Source: a virus. From it: a stretch of DNA of 42,803 nt. The notes under the pieces are model-generated. The model ran no database searches. It had not been told where the DNA came from and saw only the letters and a program-made list of their open reading frames with translations. The stretch is taken from positions 1 through 42,803 of the IMG/VR virus record IMGVR_UViG_3300028557_002630; one strand, written 5' to 3'. Positions within the stretch are counted from its first letter, which is position 1. Each line of letters opens with the position of its first letter. Positions 1 through 42,803 of this stretch are shown piece after piece. Both the position numbers and the translations under genes were made by a program.

Positions 1-1786
1 CACTGTTGGTGTTGAGTGTGGTGTAAGTTGAATCATACTTGCCACTGTTGGTGTTTAGGGTTGTGTAAGTGCTATTCCATTGATTGCTATCCCCTCCGAT
101 TGCACTGATGGTTCCATTAACTGTAAAATCACCATCTACAAAAAACCCAGATAATTCGATAACAATATTGGAACTGAGCGAATCTACCTGATTGGCATAT
201 ATCTTGTCCCATCTGTTACTGGGAGAACCGATAGAACCAGTGGTGTTATTGGGATAAACGTTACTAACATTCAGATCTCCATTCATTATGCCACCATTGG
301 CATACTGAACAGCCACACTTCCTCCTCCACCACCAAGATCCAATAAACGTTTAGCATAACTCATTGTATCTTCAGAAACGCGTTTGACTTGTGAATCAGT
401 ATATTTTTTGCTTACAGAAAGAATATCATTTTTTGCTTCCATTAACAATTGTCCATCCTTGGGCAATTGATCCAATTTTTCCTGAACAAGTTTTATTTTT
501 TCATCAAGAGAAGGAGTTCTTTCATTCAGCTCATTTACAGTTTTTTCCAATAGGTTTTTTAAATCTTCTACATTTTTACTGAAATCTGTTTGAAGAGATG
601 ATCTTTCTTTTGATATAAATTTATTAATATCATTACCCACATCTGTTTTTTTATTTTCCAGATATTCTTTTACAAGATTTTCATTCGTATTGTTTATTTC
701 CTCAATCAGCTTTTCTTTGTATTGTTGAAGATCCACAACAAACTTCTCATCAAACAATTTTTTAAGTTCATCCGATTTATCAACAATTTTAGATACAAAG
801 TCTTCTCCTTTGTTTTCCAACAATTTTATTAATTCATTTTTACGTTCATCTATTCTTTTTTCCAAAAAGATTTTCAGTTTTTCAACACTATCATTTTCAA
901 TCTTTTTAACCTTTTCATCAAATTGATTCCTTAATTCATTTGTTTGTTCAATAAAAACATTTTGAATGGAATCGTTATAATCTTCAATTTTATCCTGAAT
1001 AATGCCTTGTTTGTTTTTTAAATCATTTTCTAAAATTATTTGTAATTTTTCAAGATTTTTTTTGTTAAGATCTTCCAGGGCTATTTTGATATCCTTATTA
1101 TGAAGTTGTTTTTGTTCATCCAATTCATTTTCAAAATTCTTTAGATTGATACTAAGCTTTTCTTTGATTGTGATTTCTTGTTTTTCTGAAACATTTAAAA
1201 ATTCTTGAAGAAGACTTTGCTTATAATCATTAATCTTCTCTTCTATGATTCTTTCATTTTTTACGATTTGTTTTTGCTCTTCCAGTTCTTTTCTTTCCTT
1301 GACGAGTCTTGCCTTTTCCTCAATCAGACTCTGCTCAAGTTGTTTAGCTTTCAGGATATATTCCTGATCCTGTTTTCTTTTGTTTATGCTTTCAGAAACA
1401 TCCAATGGCTTTGCTGGTTTGACCTGTGCTTTATTGGTTTCAACTATCAGTTGCCTTTTTTCAGGAAGCTTAAATGAATCCGCAACAGATTTTTCTCCTT
1501 TTGGATTAAAGGTTGAAAAGGGTGTTTCTCCTTTTTCATTTAAAATTACCTGAAACTTTACATTTTTGTATGTTTGACCATCCGGAGTGGTAACATCCGT
1601 AATAATATATTTTTTATTATTTTCAGTTATGTATTTATGTACAAAATCTTTGTCTTTTGTGCTAAAACTGCCTGTTTCAAACAGTTCATCTCTAAAGCTT
1701 TTACAAAAGATAACATTTTCACCATTAACATCTTGTATAAGATTAAAGGGTATTCTTTTGTCTAAAACTACCTTGATATGATCCAC
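1..1786 (-). CDS. Coiled-coil fibre/structural protein, N-terminal part (runs off left edge)
   Basis: An uninterrupted minus-strand frame of 595 codons begins at GTG 1786 and leaves the window, so the C-terminus is unseen. After a small N-terminal domain, residues about 130-460 are extremely rich in E, K, N, L and I in a heptad-like pattern, a long coiled coil. A Gly-rich break (about 485) leads into a beta-rich fibre stretch ending in NSTYTTLNTNSGKYDSTY-type repeats that also occur in the fibre gene at 38557-40290. This is the composition of a trimeric phage fibre or whisker. GTG is chosen because no ATG lies upstream before an in-frame TGA and because TATAAATA sits five bases before it. No SD is present. 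Exact role in the virion is inferred only. Confidence 0.8.
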   Translation of the reverse strand, partial: MDHIKVVLDKRIPFNLIQDVNGENVIFCKSFRDELFETGSFSTKDKDFVHKYITENNKKYIITDVTTPDGQTYKNVKFQVILNEKGETPFSTFNPKGEKSVADSFKLPEKRQLIVETNKAQVKPAKPLDVSESINKRKQDQEYILKAKQLEQSLIEEKARLVKERKELEEQKQIVKNERIIEEKINDYKQSLLQEFLNVSEKQEITIKEKLSINLKNFENELDEQKQLHNKDIKIALEDLNKKNLEKLQIILENDLKNKQGIIQDKIEDYNDSIQNVFIEQTNELRNQFDEKVKKIENDSVEKLKIFLEKRIDERKNELIKLLENKGEDFVSKIVDKSDELKKLFDEKFVVDLQQYKEKLIEEINNTNENLVKEYLENKKTDVGNDINKFISKERSSLQTDFSKNVEDLKNLLEKTVNELNERTPSLDEKIKLVQEKLDQLPKDGQLLMEAKNDILSVSKKYTDSQVKRVSEDTMSYAKRLLDLGGGGGSVAVQYANGGIMNGDLNVSNVYPNNTTGSIGSPSNRWDKIYANQVDSLSSNIVIELSGFFVDGDFTVNGTISAIGGDSNQWNSTYTTLNTNSGKYDSTYTTLNTNS

Positions 1787-1791
1787 TTTGT

Positions 1792-1799
1792 TATTTATA
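1792..1799 (-). promoter_or_regulatory. T4-type late promoter octamer, 5 nt before GTG 1786
   Basis: Exact TATAAATA, the T4 late -10 consensus, followed by ACAAA and the GTG. No -35 element or SD. By T4 geometry transcription should start at the start codon. Confidence 0.65.
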
Positions 1800-1823
1800 T
1801 ATTTTATTCATGTTTCAAGGCTA

Positions 1824-1851
1824 TTGACATTATATCTTAATAGTTTATAAA
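1824..1851 (+). promoter_or_regulatory. Sigma70-type promoter for the lipoprotein cassette
   Basis: TTGACA (1824-1829), 16-nt spacer, TATAAA (1846-1851). ATG 1859 follows after 7 nt, so the predicted start is at or just before the start codon. Likely used early by host RNA polymerase. Confidence 0.65.
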
Positions 1852-1858
1852 GGAAACC

Positions 1859-2014
1859 ATGAGTGAAACATTTAAGGTAAAAAAGCATAAAGATGGTGGT
1901 TGGGAAATCTTTGGGATAGATTCCAAAACCAAAACGGAAATGCAAATTGGTTATATCGGGGAAAATCTTCCAGTGGAGGCATATGCCCCTCCTGGTTCTC
2001 AAATTCAAAAATGA
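1859..2014 (+). CDS. Small hypothetical protein, first gene of lipoprotein cassette
   Basis: A 51-residue product starting MSETFKVKKHKDGGWEIFG and ending PPGSQIQK; charged, soluble-looking, no recognised family. AGGA lies 5 nt before the ATG, but the sigma70 promoter just upstream would start the message at about the ATG, leaving the AGGA mostly untranscribed. The stop codon overlaps the next start (ATGA at 2011-2014), so the two are translationally coupled. A host-RNA-polymerase promoter and opposite orientation to the neighbours suggest an early accessory gene. Confidence 0.65.
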   Translation: MSETFKVKKHKDGGWEIFGIDSKTKTEMQIGYIGENLPVEAYAPPGSQIQK

Positions 2015-2142
2015 GATGGTTCATGCTGGGGTTACTTTTAGGAATGGGCGCATGCTCTTCAACCGACCATTCTTTGAAAAGAATTGGTCCAGGCATGATG
2101 GAAGATTCACAGGATCTGAGAGCAGGCGGATATGTTAACTGA
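2011..2142 (+). CDS. Small lipoprotein
   Basis: A 43-residue product: MRW, a hydrophobic segment (FMLGLLLGMGA) and Cys15 in a lipobox-like MGAC, then 28 polar residues. This is the form of a signal-peptidase-II lipoprotein anchored by Cys15. It starts in the ATGA overlap with the preceding gene. Candidate roles are an outer-membrane superinfection-exclusion lipoprotein (T5 Llp is a known early phage lipoprotein) or an Rz1-like outer spanin; the promoter type favours the former and no partner inner spanin lies beside it. Its 3' end overlaps the convergent small gene by 8 nt. Confidence 0.65.
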   Translation: MRWFMLGLLLGMGACSSTDHSLKRIGPGMMEDSQDLRAGGYVN

Positions 2143-2242
2143 TATTTTTATATAAATTTTTGTTTGGATTGTCTCTGAAATAATCACTCAGATCCTCCAC
2201 ATACTCATCCATACCGGATAAAGGTTCATTTAATGTTGTCAT
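2135..2242 (-). CDS. Small acidic hypothetical protein
   Basis: A 35-residue acidic peptide (MTTLNEPLSGMDEYVEDLSD at its start). GGAG six nt before ATG 2242 is a good SD, located inside the 3' end of the nuclease gene, which it overlaps by 17 nt in another frame. The SD and overlap argue for a real, co-translated gene; a longer frame exists upstream but would sit wholly inside the nuclease gene. Function unknown. Confidence 0.5.
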   Translation of the reverse strand: MTTLNEPLSGMDEYVEDLSDYFRDNPNKNLYKNIS

Positions 2243-2663
2243 AATCACTCCAATTTTGTTTCTTATCCCCATAATATTCTCGGGCATATTTGTTTTCAAG
2301 CAATAGTTGTCGAAGACTTTCCCCATCAATTATCACATCGCCCAATAATCTGCCTCCATATTTGTCCCAGCATATTACCTGAATTTTAATAACTTTAGCA
2401 TTTTGCAAAAGATTCTTGGTAAAAGCACTGGCCTGTTCCCCCATCTGTCTTTCATGATCATCTTGCGCTCTCCATCCTTTTTCAGGCGTATCCACCCCAT
2501 ATATTCTTAATAGTAAATGATTACCCAGTTCAACAGGTAGAAAATCTGCTTGTACTTGCACGGTATCACCATCCACAACTTTTATCACTTTCCATGAGTA
2601 AAGATTGTCTGGTTCAGCATGACATATGCTGATAAAACCCATTATTAACAAAAACTTTTTCAT
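2226..2663 (-). CDS. Secreted staphylococcal-nuclease-like (thermonuclease) protein
   Basis: A 145-residue SNase-fold nuclease with an N-terminal signal peptide (MKKFLLIMGFISICHAE, cleavage near HA-E). Family motifs are complete: VVDGDTVQV (29-37), LRIYGVDTPE with Arg53 and Glu61, and YGGRLLGDV with Arg105, matching the Arg-Glu-Arg catalytic set and the calcium-binding Asp31. It should cut DNA or RNA in the periplasm or outside the cell. It heads a two-gene unit with the 35-residue gene, has no SD, and has TGTAAATA 7 nt before its ATG, divergent from the GP88 gene. Confidence 0.88.
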   Translation of the reverse strand: MKKFLLIMGFISICHAEPDNLYSWKVIKVVDGDTVQVQADFLPVELGNHLLLRIYGVDTPEKGWRAQDDHERQMGEQASAFTKNLLQNAKVIKIQVICWDKYGGRLLGDVIIDGESLRQLLLENKYAREYYGDKKQNWSDYDNIK

Positions 2664-2670
2664 TATTAAT

Positions 2671-2678
2671 TATTTACA
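2671..2678 (-). promoter_or_regulatory. Late-type promoter (TGTAAATA) for the nuclease gene
   Basis: TGTAAATA, 7 nt before ATG 2663; no SD between. Back to back with the plus-strand element at 2684-2691. Confidence 0.45.
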
Positions 2679-2683
2679 AAATA

Positions 2684-2691
2684 ACTAAATA
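2684..2691 (+). promoter_or_regulatory. Late-type promoter (ACTAAATA) for the GP88 gene
   Basis: ACTAAATA, 5 nt before ATG 2697; the intervening ATAGA holds no SD. Confidence 0.45.
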
Positions 2692-2696
2692 ATAGA

Positions 2697-3542
2697 ATGA
2701 GGTTTGAACAATTATTATATAAAAAATATTTGATTCTTAATGAGGATACATTTTCGTCTAAAAACGATTGTACACTACTCAGTATTTCTGAACCAAATAA
2801 TAAAATACCATTTTTTAACCTGAATCTTCCGGCTGGTTATACATGCCCATTTGCTGACAAGTGTTTAAGCAAAGCAGATAAAGAAACTGGCAAGATTAAA
2901 GAGGGTGAAAAGGGAGATGAGGAGTATCGGTGTTTTGCTGCATCCCAAGAAGCCATTTATAAAAATACAAGACAACAACGCCATAACAATTTTGATCTGC
3001 TTCTTTCCAAAGGAACAGCGGATGAAATGGCCGACCTGATAACCAAAAGCGTTCAAGCAGGGGTACCCCGAAACCAAAAAGTGTTTCGTATTCATGTCAG
3101 TGGAGACTTTTTCAACATGCAATATCTCCAGGCATGGATAAAGGCAGCAGGCAACATGCCCGACATAAAGTTCTATGCCTACACCAAAAGCATTCCTTAT
3201 TGGGTTGCATTGAAGGATCAAATACCTTCCAACCTTATTCTTACCGCCTCACTGGGAAGCAAATACGACAAATTGATCATGGATAATAACATGAAATATT
3301 CCGTGGTGGTGTTTAGTGAAGAACAAGCACAAGATTATGTTCTACCCAAATACTGGCAGGAAAAACTTGGACGAGAAAAAGGACTACAGATTGATCATGA
3401 CGATTCTATGGCATATAATGGAACTGAACCTTTTGCATTATTGATTCATGGTGTTCAGCCCCGAGGAACAAAAGCAGCAGAAGCTCTGAAAAAATTGGGA
3501 GGAATTGGAGGGAAAAGCGGCTATGGTAAAGGGAGAAAATAA
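2697..3542 (+). CDS. GP88-like phage protein with Cys motif
   Basis: A 281-residue protein resembling the phage 'gene product 88' family (Pfam GP88), best known from actinobacteriophages. Visible family-like features are a Cys cluster (CPFADKC at about 50-56 and a later RCFA), RIHVSGDFF at about 131-139, YAYTKS, and a Gly/Lys-rich tail. The cysteines could bind a metal or Fe-S cluster; the biochemical role of the family is not known to me. Monocistronic, divergent from the nuclease and convergent with 3546-3752 with only 3 nt between stops. Family call from remembered motif pattern. Confidence 0.7.
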   Translation: MRFEQLLYKKYLILNEDTFSSKNDCTLLSISEPNNKIPFFNLNLPAGYTCPFADKCLSKADKETGKIKEGEKGDEEYRCFAASQEAIYKNTRQQRHNNFDLLLSKGTADEMADLITKSVQAGVPRNQKVFRIHVSGDFFNMQYLQAWIKAAGNMPDIKFYAYTKSIPYWVALKDQIPSNLILTASLGSKYDKLIMDNNMKYSVVVFSEEQAQDYVLPKYWQEKLGREKGLQIDHDDSMAYNGTEPFALLIHGVQPRGTKAAEALKKLGGIGGKSGYGKGRK

Positions 3543-3545
3543 ATA

Positions 3546-3752
3546 TCACTCGTCGTCTGTTGAATCTGGATCTATCGATTCTTCACTTTCTGTATTACAA
3601 TCATCGGATGCATCATTTAAAATTATTTGAGTTAAAAATATAAAAGCTAAAACCCACCACCAACCACTGACTGGATTTTCTTTAATGAATGTGACATAAG
3701 CAAAAATTAACAGTACCAAAGACGCTAAAAATGTTGCACTCCATGTTCTCAT
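3546..3752 (-). CDS. Small two-helix membrane protein with acidic tail
   Basis: 68 residues with two hydrophobic segments (about 6-23 and 29-45) and a strongly acidic, Ser-rich C-terminus. The layout fits an inner-membrane protein with both ends on the same side. Unrecognised; holin-like in size and topology, but it is not next to a lysis gene. No SD; TTTAAATA lies 5 nt before the ATG. Confidence 0.6.
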   Translation of the reverse strand: MRTWSATFLASLVLLIFAYVTFIKENPVSGWWWVLAFIFLTQIILNDASDDCNTESEESIDPDSTDDE

Positions 3753-3757
3753 AGTTT

Positions 3758-3765
3758 TATTTAAA
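3758..3765 (-). promoter_or_regulatory. Late-type promoter (TTTAAATA)
   Basis: TTTAAATA followed by AAACT and ATG 3752; same spacer sequence as at 42775-42779. Confidence 0.4.
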
Positions 3766-3776
3766 TATAATATATT

Positions 3777-4034
3777 TTAAGTTTGTTCAAAACAATCTAC
3801 ACCTGCCATATGCTCGAATGTTAACAAACCAAACCTGTGACCTTTGTTATTCATACACACACCCCAATCATATCCAAGCTTACCCTCCAGGGCATTAAAA
3901 TGTTTACATCCAGCAGAGCAATCAGGATAGTGTTTGTCTGCATCTGCCCATCTTTCCACCTTGCCCCAAGGAGCATAATCTGCAGGATGTTTAGCCATGG
4001 CATCAAGCAATTGATCATGTAATGCTGTTCTCAT
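3777..4034 (-). CDS. Small Cys-containing conserved hypothetical protein
   Basis: 85 residues. A probable metal-binding core is seen as DCSAGCKHF (about 38-46), then DWGVCMNNKGHRFGLLTFEH and a final VDCFEQ. This Cys/His arrangement with DWGVC and GLLTFEH resembles small conserved bacterial and phage proteins of unknown role; I cannot name the family with certainty. It follows the 62-residue gene by 3 nt (stop, then AAA ATG region), so the two are probably co-translated. Confidence 0.65.
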   Translation of the reverse strand: MRTALHDQLLDAMAKHPADYAPWGKVERWADADKHYPDCSAGCKHFNALEGKLGYDWGVCMNNKGHRFGLLTFEHMAGVDCFEQT

Positions 4035-4037
4035 TTT

Positions 4038-4226
4038 TTATGCATCTATTTGAAAAATAAAATTATGTTTTAACCAGTTTATTGTGAATTCAAACCTTAC
4101 AAATTCACTTGAATGACTAAAAAATCTAGGATACCAAAATGTTTTAAATGATTGAATGATAAAAAAATCAAACTTTTCTATTTTAATATAATTTCTAAGT
4201 CTAAAAACTCTATTGCAATTTTTCAT
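4038..4226 (-). CDS. Small hypothetical protein
   Basis: 62 residues, basic and aromatic-rich (RNYIKIEKFDFFIIQSF, RFEFTINWLKHNF). No membrane segment long enough to be sure of, and no recognised family. It lies 3 nt upstream of the 85-residue gene. A TATAAT (4237-4242 region) lies about 11 nt before the ATG, which would give a leader of a few bases. Confidence 0.5.
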   Translation of the reverse strand: MKNCNRVFRLRNYIKIEKFDFFIIQSFKTFWYPRFFSHSSEFVRFEFTINWLKHNFIFQIDA

Positions 4227-4252
4227 TTACACTCTGTATTATATGATAAAAT

Positions 4253-4594
4253 CTAAAAAATTCTATTTATTTTCTTTTTTTTATCCAATTGTTGCACCAT
4301 GGCATCAGCCATATCAATAACACCATTTACATAATCTGAATTAACATTGTTATACATACACAACCTACCAAACTTTTCTTTCACTTGTGTAAATTGTACT
4401 TGAGGATATTTGTCGGAATGTGAGTTGTTGTCTGTCATGGTCTGCAACAATGCACATGCAGTGTGAATTACATCATACCATGCATCTGGACATTCAATGC
4501 CCCAGCACATGCACGTCACACTCATGTCTTCATCTTTTTGTGCAAATAGCTTAGGAAAATCTTCGAACAATTTTTGTTGCAATTTTTCTTTCAT
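4253..4594 (-). CDS. Conserved phage hypothetical protein (CWGIEC / QVKEKFG)
   Basis: 113 residues with CMCWGIECPDAWYDVIHTAC near the middle of the N-terminal half and FTQVKEKFGRLCMY, a motif pair often seen in small phage proteins of unknown function. The conserved Cys/Trp/Asp pattern suggests a small metal-binding or alpha-beta domain. Its ATG overlaps the upstream stop (ATGA at 4591-4594), so translation is coupled to the 102-residue gene. Confidence 0.75.
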   Translation of the reverse strand: MKEKLQQKLFEDFPKLFAQKDEDMSVTCMCWGIECPDAWYDVIHTACALLQTMTDNNSHSDKYPQVQFTQVKEKFGRLCMYNNVNSDYVNGVIDMADAMVQQLDKKKKINRIF

Positions 4595-4899
4595 AATGCC
4601 TCCACAAGTTCCTCTTCATTCACATTTTCAAATTCAATCTCTTCAAGGGGAGAAAAACGTTCACTGTTGAAACCCAATTCTTGTGGTCCGCTTTTACAAG
4701 TTGGATCAATTGGATTTTTTACTTCATTCAAAATGATGCCCACACTTCCTCCGTCTTTGTCTTTAAGATCCTCTTTTCCAATATAGACATCTCGCACAGT
4801 ATATGTATTGTCTTTCTTAGGTAGTTGTTCATATAATTTATAAACCCAAGATTCAAAAACATCATTCACGCACACAACCTGTTGACCTTTCATAAACAT
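4591..4899 (-). CDS. Conserved phage hypothetical protein (GQQVVCVND / TYTVRDV)
   Basis: 102 residues. GQQVVCVND, LPKKDNTYTVRDVY and FNSERFSPLEEIEF recall the many small phage proteins of the form 'G..VVC.....P..G..Y.VR.......F.P', probably an SH3-like beta barrel of unknown role. First gene of a two-gene unit. A TTGACA-N16-TATCAT promoter ends 6 nt before the ATG and there is no SD. A second ATG two codons in is possible. Confidence 0.7.
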   Translation of the reverse strand: MFMKGQQVVCVNDVFESWVYKLYEQLPKKDNTYTVRDVYIGKEDLKDKDGGSVGIILNEVKNPIDPTCKSGPQELGFNSERFSPLEEIEFENVNEEELVEAL

Positions 4900-4905
4900 A
4901 AACTG

Positions 4906-4933
4906 ATGATAACAAAATGTTTTATTTTGTCAA
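4906..4933 (-). promoter_or_regulatory. Sigma70-type promoter for 4591-4899
   Basis: TTGACA (4928-4933), 16-nt spacer, TATCAT (4906-4911), 6 nt, ATG. The predicted start is the A of the ATG. The -35 overlaps the stop codon of the upstream gene. Confidence 0.6.
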
Positions 4934-5161
4934 TTATATTTTTTAATCCATGTGGTTCTATGATGACAAACCCAATCTAAAAGAGCTCGTTCAAACCCCA
5001 CATCTTTTCCTTCCCGTTCACTCATATACCATTTATTTTTTAAAATCTCTTCTCGTTCTTCTGAGAATCTTTTATATAAATCAGATTTTTTTATCACTTC
5101 TGAAATTTCACTTTTTATATCACTTAAGTAAGTTTGTTTATTTATATAAATATTTAATCAT
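4930..5161 (-). CDS. Small conserved protein with SEREGKDVGFERALLDW motif; start unresolved
   Basis: The frame ending at 4930 encodes KWYMSEREGKDVGFERALL, then DWVCHHRTTW: a C-terminal motif common in small bacterial and phage proteins of unknown function. Its open frame reaches 5157 without an ATG; the only common start is GTG 5097 (55 residues). At 5161 an ATG in an ATGA overlap with the preceding gene begins MIKYLYK and then meets TAA; a +1 slip there would give a 76-residue fusion. So either GTG 5097 is the start, a frameshift is used, or one base is inserted in the sequence. Confidence 0.5.
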
Positions 5162-5313
5162 TTTTTCTTTAAAATTATACCTTTACAATCAGTTTTTGTA
5201 AATTTGTGAGGTTGACCGATATAATATAAAAGTTTTACAATATCTTTCAATTCTTCCACTTCTTTTTCAAGCTTTGTGATACGTTCCGGAATTTTTTCTT
5301 TCTTTAAATTCAC
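5158..5313 (-). CDS. Small coiled-coil protein
   Basis: 51 residues from GTG 5313. ERITKLEKEVEELKDIVKLL (about 10-29) is a perfect heptad stretch, so the product probably oligomerises as a coiled coil; the tail is Lys-rich. No SD; TTTAAATA lies 5 nt before the GTG, and a TTGACA lies about 15 nt above it. Divergent from the deaminase-like gene. Could be a small regulator or scaffold; nothing more can be said. Confidence 0.55.
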   Translation of the reverse strand: MNLKKEKIPERITKLEKEVEELKDIVKLLYYIGQPHKFTKTDCKGIILKKK

Positions 5314-5315
5314 TT

Positions 5316-5337
5316 CAATATTTAAAATAAAATATTG
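5316..5337. promoter_or_regulatory. Inverted repeat in the divergent 5313/5369 promoter region
   Basis: CAATATTT (5316-5323) and AAATATTG (5330-5337) are exact inverted arms with a 6-nt centre. The left part (5319-5326, minus strand) contains TTTAAATA five bases from GTG 5313, and TTGACA on the minus strand lies just beyond. An operator between divergent genes is possible; in AT-rich DNA chance is also possible. Confidence 0.4.
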
Positions 5338-5368
5338 AATGTCAAGGATATATTGCTAAAGTGGGCTT

Positions 5369-5770
5369 GTGAATTTGAAAAAAATAGTTGAATTGAGTTA
5401 CGCTTTATTGCCCACGCATGGTGACTATCGTTGTCGGCATGCATCATTCATTTTATACCGGGATAAAATCATGAGCATTGGAATAAATCATCCGAATAAA
5501 ACTCATCCTCGTAATCTTCAATTTGGTTATCGTAACAAACGAAATCAACCTATTAATAACATTATAGGAATTCACAGTGAACTGGCTGCGGTGATCAAAC
5601 TAGGTAGGCAAGATCTAAATGACTTGGATATTATAAACACACGCATAGACCGGAACGATCAACTGGCATTGGCAAAACCCTGTGTGGGTTGCCAGGACAT
5701 GCTAAAACAGCTTGGAATCAACCGGATATTTTATTCTGGAAACAACGGCAAGTTTGAACAACTTTATTAA
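5369..5770 (+). CDS. Cytidine/deoxycytidylate deaminase-like zinc protein
   Basis: 133 residues from a GTG start. It carries the cytidine-deaminase zinc signature HSE (69-71; His ligand and catalytic Glu) and PCVGC (104-108; two Cys ligands), and the fold-typical order of strand, HxE helix, PCxxC helix. It is distinct from the canonical dCMP deaminase at 37641-38057, lacking its N-terminal part. Substrate is uncertain: free (deoxy)cytidine nucleotides, or a base in nucleic acid. Its end overlaps the convergent gene by 4 nt. No SD is visible. Confidence 0.75.
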   Translation: MNLKKIVELSYALLPTHGDYRCRHASFILYRDKIMSIGINHPNKTHPRNLQFGYRNKRNQPINNIIGIHSELAAVIKLGRQDLNDLDIINTRIDRNDQLALAKPCVGCQDMLKQLGINRIFYSGNNGKFEQLY

Positions 5771-6396
5771 TATAAAATCTTGCGTTCCAGTTTAAACAAC
5801 AAATTAGGAATTCTTTGGCTATATTTATAAGCCAATCTTAATACCATTTTTACAGGCTTGTTGTAAATATTATTTATTATTTTATAAGATAGTTTGCTTA
5901 CCTTTTCATTATGAAGTTGCATTTCTTCTGCCCACTTTTGCTCCACGATTAATCGTTCAGAATAGGTTTTGTCATCTTCTCGTTCTGCTTTCATAAGCTT
6001 TATGTTTTTGACTTTTCCTTTTACAACATGAGCTTCGTAATCGATACTATAATAACGACCATCCTGTTTTGCCTTTTCATAGGCATAAAATGATATATCT
6101 CCAGTATGATCTGTTTTTTGCCATGTTCTGTTTTTTACTTTTAAACGGATGGCCCCCCAATTTTTTCCATATTTTTTAATATCCTGCTTTTTTTCTTCGG
6201 GAGTACTTTCCCTGTATTCAATAATTTCCAAAAATAAATCTCCGTTCTTTTTAATTGTATAGGTAAGGAGTGCATTGTCCAAATCCTTGGTTTGATATTC
6301 CAATCCTGCCAAATCAAAATCTTTTCCAAGAAATTTTTGAATCAATTTATTGGTAGGTAATTTGGTTTCTACTTTGATGTTATCGAACATTCCCAT
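5767..6396 (-). CDS. Conserved phage hypothetical protein (MGMFDNIKV family)
   Basis: 209 residues beginning MGMFDNIKVETKLP and continuing with GLEYQTKDLDNALLTYTI: a start shared by many phage proteins of unknown function (MFD.i...yplP...FQTKDL). The rest is Lys-rich with a basic C-terminus. A strong SD (AAGGAG) lies 7-8 nt before the ATG, inside the end of rmlB, which it overlaps by 28 nt, so it is an internal operon gene. Confidence 0.75.
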   Translation of the reverse strand: MGMFDNIKVETKLPTNKLIQKFLGKDFDLAGLEYQTKDLDNALLTYTIKKNGDLFLEIIEYRESTPEEKKQDIKKYGKNWGAIRLKVKNRTWQKTDHTGDISFYAYEKAKQDGRYYSIDYEAHVVKGKVKNIKLMKAEREDDKTYSERLIVEQKWAEEMQLHNEKVSKLSYKIINNIYNKPVKMVLRLAYKYSQRIPNLLFKLERKILY

Positions 6397-7361
6397 GGTA
6401 TTTCTCCTTTTTTCTTATTTACAGATAAAATATGATTTTCAACTGTTTGTTTCAAAAATTGTAAAAATATTTGTTCGTCATATTTTGTCAAATTAACTGT
6501 GCTTCTTGTTTTTGAGCTATCTAGTTTATAACAAATATCATGCCCAAGACGATCTGTTACAAAATTGATAAGACTTTCCGGTTTGTTTAATATTTTTAAA
6601 ATATGTTTAGCCAAAGAAATGTTATCTAACCTGTAGGCAGAACCAATATTATATATTTCTCCTATTTCACCTTTTTCACTCAGATCAATAATGGCATTCG
6701 CATGATCATCCACATATATCCATTCCCTAACATTCTTTCCATTACCATAAACCGGTATGTTTCTGTCATTCAAAGCACTGTTTAAAACAACCGGTATGAA
6801 TTTTTCATCATGTTGTCCCGGTCCATAGTTGTTGCAACACCGAGTAACTATCACGGGAAATTTGTTGGTGTGATAAGAAGCCAGAACAATAAGATCAGAG
6901 CTTGCCTTGGTCGAACTGTATATGCTACTAGGTTTGAGATGGTCTGTTTCCTTGCTTGGATCTGAATCAATATTCAATGATCCGTACACCTCATCAGTGC
7001 TGACATGCATAAACTTTTTATATTTGTTTTGAAGTCCAAAAAGAATGTTAAATGTTCCTGTTACATTTGAATCTACAAAACCATTAGGAGAAGTGATGCT
7101 TCGATCCACATGACTTTCAGCTGCAAGATGAAACACACAATCTATCGGTTCAGAAACAGTGGCACAAAACACACCCAGCCATTTTCTATCGGATAGATCC
7201 AGCTCAATAAATTCAACATCATAAGGTCTGATGCTTTTTTTATCAGAACCTATTCCCAACTTATCCAAAACAATGATATGAGAATCTGGATACCGATTGC
7301 GCAGATTCTTGACCAGATTACGACCAATGAATCCTGCTCCTCCTGTTACAATAAAATTCAT
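6369..7361 (-). CDS. rmlB: dTDP-glucose 4,6-dehydratase
   Basis: Extended short-chain dehydrogenase of about 330 residues. Visible: GGAGFIG NAD-binding loop (7-13), HLAAESHVDRS, HVSTDEVYG with the catalytic Asp-Glu pair, YSSTK (YxxxK), NNYGPGQ and REWIYVDDH, all characteristic of RmlB/RfbB. It converts dTDP-glucose to dTDP-4-keto-6-deoxyglucose for rhamnose or related sugars. I start it at the ATG of MNFIVTGGAG, in an ATGA overlap with the reductase gene, rather than an ATG three codons earlier. It is about 12 kb from the other sugar genes, and no RmlA is in the window. Confidence 0.93.
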   Translation of the reverse strand: MNFIVTGGAGFIGRNLVKNLRNRYPDSHIIVLDKLGIGSDKKSIRPYDVEFIELDLSDRKWLGVFCATVSEPIDCVFHLAAESHVDRSITSPNGFVDSNVTGTFNILFGLQNKYKKFMHVSTDEVYGSLNIDSDPSKETDHLKPSSIYSSTKASSDLIVLASYHTNKFPVIVTRCCNNYGPGQHDEKFIPVVLNSALNDRNIPVYGNGKNVREWIYVDDHANAIIDLSEKGEIGEIYNIGSAYRLDNISLAKHILKILNKPESLINFVTDRLGHDICYKLDSSKTRSTVNLTKYDEQIFLQFLKQTVENHILSVNKKKGEIPWECSITSK

Positions 7362-7969
7362 TTTAGCCATATGCTTGTTGGATCAAAAGTTTGAGTATCC
7401 AGAAAATCCCATACTTTCCATTTATTTGATCCTTTCATACTTTCAATAACATTATTAATTAATGCACAAATATCTTCCAAGTGCCACACATCATCCATCA
7501 ATTTTTTTCCGTGATAACGACTACGATGAGCCACATGATCTGCATAACTGTATGCAAACCCACAGAAAGGAGGAATTACACAACCCAAACTGCAAAGAAC
7601 TCCTTGCATCCGACTAACAACTTCTTGTCCTCCAACTGAATGCATAGTGGAAATTGCTCCAACAGGTTTTCCTAAAAGATGTTTTTTACCCTCTAATTCC
7701 GTCATCTTTTCAAAAAGATGTTGCATGGGACTTCCCCAGCTTTGCCAATATGTTCCAGTACAAAAAACAAAAGCATCACTGGTTCTTATGTATTTTCTCA
7801 CAAGAAGCCAATTGAAACTAGGTGACAAATGAATGATCCGTACTTTTATGTTCGGATCAATTTTATTAATGGTTTTGCGTAATTTCTTTATGAGATTATG
7901 AGTGTTTCCGGTACGACCTCCAAGAGATCCATTAATGATGGAAATTGTATATTTCTTTCCTTCGGTCAT
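7358..7969 (-). CDS. NAD(P)H-dependent FMN reductase / flavodoxin-like protein
   Basis: 203 residues of the flavodoxin-like FMN reductase fold: ISIINGSLGGRTGNTHNLI (about 9-27) is the FMN phosphate loop, and CTGTYWQSWGSPMQ is the typical second flavin loop ('P.Y....p..mK'). The product probably reduces flavin or a quinone with NAD(P)H. First gene of the operon 7969 to 5767 (reductase, rmlB, MGMFD protein). No SD; a TTGCTT-N16-TATAAA promoter ends 6 nt from the ATG. Why it is coupled to rmlB is unclear. Confidence 0.8.
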   Translation of the reverse strand: MTEGKKYTISIINGSLGGRTGNTHNLIKKLRKTINKIDPNIKVRIIHLSPSFNWLLVRKYIRTSDAFVFCTGTYWQSWGSPMQHLFEKMTELEGKKHLLGKPVGAISTMHSVGGQEVVSRMQGVLCSLGCVIPPFCGFAYSYADHVAHRSRYHGKKLMDDVWHLEDICALINNVIESMKGSNKWKVWDFLDTQTFDPTSIWLK

Positions 7970-7975
7970 GCTTCT

Positions 7976-8003
7976 TTTATAGCAATATGGTTTACATAAG
8001 CAA
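7976..8003 (-). promoter_or_regulatory. Sigma70-type promoter for the reductase-rmlB operon
   Basis: TATAAA (7976-7981), 16-nt spacer, TTGCTT (7998-8003). Six nt separate the -10 from ATG 7969. Confidence 0.5.
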
Positions 8004-8009
8004 CATTTT

Positions 8010-8017
8010 TATAAATA
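8010..8017 (+). promoter_or_regulatory. T4-type late promoter octamer (exact TATAAATA)
   Basis: TATAAATA then ATAAA and ATG 8023; no SD and no -35 box. Confidence 0.65.
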
Positions 8018-8022
8018 ATAAA

Positions 8023-8109
8023 ATGGTACAAGCATGGTTATGGGGATTATTGCTAAAAATTGAAGAAATTGCGGAAAAATTTGTATCAATTGTTATAAAA
8101 ATAAAATGA
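8023..8109 (+). CDS. 28-residue amphipathic/hydrophobic peptide
   Basis: MVQAWLWGLLLKIEEIAEKF then eight more residues (VSIVIKIK): a Trp-rich hydrophobic start and an amphipathic helix. It sits 5 nt after an exact late-promoter octamer and its TGA overlaps the next ATG (8106-8109), which together make a real gene likely despite its size. A small membrane-active peptide is possible; it could also act mainly as a leader for the next gene. Confidence 0.55.
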   Translation: MVQAWLWGLLLKIEEIAEKFVSIVIKIK

Positions 8110-8330
8110 TTAAAAATAAAGCAGATTTCATTATGGGTATTGGTTATGTGTATTATGATGACAAAGGCAAACGGTATGTTTTTGATACAAAACAGGAAAT
8201 GAATAAATTTATACAAGAATTAAGAAATAAGAAAGAAAAGCCCAAGCCCAAAGATGATTATGATAAAATACGAGTGGCTAATTTTGAACCACAAATAAAG
8301 TTGTTGCATCGCAGGGGTATTGGAATTTAG
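8106..8330 (+). CDS. Small hypothetical protein
   Basis: 74 residues with YVYYDDKGKRYVFDTKQEMN and a Lys/Pro-rich middle. The start overlaps the stop of the 28-residue gene (ATGA), implying coupling. No family recognised. The gene ends exactly where the -35 of the UvsE promoter begins. Confidence 0.6.
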   Translation: MIKNKADFIMGIGYVYYDDKGKRYVFDTKQEMNKFIQELRNKKEKPKPKDDYDKIRVANFEPQIKLLHRRGIGI

Positions 8331-8358
8331 TTGACACAACATTCATTGTCTGTATAAA
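8331..8358 (+). promoter_or_regulatory. Sigma70-type promoter for the UV endonuclease gene
   Basis: TTGACA (8331-8336), 16-nt spacer, TATAAA (8353-8358), 6 nt, ATG 8365. Best sigma70 match in the window; the A of the ATG is 7 nt below the -10, the normal position of +1. Confidence 0.7.
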
Positions 8359-8364
8359 AAAAGA

Positions 8365-9273
8365 ATGCGTCGAGGCATTTGTTGCATTGTTCTAAGCTTG
8401 CAAGATATGGTTGAACCTAAAAAGTTCAAAACCATGACTTATAAAAAATTCAGCAGCATGAACCGCAAACAGGGTTTGCTGGAGCTGGGTAATCGTATTC
8501 TTAACAATATGATGGTGACAGGTGAAGCGATCAAATTCTGTTATCAAAACAATTACACTTATCGTTTGAGCAGTGATTTGTTTCCGCTTATCACATATGA
8601 AAAGTCTAAAGTAAGATTGGAAGATCTGCCCAATTATCTGCAAATATCTGATGCTATACTAAACATCAAGAATTATATTCAAAATTATCCTGTGCGTTTA
8701 TCATCTCATCCAAGCGAGTTTAATGTTTTGGCAACAGAAAAGAAAGATGCGCTGAGTCGTACCATCAATGAACTAAACTTCACTGGTTGGTTTTTAACCC
8801 AGTTGGGTTGCTCTCTTGATTACAACAATCCCATCAACATTCACATTAACAACAGCAGAGGAAATTTTGATGATATTGCTAAACGTTTTGTGGATAATCT
8901 AGGTTTACTAACAAATGATGCTAGATCCAGAATTGTGGTCGAGAATGATGACAAAACCAAATGTTGGAGTGTGCGCAAGCTTCTAAAACATTTATACCCT
9001 ATTATGATGGCTCCTATCACTTTTGATTATTTGCATCACAAATGTCATCCAGAAGAAATGATTGAAAAAGATGCGTTCAGTTTGAGTCGAGATACTTGGC
9101 GAAATTACCGTCCCCTATTTCATTACAGTGAAAGTCGGGAAGGTAAAAATCCTCGCGCTCACGCTGATTATGTGAAACAACTACCTGATACATACGGATT
9201 AGATGATATTGACATAGACTTTGAATTCAAAATGAAAGACAAAGCTTTTGTTAATGTTTCTGAATCTAATTGA
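8365..9273 (+). CDS. uvsE: UV damage endonuclease (UvdE/UvsE type)
   Basis: 302 residues, the usual bacterial UvsE length. The TIM-barrel repair endonuclease motifs are present: MRRGICCIVLSL at the N-terminus, YRLSSDLFP (66-74), RLSSHPSEFN (111-120), IVVENDD (190-196) and FHYSES (252-257) followed by RAHADY with His266. It nicks DNA 5' of UV photoproducts using divalent metals. The N-terminal strand matches the family, which fixes the start at 8365, directly at the predicted transcription start. Phages of lit surface environments often carry UV-repair genes; that link here is inference. Confidence 0.9.
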   Translation: MRRGICCIVLSLQDMVEPKKFKTMTYKKFSSMNRKQGLLELGNRILNNMMVTGEAIKFCYQNNYTYRLSSDLFPLITYEKSKVRLEDLPNYLQISDAILNIKNYIQNYPVRLSSHPSEFNVLATEKKDALSRTINELNFTGWFLTQLGCSLDYNNPINIHINNSRGNFDDIAKRFVDNLGLLTNDARSRIVVENDDKTKCWSVRKLLKHLYPIMMAPITFDYLHHKCHPEEMIEKDAFSLSRDTWRNYRPLFHYSESREGKNPRAHADYVKQLPDTYGLDDIDIDFEFKMKDKAFVNVSESN

Positions 9274-9281
9274 ATGATTGA

Positions 9282-9704
9282 TTACTGAACTTCACCTGGG
9301 TTAAAACCCAGCTCTTTGGATACGTCAATGGCATCTTCACCAGTATCTTCATAACTGTCTAAAGGTTCCACTTGTTTGGTTTCCGGTGTTTCTTCACTTT
9401 TTTTGGTTAATATACCAAAAGATACAAGATCATCCAATATGGCTTTTTCTCGTTTACCAGCAGGAACAACAGGAAGCTGTTTGGTATCAGAATCTTCCCT
9501 ATAATTCTGAAGGGAGCGAACAATATCACCCAAAGATTCTGCTCCAGGAATTTCATCCGGAAGATATTTCATAAAACTGCGATAGAACTTTTGAACACCA
9601 ACTGGGATTTTAGCAAAATTAACGTTCAGATTCTTTTGAAAATTAGATACAGCCAGCTTTTTGCTAAGATAAGCTTCAAATATAAGATGACTATCATTAT
9701 TCAT
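9282..9704 (-). CDS. Hypothetical late-operon protein (possible scaffold/core protein)
   Basis: 140 residues. It begins MNNDSHLIFEAYLSK, recalling the short N-terminal 'I.EAY' motif seen on several proteins in T4-like marine phages, then a helical region and an acidic, Thr/Glu-rich tail. Last gene of the portal-proximal late operon, 13 nt after the 379-residue gene. Position and acidic helical composition suggest a prohead core or virion-internal protein, but no family is recognised. GTAAATA lies 10 nt before its ATG. Confidence 0.6.
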   Translation of the reverse strand: MNNDSHLIFEAYLSKKLAVSNFQKNLNVNFAKIPVGVQKFYRSFMKYLPDEIPGAESLGDIVRSLQNYREDSDTKQLPVVPAGKREKAILDDLVSFGILTKKSEETPETKQVEPLDSYEDTGEDAIDVSKELGFNPGEVQ

Positions 9705-9717
9705 TTATATATTATAT

Positions 9718-10857
9718 TTACTCTTGTTCAGCATCAGAAGCTGTTTTTTTTGCCTTCATAACTAAACTTTGAATAATACGTTCACCTTCTTTATCGCCTT
9801 TGAATACCTTTTTGATATCTTCAATAGGAAGAGCGAGAACGCTTTGATACACAAAAGGGATATACTTTTGATCTTCAGTACCTACAAATTCAAATATTTT
9901 ATTCCAAAGTTCAGGTCCAGCAATGGTATCTGTAACTTCCTGTTCAATCACATCCTTCTTGAGTTTACGGTCCACTGCAGCTTCTGGAACACTTTTATCC
10001 GGATCAATTGCCAGATATTCATAAATTCCTTTTACAATTTCATGAACCAAATAAGGAAATGTTTTGGCCAATGCTTTGATTGTATAAATGTCACCTTCTG
10101 GAACAACTTCTTCGCTGCCTTGTGCAGCCGCTTCAATCATGGGCAAGGAGAAATTTTCAATTGGAGGTGCAACAAAATAAAACAATTGAGCAACAGTTGT
10201 TATCAATCCATAATTATAAATTAAACTTTTGTCCATTTCGTCCAATTGATTTTTAACAAGATTAAAAAGATAAAGTTTGCTGACAGCATTTCCTTGCATG
10301 AGTGTGTTAGCCAAACGACGACGCAGTTTGGTTTCAGTATCATCAAAAAGATTTTCGGCCACAATCTGATTCAGTTCCTCCATATCAGAAAGTCCATCCA
10401 CATCTGGGAGCATTTTTTCTTGAGCTTCTTGTTCAGATTGTGTGACTGCATTTTTAAGATCGGGTGTTCCCAATTTGGCAACAATCTTGAGACGATTAGA
10501 ATCCACTAGTTTTTTAATAAATTCAAATTCAGGAAGATCCAACACAACTTGAACCGCCATCTTTTCCAACCTACCTTTGTTTGCACTTTCCACTTCACTG
10601 ATTTTATTAAAAGCTGAAAAAACGTTTGATACCAGTTGAGGCAAATTTTTTTGCGTCACTGGAGCTTTGGTATAATACTGCATTCTTTCCAATAATTTTT
10701 GATAAGCATCTGACACAATCAATTCATAATAATCTTGTGCTTTTTCTGGAAGCACACCCAGAATCTCTTCAGTTCCAGCTTCAAGTTGTTTTCGTTTTTC
10801 CGGATTGATCAAATCGTCTTGATCTCCTGTTTCAATTGCTTCCCGGAAATTTTTCAT
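9718..10857 (-). CDS. Helical structural-operon protein, unrecognised
   Basis: 379 residues, almost wholly alpha-helical by composition, with an acidic N-terminal third. No enzyme motifs seen. Its N-terminus MKNFREAIE resembles the MKNFKDLF start of the preceding gene. The ATG overlaps the preceding stop (ATGA at 10854-10857). Place in the late cluster (portal, LCIB-like, lipoprotein, Pro-rich, this gene) suggests a virion or prohead protein; I cannot assign a T4 equivalent. Confidence 0.7.
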   Translation of the reverse strand: MKNFREAIETGDQDDLINPEKRKQLEAGTEEILGVLPEKAQDYYELIVSDAYQKLLERMQYYTKAPVTQKNLPQLVSNVFSAFNKISEVESANKGRLEKMAVQVVLDLPEFEFIKKLVDSNRLKIVAKLGTPDLKNAVTQSEQEAQEKMLPDVDGLSDMEELNQIVAENLFDDTETKLRRRLANTLMQGNAVSKLYLFNLVKNQLDEMDKSLIYNYGLITTVAQLFYFVAPPIENFSLPMIEAAAQGSEEVVPEGDIYTIKALAKTFPYLVHEIVKGIYEYLAIDPDKSVPEAAVDRKLKKDVIEQEVTDTIAGPELWNKIFEFVGTEDQKYIPFVYQSVLALPIEDIKKVFKGDKEGERIIQSLVMKAKKTASDAEQE

Positions 10858-11138
10858 TTACGGGATGCGTTTTGGCGATGTTTGAAAAACAAATTAACGT
10901 CAGGATTGCGTTTCTTTTCTTCAGCTTCTTCCTCTTCTTCGCTTCCTTTTGGAACAAGACCTTTTGGACGAGGTTGAAAACCAGGACGAGGTTCAAGAGG
11001 ATTGCGACGAGGTGGAGATTTGGGTTCAGTACTGGGCTTTTCAGTATCTGGCTTCACATCTGGTTTTTCCTTGGGAGGTGCAGCCGGAGCAGGTTGTTCA
11101 GTGAGATATTTTGTAAATAAATCCTTAAAATTTTTCAT
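10854..11138 (-). CDS. Pro/Glu/Lys-rich low-complexity protein
   Basis: 94 residues: a short helix MKNFKDLFTKYLTEQ, then a long Pro/Lys/Glu-rich disordered segment, an acidic EEEEEAEE run near residue 70, and a basic end. Such proteins in T4-like late operons can be prohead core components (gp67-like), but there is no sequence match to claim that. TTAAATA lies 6 nt before the ATG and no SD is present; the gene overlaps the next by ATGA. Confidence 0.6.
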   Translation of the reverse strand: MKNFKDLFTKYLTEQPAPAAPPKEKPDVKPDTEKPSTEPKSPPRRNPLEPRPGFQPRPKGLVPKGSEEEEEAEEKKRNPDVNLFFKHRQNASRK

Positions 11139-11144
11139 TATTAT

Positions 11145-11152
11145 TATTTAAT
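11145..11152 (-). promoter_or_regulatory. Late-type promoter (ATTAAATA) for 11138 and downstream genes
   Basis: ATTAAATA then ATAATA and ATG 11138; no SD. Confidence 0.4.
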
Positions 11153-11161
11153 CTTTATATA

Positions 11162-11581
11162 TTAATTAACTTTGTCTATTACCTTATCTACAATGCTATC
11201 GGTAGGCTTGCCCTCTTTACGCCAACTATTAAGAATTGCATAATAAACAAGGTGCTGTTGATCAATAATATAAAGTTTATTTCCAAGTTTATCTGCATAT
11301 TCAGTTATTCCGTCATTTTCATTAAGTTCTACCCCCTTATAACCTTTAAATTTGACCTTATATGCTTTTACAAGGGTATTATACCTTAAAACACCAAACG
11401 CTGTTATTAGACCTTTACCGTCATCAGTAAACCCTATAAAACCGCTATTCTGCACATCATACCCTGTGGGTGTGCTGGCATCATAACTAGCCACTTCGTC
11501 TTTGATTTTATCAGGCGTAACTGTGGTGCAGCCTGCAATCAATAAACTACTCAGCGAGAATATCGCGAATCTTTTTAACAT
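11162..11581 (-). CDS. Lipoprotein of the late operon
   Basis: 139 residues. The N-terminus MLKRFAIFSLSSLLIAGC is a classical lipoprotein signal peptide with lipobox LIAGC (Cys18). The mature part is soluble, with a YKVKFKGYKGVELNENDG stretch. A strong SD (AAGGAG) precedes the ATG inside the end of the upstream gene, with a 35-nt overlap. Overlap of a membrane-helix protein with a lipoprotein recalls inner/outer spanin pairs, though this lipoprotein is longer than a typical outer spanin. Role unknown. Confidence 0.75.
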   Translation of the reverse strand: MLKRFAIFSLSSLLIAGCTTVTPDKIKDEVASYDASTPTGYDVQNSGFIGFTDDGKGLITAFGVLRYNTLVKAYKVKFKGYKGVELNENDGITEYADKLGNKLYIIDQQHLVYYAILNSWRKEGKPTDSIVDKVIDKVN

Positions 11582-11747
11582 CTTTCTCCTTTACAGCTTG
11601 TTCTGCTCTGCTTGTGTGATCCACTTCTTTTTGTTTTTCCTGACGATCTTTCATCTCTGGTGTGTTCTTGGCGTTAAACAAGTTGTTTATAGCCCCAAAT
11701 ATTTGAGTTATGGCGGTGAGTACTGCAGTTACTATGTTTGTTGGCAT
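11547..11747 (-). CDS. Small protein with N-terminal hydrophobic helix and charged tail
   Basis: 66 residues from ATG 11747: MPTNIVTAVLTAITQIFGA is hydrophobic, followed by a highly charged helix (MKDRQEKQKEVDHTS, EKDVKKIRDIL). An inner-spanin-like or small membrane-anchored protein is possible, given its overlap with the lipoprotein gene. A GTG five codons upstream (11762) is an alternative start; the ATG is preferred because GATAAGTA stands exactly 5 nt before it, the spacing seen at other late genes. Confidence 0.6.
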   Translation of the reverse strand: MPTNIVTAVLTAITQIFGAINNLFNAKNTPEMKDRQEKQKEVDHTSRAEQAVKEKDVKKIRDILAE

Positions 11748-11752
11748 ACTAC

Positions 11753-11760
11753 TACTTATC
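11753..11760 (-). promoter_or_regulatory. Possible late-type promoter (GATAAGTA)
   Basis: One mismatch from GATAAATA, 5 nt before ATG 11747 (spacer GTAGT). Overlaps the alternative GTG start, so it is uncertain. Confidence 0.3.
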
Positions 11761-11785
11761 ACTTATTTTATATAATATATTTATT

Positions 11786-12871
11786 TTATAAACCAAAGGC
11801 TGCTGAAAACGCACTTGTAAGAGTTGTAAATGTTTGTGTTACAGGATTGTATTTTTTAAACGCAATCGTGTCCACATAAGCACTAAATCCATCATCAACA
11901 TTAATGAATGTACCAGCATGTACAAATACGTCTTTACTGTTTTCTCCTTGGAAAAATGCATTATATGAAATTGGCAATATGGTTTCTACAGCGCTTAAAG
12001 CAGCTACAAGGATAGCATCTGTAGCTATTTTCATTCTTTGAGCATATGTACCACCTTGAGTGGGAGAAGCTGCAGTCAAAGCATTTCTTGTGGTTGTATT
12101 CGAAAATAATGTATTAACAAGTGTATATTGTTGAAAATCATTAATTGTAAATTCAGCGCTAGGGAATGTTGGTGCTGTTGCACTCAATGGACCAACGATT
12201 CGGGCTTGGGCTGCATTAACGGCTCCACATGTTTGGCTTAGGTTTCCGCCTTGACCCCGACGTTTCATGAAACCTACTTGACCGCTCTTGGTGATTCCAA
12301 TATGAGGATGCACATATATGAATAACGCACCAGTTTCTGTTACGTGACTCATCCAAGCAAAAAGACCAACAATTCCAGGGAAAGGATATCCACCTATTCC
12401 TCCAGCAAAGAAAGGACCGCTAAATTGTTGCAGAGATACTGGATATTGACCGAATGTATTATTCGGGAAGATAGGAGCATTTTTATCATCAGAACATATA
12501 CAAGCTGCTGAAATAACATCATCTGGTGTATAACCACAAAGAGTTTGAATAAATGTGGCACATCTGCTTCCAAATGTTTCAGCCAAAACAGCATTAGGAT
12601 ATGTAAGTCTTACAGTATTTGTATAAGCGCTTTGATCTGCAGTAATTGCGGGTGATGTTGTAGTATTAAACAAAGCAAGATAATAGGTTGCTCCGTTTAC
12701 TAAAATAGGAAGTCCAGTAGAACCTTGGCTAAGAGTTAAGCCCGTCGTATAGTTAGAAGCACTTGTAGGAAAACCAAATGTGCTATCAATTAAATTTTTA
12801 AAATCATTACTAGAAGGTGTATTACCTGCTGAAAATGCATCATATAGTGCTTGTTTGCTTACAATTGACAT
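11786..12871 (-). CDS. LCIB/theta-type carbonic-anhydrase-like protein with phage structural N-terminus
   Basis: 361 residues. Residues 1-30 (KQALYDAFSAGNTPSSNDF at 6-24, then KNLIDS) look like the N-terminal segment of phage fibre/decoration proteins. Residues about 114-225 match the LCIB family of beta/theta carbonic anhydrases: ICSDD (Cys126, Asp128) where bacterial members have VCRDE, GGIGGYPFPGIVGLFAWMSH (157-176), HPHIGI (His190), a GxxG..R.GQ segment (197-207) and QTCGAV (Cys215). The Cys-His-Cys zinc ligands and their spacing are kept; the Arg of CRDE is Ser. If active it would hydrate CO2. It lies directly after the portal gene with GATAAATA 5 nt before its ATG, so it is a late, possibly virion, protein. 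Family call is from motif memory. Confidence 0.72.
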   Translation of the reverse strand: MSIVSKQALYDAFSAGNTPSSNDFKNLIDSTFGFPTSASNYTTGLTLSQGSTGLPILVNGATYYLALFNTTTSPAITADQSAYTNTVRLTYPNAVLAETFGSRCATFIQTLCGYTPDDVISAACICSDDKNAPIFPNNTFGQYPVSLQQFSGPFFAGGIGGYPFPGIVGLFAWMSHVTETGALFIYVHPHIGITKSGQVGFMKRRGQGGNLSQTCGAVNAAQARIVGPLSATAPTFPSAEFTINDFQQYTLVNTLFSNTTTRNALTAASPTQGGTYAQRMKIATDAILVAALSAVETILPISYNAFFQGENSKDVFVHAGTFINVDDGFSAYVDTIAFKKYNPVTQTFTTLTSAFSAAFGL

Positions 12872-12876
12872 AATAT

Positions 12877-12884
12877 TATTTATC
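12877..12884 (-). promoter_or_regulatory. Late-type promoter (GATAAATA) for the LCIB-like gene
   Basis: GATAAATA, then ATATT and ATG 12871; located just after the portal stop codon. No SD. Confidence 0.5.
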
Positions 12885-12885
12885 T

Positions 12886-14682
12886 TTAAGTCGCTTCAGG
12901 AGTTTGAGGAGTTTCAGGTGTTTCATCTGCTTCAGGAACTTCCGGGGCTTCCGGGGTTTCTTCATCTGCAGATCCTCCAGTAGGTGCGGTTGTTCCTCCA
13001 GCCGGAGAAGGTCCGAATTCAGGAGGAGTTTCTCCACCCCCACCAGCTTTTGGAGTTTTCCCGCCACTTTCAAATTGCTTACGCCAATCCGGACCGGCCC
13101 CACTAATCTGATCCAATTCCCATTTCATTTCAGCATCTTTACGAAGGAATTCACGGTTTGCCAATACCATACGATCTGTCCATCCCAGAATCTTCTTTTG
13201 CATATAAATCTTGCTGATGCTTTCATTATTAGTAATATTGTTGAATCCTTCTGTGCGCATCTGCATTTTTTGCAATTCACGCATTTCATAGAAATTGCTT
13301 GGTACATTAAATGCCAAATCAAAATGATTTTCTTTTAATCCGTATTCAGACCACATTTTCTTGAGTTTAAGATTTGTTATAAAACCATTCTTAAGACCTT
13401 CTGCAAATCTTTGTTGTTGTCGAATAATAAATTTTGAAAACTTTAATTCTTCCCGAAGAATTTCTGTTCCATCTTTATATGTGTCTTCAGGATTAAGACG
13501 AGAAGAAGGTACCTTGAGACTGCGATACAACTTCTTCATGAAATACATCAAATCTGTCAATTCTCCAAGATTTGCTCCACCTTGAAGTTGTTCCACAGTG
13601 GTTCCATCCTGACCTGTACGTTTAGCAAACCAAAAACTGTCCAACATGCTTTGTGGGTTGAACTTTTGAACAGTCGCATCCTGATTATTATCAAATGTTT
13701 TACGACTCCAATATTGGCTCATAAGACGGCGCATATAACCCTCGGCTTTGGCCGGACTCATATTTCCTACATCAACTTTGAAAACCAATTTTTCTGGGGC
13801 ACGAACAAGACGATAAATTACAATACTATCTTCAATAAGAGAAAGTTGACGATAAGCACGACGAGCATTTTCAAGGAAAGGAAGACGAACTGTTTTATTT
13901 TCATTCCATATTCCACTATTAATATAAGTGACCTGATTTTTATCCAATGGAACAATTTGATAGTCTACTACCTTTGTTGGATTGGTTTTGTCAAAAAGTG
14001 GCTTTCTCAAAACAAAACCTTTGACCATCAAGTTCTGAACATTTCCAAAAACAGGATCAACCAATTCTGGAGGAATGCTAACAACTCCTAAAATACCTTC
14101 CTGTGGATAATCTCTATGAATAATATGCTCGAAATAAATTTCAGCATCCACAAGCATATGCCTGAAATATTCCCAACCACGATTTTCCAATTCAAAAAGA
14201 TTAATATAACGATGAAACTCTTTTTGCAATTCTTCTTTTTGAATTTCCGACAAATCATCATCATGAAAACGAATTTTTACAATTTTACCTTCTTCATCCA
14301 CATTCACAACTTCATCACATATTTCATCTAAAGCATCTGCTACTTCTGAAAAAGCAGCCATGGTCCGATAATCCCGGATACGTGCAGCTTTATCAGCTTG
14401 TATGTTCGCATAAAGATAATTGGTAACACTATTATCACTGGCAATCGCACCTATACTGGTTTCATTAATTCCTGTGCTGCTGCTTACACTGTGTTTTGCA
14501 ATTGCTTCAGTTCTACGACTTCCTGTATCTTGAAAAAGTGCAAATTTTGGATTCAGCTGAGAAAGAACATCAACAACAGCATAGTTGTTGTATGGAAGAC
14601 GTTCATTTATAAACTTTTGTAAACTTCTTCCAAAAGTATTAGATCCTCGGTCATTTGTAGAGGAATAATCAGCTTGAGCCAT
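12886..14682 (-). CDS. Portal vertex protein (T4 gp20 type)
   Basis: 598 residues. T4-type portal signatures: the RIRDYRTMA...ALDEICDE region (about 100-125), IYRLVRAPEKLVFKVDVGN followed by AEGYMRRLMSQYWSRK, the GTTVEQLQGGANLGELTD loop, and YFMKKLYRSLKVPSSRLNPE. Dodecameric DNA-entry channel of the capsid and docking site for terminase and neck. The last 60 residues are a Pro/Thr/Glu-rich disordered tail. It heads a late unit: exact TATAAATA 6 nt before the ATG, no SD. Next in line are the LCIB-like gene and other structural genes rather than the T4 order 67-68-21-22-23. Confidence 0.93.
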   Translation of the reverse strand: MAQADYSSTNDRGSNTFGRSLQKFINERLPYNNYAVVDVLSQLNPKFALFQDTGSRRTEAIAKHSVSSSTGINETSIGAIASDNSVTNYLYANIQADKAARIRDYRTMAAFSEVADALDEICDEVVNVDEEGKIVKIRFHDDDLSEIQKEELQKEFHRYINLFELENRGWEYFRHMLVDAEIYFEHIIHRDYPQEGILGVVSIPPELVDPVFGNVQNLMVKGFVLRKPLFDKTNPTKVVDYQIVPLDKNQVTYINSGIWNENKTVRLPFLENARRAYRQLSLIEDSIVIYRLVRAPEKLVFKVDVGNMSPAKAEGYMRRLMSQYWSRKTFDNNQDATVQKFNPQSMLDSFWFAKRTGQDGTTVEQLQGGANLGELTDLMYFMKKLYRSLKVPSSRLNPEDTYKDGTEILREELKFSKFIIRQQQRFAEGLKNGFITNLKLKKMWSEYGLKENHFDLAFNVPSNFYEMRELQKMQMRTEGFNNITNNESISKIYMQKKILGWTDRMVLANREFLRKDAEMKWELDQISGAGPDWRKQFESGGKTPKAGGGGETPPEFGPSPAGGTTAPTGGSADEETPEAPEVPEADETPETPQTPEAT

Positions 14683-14688
14683 ACTATT

Positions 14689-14696
14689 TATTTATA
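14689..14696 (-). promoter_or_regulatory. T4-type late promoter octamer for the portal gene
   Basis: Exact TATAAATA, AATAGT spacer, ATG 14682. No SD. Confidence 0.7.
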
Positions 14697-14739
14697 AAAT
14701 GCAACAAATTTTCAATGTGCATTATTATTTTAAAAATAA

Positions 14740-15147
14740 TTAACTGCTTAATATTTTAATATGTGTGAATCTGCTTGATTGTGAAGCTTTGACATAACCA
14801 GCAGGATTTGTGAAAATAAAATCAATATTAACAGCACTTAGATTAATTTTTGGAAATTGTATACTCAATGTATTATTATCTATAACTGTATAATCTTCTA
14901 TAGGATATCCTGAAAATGCATGAAATTTGCTGCTTATGCTTTTAATATGCGAATAAAAATCAAAACAAGAAAGCATTGCATTATTTGTATTTGCTGAAAG
15001 ATATAATCCCCGAACATAATATCCAAAATTATTTCCTTGAAATCTGAGTTTAAGTCCAGTAAATCCGGGTGTTATAGTAACTGTTGGTACAATTTTACCA
15101 CGAGGAATAAAACTGCCGTCTCCTAATTTTAAGTATCTGCTGCCCAT
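14740..15147 (-). CDS. Small beta-rich structural protein downstream of gp15
   Basis: 135 residues with alternating hydrophobic/polar strands (KIVPTVTITPGFTGLKLRF, YYVRGLYLSA, TLSIQFPKINLSAVNIDFIF), probably an immunoglobulin- or IPT-like beta sandwich as found in phage neck and tail decorations. It starts 2 nt after the gp15-like stop with GGAGG 8 nt before its ATG. No specific family recognised; virion location is inferred from its place between gp15 and the portal. Confidence 0.65.
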   Translation of the reverse strand: MGSRYLKLGDGSFIPRGKIVPTVTITPGFTGLKLRFQGNNFGYYVRGLYLSANTNNAMLSCFDFYSHIKSISSKFHAFSGYPIEDYTVIDNNTLSIQFPKINLSAVNIDFIFTNPAGYVKASQSSRFTHIKILSS

Positions 15148-15149
15148 AA

Positions 15150-15968
15150 TTATACCTCCACCTGTAATTCGGTTGGACCAATAAATTGAGGATTTGCACT
15201 GATAGAAATGGTATCTGTATTTTGAAATGCACTATTGGGAGAATTGCTTGTGAATGATTGAGCTTCAAGATTTGCATAATTATCGTAATTCAATGAAACA
15301 CCTGGACCCGCTGCATTAAGATCTGTATTAATATAAAATATATTTTTAACATCTGGACTTTCAGCAGGGAATATCCAACCTTTTATTGTAAAACTGGTAT
15401 CTGCCACAATAAGAGATTTGTTGTTGGGATCCTGATCCACTGGATAATTCAGGTTAACAGTTCCGTTCCAAAGCACTTCGCTTCTTATTTCTTGAGGAAC
15501 TGCCAGATTATATGCTGTTGGAATTTGCCAGGAAATGATAATATAAGGATTGTTGAAAGGAATGAAATTGCTAAGAATCTGATCCATATCAGTTTGATAG
15601 CGAGTCAATATGCTCATGTTGATTCCTATATCAACAGGTGTGGGTGTTCTGAAATATGTTGTTTGGGCAGAAGAGTCTTCTATTCGAGTTGCTTGATTCA
15701 CATAGAATCCTGCAATTTTGTTAAAAACTCGATTTTCGTCCCTATTCAATCCTGTAATGGTTATGGCAACAACAGGAAGAGTGAGATTTTGACCAGGAGT
15801 TACAATATCAAAAAGAACTCGTTGTTTAGGCGCATAAAGGTAACGAACCTTTATTTGACTTTCAGAACTTCTATTTTTATTGAATCGGCGTATAACTGTG
15901 CCGTCAAAAGCATCTATGAAAGATGCTATAAGATCCTTTATTTCAAAATGATACGATTGTTGCAGCAT
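15150..15968 (-). CDS. Tail sheath stabiliser / tail completion protein (T4 gp15 type)
   Basis: 272 residues, the same length as T4 gp15. Shared landmarks: N-terminal YHFEIKDLIASFIDAFDG followed by Arg-rich IRRF, KVRYLYAPKQR (40-50), MSILTRYQTDMDQIL (118-132; gp15 has an IFTRYEDDMFQIV segment), and FTIKGWIFPAES (193-204; gp15 FEVNGWMYPP). gp15 forms the hexameric ring that caps the finished tail and joins it to the head. Its SD lies in a hairpin with the end of the upstream gene. Confidence 0.85.
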   Translation of the reverse strand: MLQQSYHFEIKDLIASFIDAFDGTVIRRFNKNRSSESQIKVRYLYAPKQRVLFDIVTPGQNLTLPVVAITITGLNRDENRVFNKIAGFYVNQATRIEDSSAQTTYFRTPTPVDIGINMSILTRYQTDMDQILSNFIPFNNPYIIISWQIPTAYNLAVPQEIRSEVLWNGTVNLNYPVDQDPNNKSLIVADTSFTIKGWIFPAESPDVKNIFYINTDLNAAGPGVSLNYDNYANLEAQSFTSNSPNSAFQNTDTISISANPQFIGPTELQVEV

Positions 15969-15970
15969 AT

Positions 15971-16002
15971 CTTTGTCCTAAAGTATTTACTTCAGGACAA
16001 AG
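15971..16002 (-). promoter_or_regulatory. RBS-sequestering hairpin before the gp15-like gene
   Basis: On the minus strand CTTTGTCCT (16002-15994) pairs with AGGACAAAG (15979-15971), loop 14 nt. The 3' arm holds the AGGA SD of the gp15-like gene; the 5' arm is the last codons and stop of the upstream gene. Translating ribosomes would open it, giving coupling. Confidence 0.55.
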
Positions 16003-16336
16003 CACTTAGAACCATATTTGTATTATAAAATTTTTTCTTTCTGGGTATGGGCATTAATTTAAGACTGGAAGATATATTGTGCATTCCTTTAGATAGATTG
16101 CTTATATGATAATCAAATTCTATATGATGTTTTTTAAAACGACAATCAAAAGGAAAAGGAATCTCTAAAATCTTTCTTTCTTTTCGATCACAACTGATTG
16201 TGAAATTCAAATAAAAATCCTTTACTGAAAAAAGAAGAAGAATTCCCTCTTTATATTTTTTATTTTCATTTACAAAAACTACCTTTTTTTGAAGATAGCT
16301 TAAAATGTTTTTCTCTATGTCTTCAGGAAGTTTCAA
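15992..16336 (-). CDS. Hypothetical protein upstream of gp15
   Basis: 114 residues, Lys/Ile/Phe-rich, no recognised family. No ATG is available near the N-terminus; the frame begins at TTG 16336, which overlaps the upstream stop (TTGA) and has GAGG about 10 nt before it, so TTG initiation by coupling is likely. Its last codons form one arm of the hairpin over the gp15 RBS. Confidence 0.6.
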   Translation of the reverse strand: MKLPEDIEKNILSYLQKKVVFVNENKKYKEGILLLFSVKDFYLNFTISCDRKERKILEIPFPFDCRFKKHHIEFDYHISNLSKGMHNISSSLKLMPIPRKKKFYNTNMVLSALS

Positions 16337-16716
16337 CTGTCCATGTACCTCATTTTTTCGCCAGGAGAAAGGATGGCAAGGTTTTTTTCAAAGAAATTCC
16401 AGAACTTATCAGAAGGAATGATTTGCACCAAATCACAATTGTCCATGCTTATGTTACGATAATCTTGCATGATGATATCCCAAACATTCAAAACGTTTTT
16501 TGCATTTCGGTTGAAATAAGGAACTGGTTTTGTGTTTGTTACCGGACGAAAATTTAAAGTGATTCGACCAGCAGCAGTACTAAGAAAACGTTTATCGTTG
16601 CTGCAAATCATATGGCGCTGTGCTGGATGACCTGCTTTTGGTCTTCGTCTGGCAAAACGAATTTCAGCGACGTTTGTTTCTAGAATTGTTTTTAGAGCTT
16701 GCAGGCTTGTTTTCAT
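16333..16716 (-). CDS. SH3-like phage protein (DUF2693-like)
   Basis: 127 residues from ATG 16716, overlapping the end of the upstream gene by 53 nt; the frame could be extended to TTG 16809, but that would overlap by 146 nt. The pattern ...VAEIRFARR...RHMICSNDKRFLST...VLNVWDIIMQDYRNI...VQIIP matches small phage proteins of the form 'V.FtKkdG..R.M.CT......VWD.....WRsf..d.i', annotated as SH3-barrel or DUF2693. Function unknown. Confidence 0.6.
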   Translation of the reverse strand: MKTSLQALKTILETNVAEIRFARRRPKAGHPAQRHMICSNDKRFLSTAAGRITLNFRPVTNTKPVPYFNRNAKNVLNVWDIIMQDYRNISMDNCDLVQIIPSDKFWNFFEKNLAILSPGEKMRYMDS

Positions 16717-17110
16717 TTTTTCTTGGGCAGCAAACACCGAATATTCTTTGTTCGTTGATAAAAATTCCGTTCTTAACAAGTCCGTGATTGGTAACTTCAA
16801 TTTTTCCAATCAAAACACCCATATTGTTTGGAAACATGATAACGTCTCCTTTTTTAACAAGCTTGCAATTTGGACCCATCAGAATTACTTTTGCCAAACG
16901 CCAAGCATTTGTCATAGCATTTGTTTTTACAATAATACCATTTCTTACAATTTCATCCTTATCTGTTGTGGTATCTACAAATTCAGCGAGGATTACGTCA
17001 TCCAGAATTTGATCCAGATCATATCCTAAAAACACACTATCAAAAGAATTTCCGCTGAATCCAGCAAGGTCAATGATGCTTTTTGTTACGGGTACACGGT
17101 CTATATTCAC
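16664..17110 (-). CDS. GroES/gp31-like co-chaperonin candidate
   Basis: 148 residues from GTG 17110. After about 35 residues there is a 10-kDa chaperonin-like layout: DDVILAEFVD, a loop (TTTDKDEIVRNG), GIIVKTNAM (mobile-loop position), AKVILMGPNCKLVKKGDVIM (the GeV..vGpG....vkvGD.V pattern), and a final strand with IFGVC. T4 gp31 replaces GroES to fold the capsid protein, so such a gene would suit a T4-like phage. The C-terminal 20 residues are Lys/Asn/Arg-rich and divergent. Call rests on pattern only. Confidence 0.5.
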   Translation of the reverse strand: MNIDRVPVTKSIIDLAGFSGNSFDSVFLGYDLDQILDDVILAEFVDTTTDKDEIVRNGIIVKTNAMTNAWRLAKVILMGPNCKLVKKGDVIMFPNNMGVLIGKIEVTNHGLVKNGIFINEQRIFGVCCPRKNENKPASSKNNSRNKRR

Positions 17111-17118
17111 ATAAGTAG

Positions 17119-17517
17119 TTACAACGGTTCGTAAATTTTCAAGAAGTTTTTTAAATCTTTTTCATCAGTTGTTTTAACAATCATTTCGGCATCTCTTTTA
17201 CCAACCTGCATTATTTTGCAAATAATATCAGTGGGATCTTCTTGTTTTTTGTTCTTATTTTTATTAATATAATTTATTTTTTTATAACTTTTCTGTGGAA
17301 TAAAAACAAATATAAATTTTGACAATAAATCAGGATCTTCTGTCAAATGAGGTTTATTGCAAAAAGTGTTAACATTTGAACATGTTTGTTTATCATAAAA
17401 ACTAATCCACCGGTTAAGCATGAATCCGCTTATATTTTCACTACAACTATCTGTTCCTGCCAGCTTTGGCTTTTTACTGAAAAGCAAATTGTTTATATAC
17501 TGAAAAAAATTTAACAT
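17119..17517 (-). CDS. Clamp-loader small subunit-like protein (gp62-like)
   Basis: 132 residues with the layout of small clamp-loader subunits of T4-like marine phages: INNLLFSKKPKL near the start, FMLNRWISFYDKQ (32-44; family 'y.vNr.lS...d'), N-rich helix, DLLSKFIFVFIPQKSYKK (family 'L..k.qfdfl.n..rpkkRf.kw'), and a C-terminal helical domain. gp62 with gp44 loads the gp45 sliding clamp. The gp44/gp45 genes are not in this window. Starts 7 nt inside the end of the DUF366-like gene. Confidence 0.6.
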   Translation of the reverse strand: MLNFFQYINNLLFSKKPKLAGTDSCSENISGFMLNRWISFYDKQTCSNVNTFCNKPHLTEDPDLLSKFIFVFIPQKSYKKINYINKNKNKKQEDPTDIICKIMQVGKRDAEMIVKTTDEKDLKNFLKIYEPL

Positions 17518-18077
17518 GCCGTAGATCTTAAAAAAATTGCATCGGAAACTTTATAAAACATATCCACTATGGTTTGAGAAAACTTATGAACCTGTTCTTC
17601 ATTCAATCCCATTTCATATGTATATATAGGTGCATTATCACCAGCTTTATTGCATATTGCAATATGACCTATGCTACAAGAATTGATTATTCTGTATTTG
17701 GCAATATTCAATATTCCTTGATTCTGTATAATGCTTTTTCTTTGGAATTCTTTCGTAACAATCATATTATCCATGTTTACTGCAATTGGCATTTTAAGAA
17801 ATTCTTGAGAAAGAATATTGGCAATTGAACTTACAAGAAAATGTGAGAACAGTGCCCCCGATACAGCGTCCTGAACAAGAGGATTTTCATAAACAATGTG
17901 AATTGCTTCCTGCATTTGATCGATAGAAAATTGAGAAAAGTCATAACCTTTTCCCGGATCCAATTCTCCAGCAAAAACAATAACGTTTCCACTTGGAAGT
18001 GCCTTATCTTTAAAATAGGCATGAGCAAACCTTTTATTGATGATTTCCAGATTATATTTTTGTTTTGGTAGTATCAT
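17511..18077 (-). CDS. DUF366-like conserved protein
   Basis: 188 residues. The order of features resembles DUF366 proteins: N-terminal RFAHAYFKDKALPSGNVIVF, an acidic middle with MQEAIHIVYENPLVQDAVSG and SHFLVSSI (family MVDLEDV...I.s..m.HFi.E), and a C-terminal half with ILNIAKYRIINSCSIGHIAI and QTIVDMFYKVSDAIF. The family's function is unknown. ATG overlaps the GMP reductase stop (ATGA), suggesting a shared nucleotide-metabolism role, which is inference. Confidence 0.45.
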   Translation of the reverse strand: MILPKQKYNLEIINKRFAHAYFKDKALPSGNVIVFAGELDPGKGYDFSQFSIDQMQEAIHIVYENPLVQDAVSGALFSHFLVSSIANILSQEFLKMPIAVNMDNMIVTKEFQRKSIIQNQGILNIAKYRIINSCSIGHIAICNKAGDNAPIYTYEMGLNEEQVHKFSQTIVDMFYKVSDAIFLRSTAC

Positions 18078-19066
18078 ATGATTCTATAATTTGTATGGGA
18101 CAGATCAGTAATATTATATCCTCCCGAATAAGAAATGCTACTCTGTAAATCCTGTTCTATTTCCAAAAGCATTTCTGCATATGTTTTGTCATTCTCTTCA
18201 ACCAAAACAGTTGTCCCTTCAATATTTTCAACAGAAAGATTGTTTATGATTTTATTTTCATAACTAGCAGATCCAAAATATTTTTTATATAATTTTGGTT
18301 TCTTAAATTCATCATGACTTTTTGAATCTGTTACAGGATATTCTATAATTCTATCTGCAGGACTATCTAAGCATGCTGCAAACATACTTCCAACCATATT
18401 GATAGCGGAACCTGCAACAATGCTCTTGGCTATGTCTCCATGACAACGAACACCGCCATCAGTCATTATAGGCACATCCACTTCTGCACACTCCTGAATG
18501 CATGTAAACACTGGAAGTGTAAACCCCGTCTTATCTTTGGTTATACATGCTTTGCCTGTGCCTATTGCCACCTTGACCATGTCTGCGCCCCAATCCTTCA
18601 AATCTTGTGTTCCTTGTTTGGTAGTAACATTTCCTGCAATAACAAATGTATCAGAAAAATTACTCTTAATCTTTTTTATGGCTTCTTTTACCAATTCATG
18701 ATGACCATGAGCAACATCGATTGTCAAACAATCTATCCTTAGATTTCTTTTTTTAACTTCTTCTACTACAGACCAGCAATTTGGTCCAACACCAACTGAA
18801 GCACTGATGAATTTCCAATTTTCATCGTTTGCTTTTTGTATAAAATCTATCACATCACAAAAACGATGCATCACATAAAAATAACCAGATTCTGATAAAA
18901 ATTTAGCCAAAGATTCATTAATCGTGCATACCATATTGGACGGGCAAATTGGTAGCTTGAATTTCTTACCAGCCAAATTTACAGAAGTATTAGCATGCTT
19001 TCGTGACACAAGACAGCTGTATTTTGGAATAAGAACAATGTCTTCAAACCCTAATGCCTTATTCAT
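18074..19066 (-). CDS. guaC: GMP reductase
   Basis: 330 residues, full length and lacking the CBS domains of IMP dehydrogenase. Motifs match the Gram-positive-type GuaC: GFEDIVLIP (6-14), PSNM (42-45), DVAHGH (117-122), IAGNVTT, GTGKACITKDKTGF with the nucleophilic Cys174, DGGVRCHGDIAKS, YFGSAS and the C-terminal DLQSSISYSGG. It converts GMP to IMP with NADPH, releasing ammonia, and so moves guanine into the adenine/IMP pool; sensible for an AT-rich genome. ATGA overlap with the DUF366-like gene downstream; 22 nt gap from rmlD upstream. Confidence 0.93.
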   Translation of the reverse strand: MNKALGFEDIVLIPKYSCLVSRKHANTSVNLAGKKFKLPICPSNMVCTINESLAKFLSESGYFYVMHRFCDVIDFIQKANDENWKFISASVGVGPNCWSVVEEVKKRNLRIDCLTIDVAHGHHELVKEAIKKIKSNFSDTFVIAGNVTTKQGTQDLKDWGADMVKVAIGTGKACITKDKTGFTLPVFTCIQECAEVDVPIMTDGGVRCHGDIAKSIVAGSAINMVGSMFAACLDSPADRIIEYPVTDSKSHDEFKKPKLYKKYFGSASYENKIINNLSVENIEGTTVLVEENDKTYAEMLLEIEQDLQSSISYSGGYNITDLSHTNYRII

Positions 19067-19088
19067 ATAAAAATCTTATCGCAATTAT

Positions 19089-19916
19089 TTAAAATAAATA
19101 AAGTTGTGAACTAAATTCATTCATTTCTCTAATTTGAATATTTAAATCTGGAATATTAAAAAGTGAATTTTCTTTGTAAATTGTTTGTAATGTACGATCA
19201 CATTTCTTTCCAGATTCTGCTTCCTTCAAGTTTACTTTTATTTTATAAACATCAGTGATGAGTTTAACTAATTCATATTTGTTCAATGATCTTGGTGAAA
19301 GGGCATGACGTGTTCCTGTCCACCATATGTTCTTCTCTATCATGGTTTCAATTATTTTTGCATAAGTCAAACAAGTTACTCCATTCCATAAGTGATCTGT
19401 AAATCCTTTTGCTTCTTTTCCATCTAAGGTTTTACACCACTCCACAAGGCTTCTTTTATTGACTGTTTCCTCACCAATAATGCTTACTCTTAAATTAGTG
19501 GCATGCTTTGTTTCACCCAAATACTTGGTGACACCATATACATCACCTACATCCAAATCCTCCTTTTCTGTATATGCACCTGTATTTCCAGAATAAATGC
19601 AGTCAGTTGTCGGATGTAAAAGTTTGAAACCCTTTTCTTTAGAAAGATCTGCCAAAATCCTGGGAACAATAGAATTTACTTTAATTGCATTAATTTCTCC
19701 CAGCTCATCACATCTTGGTTTGATGGTTCCTACGCAATTAACAACAATATCATTTACACCAAGATCATATAATTTATTAAAATTATTTTTTAAATTATCA
19801 GTATCTGAGACGTCCAAATCCTCACGTGTAATTCCTTTGACAACGAAATTCTTTCCAAGATATTTAAAAATATATTTTCCAAGCATTCCATTCTTACCCA
19901 ATACAATTATTTTCAT
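19089..19916 (-). CDS. rmlD: dTDP-4-dehydrorhamnose reductase-like SDR
   Basis: 275 residues from the ATG of MKIIVLGKNGMLGKY. RmlD features: GxxGxxG loop (LGKNGMLG), NCVGTIKPRCDE, HPTTDCIYSG, YGVTK (YxxxK catalytic pair) and WNGVTCLTYAK. Family reaction: NADPH reduction of dTDP-4-keto-rhamnose to dTDP-rhamnose. Start chosen at the ATGA overlap with the cupin gene (19913-19916), with AAGGAGG upstream; an earlier ATG six codons up is not supported. Last gene of the glycan island. Confidence 0.85.
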   Translation of the reverse strand: MKIIVLGKNGMLGKYIFKYLGKNFVVKGITREDLDVSDTDNLKNNFNKLYDLGVNDIVVNCVGTIKPRCDELGEINAIKVNSIVPRILADLSKEKGFKLLHPTTDCIYSGNTGAYTEKEDLDVGDVYGVTKYLGETKHATNLRVSIIGEETVNKRSLVEWCKTLDGKEAKGFTDHLWNGVTCLTYAKIIETMIEKNIWWTGTRHALSPRSLNKYELVKLITDVYKIKVNLKEAESGKKCDRTLQTIYKENSLFNIPDLNIQIREMNEFSSQLYLF

Positions 19917-20392
19917 CGGTAATCCTCCTTCCAAATATCCACAAGATCATAGTCAAATCGGAAATCATCTCCCAATGATTCCTGAAGTGTGCTTGTGCTG
20001 AAGAATTGAATTATAGTATCCTTCTCTAATGATTTAAATCCATTCGCATAACCAGATGGAATATACACAATTTTAGGATTGTTTGCGGATAAAACAGTTT
20101 TAAAAATATTTGAATTATCCAATTCAATGTTTTCGTTTTTATGCTTTTTGCTTTTCAAATCCAGCATAATATCAAAAGGAACTGCACCAATCAAAGCTGT
20201 TCCTTTTGCAACATAAACATACTTGGCTTCTTTCTGGTGAGCATGCCAAGCCCGGATGAATCCTTCCCTATGATTTTGTACCTGATAAAATCTTTTAACT
20301 CCTTCAAAATTGAAATCATTTACAAAACGAACAGATCCACGATCATCTGTTGCCAAACCACCATTCAATGTTTTAATTTCATTTTTTTCCAT
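19913..20392 (-). CDS. RmlC-like cupin (dTDP-4-dehydrorhamnose 3,5-epimerase related)
   Basis: 159 residues. Cupin of the RmlC-related group: TDDRGSVRF (15-23), RFYQVQNHREGFIRAWHAHQ with WHAH at the place of the RmlC active-site His, KYVYVAKGTALIG, and VYIPSGYANGF. It may epimerise or isomerise a 4-keto sugar nucleotide between RmlB and RmlD steps. AAGGAG 6-7 nt before the ATG; overlaps the SDR gene upstream by 14 nt. True RmlC or a 3,4-ketoisomerase relative cannot be separated here. Confidence 0.78.
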   Translation of the reverse strand: MEKNEIKTLNGGLATDDRGSVRFVNDFNFEGVKRFYQVQNHREGFIRAWHAHQKEAKYVYVAKGTALIGAVPFDIMLDLKSKKHKNENIELDNSNIFKTVLSANNPKIVYIPSGYANGFKSLEKDTIIQFFSTSTLQESLGDDFRFDYDLVDIWKEDYR

Positions 20393-21344
20393 AAAGTCTC
20401 CTTATATAATTTCCGTTGTGATAAACATCATCGGTGAGTTGCTTCACACGTTTTTGTTTAAAAACATCGTTCATTTCTTTTATTCCATAAACCAATGAAT
20501 ATTGAGGATTCCATCCTGTTTGCATAATCTTTTCATTTTTAACCTTATAGTTCCTAAGATCTTCAAATGGTATTTCGCTATATTCAATTTTTGCAGATGG
20601 AATTTCTTCTTTTATGGTTTCAGCAATTTCACGCATTGTGGCATTTCTTTCAGAAAGATTATAAATTCCTGAAATATTATTTGAAATTGCAAACAATGTT
20701 GCATTCGCCACATCTTTTACATGCAAAAGAGGTCGCCATTGTTCTCCACCAAATACCTTTAATGTCTCACCCAAAGATGCCTTGAGTGTTAATACATTTA
20801 CAACCAGATCCAAACGTAGCCGACTATGACTATCACCTACTCCATAAAGAGTTCCCAGTCTGAAAATCAAACTATCCGGTCTTTTAGAAAAAAGATACTG
20901 TTCTGCTTCAAGTTTTGTTTCAGCATAAATGGAAAGAGGATTGGGTGTTGCATTTTCATCGATAAGATCATCGTTTTTTCCATAAACTGAACATGTTGAA
21001 GTGAAAATTATTTTCCCCTTATAATTGTCTGTTATCCATTTAACAGGAGTAACGTTAATATCATAAGATAATTGTTTGTCTACAGCACATGCAGGATCTC
21101 CAACCAATGCTGCAAGCAATACAACAACTTTATAATTATGAATTACCTTATCCAATTCTTTCACATCTCGAACATCAATATTATAAAAATCTACTTCTTT
21201 TAAGAAACGATCTTCATAAATCAAATTGTCTAAAACTGCAGGCTTTAACAGATTATAATTTTTTGTTGATGGTGACTTCGTTATAAGATCAGTCAAATAA
21301 CCTCCAATATATCCTGATCCACCAATGATTAGTATTTTATTCAT
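20379..21344 (-). CDS. NAD-dependent sugar epimerase/dehydratase (extended SDR)
   Basis: 321 residues: IIGGSGYIGGYL (NAD loop, 6-17), LLAALVGDPA, FTSTCSVYG, YAETK (YxxxK), RLGTLYGVG, and WRPLLHVKDVA. Resembles UDP-glucose 4-epimerase/dTDP-glucose dehydratase relatives found beside WHAH cupins in LPS clusters; the exact substrate is not readable. First gene of a three-gene set (SDR, cupin, RmlD) that overlap one another. No SD; TTGAAA-N17-TATAAA ends 5 nt before ATG. Confidence 0.85.
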   Translation of the reverse strand: MNKILIIGGSGYIGGYLTDLITKSPSTKNYNLLKPAVLDNLIYEDRFLKEVDFYNIDVRDVKELDKVIHNYKVVVLLAALVGDPACAVDKQLSYDINVTPVKWITDNYKGKIIFTSTCSVYGKNDDLIDENATPNPLSIYAETKLEAEQYLFSKRPDSLIFRLGTLYGVGDSHSRLRLDLVVNVLTLKASLGETLKVFGGEQWRPLLHVKDVANATLFAISNNISGIYNLSERNATMREIAETIKEEIPSAKIEYSEIPFEDLRNYKVKNEKIMQTGWNPQYSLVYGIKEMNDVFKQKRVKQLTDDVYHNGNYIRRLYGKK

Positions 21345-21349
21345 ATATT

Positions 21350-21378
21350 TTTATATACCAACTTATAAAAAATTTCAA
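21350..21378 (-). promoter_or_regulatory. Sigma70-type promoter inside the glycan island
   Basis: TATAAA (21350-21355), 17-nt spacer, TTGAAA (21373-21378); 5 nt to ATG 21344. The 70-nt gap 21345-21414 is the largest in the island. Confidence 0.5.
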
Positions 21379-21414
21379 TAAGTTTAAAAAATTTTTATAT
21401 TTAAATTATAATTT

Positions 21415-22068
21415 TTATAATTTTATTTTGTAATCCATGAATGTTTCTGATTTACCTACGTCAATACTAAAAAATGATTCAGACCATGGTAGAAATTTTA
21501 TATTTGTTTTTTCACCTATGTTATAGTCGTAAGTTTCTTCCGGCAATAATCGTTTTACATATTTATCCTCTGGTAAATCACCATGCTCCCATTTTTTATC
21601 AAAATGAGTTTTTGTATTTGATATGTTCCATCCTGAACTCATAAGTATATAATCTATTTCAAATGAATTATACATGGCAATATTACCCTCCATCATTCTT
21701 CTTAAATAATCACAATCTTCATAATTACCACCAATGAATCTTTCATCCATAAATCCAATACGTCTAAATAATTCTTTTTTAAATCCAAAAAATCCCCATG
21801 CATATAACCCAGCAAATCCATATCCTTGTTCTAAAAGATCAAGTACTTTTTCTATGTGTTCTTTTTTTGGTCTAGCTTTATCACTACAAATAATAATAAT
21901 TTCTGTAGGTGACTCAACAACACAATCGTTTATTAGTTTTGAAAATGATGGATAACCATGACCATTTTTCCAAATTGATTCTTCACCTATGTTTTTCAAA
22001 TGACTGATTAATTCATCTTTCAAAGCGTCCCTATTGCTTGGTACTATTATCGTATAATTTTTATTCAC
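21415..22068 (-). CDS. Glycosyltransferase, GT-A (family 2-like)
   Basis: 217 residues: TIIVPSNRDA start, IIIICSDKARP (strand 4 region), FGFKKELFRRIGFMDERFIG and GGNYEDCDYLRRM, the acceptor-side ED motif of GT2 enzymes. A canonical DxD is not clear. Starts at GTG 22068; AGAAGGGGA upstream could act as SD but belongs to a degenerate copy of another GT gene end. Likely transfers one sugar in the phage-encoded glycan. Confidence 0.75.
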   Translation of the reverse strand: MNKNYTIIVPSNRDALKDELISHLKNIGEESIWKNGHGYPSFSKLINDCVVESPTEIIIICSDKARPKKEHIEKVLDLLEQGYGFAGLYAWGFFGFKKELFRRIGFMDERFIGGNYEDCDYLRRMMEGNIAMYNSFEIDYILMSSGWNISNTKTHFDKKWEHGDLPEDKYVKRLLPEETYDYNIGEKTNIKFLPWSESFFSIDVGKSETFMDYKIKL

Positions 22069-22150
22069 TTTTTTCCCCTTCTTGTATGCGATATACTAGC
22101 GAATCGAAAACTGTTACATGTTTCATATCGTATTTTTTATTTAATTTTTT
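22061..22150 (-). pseudogene. Remnant of a duplicated glycosyltransferase 3' end
   Basis: In one frame the 30 codons before the GT gene read KKLNKKYDMKHVTVFDSLVY then RIQEGEKSE and stop. The intact GT at 26609-27361 ends LEKKYGMKHVTVMNSIVYHV then QEGEKSE and stop. Near-identity at protein level without a start or upstream domain shows a leftover of a gene duplication or recombination. The GTG of the downstream gene lies in its last codons. Confidence 0.7.
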
Positions 22151-23044
22151 TTAAAAAACTGGTATCGTTTCGGCTTTACATCCACCAAACCACCACATAC
22201 ATTCCGCAAATGTACTAAGACGACTGCAGACCAACATATCACTTTTTGCACCCAATAACATGGTTGCTGCCGAATACTGCATTTGTGTAATATGATCTGG
22301 TTTGATATATGTCACGACATTATAATCTTTCAAATAATCAAAATATTCTGGTAAAACACTGTCTTTATCACATGTAAGAAAAATAGTTTTTGCTTTTGGT
22401 AAAAATTTATCAATTGCATTTTTATATGTTTCAAAATTATAATCTCTTATAACGCCATCACGTATTTGAGTACAATTAGGAGGATCAAGCTCATGCTTCC
22501 AGGTTCTTATTTGTATTGTTAGTAATGGATATTCAAATTGTTTAGAAACTCTATCTACTTCGGATAATACTTCATTTTTCCATTTAATCTTTTTAATTCC
22601 GCTCTGGATTCGATTATATACTGTATCACATATAAGATTTCTGTCAAAAAACCAATCAATAGAATGTGTTGAAAACAAATATGCAAGCTTTTTATTTACT
22701 ATATTAGGATGATCCCCCAGTACTTTCGCATCATTTATTAAATCAGGTTGTTCTGTCTCTTCTGATTTTAAAATAAGAAGTCTTGCTGAAATGACAGATT
22801 CTCCGAATTCATGAGGACCATGGCAAATTAAAGAATCATCAAAAATTTCTCTACAATCAGCAACAAACTCAAACCAATATCTAACTGTCGGTAATACAAA
22901 AGATTCTCCAAATTCATATGGACTGTATCTAATTAAAAAATCATTAACTCTTGGTAATATATTGGTTTCTCCTATGCTTAAAGCTGTAACAAACGACTTA
23001 AGAAAATTACATAAACCAGATTCTATTTGAACTGTAAATTTCAT
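22151..23044 (-). CDS. Fucosyltransferase-like glycosyltransferase (NodZ/O-FucT fold)
   Basis: 297 residues. It shows the three peptide landmarks of the GT-B fucosyltransferase superfamily (GT11/23/65/68): LTIQIRTWKHE (family 'hvRr.D'), IFLTCDKDSVLPE (family 'vfiaTDd'), and MLLGAKSDMLVCSRLSTFAE followed by MWWFGG (family 'l..sd.fv.t..Ssf'). Donor is probably a GDP-sugar, which fits the Gmd gene two genes upstream. Starts 12 nt after the GT4-like stop. Confidence 0.7.
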   Translation of the reverse strand: MKFTVQIESGLCNFLKSFVTALSIGETNILPRVNDFLIRYSPYEFGESFVLPTVRYWFEFVADCREIFDDSLICHGPHEFGESVISARLLILKSEETEQPDLINDAKVLGDHPNIVNKKLAYLFSTHSIDWFFDRNLICDTVYNRIQSGIKKIKWKNEVLSEVDRVSKQFEYPLLTIQIRTWKHELDPPNCTQIRDGVIRDYNFETYKNAIDKFLPKAKTIFLTCDKDSVLPEYFDYLKDYNVVTYIKPDHITQMQYSAATMLLGAKSDMLVCSRLSTFAECMWWFGGCKAETIPVF

Positions 23045-23056
23045 ATAAATTAGATA

Positions 23057-24010
23057 TTATTTGACGAACTCGTTTATCATGCTTGTCCATTTTTCCCGAC
23101 ACCGTTCAAGTGTGTATTCTTTTGAATAAAATTTACGGGGACTAAATAATTTACGATTATTGATAACGTATCTTATTGTCTGAGTAAAATCTTCGTCATT
23201 GGCTATTAATCCCCAAGTCTTATCGTCTTTTCTATCCAAATAACAACCCATGGGTCTTGCCACCATTGGTATATCACACGCCCCAATTTCTATCCCAGCA
23301 AAATGTCCTTCTTCATTTCCTGAAGTACAAATGCCACATACTGATGAATTAATTAAAAGTCTGACTGTATTAGTATTAACTCTGTTAAATATGCGTACAC
23401 GATTTCTACTTTGATGGGGAATTACATCCAAAGTGGTGTTATCTTTCATCACCAAGCAAAAATTAAAATCCGGCATTACTTCTATGAGATTTAAAACTCT
23501 ATGAAAACCTTTTTTATGATACGAGGAATCTCCTATAAAAAGGATTGAATTGGGTAACACATCTGGGTGTCTTTCGGGGATGGGTTTAAAAAAATTAAAA
23601 TCGGATGATTGTTCAATAACCCGCACATTTTTAGGGTTGATTCTATCTTTATAAAAATTATATGTTTGCTTTGAAGCGAAAACTACACAAGTAGATGTGT
23701 TTATAACCTCTGTTTGCATGGGTTCGTTCATCATATCTTGAATTAAACAAAACGTAGGTACATCGATATTAAGTTTGCGGAAATAAGAACCGTTCCTGAT
23801 AATATAATCAGGATAAGGTTTGATGGACTCTATTACATTTGCAAGTATTGAATAATCTGTATATCCATTGCATTTATCTTGAAGATTGGGAAACCAATCC
23901 AATAAATCATGCCAAAACGTTCTTGTATTAGGTATACAGGTCAAGCAATCATTTACCAGCCACCCATTTTTAGATTGTCCCCATTTGGATTTATCTACTA
24001 TGTTATTCAT
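23057..24010 (-). CDS. Glycosyltransferase, GT-B (family 4-like)
   Basis: 317 residues. C-terminal nucleotide-sugar domain visible: ILFIGDSSYHKKGFHRVL (after about residue 150), RVRIFNRVNTNTVRLLINSS, and GNEEGHFAGIEIGACDIPMV, the 'E(x7)E'-type motif of GT4. The N-terminal half would bind the acceptor. One nt after the gmd stop. Substrate unknown; a GDP-sugar donor is plausible from its neighbours. Confidence 0.78.
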   Translation of the reverse strand: MNNIVDKSKWGQSKNGWLVNDCLTCIPNTRTFWHDLLDWFPNLQDKCNGYTDYSILANVIESIKPYPDYIIRNGSYFRKLNIDVPTFCLIQDMMNEPMQTEVINTSTCVVFASKQTYNFYKDRINPKNVRVIEQSSDFNFFKPIPERHPDVLPNSILFIGDSSYHKKGFHRVLNLIEVMPDFNFCLVMKDNTTLDVIPHQSRNRVRIFNRVNTNTVRLLINSSVCGICTSGNEEGHFAGIEIGACDIPMVARPMGCYLDRKDDKTWGLIANDEDFTQTIRYVINNRKLFSPRKFYSKEYTLERCREKWTSMINEFVK

Positions 24011-24011
24011 G

Positions 24012-24989
24012 TTATGTCGTTTTTTTATAAAAATCTAACCAATATTCAATCATCTCGTCCATTAATTGTTCAAACGTATAATCAGGTTTCCACCCTAATT
24101 CGGTTGTAATTTTGGTACAATCACCTCTTAGGTATGGCAATTCTTCAGGTCTTAAAAATTTCGGATCTTGCACAATATAATCTTTGTAATTTAATTGTAA
24201 TTTATCAAAAACATAGTTACACATATCTCTAACAGAACGTGTTTCTCCTGTTGCCACTACCCAATCATCAGGTTTATTATGTTGTAATATTAAATGCATT
24301 GCCCGTACATAATCTTTTGAATGACCCCAATCTCTTTTAGAGTCCAAATTACCCATCACTAATTTGTCTTTCATACCTAATTTAATTTCTATTGCGGTTT
24401 TAACCACTTTGTTTGTTACAAAGTTACTGCCACGTCTTGGTGATTCGTGATTAAATAAAATACCATTACTCGCAAATAATTTATATGCTCTTCTATAATT
24501 ACGAACTATATTGTATCCAAATACCTTTGAACAACCATAAGGACTAACAGGGTTCATAACTGTTGTTTCCTTTTGAGAACCATCTTCTTCTACGGATAAA
24601 CCAAACATTTCTGAACTACTTGCTTGATACAATTTAGCATTTGGGCATGCATGTTTATATGCCTCCAATATATTAATAACACCCAATGCATTTGTTTGTA
24701 CTGTAAATTGTGGAATATCAAAACTTATTCTGACATGAGATTGAGCGGCTAGATTGTAAATTTCATCTGGTTGTATTTCCCGCAACAACCTTTCCATTAC
24801 TCCTTGATCTAACAAATCACCATAATGCACATGTATTTTATCTCTTACCGAGTCCAATCTTGTTTGTTGATGTTCAGGCATAGAATTTCTGCGCACAATT
24901 CCATATATTTCATATCCTAACGAAATCAGATGTTCGGTCAAATAGCTTCCATCTTGTCCATTTATACCTGTAATAAATGCTTTTTTCAT
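24012..24989 (-). CDS. gmd: GDP-mannose 4,6-dehydratase
   Basis: 325 residues, full length. GINGQDGSYL (8-17) is the Gmd-specific NADP loop; RRNSMPEHQQTRLD, HYGDLLD (55-61), SSSEMFG (124-130), PYGCSK with Tyr151/Lys155, NHESPRRGSNFVT and RDWGHSKDYVRA are all diagnostic. It makes GDP-4-keto-6-deoxymannose, the precursor of GDP-fucose, rhamnose and perosamine. No GMER is visible, but a DegT aminotransferase follows upstream in the message, favouring perosamine. TATAAATA lies 11 nt before its ATG. Confidence 0.95.
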   Translation of the reverse strand: MKKAFITGINGQDGSYLTEHLISLGYEIYGIVRRNSMPEHQQTRLDSVRDKIHVHYGDLLDQGVMERLLREIQPDEIYNLAAQSHVRISFDIPQFTVQTNALGVINILEAYKHACPNAKLYQASSSEMFGLSVEEDGSQKETTVMNPVSPYGCSKVFGYNIVRNYRRAYKLFASNGILFNHESPRRGSNFVTNKVVKTAIEIKLGMKDKLVMGNLDSKRDWGHSKDYVRAMHLILQHNKPDDWVVATGETRSVRDMCNYVFDKLQLNYKDYIVQDPKFLRPEELPYLRGDCTKITTELGWKPDYTFEQLMDEMIEYWLDFYKKTT

Positions 24990-25000
24990 GTTTATAGTCG

Positions 25001-25008
25001 TATTTATA
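25001..25008 (-). promoter_or_regulatory. T4-type late promoter octamer before gmd
   Basis: Exact TATAAATA, 11 nt before ATG 24989; unlike the others it would leave a leader of about 5-6 nt. No SD in it. Confidence 0.5.
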
Positions 25009-25011
25009 ATC

Positions 25012-25025
25012 GCAATAAATATTGC
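25012..25025. repeat. Short inverted repeat upstream of gmd
   Basis: GCAATA and TATTGC with a 2-nt centre, immediately upstream of the TATAAATA element, in the 51-nt gap between gmd and the DegT gene. Possible operator; short enough to be chance. Confidence 0.3.
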
Positions 25026-25040
25026 AATAGTTATTACTTT

Positions 25041-25649
25041 TTAAAATGTCCCATGACCAGAAAACACTGACATTTTTGTTAAATCTGGCCAATCTTGGTA
25101 TTTCCATTTTCTTGGTTTTGTTTCAATCGCTTGTGTTAACTTATTAAGTCCTAACTGCGCTGTCTCTGGTGTCATATAGTAATGGTATCCCATTATCTGA
25201 ATATTTTGTTCTCTCCAAGGTATATCAGGTAAACGTCCATCATAACTCATTTTTTTGAGTATAACTGCATCTTCTTTATTATCCAGTAATATCATTCCTC
25301 CACGACCCAAGCTTAAATGTTTTTGGAATTGAAAACTTAGACACATATAAGTATTTGGGATATAGCTATTTTTTTCCCATAATACTGCAGCATCAATTAT
25401 TTTTTTATCATCATAATTTAAATTATAAAAATTATCCCATTGTTCATCTCTCCAATTTAATTTTATTTTTAATTTATTGGCCAACATGGGTATGGACAAA
25501 TATGTACGTACCGGAACACTAATTTTTGTTATATTGTTTAATCTTAAACATAATTCAATACCATGCGTACAACTATCAATAGCCACTGCATAAGGCGCAT
25601 TAAAAAAAAGCGCAATTTCATTTTCAAATTTTGTTACTGTGTTAAACAT
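25041..25649 (-). CDS. DegT/DnrJ/EryC1-type aminotransferase, minimal (202 aa)
   Basis: PLP sugar aminotransferase core: YAVAIDSCTHGIELCL (20-35; cofactor phosphate loop), DAAVLW (86-91; Asp86 pairs with the pyridine N), SFQFQKHLSLGRGGMI (105-120; Lys110 is the Schiff-base lysine), and GYHYYMTPETAQLGLNKL (154-171). Normal family length is about 370 residues; this ends soon after the GYxYxM helix and lacks the C-terminal small domain. Either a shortened but active version or a 3'-truncated gene. Beside gmd it suggests GDP-perosamine synthesis (PerA-like). One nt after the acetyltransferase stop. Confidence 0.8.
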   Translation of the reverse strand: MFNTVTKFENEIALFFNAPYAVAIDSCTHGIELCLRLNNITKISVPVRTYLSIPMLANKLKIKLNWRDEQWDNFYNLNYDDKKIIDAAVLWEKNSYIPNTYMCLSFQFQKHLSLGRGGMILLDNKEDAVILKKMSYDGRLPDIPWREQNIQIMGYHYYMTPETAQLGLNKLTQAIETKPRKWKYQDWPDLTKMSVFSGHGTF

Positions 25650-25650
25650 T

Positions 25651-26175
25651 TTAGTTATTATAACTTAATTTTTTTGCATTAGAAATAGCTTTGGTGCCAT
25701 CAATTTTTTTAGTTAATACTGCAGGATTTCCTTTATATACACCCCATTCTTCGGTATCACCTAATAATAAACTTCCGGCAGCCAATAATACACCTTTTCT
25801 TAATCTGGAACCTGGTAGTACGATTGAATTTGTTCCTATATTAGAAAATTCATCCATAATTACAGGTTCTATAATTTGCTTGCCTTTTAGTTCATGCGGT
25901 ATCATTGCTCCAAACAAACCGCTATCGTCAAATCTGTCAGATCCGCATATTATTCTAGCTCCTGCCATTATGTTGTTAAATCCTTTAGCAATAAAGTTAG
26001 CAGTTTTACCTCCTAAAATAGTTACATAAGGACTGATGTGTACATAATTACCAATTGATATTTGTGTTGTACAATAAAACCCTTTATCTATAGCAACATG
26101 ATTATATATGATACAATTATCTTTTTGTTTTATTACAATATCCAAATCTAAAATTACATCCTCGCCAATTTTCAC
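25651..26175 (-). CDS. Hexapeptide-repeat acyltransferase
   Basis: 174 residues. Left-handed beta-helix signature: repeated [IVL]-G-x4 units (ISIGNYVHISPYVTILGGK, ICGSDRF, IVLPGSRLRKGVLLAAGSLL, GVYKGNPAVLTKK), as in maltose/galactoside and sugar-nucleotide acetyltransferases. It likely acetylates a sugar amine or hydroxyl, a natural partner of the DegT aminotransferase. GTG start overlapping the upstream stop (GTGA at 26172-26175). Confidence 0.85.
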   Translation of the reverse strand: MKIGEDVILDLDIVIKQKDNCIIYNHVAIDKGFYCTTQISIGNYVHISPYVTILGGKTANFIAKGFNNIMAGARIICGSDRFDDSGLFGAMIPHELKGKQIIEPVIMDEFSNIGTNSIVLPGSRLRKGVLLAAGSLLLGDTEEWGVYKGNPAVLTKKIDGTKAISNAKKLSYNN

Positions 26176-26585
26176 AAAATAAATCTTTTATCAATTTTTT
26201 GACCATAATACGGACCAGTTTTATATTCATAAACAAATGTATCATCTTCTAATATTAAATAATTATGCCCGCCTGCAAATGTAAAACTAGCATCTCCAGC
26301 TGATAATATCGGCTCCGCAATTATAATATCATCTATATCATAAAAAATACATTGTACTTTTCCTTTTATAACACACCAACTTTCTTGTGGTATATAATTT
26401 TCATCATGTCTTGGATTGATAATATGCTTGTGCGGCTTGAATGTTTGTCCTTTAGGCAGCTTTAATGCAGCACATTGCAAGTATGCTTCTTCCGAACTTA
26501 AATCTAGGCGCTTGGATACAATGTCACTACTTCTTACAATTTGATGAAGAAGCTTACCGTTAATTTTAGAGTATATTTTTTCCAT
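26172..26585 (-). CDS. Cupin-fold protein of LPS cluster (WbuC-like)
   Basis: 137 residues with a single cupin: KGQTFKPHKHIINPRHDEN (metal-binding His region), ESWCVIKGKVQCIFYDID and FTFAGGHNYLILEDDTFVYE. Resembles small cupins found in O-antigen clusters (WbuC type) whose reactions are not established. First gene after the GT at 26609; no SD and no clear promoter in the 23-nt gap. Confidence 0.65.
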   Translation of the reverse strand: MEKIYSKINGKLLHQIVRSSDIVSKRLDLSSEEAYLQCAALKLPKGQTFKPHKHIINPRHDENYIPQESWCVIKGKVQCIFYDIDDIIIAEPILSAGDASFTFAGGHNYLILEDDTFVYEYKTGPYYGQKIDKRFIL

Positions 26586-26608
26586 AATAAATAATTTGTT
26601 TTTATATA

Positions 26609-27361
26609 TTATTCGCTCTTTTCCCCTTCTTGAACATGATACACAATCGAATTCATCACTGTGACATGCTTCATTCCATATTTTTTTTCTAAAATGTCCT
26701 CGAAGAAATAAACATCTCCCGGTTTATATACAGGTCTGTCGTTTGGATATCCGGCGTATTTGATTCCGTCAATTTTAAATACATTTCCGGGCGGATACAA
26801 TCCCGCTTCTATAAATCTTTGTTTTTCAAAAACACACGGCATAAGAAGACCCCAAGGCTTTATTTCGTCTTTGGATATTGTTTTGGTATATTTTTCAAAT
26901 TCAGCACGATTGAAACTTTCTGGAGTCATTCCAAAGTTTTTTGGAATTCCATGCCGTTCTGTCGCTACATTAATTCGCCCACTTTCCACCAGTCTGCTAC
27001 AGGGAATATTAATTCCGTCATGATATTTTAATAAATTGTCCAGCCAATTTGGTGAAAATCCCATATCCGAATTTACAAAACAAATGTTGTCATATTTGCT
27101 ACTGGTTGCGCCAAAATTCCAACACCGGTAAACCCGGTTAAGATAAAAATCATTCGGAGATTTATCCCTGTAAATTGTATGGGGTATTTGCATTTCCGTA
27201 AGCGTGATTTCTATTTCCGGAGTAGGATCATTTGCAACTATCCGATAGCTTACATCCCAATCTTTGGATTTACACAAATCACTGTTCAACTGATTGTAAA
27301 TAAAATTTAAATATTTTTTTGATTTAAAAATTAAACAAACTAACTCAATATTTTTTTTCAT
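26609..27361 (-). CDS. Glycosyltransferase, GT-A family 2-like
   Basis: 250 residues from the ATG in the ATGA overlap with the methyltransferase gene (an ATG nine codons earlier is not needed). GT-A features: RVYRCWNFGATSSKYDNICF followed by VNSDMGFSPNWLDNLL (VNSDM at the DxD position), PWGLLMPCVFEKQRFIEAG and VYFFEDILEKKYG (acceptor Glu-Asp). Its last 25 or so codons have a degenerate copy at 22061-22150. Confidence 0.82.
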   Translation of the reverse strand: MKKNIELVCLIFKSKKYLNFIYNQLNSDLCKSKDWDVSYRIVANDPTPEIEITLTEMQIPHTIYRDKSPNDFYLNRVYRCWNFGATSSKYDNICFVNSDMGFSPNWLDNLLKYHDGINIPCSRLVESGRINVATERHGIPKNFGMTPESFNRAEFEKYTKTISKDEIKPWGLLMPCVFEKQRFIEAGLYPPGNVFKIDGIKYAGYPNDRPVYKPGDVYFFEDILEKKYGMKHVTVMNSIVYHVQEGEKSE

Positions 27362-27960
27362 TTGTTTTTTACCTGAAAAATATTCCATTCAAACGAAAAA
27401 GGATCCCCGAACCAATAAGGTCCGACGGCTCTTGCCATTTTTTTATTGCTCATTTTAACTATTTCCATCATTTTTTCATAAGAATAAAAATAAATCATAG
27501 CTTGATTCAAATCACTTAAAATTAAACTTGATAGTTTTGTTTTTTCTGGATTTAGCGAAGCAAACTGAAAACTAAACCAAGCACCTTCTTTCAGATTAAC
27601 CTCATTAATAATTCTCAAAACTTCTTGTTCGTGACAATGTTGAAAGGTAAGATGGCTAATTGCAAAGTCTACCGGTTCAATTTGTTTTAAATTTTTTGAT
27701 ATAACTGTTTTTAAGCATAGAGATTCCACATTTTTAAGAGCAATTTCCGAAACATCACAACCTATTACTTTATTGTTTTTTGATAATTCTTTGATTGCCT
27801 CTCCTCGTCCCACACCAATTTCTAAAATTATTTTATTTTCAGGCAAATCTAATTTGTGATAATTCAGAATTTCACCCAGTCCAGAAGATGTTACAAAGTT
27901 TTTATCATCTGTTCTGATATGAAAATCGTCCCATTGATTTTCTTTGTATGTTTTTGTCAT
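27358..27960 (-). CDS. Class I SAM-dependent methyltransferase
   Basis: 200 residues. Motif I ILEIGVGRGEAIKEL (about 45-59) with the GxGxG loop, motif II VIGCDVSEIALKNVES (acidic Asp binds the SAM ribose), and a motif-IV-like VDFAISHLTFQHCHEQE, typical of small sugar or lipid O-methyltransferases (Methyltransf_11/25). Within a glycan island it may cap or modify the sugar chain. Followed by the GT gene through an ATGA overlap. Confidence 0.85.
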   Translation of the reverse strand: MTKTYKENQWDDFHIRTDDKNFVTSSGLGEILNYHKLDLPENKIILEIGVGRGEAIKELSKNNKVIGCDVSEIALKNVESLCLKTVISKNLKQIEPVDFAISHLTFQHCHEQEVLRIINEVNLKEGAWFSFQFASLNPEKTKLSSLILSDLNQAMIYFYSYEKMMEIVKMSNKKMARAVGPYWFGDPFSFEWNIFQVKNK

Positions 27961-27985
27961 ATAAATTTACTCAGGTTTAAGAATT

Positions 27986-28768
27986 TTATTTCTTAAGCTT
28001 TTCGGCATATAATTCTATCAATACTTTTTTTTCTTTTGGATTTGACAAATTTTTCAATTCATACCATGCAGGAATTATGTTTTCTGGCAATTTTTCCACA
28101 GTGAGCGTTTCTTCATCTATCAAACGATCCAATTCCCAGCCTTTTTGTCCCAAAGAGCGATAATTCAAATACTTTTCAACAATGTTATCGTCATTACTAA
28201 ACCCCTTATGAATTACACTCACATCTACTGGGCACCCCTTTATGGTTCCTTGAGGAACTTGACCATGATGCAATCCCTTCGTATCGGGAAACCAAAGTCT
28301 TTGAGGCTGACCCCACAATGGAAACCAATGCATATGCAAATTGTGATATCCCTGATCGACTCGATACCACACATCAGATCTCCACAAATTATAGTGTCCG
28401 AAGCAAGGAAGATCTATACCTTTGTCATCTAATTTTTTGCACAAACGCCGCAGATTGTCGTCAATCAGAAGTCTTCCATCCAGTATAAGATCTCCGTCCA
28501 GCCACAAAATCCAATTCACATCCGGGTGTTCTTTTAATAGAAGTCTGTAAAGTTCTCCTTTGCATATTAATTCTTCATTAAAACGGTTAGTAGGACTGTA
28601 TAAAACTGTGGTTTTATGCTTATACTTTTCATATATCTCACGACTATTGTCCGTGCTGGCGTGATCCCATATGTAAATGTGGTTACACGGTTCCATGCAT
28701 CGGAACCAATTTTCCAAGTTTCCTCGGGACGCTTCGTTTCTTAGTTGACCGAATCCTATAATTTTCAT
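27986..28768 (-). CDS. Glycosyltransferase, GT-A with DGD motif
   Basis: 260 residues from ATG 28768 (1 nt after the upstream stop; AAGGAGG lies further up). N-terminal MKIIGFGQLRNEASRGN, then HIYIWDHASTDNSREIYEKY (nucleotide-binding D-x-S-x-D region) and WILWLDGDLIL containing DGD, the probable metal-binding DxD; later HWFPLWGQPQRLWFPDTKG and VIHKGFSN. Resembles GT2/GT92-like transferases acting on surface glycans. Confidence 0.8.
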   Translation of the reverse strand: MKIIGFGQLRNEASRGNLENWFRCMEPCNHIYIWDHASTDNSREIYEKYKHKTTVLYSPTNRFNEELICKGELYRLLLKEHPDVNWILWLDGDLILDGRLLIDDNLRRLCKKLDDKGIDLPCFGHYNLWRSDVWYRVDQGYHNLHMHWFPLWGQPQRLWFPDTKGLHHGQVPQGTIKGCPVDVSVIHKGFSNDDNIVEKYLNYRSLGQKGWELDRLIDEETLTVEKLPENIIPAWYELKNLSNPKEKKVLIELYAEKLKK

Positions 28769-28769
28769 A

Positions 28770-29000
28770 TTAACAGATTTTTCCTCCTTGTATGCTATTT
28801 GTTCCCCAATCTTTTTCAAGTGTTTTTACAAAAATATGACTTTCATTTATTTCTTTTGTGATTGCACGGTTTTGTAAAAACTTATTTAGATTCGATCCGA
28901 AATATTCAATATCTTTTTGAGACATAAAACTGGAGTCATTAGTATATTTAAATTCTAAATTTTTAAAATTTGTTCCTATTGCGACACAATCCATATTCAT
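28770..29000 (-). CDS. Small hypothetical protein between GT and WecB genes
   Basis: 76 residues starting MNMDCVAIGTNFKNLEFKY and ending SIQGGKIC. ATGA overlap with wecB and a 1-nt gap to the next gene keep it in the operon, so it is probably translated. No family recognised. It may be a truncated remnant of a larger enzyme or a small partner of one of the flanking proteins. Confidence 0.5.
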   Translation of the reverse strand: MNMDCVAIGTNFKNLEFKYTNDSSFMSQKDIEYFGSNLNKFLQNRAITKEINESHIFVKTLEKDWGTNSIQGGKIC

Positions 29001-30067
29001 ATTTTTTTTAATACCTCAATTATTTTTTCAGATGTAGTTCCATTACCCAACCAGTCAATATTTTTATTTTCTTCAAATTTTTTAACAAAATTATTTATAT
29101 TATCTATTTCATAACGACAAACATGATCATTTATTTTTAACATAATCGAACAGTGGTTTTGTATGCTTTCAGGACGTTCAGTATAATCACGAGGAACAAT
29201 CACAGGAACATTTAACAATGCAGGTTCTTCTTGCCCTGTTCCCGAATCACTTATAATAAAAATGGAACGATTGCATAATTTCAGATATTCATCAAAACTT
29301 TGAAGCGGTATGCAGATACAATTATTTTTATATTCTTCGTATAATCCATATTCATCAAGTTTTTTTATTGTTCTTGGAAAGTTTAAAAATATGAATGCGT
29401 AACCATAATTCTTTTTAAAATATTTTATATACTCCAACAGGATTTGCGTTCGGTTTTTATACAGAAAATTTTCAGGACGATGGATATCAACTAAAACATG
29501 TTCATATGTTCTAGGAGCAAACGTCTTTTGTTTTATAACTTCCACTATAGTATTTCCTACCACGTGAATGTTTTGAGAAGGAATGTTTTCCTTCAATAAT
29601 TTATCTTTGTAGTTTTCATGATAAACAAAATGAATATCCGATACACTATCACAAACAACCCGATTGATTTCCTCAAGCATTCTTCGGTCACCTGATCTCA
29701 TTCCTGCTTCGATATGAATTACACGATATCCTTCTTTTTTAACGGCAACTGAACATGCAACCGAATTAGAATCTCCTAAAAAGATAACCCCATCTACATT
29801 TTTTATTGTACGTAAAAGTTCAATAAGTTTTACTGAAGCTTCTGCAGTTTGATGAAAATGTTCCTTACCCTCGCCTCCAATATGAAGATTATGATCTGGA
29901 TTTCTAATGGAAAGACTTTTAAAAAAAACATCAGAAAGCATAGCATCAAAATGCTGTCCAGTATGAACCATGACATGATTAAAATTATCATCAAGTTTTT
30001 TAAAAATTTCAGACATACGGACAAAATCTGGGCGTATACCTATGACTGTAACAAATGTTTTTTTCAT
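28997..30067 (-). CDS. wecB: UDP-N-acetylglucosamine 2-epimerase
   Basis: 356 residues. WecB landmarks: VTVIGIRPDFVRMSEI, HTGQHFDAMLSDVFF (36-50), FLGDSNSV, HIEAGMRSGDRRMLEEINR (catalytic acidic residues), VDIHRPEN and ISDSGTGQEEPALLNVPV. It interconverts UDP-GlcNAc and UDP-ManNAc. No UDP-ManNAc dehydrogenase (WecC) is near, so ManNAc itself or a host enzyme may be used. Start in an ATGA overlap with the preceding GT. Confidence 0.93.
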   Translation of the reverse strand: MKKTFVTVIGIRPDFVRMSEIFKKLDDNFNHVMVHTGQHFDAMLSDVFFKSLSIRNPDHNLHIGGEGKEHFHQTAEASVKLIELLRTIKNVDGVIFLGDSNSVACSVAVKKEGYRVIHIEAGMRSGDRRMLEEINRVVCDSVSDIHFVYHENYKDKLLKENIPSQNIHVVGNTIVEVIKQKTFAPRTYEHVLVDIHRPENFLYKNRTQILLEYIKYFKKNYGYAFIFLNFPRTIKKLDEYGLYEEYKNNCICIPLQSFDEYLKLCNRSIFIISDSGTGQEEPALLNVPVIVPRDYTERPESIQNHCSIMLKINDHVCRYEIDNINNFVKKFEENKNIDWLGNGTTSEKIIEVLKKI

Positions 30068-30915
30068 TGATTGTACTGGGTTACTTTACGAGGAACCATC
30101 TTACCCAGACCTTTTGTGTTTTCAACCCTATAACTTGTTATTTTACATGTATATTTTTCAAATAATATACGGTTAAAATCTTGAAATAATTGAGAAAGAA
30201 TAGGGTGATGTTCTGTATAATTCCCCAAACCATGCCATTGATGTATCACAATAGGAACATTGCTGTATTCTACATTCATTTTTTTATTTAAAATTCGTTT
30301 GACCAAATCATTATCGTCATAAGCAACAGCAAAACTATAATTTTCATCAAAACCACCAAGATCATCCAAATCCTTTTTCTTTATGGCACATGCAAAATGC
30401 ATTTTTGTGTCCCTATAAATTGGATGATTGTACCATGCCGTTTCTTCGCAATGGCTAACCGGACGATTCACTATTGGATTTATAGACTGATTGATGACGG
30501 AAAAATCAATTTGTTTTACATTTTCATTTCTTATCTTTTCAGAAAGTTGCTTGTCTATGTTATAACAACTAAAAACCAAATAATCATTATCAGATATAGT
30601 TGAAGCTTTTTGCAGTACCTGACCCATATGAAAACATTCAGGGTTTTGAAGCAGAACCACATCTCCTTTGGCATAACTAAAACCTATGTTGAATGGAATA
30701 CACGGATTGGTATAAAATTTATTTTCTTTTTCCAATCGAACTAATGTTATTGGAAAATCGTATTGTTTAAGTTTTTCCTCAAGACGATGTTCTTCTGAAC
30801 TACAATCATCAACAACAACCAATTCAAAATCGGTATATTTACTTTTTTGAATAGTTCTTAAAGTAAATTCAAAAAGATTCCACCGATTATTATAAGCTGT
30901 TATTATAGATACCAT
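30064..30915 (-). CDS. Glycosyltransferase family 2 (GT-A)
   Basis: 283 residues. Classical GT2 N-terminus VSIITAYNNRWNLFEFTL followed by ELVVVDDCSSEEHRLEE (first Asp pair), PCIPFNIGFSYAKGDVVLLQ with a QNPE segment where DxD is usual, DLDDLGGFDENYSFAVAYDD with the acceptor Asp pair. Overlaps the upstream GT by 26 nt. The altered DxD is a note of caution on activity. Confidence 0.88.
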   Translation of the reverse strand: MVSIITAYNNRWNLFEFTLRTIQKSKYTDFELVVVDDCSSEEHRLEEKLKQYDFPITLVRLEKENKFYTNPCIPFNIGFSYAKGDVVLLQNPECFHMGQVLQKASTISDNDYLVFSCYNIDKQLSEKIRNENVKQIDFSVINQSINPIVNRPVSHCEETAWYNHPIYRDTKMHFACAIKKKDLDDLGGFDENYSFAVAYDDNDLVKRILNKKMNVEYSNVPIVIHQWHGLGNYTEHHPILSQLFQDFNRILFEKYTCKITSYRVENTKGLGKMVPRKVTQYNQ

Positions 30916-31702
30916 TTTTCTTTATTTCTTTTAGTATTTTTATTACTTGTTCTCTGCTTGAATCTGGAACACAATTTTGCCATGCCGGATTATAACCATG
31001 TTTTTTTGAAAATAGACCGGCACCTTTAATAATATTTTCCCGCCAATCATTACGAGGTCGGATCGAACTGCTGTGTTCTGAACACATTTGTTCACCAATA
31101 AGATCCATACTATCAGCAAGGTCTGCCCAATTCCAATAAGGAGTGGTATAACCTGCTTTGGCTATTCGATAACTATGCTCTACATGTTCAAAAGCGTTAA
31201 GAAATTGTTCATCAATAAGACCAACCTTTTGTAATACTTCCCTGGTATAATAACAAAAAGACCCTACACATCCTAGAACAATTGCAATTTTTAGATTGTC
31301 TGGATATTCCACCACAAACCGGGGACATGCCGGACCTCCAGATAAGCCATTTTTATTGGCAGGCCCATGATAAGCAAACATAAAATGTTGAATTCCTGTA
31401 GCTTCCCTGGCTTTTATATATTTGTTGAAAACATCAGTATTTTTAATAATCATGTCATCTTCAATTATGAAAATATGCTCAAATCCCCTTTCCAATAAGT
31501 TTTTAAATAATATATTTTTACTTTTACCTACACCCTGATTTTGTTTATTTTGTATAAAAACATGATTTTTACGGATTGGTTCTTTAATTGGTTCACCATC
31601 ATTGATTGTAACAGCAAAATAGTCTTCTGGAATGCTTGCAAGGCATTTATTGTAAAAATCCTGCCTATTGCAAGTTACTATTCCTATACCAATGTTTTTC
31701 AC
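30890..31702 (-). CDS. Glycosyltransferase family 2 (GT-A), first gene of the glycan island
   Basis: 270 residues from GTG 31702. IGIGIVTCNRQDFYNKCL, then VTINDGEP, NQGVGKSKNILFKNLLERG, and HIFIIEDDMII with EDD as the DxD motif; GLIDEQFLNAFEHVEHSYRI holds the catalytic Glu region. Heads the co-directional run of glycan genes down to rmlD. It is divergent from the 31736 fibre gene. No SD; a TTGATA and AT-rich stretch upstream could be a weak promoter. Confidence 0.88.
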   Translation of the reverse strand: MKNIGIGIVTCNRQDFYNKCLASIPEDYFAVTINDGEPIKEPIRKNHVFIQNKQNQGVGKSKNILFKNLLERGFEHIFIIEDDMIIKNTDVFNKYIKAREATGIQHFMFAYHGPANKNGLSGGPACPRFVVEYPDNLKIAIVLGCVGSFCYYTREVLQKVGLIDEQFLNAFEHVEHSYRIAKAGYTTPYWNWADLADSMDLIGEQMCSEHSSSIRPRNDWRENIIKGAGLFSKKHGYNPAWQNCVPDSSREQVIKILKEIKKNGIYNNSL

Positions 31703-31721
31703 TTGTATTGATTTACTTTAA

Positions 31722-31729
31722 TATAAATA
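31722..31729 (+). promoter_or_regulatory. T4-type late promoter octamer for the 31736 structural gene
   Basis: Exact TATAAATA then ATATCA and ATG 31736. No SD or -35. Confidence 0.68.
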
Positions 31730-31735
31730 ATATCA

Positions 31736-32338
31736 ATGGCTGATCCGAATGTAGTTAATATCAAAGGACTACCTCGCATTGAGGAAATTGTTAATGGTAA
31801 TCTTTTAATAGTGGAAAACGAACAAGGCACAAATACGCTTGATTTTGTTAATTTTGTTATTGGTCCGAATAACACCAGTTTTTTTAATCAAATTACAAAT
31901 TTATCTGCTGCCGTGGTTTCTTTAAGTGCCACAACCACAAGTCTTATTAATAGCTTAAGTGCCACAACCACAAGTCTTATTAATAGCTTATGTGCCACAA
32001 CAAATGCTGAAATACAATCACTTTCCAGCACAGTAGACACTAGACTTTTAAATGTATCTGCAATTTATTACACAACAGGAACAGTAATCATAAGCACTGG
32101 ATATAACGTCAGTAATTTAGTTTCAGTCGTAAAATCATCTTCCGACCTGAATGTATCTGCAAATGATTTGACCCTGGTTTTAGGTTCTAGTGCAAGTGGA
32201 AATCCATTTATTTATATGAATGATAATGATGTTACCAATATTGGAAATGTTGTTAATTTTTACGTGAGAACAACCAATATTGTTCAAACAAGCAGCATAA
32301 GTATTCGATACAGAATCTTAAAACCTTATTCGGTTTAA
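31736..32338 (+). CDS. Fibre-like virion protein with 11-residue repeats
   Basis: 200 residues. Ser/Thr/Asn-rich with a helical repeat SLSATTTSLIN occurring twice and a third partial copy (about 62-90), then a beta-rich C-terminal domain (TGTVIISTGYNVSNLV, ISIRYRIL). N-terminus MADPNVVNIKGLPRI is like other phage fibre or head-decoration proteins. Expressed late from an exact TATAAATA. The only large structural gene on the plus strand here; converges with 32368-33165. Confidence 0.72.
   Translation: MADPNVVNIKGLPRIEEIVNGNLLIVENEQGTNTLDFVNFVIGPNNTSFFNQITNLSAAVVSLSATTTSLINSLSATTTSLINSLCATTNAEIQSLSSTVDTRLLNVSAIYYTTGTVIISTGYNVSNLVSVVKSSSDLNVSANDLTLVLGSSASGNPFIYMNDNDVTNIGNVVNFYVRTTNIVQTSSISIRYRILKPYSV
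31922..31987 (+). repeat. Tandem 33-bp coding repeat
   Basis: Two identical 33-nt units (31922-31954 and 31955-31987) and a degenerate third starting at 31988, encoding the 11-residue SATTTSLINSL-type repeat. Exact identity points to recent slippage or duplication in the fibre shaft. Confidence 0.85.
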
Positions 32339-32367
32339 ATATTATAATTAATAAAGCTAAATTATAT

Positions 32368-33165
32368 TTATATAAGATTACCTGTAACTAAAACTCTACC
32401 TGATAATGCTGTATATGTGTTTGTCCCTGTGCTATCTACTCTAAACCATATTCTATTTTGCGGAGATGCATCATTACCAGAAACTAATGCTGTTCCATTT
32501 GATGCAGTTACAGATCCACCAATTCTATAATATCTGTTTATAGTAATTAAAGTGCCAGGTGTGGTTAAGCTTAGTTGATTTGTAACTTGATTAGCTGCGT
32601 TTGTTAATGTATCACTTCTATATAATCTAAAGGCAGGTAAGCTAGTATCACCCACATTACCGCCTGCTACTGCATCAATAATAATGGAAAAATCTGTAGC
32701 TAAAAACACTTTACCAGCTGGAACAGTGTATAGTAACTGAGCAGATGATGTATTAAGAAAATCTATAGAACTTAAAGCTGTAGTACCTACGCCTATTTGA
32801 GTGCATATAGTTGTAGCTGGGTCTGGTATAATACTAGAAATAGAATTTACAGTGCTGTAAACACTATCCCAACTGGCACTGTTGGTTCTTACATTGCTGT
32901 AAACACTATCCCAACTGGCACTGGCAACTTGTAATGGTGTGATATAAACGCTTTCTTCCCAAGTATCGCTCAAAGATTTTACAGTGCTGTAAACACTATC
33001 CCATCTTTCTGAAGATAATGATGAACGTATAGAATTGTTTATAGAATTGTTTATAAAATCTGTGTAATTTATTTGAGTTTCCCGAATACCTCGATAACCC
33101 ACCAAATAATCTTGAAAGGTCAAGCTTGACAATGAATCAAATGTTGCAAAAGTACTATCAGCCAT
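32368..33165 (-). CDS. Fibre/virion protein with WDSVYS repeats
   Basis: 265 residues. N-terminal LTFQDYLVGYRGIRETQINY resembles the ASDHLVGF start of the 38557-40290 fibre. Middle repeats SASWDSVYSNVRTNSASWDS (about 80-110) parallel the NWNSTYS/QWNSTYT repeats of the other fibres. C-terminal half is a beta-rich domain (LLYTVPAGKVFLATDFSIII, TNTYTALSGRVLVTG) as in tail-fibre heads. One nt after the membrane-protein stop. Likely a tail or head fibre. Confidence 0.75.
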   Translation of the reverse strand: MADSTFATFDSLSSLTFQDYLVGYRGIRETQINYTDFINNSINNSIRSSLSSERWDSVYSTVKSLSDTWEESVYITPLQVASASWDSVYSNVRTNSASWDSVYSTVNSISSIIPDPATTICTQIGVGTTALSSIDFLNTSSAQLLYTVPAGKVFLATDFSIIIDAVAGGNVGDTSLPAFRLYRSDTLTNAANQVTNQLSLTTPGTLITINRYYRIGGSVTASNGTALVSGNDASPQNRIWFRVDSTGTNTYTALSGRVLVTGNLI

Positions 33166-33166
33166 A

Positions 33167-34078
33167 TTACATTCCTATACCTCTTACGGTTGGCTCCTTG
33201 TATATTATTTTTTCCTTTTCTTTTTCTATAACGTGGGTTTCCACATTATTTACCTTAATTTTGCGTAAATGTTGATATAAAAGAACCAAAGCAAGCGCCA
33301 TTGGATCAAAAACAAAGATTAATACCAAAATAAAGTATCGAACAGTGCGATCCAAATCCAAGCCCAATCCTTCAGAAATAAACTTAAATGTCAAAATATC
33401 ACTCTTTTTCACCTGAATTTGTCTGTTTGAAAGAATCTGTGTTTCCAACTCAAGTATTTCCCTTTGAGTTTGATCATATTCTTGCATTAAATTTGTATAT
33501 TCTGTATTGGCAGATTCTATGGCTTTTGATGAAACATCTATCATTCTGTCTTTGGTTTGTTGTGCCCTTTTGTCATTATAAACAATTTTATCCCCTTCTT
33601 TGTCTTTGCCTTCCACCATGGTCGTACTTTTCACAGCATCATTAAGACGTTGTTCTTGTTCTTTTTTGCTTTCATTTAATTTTTTTAAACGATCATCATA
33701 TTGCACAAGAATTTCTTTTTTCTTGGCTTTGATGCTTTCCAAATTGTTTATTTTTCCTTCATCAATTGAATATTCCGCTTTACTAATAGTATACGCAGAA
33801 CTTAAAAATCCGTAAATTCCAAGACTTGTGATCAGAGAAAGTGCAATTACACCTGCAACAAGATAACTGGTCAGCATTTTGTTAAGCTTGTTCCAAAGAT
33901 CATGAAGTCCAATAGTGGCTGAAAATTTTGCAGCTTCTAATGCCAATCCAAGAATAATGATAGGAATGAATTGGCTTTTGAAAAGATGGGCCAGCCCATA
34001 TACAGAAAAGAACGCGGCACTTCCGGCTAGTACGAAAATGCTTGCTAAAAGAGAATATTTGTACAAATCTAACTTCAC
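33167..34078 (-). CDS. Membrane protein with long coiled coil
   Basis: 303 residues from GTG 34078 (GTGA overlap). Three transmembrane segments at about 8-30, 36-56 and 70-93, a coiled coil from about 100-225 (KKKEILVQYDDRLKKLNESK and onward), and a last hydrophobic segment YFILVLIFVFDPMALALVLL (about 243-266), then a basic tail. Proteins ending in 'FvFDPlAlaLvl' are common in marine phages without known role; inner-membrane remodelling or signalling for lysis are guesses. Confidence 0.75.
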   Translation of the reverse strand: MKLDLYKYSLLASIFVLAGSAAFFSVYGLAHLFKSQFIPIIILGLALEAAKFSATIGLHDLWNKLNKMLTSYLVAGVIALSLITSLGIYGFLSSAYTISKAEYSIDEGKINNLESIKAKKKEILVQYDDRLKKLNESKKEQEQRLNDAVKSTTMVEGKDKEGDKIVYNDKRAQQTKDRMIDVSSKAIESANTEYTNLMQEYDQTQREILELETQILSNRQIQVKKSDILTFKFISEGLGLDLDRTVRYFILVLIFVFDPMALALVLLYQHLRKIKVNNVETHVIEKEKEKIIYKEPTVRGIGM

Positions 34079-34518
34079 GAAAGGAATGTTATATCACCAG
34101 AACTAGGTGCAGCCCCTCCTGATGTTACTCTTGCTCCTTGTGCATTAATAGGGAGAACGCCTACAGGCACAGTTCCAAAACTTACCCATTGTCCGCCGAC
34201 ATAAAAATCATATGCTTTACTAGCCCCTACAAAAACACTAGCAGCTGCAGATGCTGTTCCCAAAACAGTGTTTGTTTGAACTGGTATGGCTTTGGTAAAA
34301 CCTGCCGGAGTGGTTATAACAGCATAACGGTTATAAATTAAGGGTTGAGTATCGCCATAGGCAGGATTGGCGCAAACTGAAGGATTTAACGTAGAATCTA
34401 GAACAGTGGAATTAAAAGTGGTTACAGGTGGAAAGGCAGTGCTATAGGAAAGTTCTTTAAATTTTCCTTCTTCGAATGTTTGAAAATATCTTACAGTTTG
34501 AGATGCTAATATTGCCAT
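34075..34518 (-). CDS. Small virion-type protein
   Basis: 147 residues, Ala/Thr/Ser/Gly-rich with beta-strand pattern (RYAVITTPAGFTKAIPV, ASAAASVFVGASKAYDFYVG), few charged residues; like phage head-decoration or fibre tip proteins. No SD; ACTAAATA with a 5-nt spacer (TTTTA) precedes the ATG. Heads the unit that also holds the membrane protein and the WDSVYS fibre, each linked by overlap or 1-nt gap. Confidence 0.68.
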   Translation of the reverse strand: MAILASQTVRYFQTFEEGKFKELSYSTAFPPVTTFNSTVLDSTLNPSVCANPAYGDTQPLIYNRYAVITTPAGFTKAIPVQTNTVLGTASAAASVFVGASKAYDFYVGGQWVSFGTVPVGVLPINAQGARVTSGGAAPSSGDITFLS

Positions 34519-34523
34519 TAAAA

Positions 34524-34531
34524 TATTTAGT
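34524..34531 (-). promoter_or_regulatory. Late-type promoter (ACTAAATA)
   Basis: ACTAAATA, TTTTA, ATG 34518. No SD. Confidence 0.42.
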
Positions 34532-34542
34532 AAAAATGCATA

Positions 34543-34740
34543 TTAATTAATAAAACCATTTTTTAAATTATACACACAGTTTCCATCTGTATCTATAATT
34601 TCCAAAATATCTTCACTATAGCTATTAATTTTTTCAAAAATACTTTTATGTGCCTCATAAGCATCTATGGCAGATGCATCAACTGTACGGATTTCTTTTT
34701 TCTCATTATTAATGACTTTTACAGTGTATTTTTGATTCAT
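34543..34740 (-). CDS. Small hypothetical protein
   Basis: 65 residues: KYTVKVINNEKKEIRTVDA, DAYEAHKSIFEKINSYSEDI and a final LKNGFIN; a small alpha-beta protein with a helix around residues 28-42, no family recognised. TGTAAATA lies 5 nt before the ATG (spacer GGTTT). Confidence 0.58.
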   Translation of the reverse strand: MNQKYTVKVINNEKKEIRTVDASAIDAYEAHKSIFEKINSYSEDILEIIDTDGNCVYNLKNGFIN

Positions 34741-34745
34741 AAACC

Positions 34746-34753
34746 TATTTACA
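34746..34753 (-). promoter_or_regulatory. Late-type promoter (TGTAAATA)
   Basis: TGTAAATA, GGTTT, ATG 34740. Confidence 0.42.
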
Positions 34754-34767
34754 AGGGTTATGCTTTT

Positions 34768-34980
34768 TTAAAGTTTGGTCTTATCTATGCCCAAAGTAAA
34801 GTTTTCACAACCCACACAATCTTCTACATTAAAAACTCTGAATCTTCCATCATTTAATTGTACCAAAAACATGCAACTATGATCCAATCCATAATCAATA
34901 ACAACTACTGCTCGTCCTTCTCCATGATCTTTAGCAACGACCCAGATAGGAGGGTCCAATTGCAATAGTCTTTGATTCAT
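34768..34980 (-). CDS. Conserved small phage protein (KDHGEGRAVVVIDYG)
   Basis: 70 residues with PIWVVAKDHGEGRAVVVIDY and MFLVQLNDGRFRVFNVEDC, a pattern seen in small proteins across many tailed phages; an all-beta fold is likely. Function unknown. Start overlaps the preceding stop by one base (TAATG). Confidence 0.7.
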   Translation of the reverse strand: MNQRLLQLDPPIWVVAKDHGEGRAVVVIDYGLDHSCMFLVQLNDGRFRVFNVEDCVGCENFTLGIDKTKL

Positions 34981-35339
34981 TAAAAATTACCAAGCAATTG
35001 AACTTGTGACATTTTATTTAAAATATTGTCTTCAGTTAAAACAAAGTTGCTGTAAGCTATTTTTTCTAAAATATTTGGATTTTTTAAATTGATCATTCTG
35101 CCCAAGTTTTTACATGTTCTCACTTCTATTATAAGGCACGGACTAAAACCGTTCATGAACAATGAAGGGCTTTTCCATTCATAAAGATACTGGTTACCAT
35201 AAACCTTCTTCAAAATCAAATTGGGGTTATTTTCACAAAAAATACGCAAATACTCTGTTATTTTTGCAGAATTTTGTTGACTTGATGTATTTTGACAATA
35301 TAGTGATGCTATATTTTTATAATCCTGTGCAAGCTTCAT
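34980..35339 (-). CDS. Hypothetical protein
   Basis: 119 residues, mixed alpha-beta, including GNQYLYEWKSPSLFMNGFSP and SPCLIIEVRTCKNLGRM. No family recognised. First gene of a pair with the 70-residue gene. GCTAAATA with spacer TAAAAG precedes the ATG; no SD. Divergent from the metallopeptidase-like gene. Confidence 0.6.
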   Translation of the reverse strand: MKLAQDYKNIASLYCQNTSSQQNSAKITEYLRIFCENNPNLILKKVYGNQYLYEWKSPSLFMNGFSPCLIIEVRTCKNLGRMINLKNPNILEKIAYSNFVLTEDNILNKMSQVQLLGNF

Positions 35340-35345
35340 CTTTTA

Positions 35346-35353
35346 TATTTAGC
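35346..35353 (-). promoter_or_regulatory. Late-type promoter (GCTAAATA)
   Basis: GCTAAATA, 6 nt, ATG 35339. Confidence 0.42.
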
Positions 35354-35372
35354 AAAATAAATAATATATAAA

Positions 35373-35819
35373 ATGTCTTTTAACATTTGTTTTACCAGCA
35401 GATTTGTTCGTTTATGTGATAAACTTGAAATACCCACGAGTTTTCTGAAACAAAAAATATATGGTTATTTAAAAGCAACAAAAAAGAAAATAAAAGGAAA
35501 ACGATTATATTTTGATACACATGGAAATCTAAAAATATCCAAATATGAAGAAACGATTCCTTTAATAGGAATTGTAACTTATTCGATAGAAAATACTAAA
35601 TTAAATATTAAGAGAAAAAACTTTTTGCGGGATCTTTTACATGAACTTAGACATTTTCAACAGAACAGAATTTATAAATGGAATATGAATGAATATACCT
35701 TAAAAGATATTGATGAAGGAAATAGTAGATATTATAAAAGTAAAATAGAAATTGATGCCAGAAAATACGAGAAACGTTCGTTAAAACTTTATCAGGAAGT
35801 CAGAAAACTTTATGGTTGA
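35373..35819 (+). CDS. Zinc-metallopeptidase-like protein (HELRH)
   Basis: 148 residues. LLHELRHFQQ gives HExxH (His90, Glu91, His94), and EIDARKYE about 33 residues later supplies a candidate third ligand (Glu127), the arrangement of small gluzincin-like phage and bacterial proteins. Very Lys/Arg-rich. Substrate unknown; could process a virion or host protein. No SD; AATAAATA lies 9 nt before the ATG. Its 3' end overlaps the convergent membrane gene by 20 nt. Confidence 0.68.
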   Translation: MSFNICFTSRFVRLCDKLEIPTSFLKQKIYGYLKATKKKIKGKRLYFDTHGNLKISKYEETIPLIGIVTYSIENTKLNIKRKNFLRDLLHELRHFQQNRIYKWNMNEYTLKDIDEGNSRYYKSKIEIDARKYEKRSLKLYQEVRKLYG

Positions 35820-36078
35820 TCAAATATAAAAATCCAGGAATACAAAGAAAAAATATTCCCAAATCAAAAAAGAAAATGCCAATAAACAAAGAAAGCCAAA
35901 ATGAAATGCATATGTGGCATCCGCTTAACTTTGCCACAAGTGGAAATTTTAAACTCAGATAATCCTGAAACGGAAGTTTAGTAAAAATTGTTAAATCGTC
36001 CTGAATTGGACTTTTAAACCAAATAACCAAAAGTGTTTCTACAATTGCAGAACAAAGAAATAACGATTCAATCAGCAT
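35800..36078 (-). CDS. Small membrane protein with CHIC motif (DUF1360-like)
   Basis: 92 residues, three hydrophobic segments (about 4-20, 47-70 and 70-88) and LSGCHICISFWLSLF: the CxxCxxFW motif found in DUF1360-type small membrane proteins. Thiol or metal chemistry at the membrane is possible. Overlaps the upstream gene by 11 nt. Confidence 0.6.
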   Translation of the reverse strand: MLIESLFLCSAIVETLLVIWFKSPIQDDLTIFTKLPFQDYLSLKFPLVAKLSGCHICISFWLSLFIGIFFFDLGIFFLCIPGFLYLINHKVF

Positions 36079-36289
36079 TTTGCAAAACCAGATTCTTTTT
36101 TATGTTTTGAATGGTTTGTGTTCTTAAATTGTTATGGGCACATGGATAGCATCCACCTTGACGTTTTAGTGTTGCATTGCTTTGCACATATGAATTTCTT
36201 AAATTTTGACAATTTTTAATCTGAATTGGACAGGGTTGATCCATTTGAAAAAACTGCGTAATAATTCCATATTCTTCAACAATGTCCAT
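36068..36289 (-). CDS. Small Cys-rich protein
   Basis: 73 residues from ATG 36289, which follows the upstream stop by 4 nt; a longer frame upstream would overlap more. PCPIQIKNCQNLRNSYVQSN and GGCYPCAHNNLRTQTIQNIK give four Cys (C..C and CxxC pairs) suited to one zinc. Small zinc-ribbon-like proteins of this kind occur next to holin-like genes in T4-like phages; role unknown. Confidence 0.62.
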   Translation of the reverse strand: MDIVEEYGIITQFFQMDQPCPIQIKNCQNLRNSYVQSNATLKRQGGCYPCAHNNLRTQTIQNIKKNLVLQNAD

Positions 36290-36293
36290 AAAA

Positions 36294-36560
36294 TTACTTA
36301 TCTGAAACTTTTGGTATATCAATAGATTGATAATCCTGTTCTTCTTTTTTACTATCACTTATGCTTTGATCCAGAAAAGCTCGCCAAGCTATGAATCCTT
36401 GTAAAAAAAAGTTTATAAAAATAATGGTGGTTTGCACGGGTCCGATTTCAGAAAAAAGCTTGTATCCACTCAAGTCTGACATCAGGGCAGTCAGAGACGC
36501 TATACTGATATAAAGAAATCCTCTTAAAACGTATTTTTTTAATTTAAATCTTTTTGCCAT
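36294..36560 (-). CDS. Small two-helix membrane protein (holin-like)
   Basis: 88 residues from ATG 36560, 17 nt inside the end of the nuclease gene. Basic N-terminus, two transmembrane segments (about 12-29 and 44-60: VQTTIIFINFFLQGFIAW), then a charged tail. Size and topology fit a class II/III holin or other phage membrane protein, but no endolysin is in the window. Confidence 0.62.
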   Translation of the reverse strand: MAKRFKLKKYVLRGFLYISIASLTALMSDLSGYKLFSEIGPVQTTIIFINFFLQGFIAWRAFLDQSISDSKKEEQDYQSIDIPKVSDK

Positions 36561-37281
36561 CAATACTATTTAGCAAAGAAATTACTTCATCCTCAAGATA
36601 TGGCATGCCTATTTTTTTCCAAATTCCTTCAAAGCTTTCATAATTTTTTATATTTTTTCTTTTAAGCCAATATACAGTTAAACGAGAAGGTTTTTTTCCT
36701 GTCATTTTAGAAAACACATATGCATAAAGACTCAATTGAAGAGCATATGTAAAATATTCATTACAAGGCAAATGGCTTATGGGGTGTGAAAAATAACTGT
36801 TTTCCCATCGACTTGTTCCAAAAGTGAACTTTTTATTTGTTTTATAATCGATAATTTCAAAAAAATTATTATCCATATACTCTGCAATCAAATCGGCAGT
36901 GCCTGCAATATGATAATCATGATCATATATCATGGTTTCGCTCAAAACTTTTTTATTGTGCAATCGATGATCCGCATTCATTTTTTCAAGAAATGGTTTC
37001 AAAGAAGAATCACAATCATTTCCTTCCAGATAATTTTGAATATCATGATGTATTCTTGTTCCAAAACCTGTTCCTTTATTTTTAATTTCTTCCCATTCGT
37101 TAAGAACATCTTGTTTGTCTACTCCCCGGTTTCCAGCAATACGTTCTGCTATTTTTTCGAAATCTGTTTTGGGTTTGAATTCGCCTATAAAAGTTGTTAC
37201 ACTTTTAAAAATCTGACCATCGGAAATTCTTGTATATGAATGTTTTTCTGAATCGAAAATAATTGGGCAAGAATTTGACAT
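36544..37281 (-). CDS. PD-(D/E)XK nuclease (phage exonuclease / Cas4-RecB-like)
   Basis: 245 residues. Nuclease core: KNKGTGFGTRIHHDIQNYLE (helix with His), LSETMIYD (Glu115), IAGTADLIAEY (Asp130) and FEIIDYKTNKK (Asp145-x-Lys147), followed by ALQLSLYAYVFSKMTGKKPS (the QL..Y motif of RecB-family nucleases). Likely processes DNA ends in recombination, replication or packaging. No SD; TTGAAT-N16-TATAAC ends 6 nt before the ATG. Heads a four-gene unit down to 35800. Confidence 0.85.
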   Translation of the reverse strand: MSNSCPIIFDSEKHSYTRISDGQIFKSVTTFIGEFKPKTDFEKIAERIAGNRGVDKQDVLNEWEEIKNKGTGFGTRIHHDIQNYLEGNDCDSSLKPFLEKMNADHRLHNKKVLSETMIYDHDYHIAGTADLIAEYMDNNFFEIIDYKTNKKFTFGTSRWENSYFSHPISHLPCNEYFTYALQLSLYAYVFSKMTGKKPSRLTVYWLKRKNIKNYESFEGIWKKIGMPYLEDEVISLLNSIDGKKI

Positions 37282-37287
37282 TCAATT

Positions 37288-37315
37288 GTTATAACATAAG
37301 ATAACTAAAATTCAA
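37288..37315 (-). promoter_or_regulatory. Sigma70-type promoter for the nuclease unit
   Basis: TATAAC (37288-37293), 16-nt spacer, TTGAAT (37310-37315); 6 nt to ATG 37281. Confidence 0.5.
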
Positions 37316-37321
37316 TGGCAC

Positions 37322-37648
37322 ATGGCACATCGCATATCAAAAACATCCAAAAATTTAAAGGTTGCAAAATCGGCACCTTCAACAGAACAAGTATCAAAAC
37401 TCGCCTACTCCTTGGTGAAGAATGTCATGACTGCGTGTCTGGATTCAGAAAAGCATTATTCTGGGGAATGGTACGCCGAAGGATACAAATGGCACCTAAC
37501 ACGATCAATCAGGCATGCAACAAACTCATTAATGTTGGCAGAGAAATTGGAAAAAGACTTTGATAATGAAAATGCCCTTGATCATGCAAAAGGCGCTGCA
37601 ATACGTGCAATAATGGCAATTATATGCCTGCAAAATAAAATTAAATAA
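37322..37648 (+). CDS. Hypothetical helical protein
   Basis: 108 residues, mostly helical and basic (SKLAYSLVKNVMTACLDSEK, HATNSLMLAEKLEKDFDNEN). No family recognised. An alternative frame from ATG 37315 covers much of the same DNA; this frame is preferred because it is longer and has balanced composition. A TTGACA-N16-TAAGAT lies upstream (37275-37302), overlapping the divergent nuclease start. Overlaps the convergent dCMP deaminase by 8 nt. Confidence 0.55.
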   Translation: MAHRISKTSKNLKVAKSAPSTEQVSKLAYSLVKNVMTACLDSEKHYSGEWYAEGYKWHLTRSIRHATNSLMLAEKLEKDFDNENALDHAKGAAIRAIMAIICLQNKIK

Positions 37649-38057
37649 AATTGTCTGATTTTTTTACTTTTACACCATAAAATTTAAATATTTCCAATCC
37701 TTCAGTGTCATTATCATATTCTTCTTGATATATTACTTCAGGAATTCCCCATGCACATATCATTCGGGCGCAGTAACTACACGGAAGAAGTGTAGATGCA
37801 ATTAATCGGCATTCTCCCCGTTCAAAAAGACTTAGTAAATTAGTTTCTGCATGAATCATGTATTTTCTACGATGATTTCGGTCATTCCAAAAATTTTTAA
37901 CTACATTTTTTCCAGAAACTAATCCGTTGTAAGAAACACCAAGAACTCTGTTGTCAAAACTTAAAGCACATGCTCCTACTTTTCTGTATGGATCTTCGCT
38001 TCTTTTTGATGCTTCAATTGCAAGATTCAGAGCATATTTATTCCAACTAATTCGCAT
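37641..38057 (-). CDS. dCMP deaminase
   Basis: 138 residues. Zinc site HAE (69-71) and PCSYC (92-96), plus DPYRKVGACALSFDNRVLG and SYNGLVSG, the ComEB/dCMP deaminase N-terminal pattern. Makes dUMP for thymidylate synthesis, a standard T4-like function and useful for an AT-rich genome. No allosteric insertion is obvious. No SD; consensus TATAAT ends 5 nt before the ATG. Confidence 0.92.
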   Translation of the reverse strand: MRISWNKYALNLAIEASKRSEDPYRKVGACALSFDNRVLGVSYNGLVSGKNVVKNFWNDRNHRRKYMIHAETNLLSLFERGECRLIASTLLPCSYCARMICAWGIPEVIYQEEYDNDTEGLEIFKFYGVKVKKSDNFI

Positions 38058-38062
38058 ATTCG

Positions 38063-38089
38063 ATTATATCATGGGAACTATATATTCAA
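38063..38089 (-). promoter_or_regulatory. Sigma70-type promoter for the dCMP deaminase
   Basis: TATAAT (38063-38068, exact), 15-nt spacer, TTGAAT (38084-38089); 5 nt to ATG 38057. Confidence 0.52.
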
Positions 38090-38107
38090 CATTTCCCTGT
38101 AAAATTA

Positions 38108-38115
38108 TCTAAATA
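38108..38115 (+). promoter_or_regulatory. Late-type promoter (TCTAAATA)
   Basis: TCTAAATA, TTATC, ATG 38121; no SD. Confidence 0.42.
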
Positions 38116-38120
38116 TTATC

Positions 38121-38327
38121 ATGAAGTCTGTGGCCAAAATACTAACAGAGAATCAGAAAAAACTGAACGATGCTTCATATATTGGTTATGATGATGAAAA
38201 TGATACGGTGCTAATAGTATGTCCACACGAATCAATTGAAATTTTTCAAAAAATGTTCGAAAAACACGGAAATCAAAGCATATATTATGAAGAAACTGAA
38301 ACAGGTGCTGTAATGGTTTATATTTGA
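38121..38327 (+). CDS. Small hypothetical protein
   Basis: 68 residues: SVAKILTENQKKLNDASYIG, DTVLIVCPHESIEIFQKMFE and ETGAVMVYI suggest an alpha-beta fold. Not recognised. Monocistronic on the plus strand between divergent and convergent minus genes; stop abuts the stop of 38328-38510. Confidence 0.58.
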   Translation: MKSVAKILTENQKKLNDASYIGYDDENDTVLIVCPHESIEIFQKMFEKHGNQSIYYEETETGAVMVYI

Positions 38328-38510
38328 TTATGTGTCCAAATCTTCCAAAAATTTCTCTTCAAGCGTAAAAGTTTCCTGTAAAATTTGTTTTTCTTCTTTA
38401 TTCAAAAAAAGCCGTCCCACATTGTTTCCTTGAATATATAAATCAGCATGAACTCCCCCATTGGGAAGTATTGTTATAATATCCAGAGAAACTAAAGAAT
38501 TTTTCATCAT
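38328..38510 (-). CDS. Small hypothetical protein
   Basis: 60 residues (possible second Met start): LVSLDIITILPNGGVHADLY, VGRLFLNKEEKQILQETF, acidic end. Beta strands followed by a helix; unrecognised. It lies 46 nt downstream of no gene on its strand and has no clear SD or promoter, so it is the weaker of the pair at this locus. Confidence 0.5.
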   Translation of the reverse strand: MMKNSLVSLDIITILPNGGVHADLYIQGNNVGRLFLNKEEKQILQETFTLEEKFLEDLDT

Positions 38511-38556
38511 CTATTGATCTGTTATCAATTCAAGAATTACACAATTTAATTGTATT

Positions 38557-40290
38557 TTAGCTTTCAAATCGTTTCATAGTAAAACACGCATCTATCAAAA
38601 GCATGTTTGACAAACCAACGTTGGTTGTTACTAGTGCCCCTGACAAATGTTCTGCTGCAGTTGTGTCAAGCTGACCCCGTGCAACAGTCATCGTGGAGGT
38701 GGATCCACCTGAGCTTACATACATAATTTCATCATCCACTTTAACATGGAAATCATTCCCACTAAAATTAGTATTAGCAGAAGTCAAGGACAAACTTGTT
38801 GTAATATTGTTTACGCTTAGGGAAAGATTTGCAGTGAGGAAAACAGGAAGCGTACTGCTCACTATCCGAGCCGCTCCGCCATTATATGTGAATTTTCCGT
38901 TTGAATTGCCAACCCCTACTCCGTTACTTGTTCTGCTATAGTTGCCAGATAGTGGTTTTGCTCCAATACTCAGGGAGGACGCGTGACTATTTCCCGATGT
39001 GTCTTCAAATCCAAAACTAGGAGGAGTGCTAAATAGAACACCCGTTGTACCAATGTTTGATGGATTTAAAGTTCTGCTTTTTATTATACAGGCAATATCG
39101 GTAGTAAGACAGGCACCTCCTCCTGTAAGCTCGTTAATGTTGGCGGGAATATTTACTGCACTTGTCCACGCAACTGTGGATGCTAAATTTATACCTCTTG
39201 CGTACAAATTAAATGTACCATTGCCTGATAGAGTAGATACATTATTGTAGACATTTTCGTACTTGCCACTGTTGGTGTTGAGTGTGGTATAAGTTGATTC
39301 ATACTTGCCACTATTGGTATTCAACGAGGTGTAGGTGCTGTTCCATTGATCGCTATTCCCTTCGATTGTACTGATGGTTCCAACCACAGTTAAAGCATTA
39401 GCTATGCTATCTGTGCCAATACCCATAGCACCAGATAAGAAAAAACCATTTGTTGGTCGTATTGCAAATTGATCTGTTCTAGTGGATTTGAATTGTGCAG
39501 ACACGCCATTTTGATTTGTACCTTGCCATACCCAAGATCTACTGTGATCTGCTAATGCCAATCTACCACTTGCATAGCTGGTCACTTTAGTTGCCGAAGT
39601 GAATTGACCAGTGGCAGTGCTTCTCGTGCCAGATGCCAATGTGTCACCTCCACCTGCATAACTGGATTCTCCAGAAGCTATATTGTTTTCCCCTTGTGCA
39701 TGACTGTAATTATTTGAAGCTAGATTGCCAGCACCTTGTGCATGACTTGCATAACCTGCAGCCGTATTGTTGATGCCTTCTGCGTAGCTATAATTACCAA
39801 AAGCTGTTGTGTTGTATCCTGTGGCAAAACTATAAAGACCTGTGGCCGATCCTGCTCCAAAAGAAGTTCTGCTATTATTACCCGAGAGGGTATCGGATGT
39901 AATCAGCAATCTTGAAACGGCATTTGTTTCAAGTGATAGATTATAAGCATCGTTGGTACCAATAGAAATGTCGGATCCTTTGGTATTGCCCCCATCCAAA
40001 ATATAATTTGCACTGTTGGTGTTGAGTGTGGTATAAGTTGATTCATACTTGCCACTGTTGGAATTTACAGTGCTATATGTGCTGTTCCAGTTGGCACTGC
40101 TTTGATTTAAAATTGTGTAAAGATCATTAGCACTATTGCTTTCAATGAAAGTTATAAAATCTGCAACTGTCAGCTTTATTTCTTGTCGAGAACCATCCAA
40201 ATTGGTTGTAAAACCAACCAAATGATCAGAAGCAGAAAGACTGGTTCCGGTTTTGTTTACAAAATCACCAAAATTTACAATTAAACCCAT
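38557..40290 (-). CDS. Tail fibre with YadA-like head repeats
   Basis: 577 residues. N-terminal anchor with LSASDHLVGFTTNLDGSRQE; residues about 65-100 and 308-345 carry WNSTYTxLNTNSGKYEST repeats shared with the left-edge fibre; residues about 148-250 are a run of 14-residue YadA-head-type repeats (e.g. YASHAQGAGNLASNNYSHAQ), the left-handed trimeric beta-roll of adhesins; the C-terminal domain ends with the GQLDTTAAEHLSGALVTT motif found in phage fibres. A trimeric receptor-binding fibre is the likely role. TGTAAATA lies 6 nt before the ATG; no SD. Confidence 0.85.
   Translation of the reverse strand: MGLIVNFGDFVNKTGTSLSASDHLVGFTTNLDGSRQEIKLTVADFITFIESNSANDLYTILNQSSANWNSTYSTVNSNSGKYESTYTTLNTNSANYILDGGNTKGSDISIGTNDAYNLSLETNAVSRLLITSDTLSGNNSRTSFGAGSATGLYSFATGYNTTAFGNYSYAEGINNTAAGYASHAQGAGNLASNNYSHAQGENNIASGESSYAGGGDTLASGTRSTATGQFTSATKVTSYASGRLALADHSRSWVWQGTNQNGVSAQFKSTRTDQFAIRPTNGFFLSGAMGIGTDSIANALTVVGTISTIEGNSDQWNSTYTSLNTNSGKYESTYTTLNTNSGKYENVYNNVSTLSGNGTFNLYARGINLASTVAWTSAVNIPANINELTGGGACLTTDIACIIKSRTLNPSNIGTTGVLFSTPPSFGFEDTSGNSHASSLSIGAKPLSGNYSRTSNGVGVGNSNGKFTYNGGAARIVSSTLPVFLTANLSLSVNNITTSLSLTSANTNFSGNDFHVKVDDEIMYVSSGGSTSTMTVARGQLDTTAAEHLSGALVTTNVGLSNMLLIDACFTMKRFES
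39245..39385 (-). repeat. Fibre DNA repeat shared with 1-115 and 40008-40100
   Basis: The plus-strand string CTTGCCACTGTTGGTGTTGA and its flanks recur at 1-60, 39256-39320 and 40010-40055 with few changes; the 1-115 copy also shares the adjoining GGTTCC boundary. They encode the NTNSGKYESTYTTL modules in two fibre genes and could support recombination between them. Confidence 0.75.
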
Positions 40291-40296
40291 TTGTAA

Positions 40297-40304
40297 TATT
40301 TACA
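40297..40304 (-). promoter_or_regulatory. Late-type promoter (TGTAAATA) for the fibre
   Basis: TGTAAATA, TTACAA, ATG 40290; no SD. Confidence 0.48.
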
Positions 40305-40320
40305 AAAAATGAACAAAATA

Positions 40321-41043
40321 TTAAAGACCGAATTTTTTATATAAATCTTTTTCCCGATTTTCCTGTTGTAAAACGTCTTTTTGAATGCCAAGAAGCTCAT
40401 GCATTTTTAGCATTTCTTCGGTATTTAAAACTGTTTGATCTTCTCCATAAGTGCCTCCTTCAGGAGTAATATACATCTTGGCAAGAGCTATGCGTTCCTG
40501 GGGATTGCCATGCAAGTCTATAATAGCTGGCATATCGTCTTTTGGAAAGAAAGCGTGACAACCATCTTTGGTATATCTTGTATAAATCTCTTTAAATATA
40601 TTATCTATTTCTTCCAAATATTTAAAATCTTTTTTTGTATCATCTTCACGCAAAACAATTTTATTCATAGGACTTGTTGTTATTATAAAAATAATATCCA
40701 AATTCTTCATGCTTTCTTTAACTGTTCCTATTGTACGTTCCATCATGATGGCATCGCATCCTTTATTACCTTTGTCATATGCCCACATGCTGTAAACCAG
40801 ATTATCCAAGGGACACCGATCATGAATCACATTGTCTGTTCTTTGATATCCTTCCACCTGTTTTACCAATGCATCCAAGTACTTTAACTGGGACTTTCCA
40901 TTAGTTTTTTGACTATGCGTGTCTTCTTCAATTAAATTCCTATATGTTTTTTCTGAAGTTTTATAGGATGGCCAATTTTTTAAAAAATCATTAACAAATG
41001 TGGTTTTGCCCATTCTTCCAGATCCGCTTACAGCTACTCGCAT
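40321..41043 (-). CDS. P-loop kinase/ATPase (AAA_28-like)
   Basis: 240 residues. Walker A GSGRMGKT (7-14) at the N-terminus, then DNVIHDRCPLDNLVYSMWAY (DR motif of nucleoside/nucleotide kinases) and a LDIIFIITTSP strand. This layout fits phage deoxynucleoside kinase-like or AAA_28 proteins. The C-terminal 60 residues are helical and charged. Start codon is in the right arm of a 22-bp palindrome (41041-41062). Unit-first gene, 38 nt after PhoH; no SD. Confidence 0.8.
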   Translation of the reverse strand: MRVAVSGSGRMGKTTFVNDFLKNWPSYKTSEKTYRNLIEEDTHSQKTNGKSQLKYLDALVKQVEGYQRTDNVIHDRCPLDNLVYSMWAYDKGNKGCDAIMMERTIGTVKESMKNLDIIFIITTSPMNKIVLREDDTKKDFKYLEEIDNIFKEIYTRYTKDGCHAFFPKDDMPAIIDLHGNPQERIALAKMYITPEGGTYGEDQTVLNTEEMLKMHELLGIQKDVLQQENREKDLYKKFGL

Positions 41044-41062
41044 AAGATTATTTTATCTTATG
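41041..41062. promoter_or_regulatory. Perfect palindrome over the kinase start codon
   Basis: CATAAGAT and ATCTTATG, exact 8-bp inverted arms around a 6-nt centre. On the minus strand it contains a TAAAAT -10-like box 6 nt before the ATG, with TTGAAT 15 nt above it. As DNA it could be an operator; as RNA it would hide the start codon. Confidence 0.5.
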
Positions 41063-41081
41063 AATTGGAAATTCAATATGT

Positions 41082-41825
41082 TTATTTTGATTTAATTGAA
41101 GCTATTACTTTTACAATAAACTTCAAAAGCTTGCTTCTTGTAATATCTTCTTCGGTAAAGTGAAAAGCATGTATTCCATTTTTATTGCTTTCTTCTGTAT
41201 CAAAAGCCCTCATAATTTTTTCAAAACCTGATTTTTGAATATCTGATTGAAGACTGTCACCAATAATGAATAATTTACAATTTTTACCAAAACGTGTCAA
41301 AATGGTTACCAATTCACTATGTTCAAGATTTTGAGCTTCGTCCACAATAACCACATTGTTTGTGAATGTGGCTCCTCGAAGAAAATTAACAGGTATGCTT
41401 TTTAGATAATCGCTTTCAAAAAGCATTTCTGTAATTTGTTTCCCAACAAGTTCATCGCATTTTTCAATCAAAGGAATGCTCCATGGTTTGAATTTTTCAT
41501 CCACTTCTCCTGGTAAACTTCCAAGTTTTCTTGTGGCAGATTCTACAATGCTTCTTATATAAACAATTTCATCAATCTTTTTATCCCGTAACATGCTTAG
41601 GGCAACAAAAACTGCCAGATAAGTTTTGCTGGAACCAGCAGGTCCGTCACAAAAAAGTATCTGTGAATCGTCTTCTGTTGCCTTTTCAACAAAAGCTTTA
41701 TGGTGTTCGTTTAAATGAAATTTTTGATCTATTCTAAAATTTAAGAATATATCATTTTTTATTATACCATCTTCATCACGAGCCAATTTAGCAGGCTTTT
41801 TTGCCTGTCTGTTCTTTTTTGACAT
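41082..41825 (-). CDS. phoH: PhoH-like ATPase
   Basis: 247 residues. Walker A DGPAGSSKTYLA (60-71), VYIRSIVESATRKLGSLPGE (PhoH-specific strand and loop), Walker B VVIVDEAQNLE (158-168) and FIIGDSLQSDI (sensor region). PhoH-like genes are common in marine and T4-like phages; the phage role is unsettled (RNA metabolism, phosphate stress). GATAAATA lies 7 nt before the ATG, overlapping the stop region of the upstream small gene. Confidence 0.93.
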   Translation of the reverse strand: MSKKNRQAKKPAKLARDEDGIIKNDIFLNFRIDQKFHLNEHHKAFVEKATEDDSQILFCDGPAGSSKTYLAVFVALSMLRDKKIDEIVYIRSIVESATRKLGSLPGEVDEKFKPWSIPLIEKCDELVGKQITEMLFESDYLKSIPVNFLRGATFTNNVVIVDEAQNLEHSELVTILTRFGKNCKLFIIGDSLQSDIQKSGFEKIMRAFDTEESNKNGIHAFHFTEEDITRSKLLKFIVKVIASIKSK

Positions 41826-41831
41826 CTACTA

Positions 41832-42020
41832 TTATTTATCAATTTTTTGATTTAATTGTAACAATTCTTTTATAGCATCTTCAAAATTAACTGTTTGCAA
41901 TGCAGTTTTGGGTATTTCTGGTTTTGGTGGTTCAAGATTGTGAACAATATTTTGCAATTTATGCATAACATCATTTTCAAACTTTTTTTTATCTAGATCG
42001 TGAATTCGATCTATATGCAT
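41832..42020 (-). CDS. Small hypothetical protein
   Basis: 62 residues, helical ends around a Pro-rich centre (NLEPPKPEIPKT); ends FEDAIKELLQLNQKIDK. ATG 42020 is 3 nt after the upstream stop. No family recognised. Confidence 0.58.
   Translation of the reverse strand: MHIDRIHDLDKKKFENDVMHKLQNIVHNLEPPKPEIPKTALQTVNFEDAIKELLQLNQKIDK
41833..41840 (-). promoter_or_regulatory. Late-type promoter (GATAAATA) before phoH
   Basis: GATAAATA, ATAGTAG, ATG 41825; the octamer is also the last codons and stop of the upstream gene, so chance coding overlap is possible. Confidence 0.35.
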
Positions 42021-42023
42021 GGA

Positions 42024-42356
42024 TTATTTTCCCCAGCTTGTTCCTGCAAAAGGATTGCTGAATCCACTTGTAACAGAATTTCCTACACGTGCAGGACGAG
42101 AACTTTCAGGAGATGCAATATTTTTTGCAAGATCATGATTTTCTAATTTAACTGGATTTTCTTTTCCTGTTTCATTTAAAAGAACTTCATGTCCTGTAAC
42201 TGTTTTATTTTCATTTGTCTGGTAAATGATTTCACTTCCTTCGTTACCAATAACTTTGAATATGCCAAGCTCCAAACCCAATGAGAAAAATTCTTTTAGT
42301 TTATCAACTGTAATTTTTGAGTTTTCTGTAAGAATATCTTTAATCTTTAAAATCAT
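42024..42356 (-). CDS. Hypothetical protein
   Basis: 110 residues: helical N-terminus ILKIKDILTENSKITVDKLK, a small beta region (GIFKVIGNEGSEIIYQT), and a Ser/Gly/Asn-rich disordered end finishing NPFAGTSWGK. The N-terminal ILTENS-type helix recalls the short N-terminal motifs on phage-packaged proteins; unrecognised otherwise. No SD; TTGAAA-N15-TAAAAT ends 5 nt before the ATG. Heads a unit continuing through 41832 and perhaps phoH. Confidence 0.6.
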   Translation of the reverse strand: MILKIKDILTENSKITVDKLKEFFSLGLELGIFKVIGNEGSEIIYQTNENKTVTGHEVLLNETGKENPVKLENHDLAKNIASPESSRPARVGNSVTSGFSNPFAGTSWGK

Positions 42357-42361
42357 ATAGT

Positions 42362-42388
42362 ATTTTATTCAACTATAACTTTTTTCAA
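42362..42388 (-). promoter_or_regulatory. Sigma70-type promoter for 42024-42356
   Basis: TAAAAT (42362-42367), 15-nt spacer, TTGAAA (42383-42388); 5 nt to ATG 42356. Confidence 0.42.
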
Positions 42389-42405
42389 TAGTCCGGTATA
42401 TGTTT

Positions 42406-42499
42406 CTAGATTGTTATAATATTTTAAATATAATATATAAAATTATTATATAATATCTATATTATTATATATTACCTTTAATATTTTATAACAATCTAG
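42406..42499. repeat. AT-rich inverted repeat in a 194-bp intergenic gap
   Basis: CTAGATTGTTATAA (42406-42419) and TTATAACAATCTAG (42486-42499) are exact 14-nt inverted arms around 66 nt of almost pure A/T with further short palindromes. Two more CTAGAT-type palindromes follow (42506-42525). The gap 42357-42550 has no gene. Candidates: replication origin, regulatory cruciform, or Rho-independent-like structure without a GC stem. Confidence 0.65.
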
Positions 42500-42550
42500 T
42501 TTTTTCTAGATAATATCTAGATTATTTAGAATGGGTAAAAAAAAGTCAAT

Positions 42551-42751
42551 TTATTTTTTAAATTCGTAATTCTCGGACAGTAATTTGTTTACAAAATCAT
42601 CAAACTTAATGTTTTCTTTCATGGCTTCTTTAGTGGCTGTAGCATACATGACTTCTTTGGCACGTTTTCCATAACGTTTTTTCATGCCCTTTAATCCTTT
42701 TTTCATACCTTTAACAATCTTTTCACGTTTTGTTTTTTGAGCAGAAGTCAT
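42551..42751 (-). CDS. Conserved small phage protein (RYGKRAKEVMYATATK)
   Basis: 66 residues, very Lys-rich, helical. KRYGKRAKEVMYATATKEAM is a motif widely shared by small proteins of T4-like marine phages (form 'f..RYG.rAk.VMYATATK.A'). Function unknown; basic charge suggests nucleic-acid contact or packaging. ATG 42751 overlaps the stop of an 8-codon upstream frame (ATGA). Confidence 0.75.
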   Translation of the reverse strand: MTSAQKTKREKIVKGMKKGLKGMKKRYGKRAKEVMYATATKEAMKENIKFDDFVNKLLSENYEFKK

Positions 42752-42774
42752 CTTTTTTCATTAATTGTATTCAT
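42748..42774 (-). CDS. Eight-codon leader frame coupled to the VMYATATK gene
   Basis: ATG 42774 reads MNTINEKR and stops in an ATGA overlap with ATG 42751. GGTAAATA stands 5 nt before it (spacer AAACT), the spacing of the other late units. A leaderless mini-cistron that delivers ribosomes to the next gene would explain it; the product may not matter. Confidence 0.4.
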   Translation of the reverse strand: MNTINEKR

Positions 42775-42779
42775 AGTTT

Positions 42780-42787
42780 TATTTACC
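42780..42787 (-). promoter_or_regulatory. Late-type promoter (GGTAAATA) near right edge
   Basis: GGTAAATA, AAACT, ATG 42774. Confidence 0.4.
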
Positions 42788-42803
42788 AATTATGGTTTTA
42801 ATT

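Follow-up and report, generated by a model that had tools for sequence, protein, structure and literature searches.

An LCIB-family protein, probably a carbonic anhydrase, encoded among the structural genes of gp23-type bacteriophages

In Chlamydomonas reinhardtii, the proteins LCIB and LCIC have a role in the chloroplast CO2-concentrating mechanism. Their structures (5k5w and 5b5x) belong to the same family and fold as PtLCIB4 of the diatom Phaeodactylum tricornutum (5b5y, 5b5z and 5b60), entry 6kfs and the phage protein that we describe here. The phage protein shares with PtLCIB4 and 6kfs the Cys-His-Cys triad, an aspartate, the equivalent of His88 and a serine (position 47 in PtLCIB4, 127 in the phage protein), at an overall identity of ~20%. 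In having this serine it resembles the active diatom form, whereas the Chlamydomonas proteins carry CRDE. It departs from PtLCIB4 and 6kfs by an added N-terminal module, an insertion of ~9 residues after CSDD and a C-terminal extension of ~20 residues, and by being encoded among virion genes. Bacterial proteins of the family (PF18599) are 22–31% identical to the phage protein and have the same family-invariant residues, but they consist of the bare domain (~231 amino acids) and lack the viral insertion and extensions.

Two further groups of proteins are relevant for comparison. Classical beta-carbonic anhydrases (2a8c and 1ddz) bear a remote likeness in fold and likewise have a zinc site of two cysteines and one histidine; they carry a CxDxR motif, where the phage protein has CSDDK instead. 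A carbonic anhydrase fold, of the alpha type and unrelated to the LCIB fold, is also found in D8 of vaccinia virus. D8 sits on the particle of an animal virus, where it serves as an adhesin that binds chondroitin sulfate (PMC4256255).

The gene lies in the window, that is, the whole stretch of DNA that was analyzed, an entire IMG/VR virus record of 42,803 bases from a virus of bacteria. The open reading frame listing places it at 11786–12871 on the minus strand, with an ATG start and 361 codons for amino acids. The original prediction had put an LCIB/theta-type protein directly after the portal gene, and this is what we find: the portal gene (PF07230, 8e-105) ends at 12886, 14 nt upstream. A tail sheath stabiliser gene (PF16724, 1.2e-18) belongs to the same run of structural genes. 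The locus comprises the following elements:

15150–15968, minus strand: tail sheath stabiliser gene, T4 gp15 type
12886–14682, minus strand: portal protein gene, T4 gp20 type
12877–12884, minus strand: T4-type late promoter motif GATAAATA
11786–12871 (stop codon included), minus strand: LCIB-type carbonic anhydrase gene
12632–12871, minus strand: N-terminal module, residues 1–80, phage-specific and fast-evolving
11846–12631, minus strand: LCIB carbonic anhydrase domain, about residues 81–342
11789–11845, minus strand: C-terminal extension of the viral clade, about residues 343–361

Elsewhere in the window, positions 19089–31702 hold a long stretch of genes that, read by sequence, are of nucleotide-sugar and glycosyltransferase-like types (dehydratases, epimerases and transferases), which suggests a phage-encoded glycan pathway. 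Next to it lies a gene of IMP dehydrogenase/GMP reductase type (18074–19066; PF00478, 4.5e-51) with homologues at 46–47% in the genomes G003 and G011, and a UV-damage endonuclease gene, UvdE, is encoded on the plus strand at 8365–9273 (PF03851, 1.3e-32). In the genome G008, the portal reading frame (contig C1, 34782–36551) contains one in-frame TAA.

Every feature that we tested assigns the window protein to the LCIB family as a true member, and both the viral setting and the architecture in which it occurs are new. It matches PF18599 (LCIB_C_CA) at 6.7e-25, with 88.1 bits against a cut-off of 25, and this cut-off is passed by all 40 viral records searched. A single-sequence search of the PDB with phmmer gave significant matches to LCIB-family proteins only (6kfs as the best at 2.8e-13, PtLCIB4 at 4.9e-10), and a profile of 52 sequences matched the PDB structures at 9.6e-59, with Chlamydomonas LCIB and LCIC also found. 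An alignment of 14 close phage sequences lacked depth and gave an AlphaFold model with a mean pLDDT of 56.5; we replaced it with a 52-row alignment, whose model reached a mean pLDDT of 80.4 and exceeded 90 over most of the core, while residues 1–80 were modelled poorly. The predicted fold came out LCIB-like. When this model was compared with the PDB by Foldseek, all seven matches with E <0.001 were LCIB proteins, led by PtLCIB4 (1.7e-13; target TM-score 0.82), and classical beta-carbonic anhydrases followed next at E 0.04–0.06. Among the predicted viral structures of BFVD the model had no significant match, and an Rfam search returned nothing.

Upon comparison with the solved structures, the three residues that the original prediction had singled out as a zinc triad (Cys126, His190 and Cys215, in ICSDD, HPHIGI and QTCGAV contexts) line up with the equivalent cysteines and histidine of LCIB. 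Judging from the alignment to PtLCIB4, they would converge into a zinc site. The codons of the putative active site, all on the minus strand, are:

12494–12496, minus strand: Cys126, predicted zinc ligand, invariant in viral and bacterial sequences
12491–12493, minus strand: Ser127, at the PtLCIB4 Ser47 position by alignment to 5b5y and 5b60, Arg in Chlamydomonas LCIB
12488–12490, minus strand: Asp128, invariant in viral and bacterial sequences
12344–12346, minus strand: His176, equivalent of PtLCIB4 His88 by alignment to 5b5y, invariant
12302–12304, minus strand: His190, predicted zinc ligand, invariant in viral and bacterial sequences
12260–12262, minus strand: Arg204, invariant in viral and bacterial sequences
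12227–12229, minus strand: Cys215, predicted zinc ligand, invariant in viral and bacterial sequences
11900–11902, minus strand: Asn324, invariant in viral and bacterial sequences

The residues that do not vary across the window, viral and bacterial sequences include C126, D128, H176, H190, R204, C215, G216 and N324. These eight are kept in all 65 distinct viral sequences of the family except one cut short by the end of its contig; for the final scan for relatives, which was also the largest, the seed was the Gly-rich loop and not the ligands. S127 and H176 correspond by alignment to Ser47 and His88 of PtLCIB4 (a numbering derived from the mutant names), which are the residues altered in 5b60 and 5b5z. 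Position 127 is Ser in 60 viral sequences and Ala in four, and never Arg. The original prediction had described CSDD as standing in for a usual CRDE. CSDD is indeed present, but CRDE belongs to Chlamydomonas LCIB; in PtLCIB4, the active diatom protein, the motif reads CSDE, and a serine at position 127 is therefore what an active member should have. The original prediction had not decided between an enzyme and a reused zinc fold; the fully conserved active site favors an enzyme.

Relatives of the window protein are widespread. A profile that included bacterial sequences and was seeded only on the Gly-rich loop found them on at least 89 viral contigs of IMG/VR, up to 272 kb in length; narrower searches gave 19 viral loci as close relatives, and 30 when the profile included the solved structures. 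Bacterial relatives were collected from 51 loci (L039–L089), mostly of Bacteroidota and Balneolota, with Planctomycetota and others also represented. The viral sequences group into a single clade that is separate from the bacterial and algal ones, with support of 100/99 in a tree of 22 rows and an SH-aLRT of 99 in a larger tree of 48 rows made by a quick method. In neither tree are they nested among host copies, and in both the nearest non-viral sequence is L039, from a cellular-looking contig of a Chitinophagaceae MAG. A major capsid protein of the gp23 type was present in 21 of the 40 viral records searched for a capsid gene, many of the others being fragments.

Searches of annotated phage and plasmid records and of isolated-phage and plasmid collections gave no match, and the open-licence PMC papers searched contained carbonic anhydrase in giant-virus and virome reports, and no phage LCIB. 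The statement in the original prediction that no phage case had been described is thus borne out in the isolated-phage, plasmid and literature libraries searched, and the viral clade is a branch of its own, apparently without earlier description. For one group of these phages, that of L034, a Bacteroidota host is indicated by the tail sheath, which is 54% identical to that of Flavobacterium phage immuto. Gene order in this phage follows that of L034 from a small gene to the sheath, tube and hub genes; at the place of LCIB it has other genes. A cyanophage host was considered and rejected: a psbA-family gene was absent from the 17 records searched, and the nearest portal relatives are those of cyanophages at only ~32% identity, which is little informative.

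Three regions distinguish the viral proteins from their bacterial relatives. The stretch between positions 131 and 150 has a median of 18 residues in viral and nine in bacterial sequences, the tail after aligned position 340 a median of 21 versus three residues, and the N-terminus carries modules of several unrelated kinds. The module of the window protein is missing from bacterial homologues and has low model confidence. Its best PHROG match is weak and not significant (E 0.014), and a search for other heads on this module returned LCIB copies only. The idea that the N-terminus looks like a phage fibre or decoration protein therefore finds no significant family match in the window's own module, and the case for it comes mainly from relatives. 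In L036 and L038, the LCIB domain is fused to an N-terminus that in L034-type phages heads the upstream neighboring gene, and the SGSNTFVGDQTITGS motif of this N-terminus recurs in fibre-like proteins of ~1000 amino acids on other contigs. In another group, the N-terminal module of the LCIB protein is also found on small neighboring proteins; in the MIQGIRITS group, as in L036 and L038, the N-terminal module is common to LCIB and other virion-type proteins. LCIB forms the middle part of a 776-amino-acid protein in L167 and L168. Counting against a virion role, the viral members tested had no PHROG virion-family match below 0.01.

Adjacent pairs of LCIB genes occur in L030, L164, L165 and L166. 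One copy of such a tandem has an N-terminal module and the other is nearly without, and the active-site residues are intact in both; the paired products might form a hetero-oligomer. The second copy of L030, with almost no N-terminal module, counts against mounting on the virion. In L193 (3392–3775), L188 (1578–3779) and L174 (3063–3749), neighboring proteins have C-terminal repeats such as IPNNDL or LDIPNGDLLY, and the module that LCIB proteins also carry sits on one of these neighbors.

Most viral LCIB genes adjoin genes for portal, major capsid, tail sheath, baseplate-like or fibre-like proteins. The LCIB gene directly follows the gp23 major capsid gene in L010, L011 and L013, lies between the head-tail adaptor and tail sheath genes in L031–L038, and is found near virion structural and fibre-like genes in L019, L028 and L030; in L167 the adjoining gene looks, on visual inspection, like one for a baseplate spike. 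One fibre-like protein near the LCIB gene, in L019 (5991–8534), has 847 amino acids and RCC1 repeats. The context is mixed in L174, L170, L189 and L196, which form one group: DNA polymerase and sugar-related genes are among the neighbors, and those contigs that have a capsid gene carry it ~50 kb from LCIB, which makes a structural operon less evident. Upstream of the LCIB gene, L196 (622–5125) encodes a 1090-amino-acid protein with a Nol-like carbamoyltransferase, an enzyme with a bicarbonate-derived substrate, as its first half.

A late-type promoter, also proposed originally, is seen in the window as GATAAATA, 5 nt before the ATG. The motif NATAAATA occurs within 25 nt upstream of 7 of the 52 window ORFs, against 0.27 expected, an enrichment that is explained in part by AT-rich upstream regions, since in a control over 21 permutations of the motif, ATAAATA came second to TAAATAA, its own sequence shifted by one base. 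Motifs similar to GATAAATA precede most LCIB genes in the window and L017–L019 groups; directly upstream of L034-type LCIB genes, a T4-type late motif was not seen.

The LCIB core is under strong purifying selection: dN/dS was 0.03–0.16 in nine of the ten pairs with estimable dS and 0.31 for L036/L034, with dS saturated in some pairs. For the N-terminal module, dN/dS ranged from 0.08 to 0.70, and in most pairs dN was higher than in the core. Phages of the window type and of the G003 type have LCIB proteins that are 80% identical and almost no other gene in common, and they differ in GC content (33% versus 39%) and strongly in tetranucleotide make-up, which suggests lateral movement between phages. 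The same differences in GC and tetranucleotides rule out that the two types, whose gene contents are complementary, are halves of one two-copy genome. Between the window and the near-identical phage G002, dS was 0.54 at LCIB and 0.17 at the portal, a weak signal given that dS is uneven along the contig, from 0.02 to more than 2.

The agreement of fold and homology, the invariant residues, the late motif and the relatives' placement among virion genes with swappable modules support a late-made, virion-linked carbonic anhydrase of the LCIB type, in line with the original prediction. In the mechanism that we propose, one lineage of gp23-type contractile-tailed phages would long have carried an LCIB-type (theta/beta-like) zinc carbonic anhydrase that is made late in infection. 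An exchangeable N-terminal module would mount the protein on the virion, in the head, neck, baseplate or fibre region, leaving the enzyme domain exposed. The enzyme would most likely still interconvert CO2 and bicarbonate, and the resulting change in bicarbonate and protons would be local, either at the particle or cell surface during attachment and entry or inside the cell late in infection, and may benefit the phage. That the protein is a late-made, probably virion-borne and probably active carbonic anhydrase of gp23-type phages we consider an even bet. The further-reaching proposal, an old, widespread and apparently undescribed clade of catalytically competent LCIB-type carbonic anhydrases built into gp23-type phage particles and acting at the cell surface or entry, is one that we advance tentatively, at somewhat below even chances.

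Other explanations share parts of this evidence. The virion gene context and the swappable modules would also suit a zinc-stabilised carbonic anhydrase fold that has taken on a non-catalytic role, as an adhesin or as a structural head of the virion, for which vaccinia D8 offers a precedent (PMC4256255), and a dS raised at LCIB relative to the portal is what exchanged alleles of a surface gene would give. That dS signal is weak, however, for the unevenness noted above, and throughout the viral clade, which is very deep, every catalytic-site residue is kept and not the ligands alone, where an adhesin would be expected to have lost some. Such a reuse is in our estimate unlikely, if still a serious contender. 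The kept active site and the late motif are, for their part, consistent with a soluble late enzyme, the product of an auxiliary metabolic gene that would provide bicarbonate for making nucleotides or keep the pH of the infected cell in balance, and that stands among structural genes through co-expression; the carbamoyltransferase gene of L196 and the replication or sugar genes beside LCIB in some groups point the same way. Fusion to modules common to fibre-like neighbors, the 776-amino-acid multidomain form and the recurrence of LCIB next to head, neck, tail and fibre-like genes argue against a soluble enzyme, as do the separateness of the viral clade, whose copies are not host-like, and the absence of a psbA-family gene from the 17 records, and we regard it as unlikely. 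Finally, three residues could stand in similar contexts by chance, without homology. Nothing that we found favors this, and three methods reject it (6.7e-25 for Pfam, 9.6e-59 for the PDB profile and 1.7e-13 for Foldseek), making it improbable in the extreme.

If the reading of a virion-borne enzyme is true, the protein would be the first of the carbonic anhydrases to be proposed for a phage particle, and one would have to ask what use CO2/bicarbonate chemistry is to a virion. With the viral clade, the LCIB family reaches well past the members known from algae and bacteria, and many unannotated phage proteins become testable.
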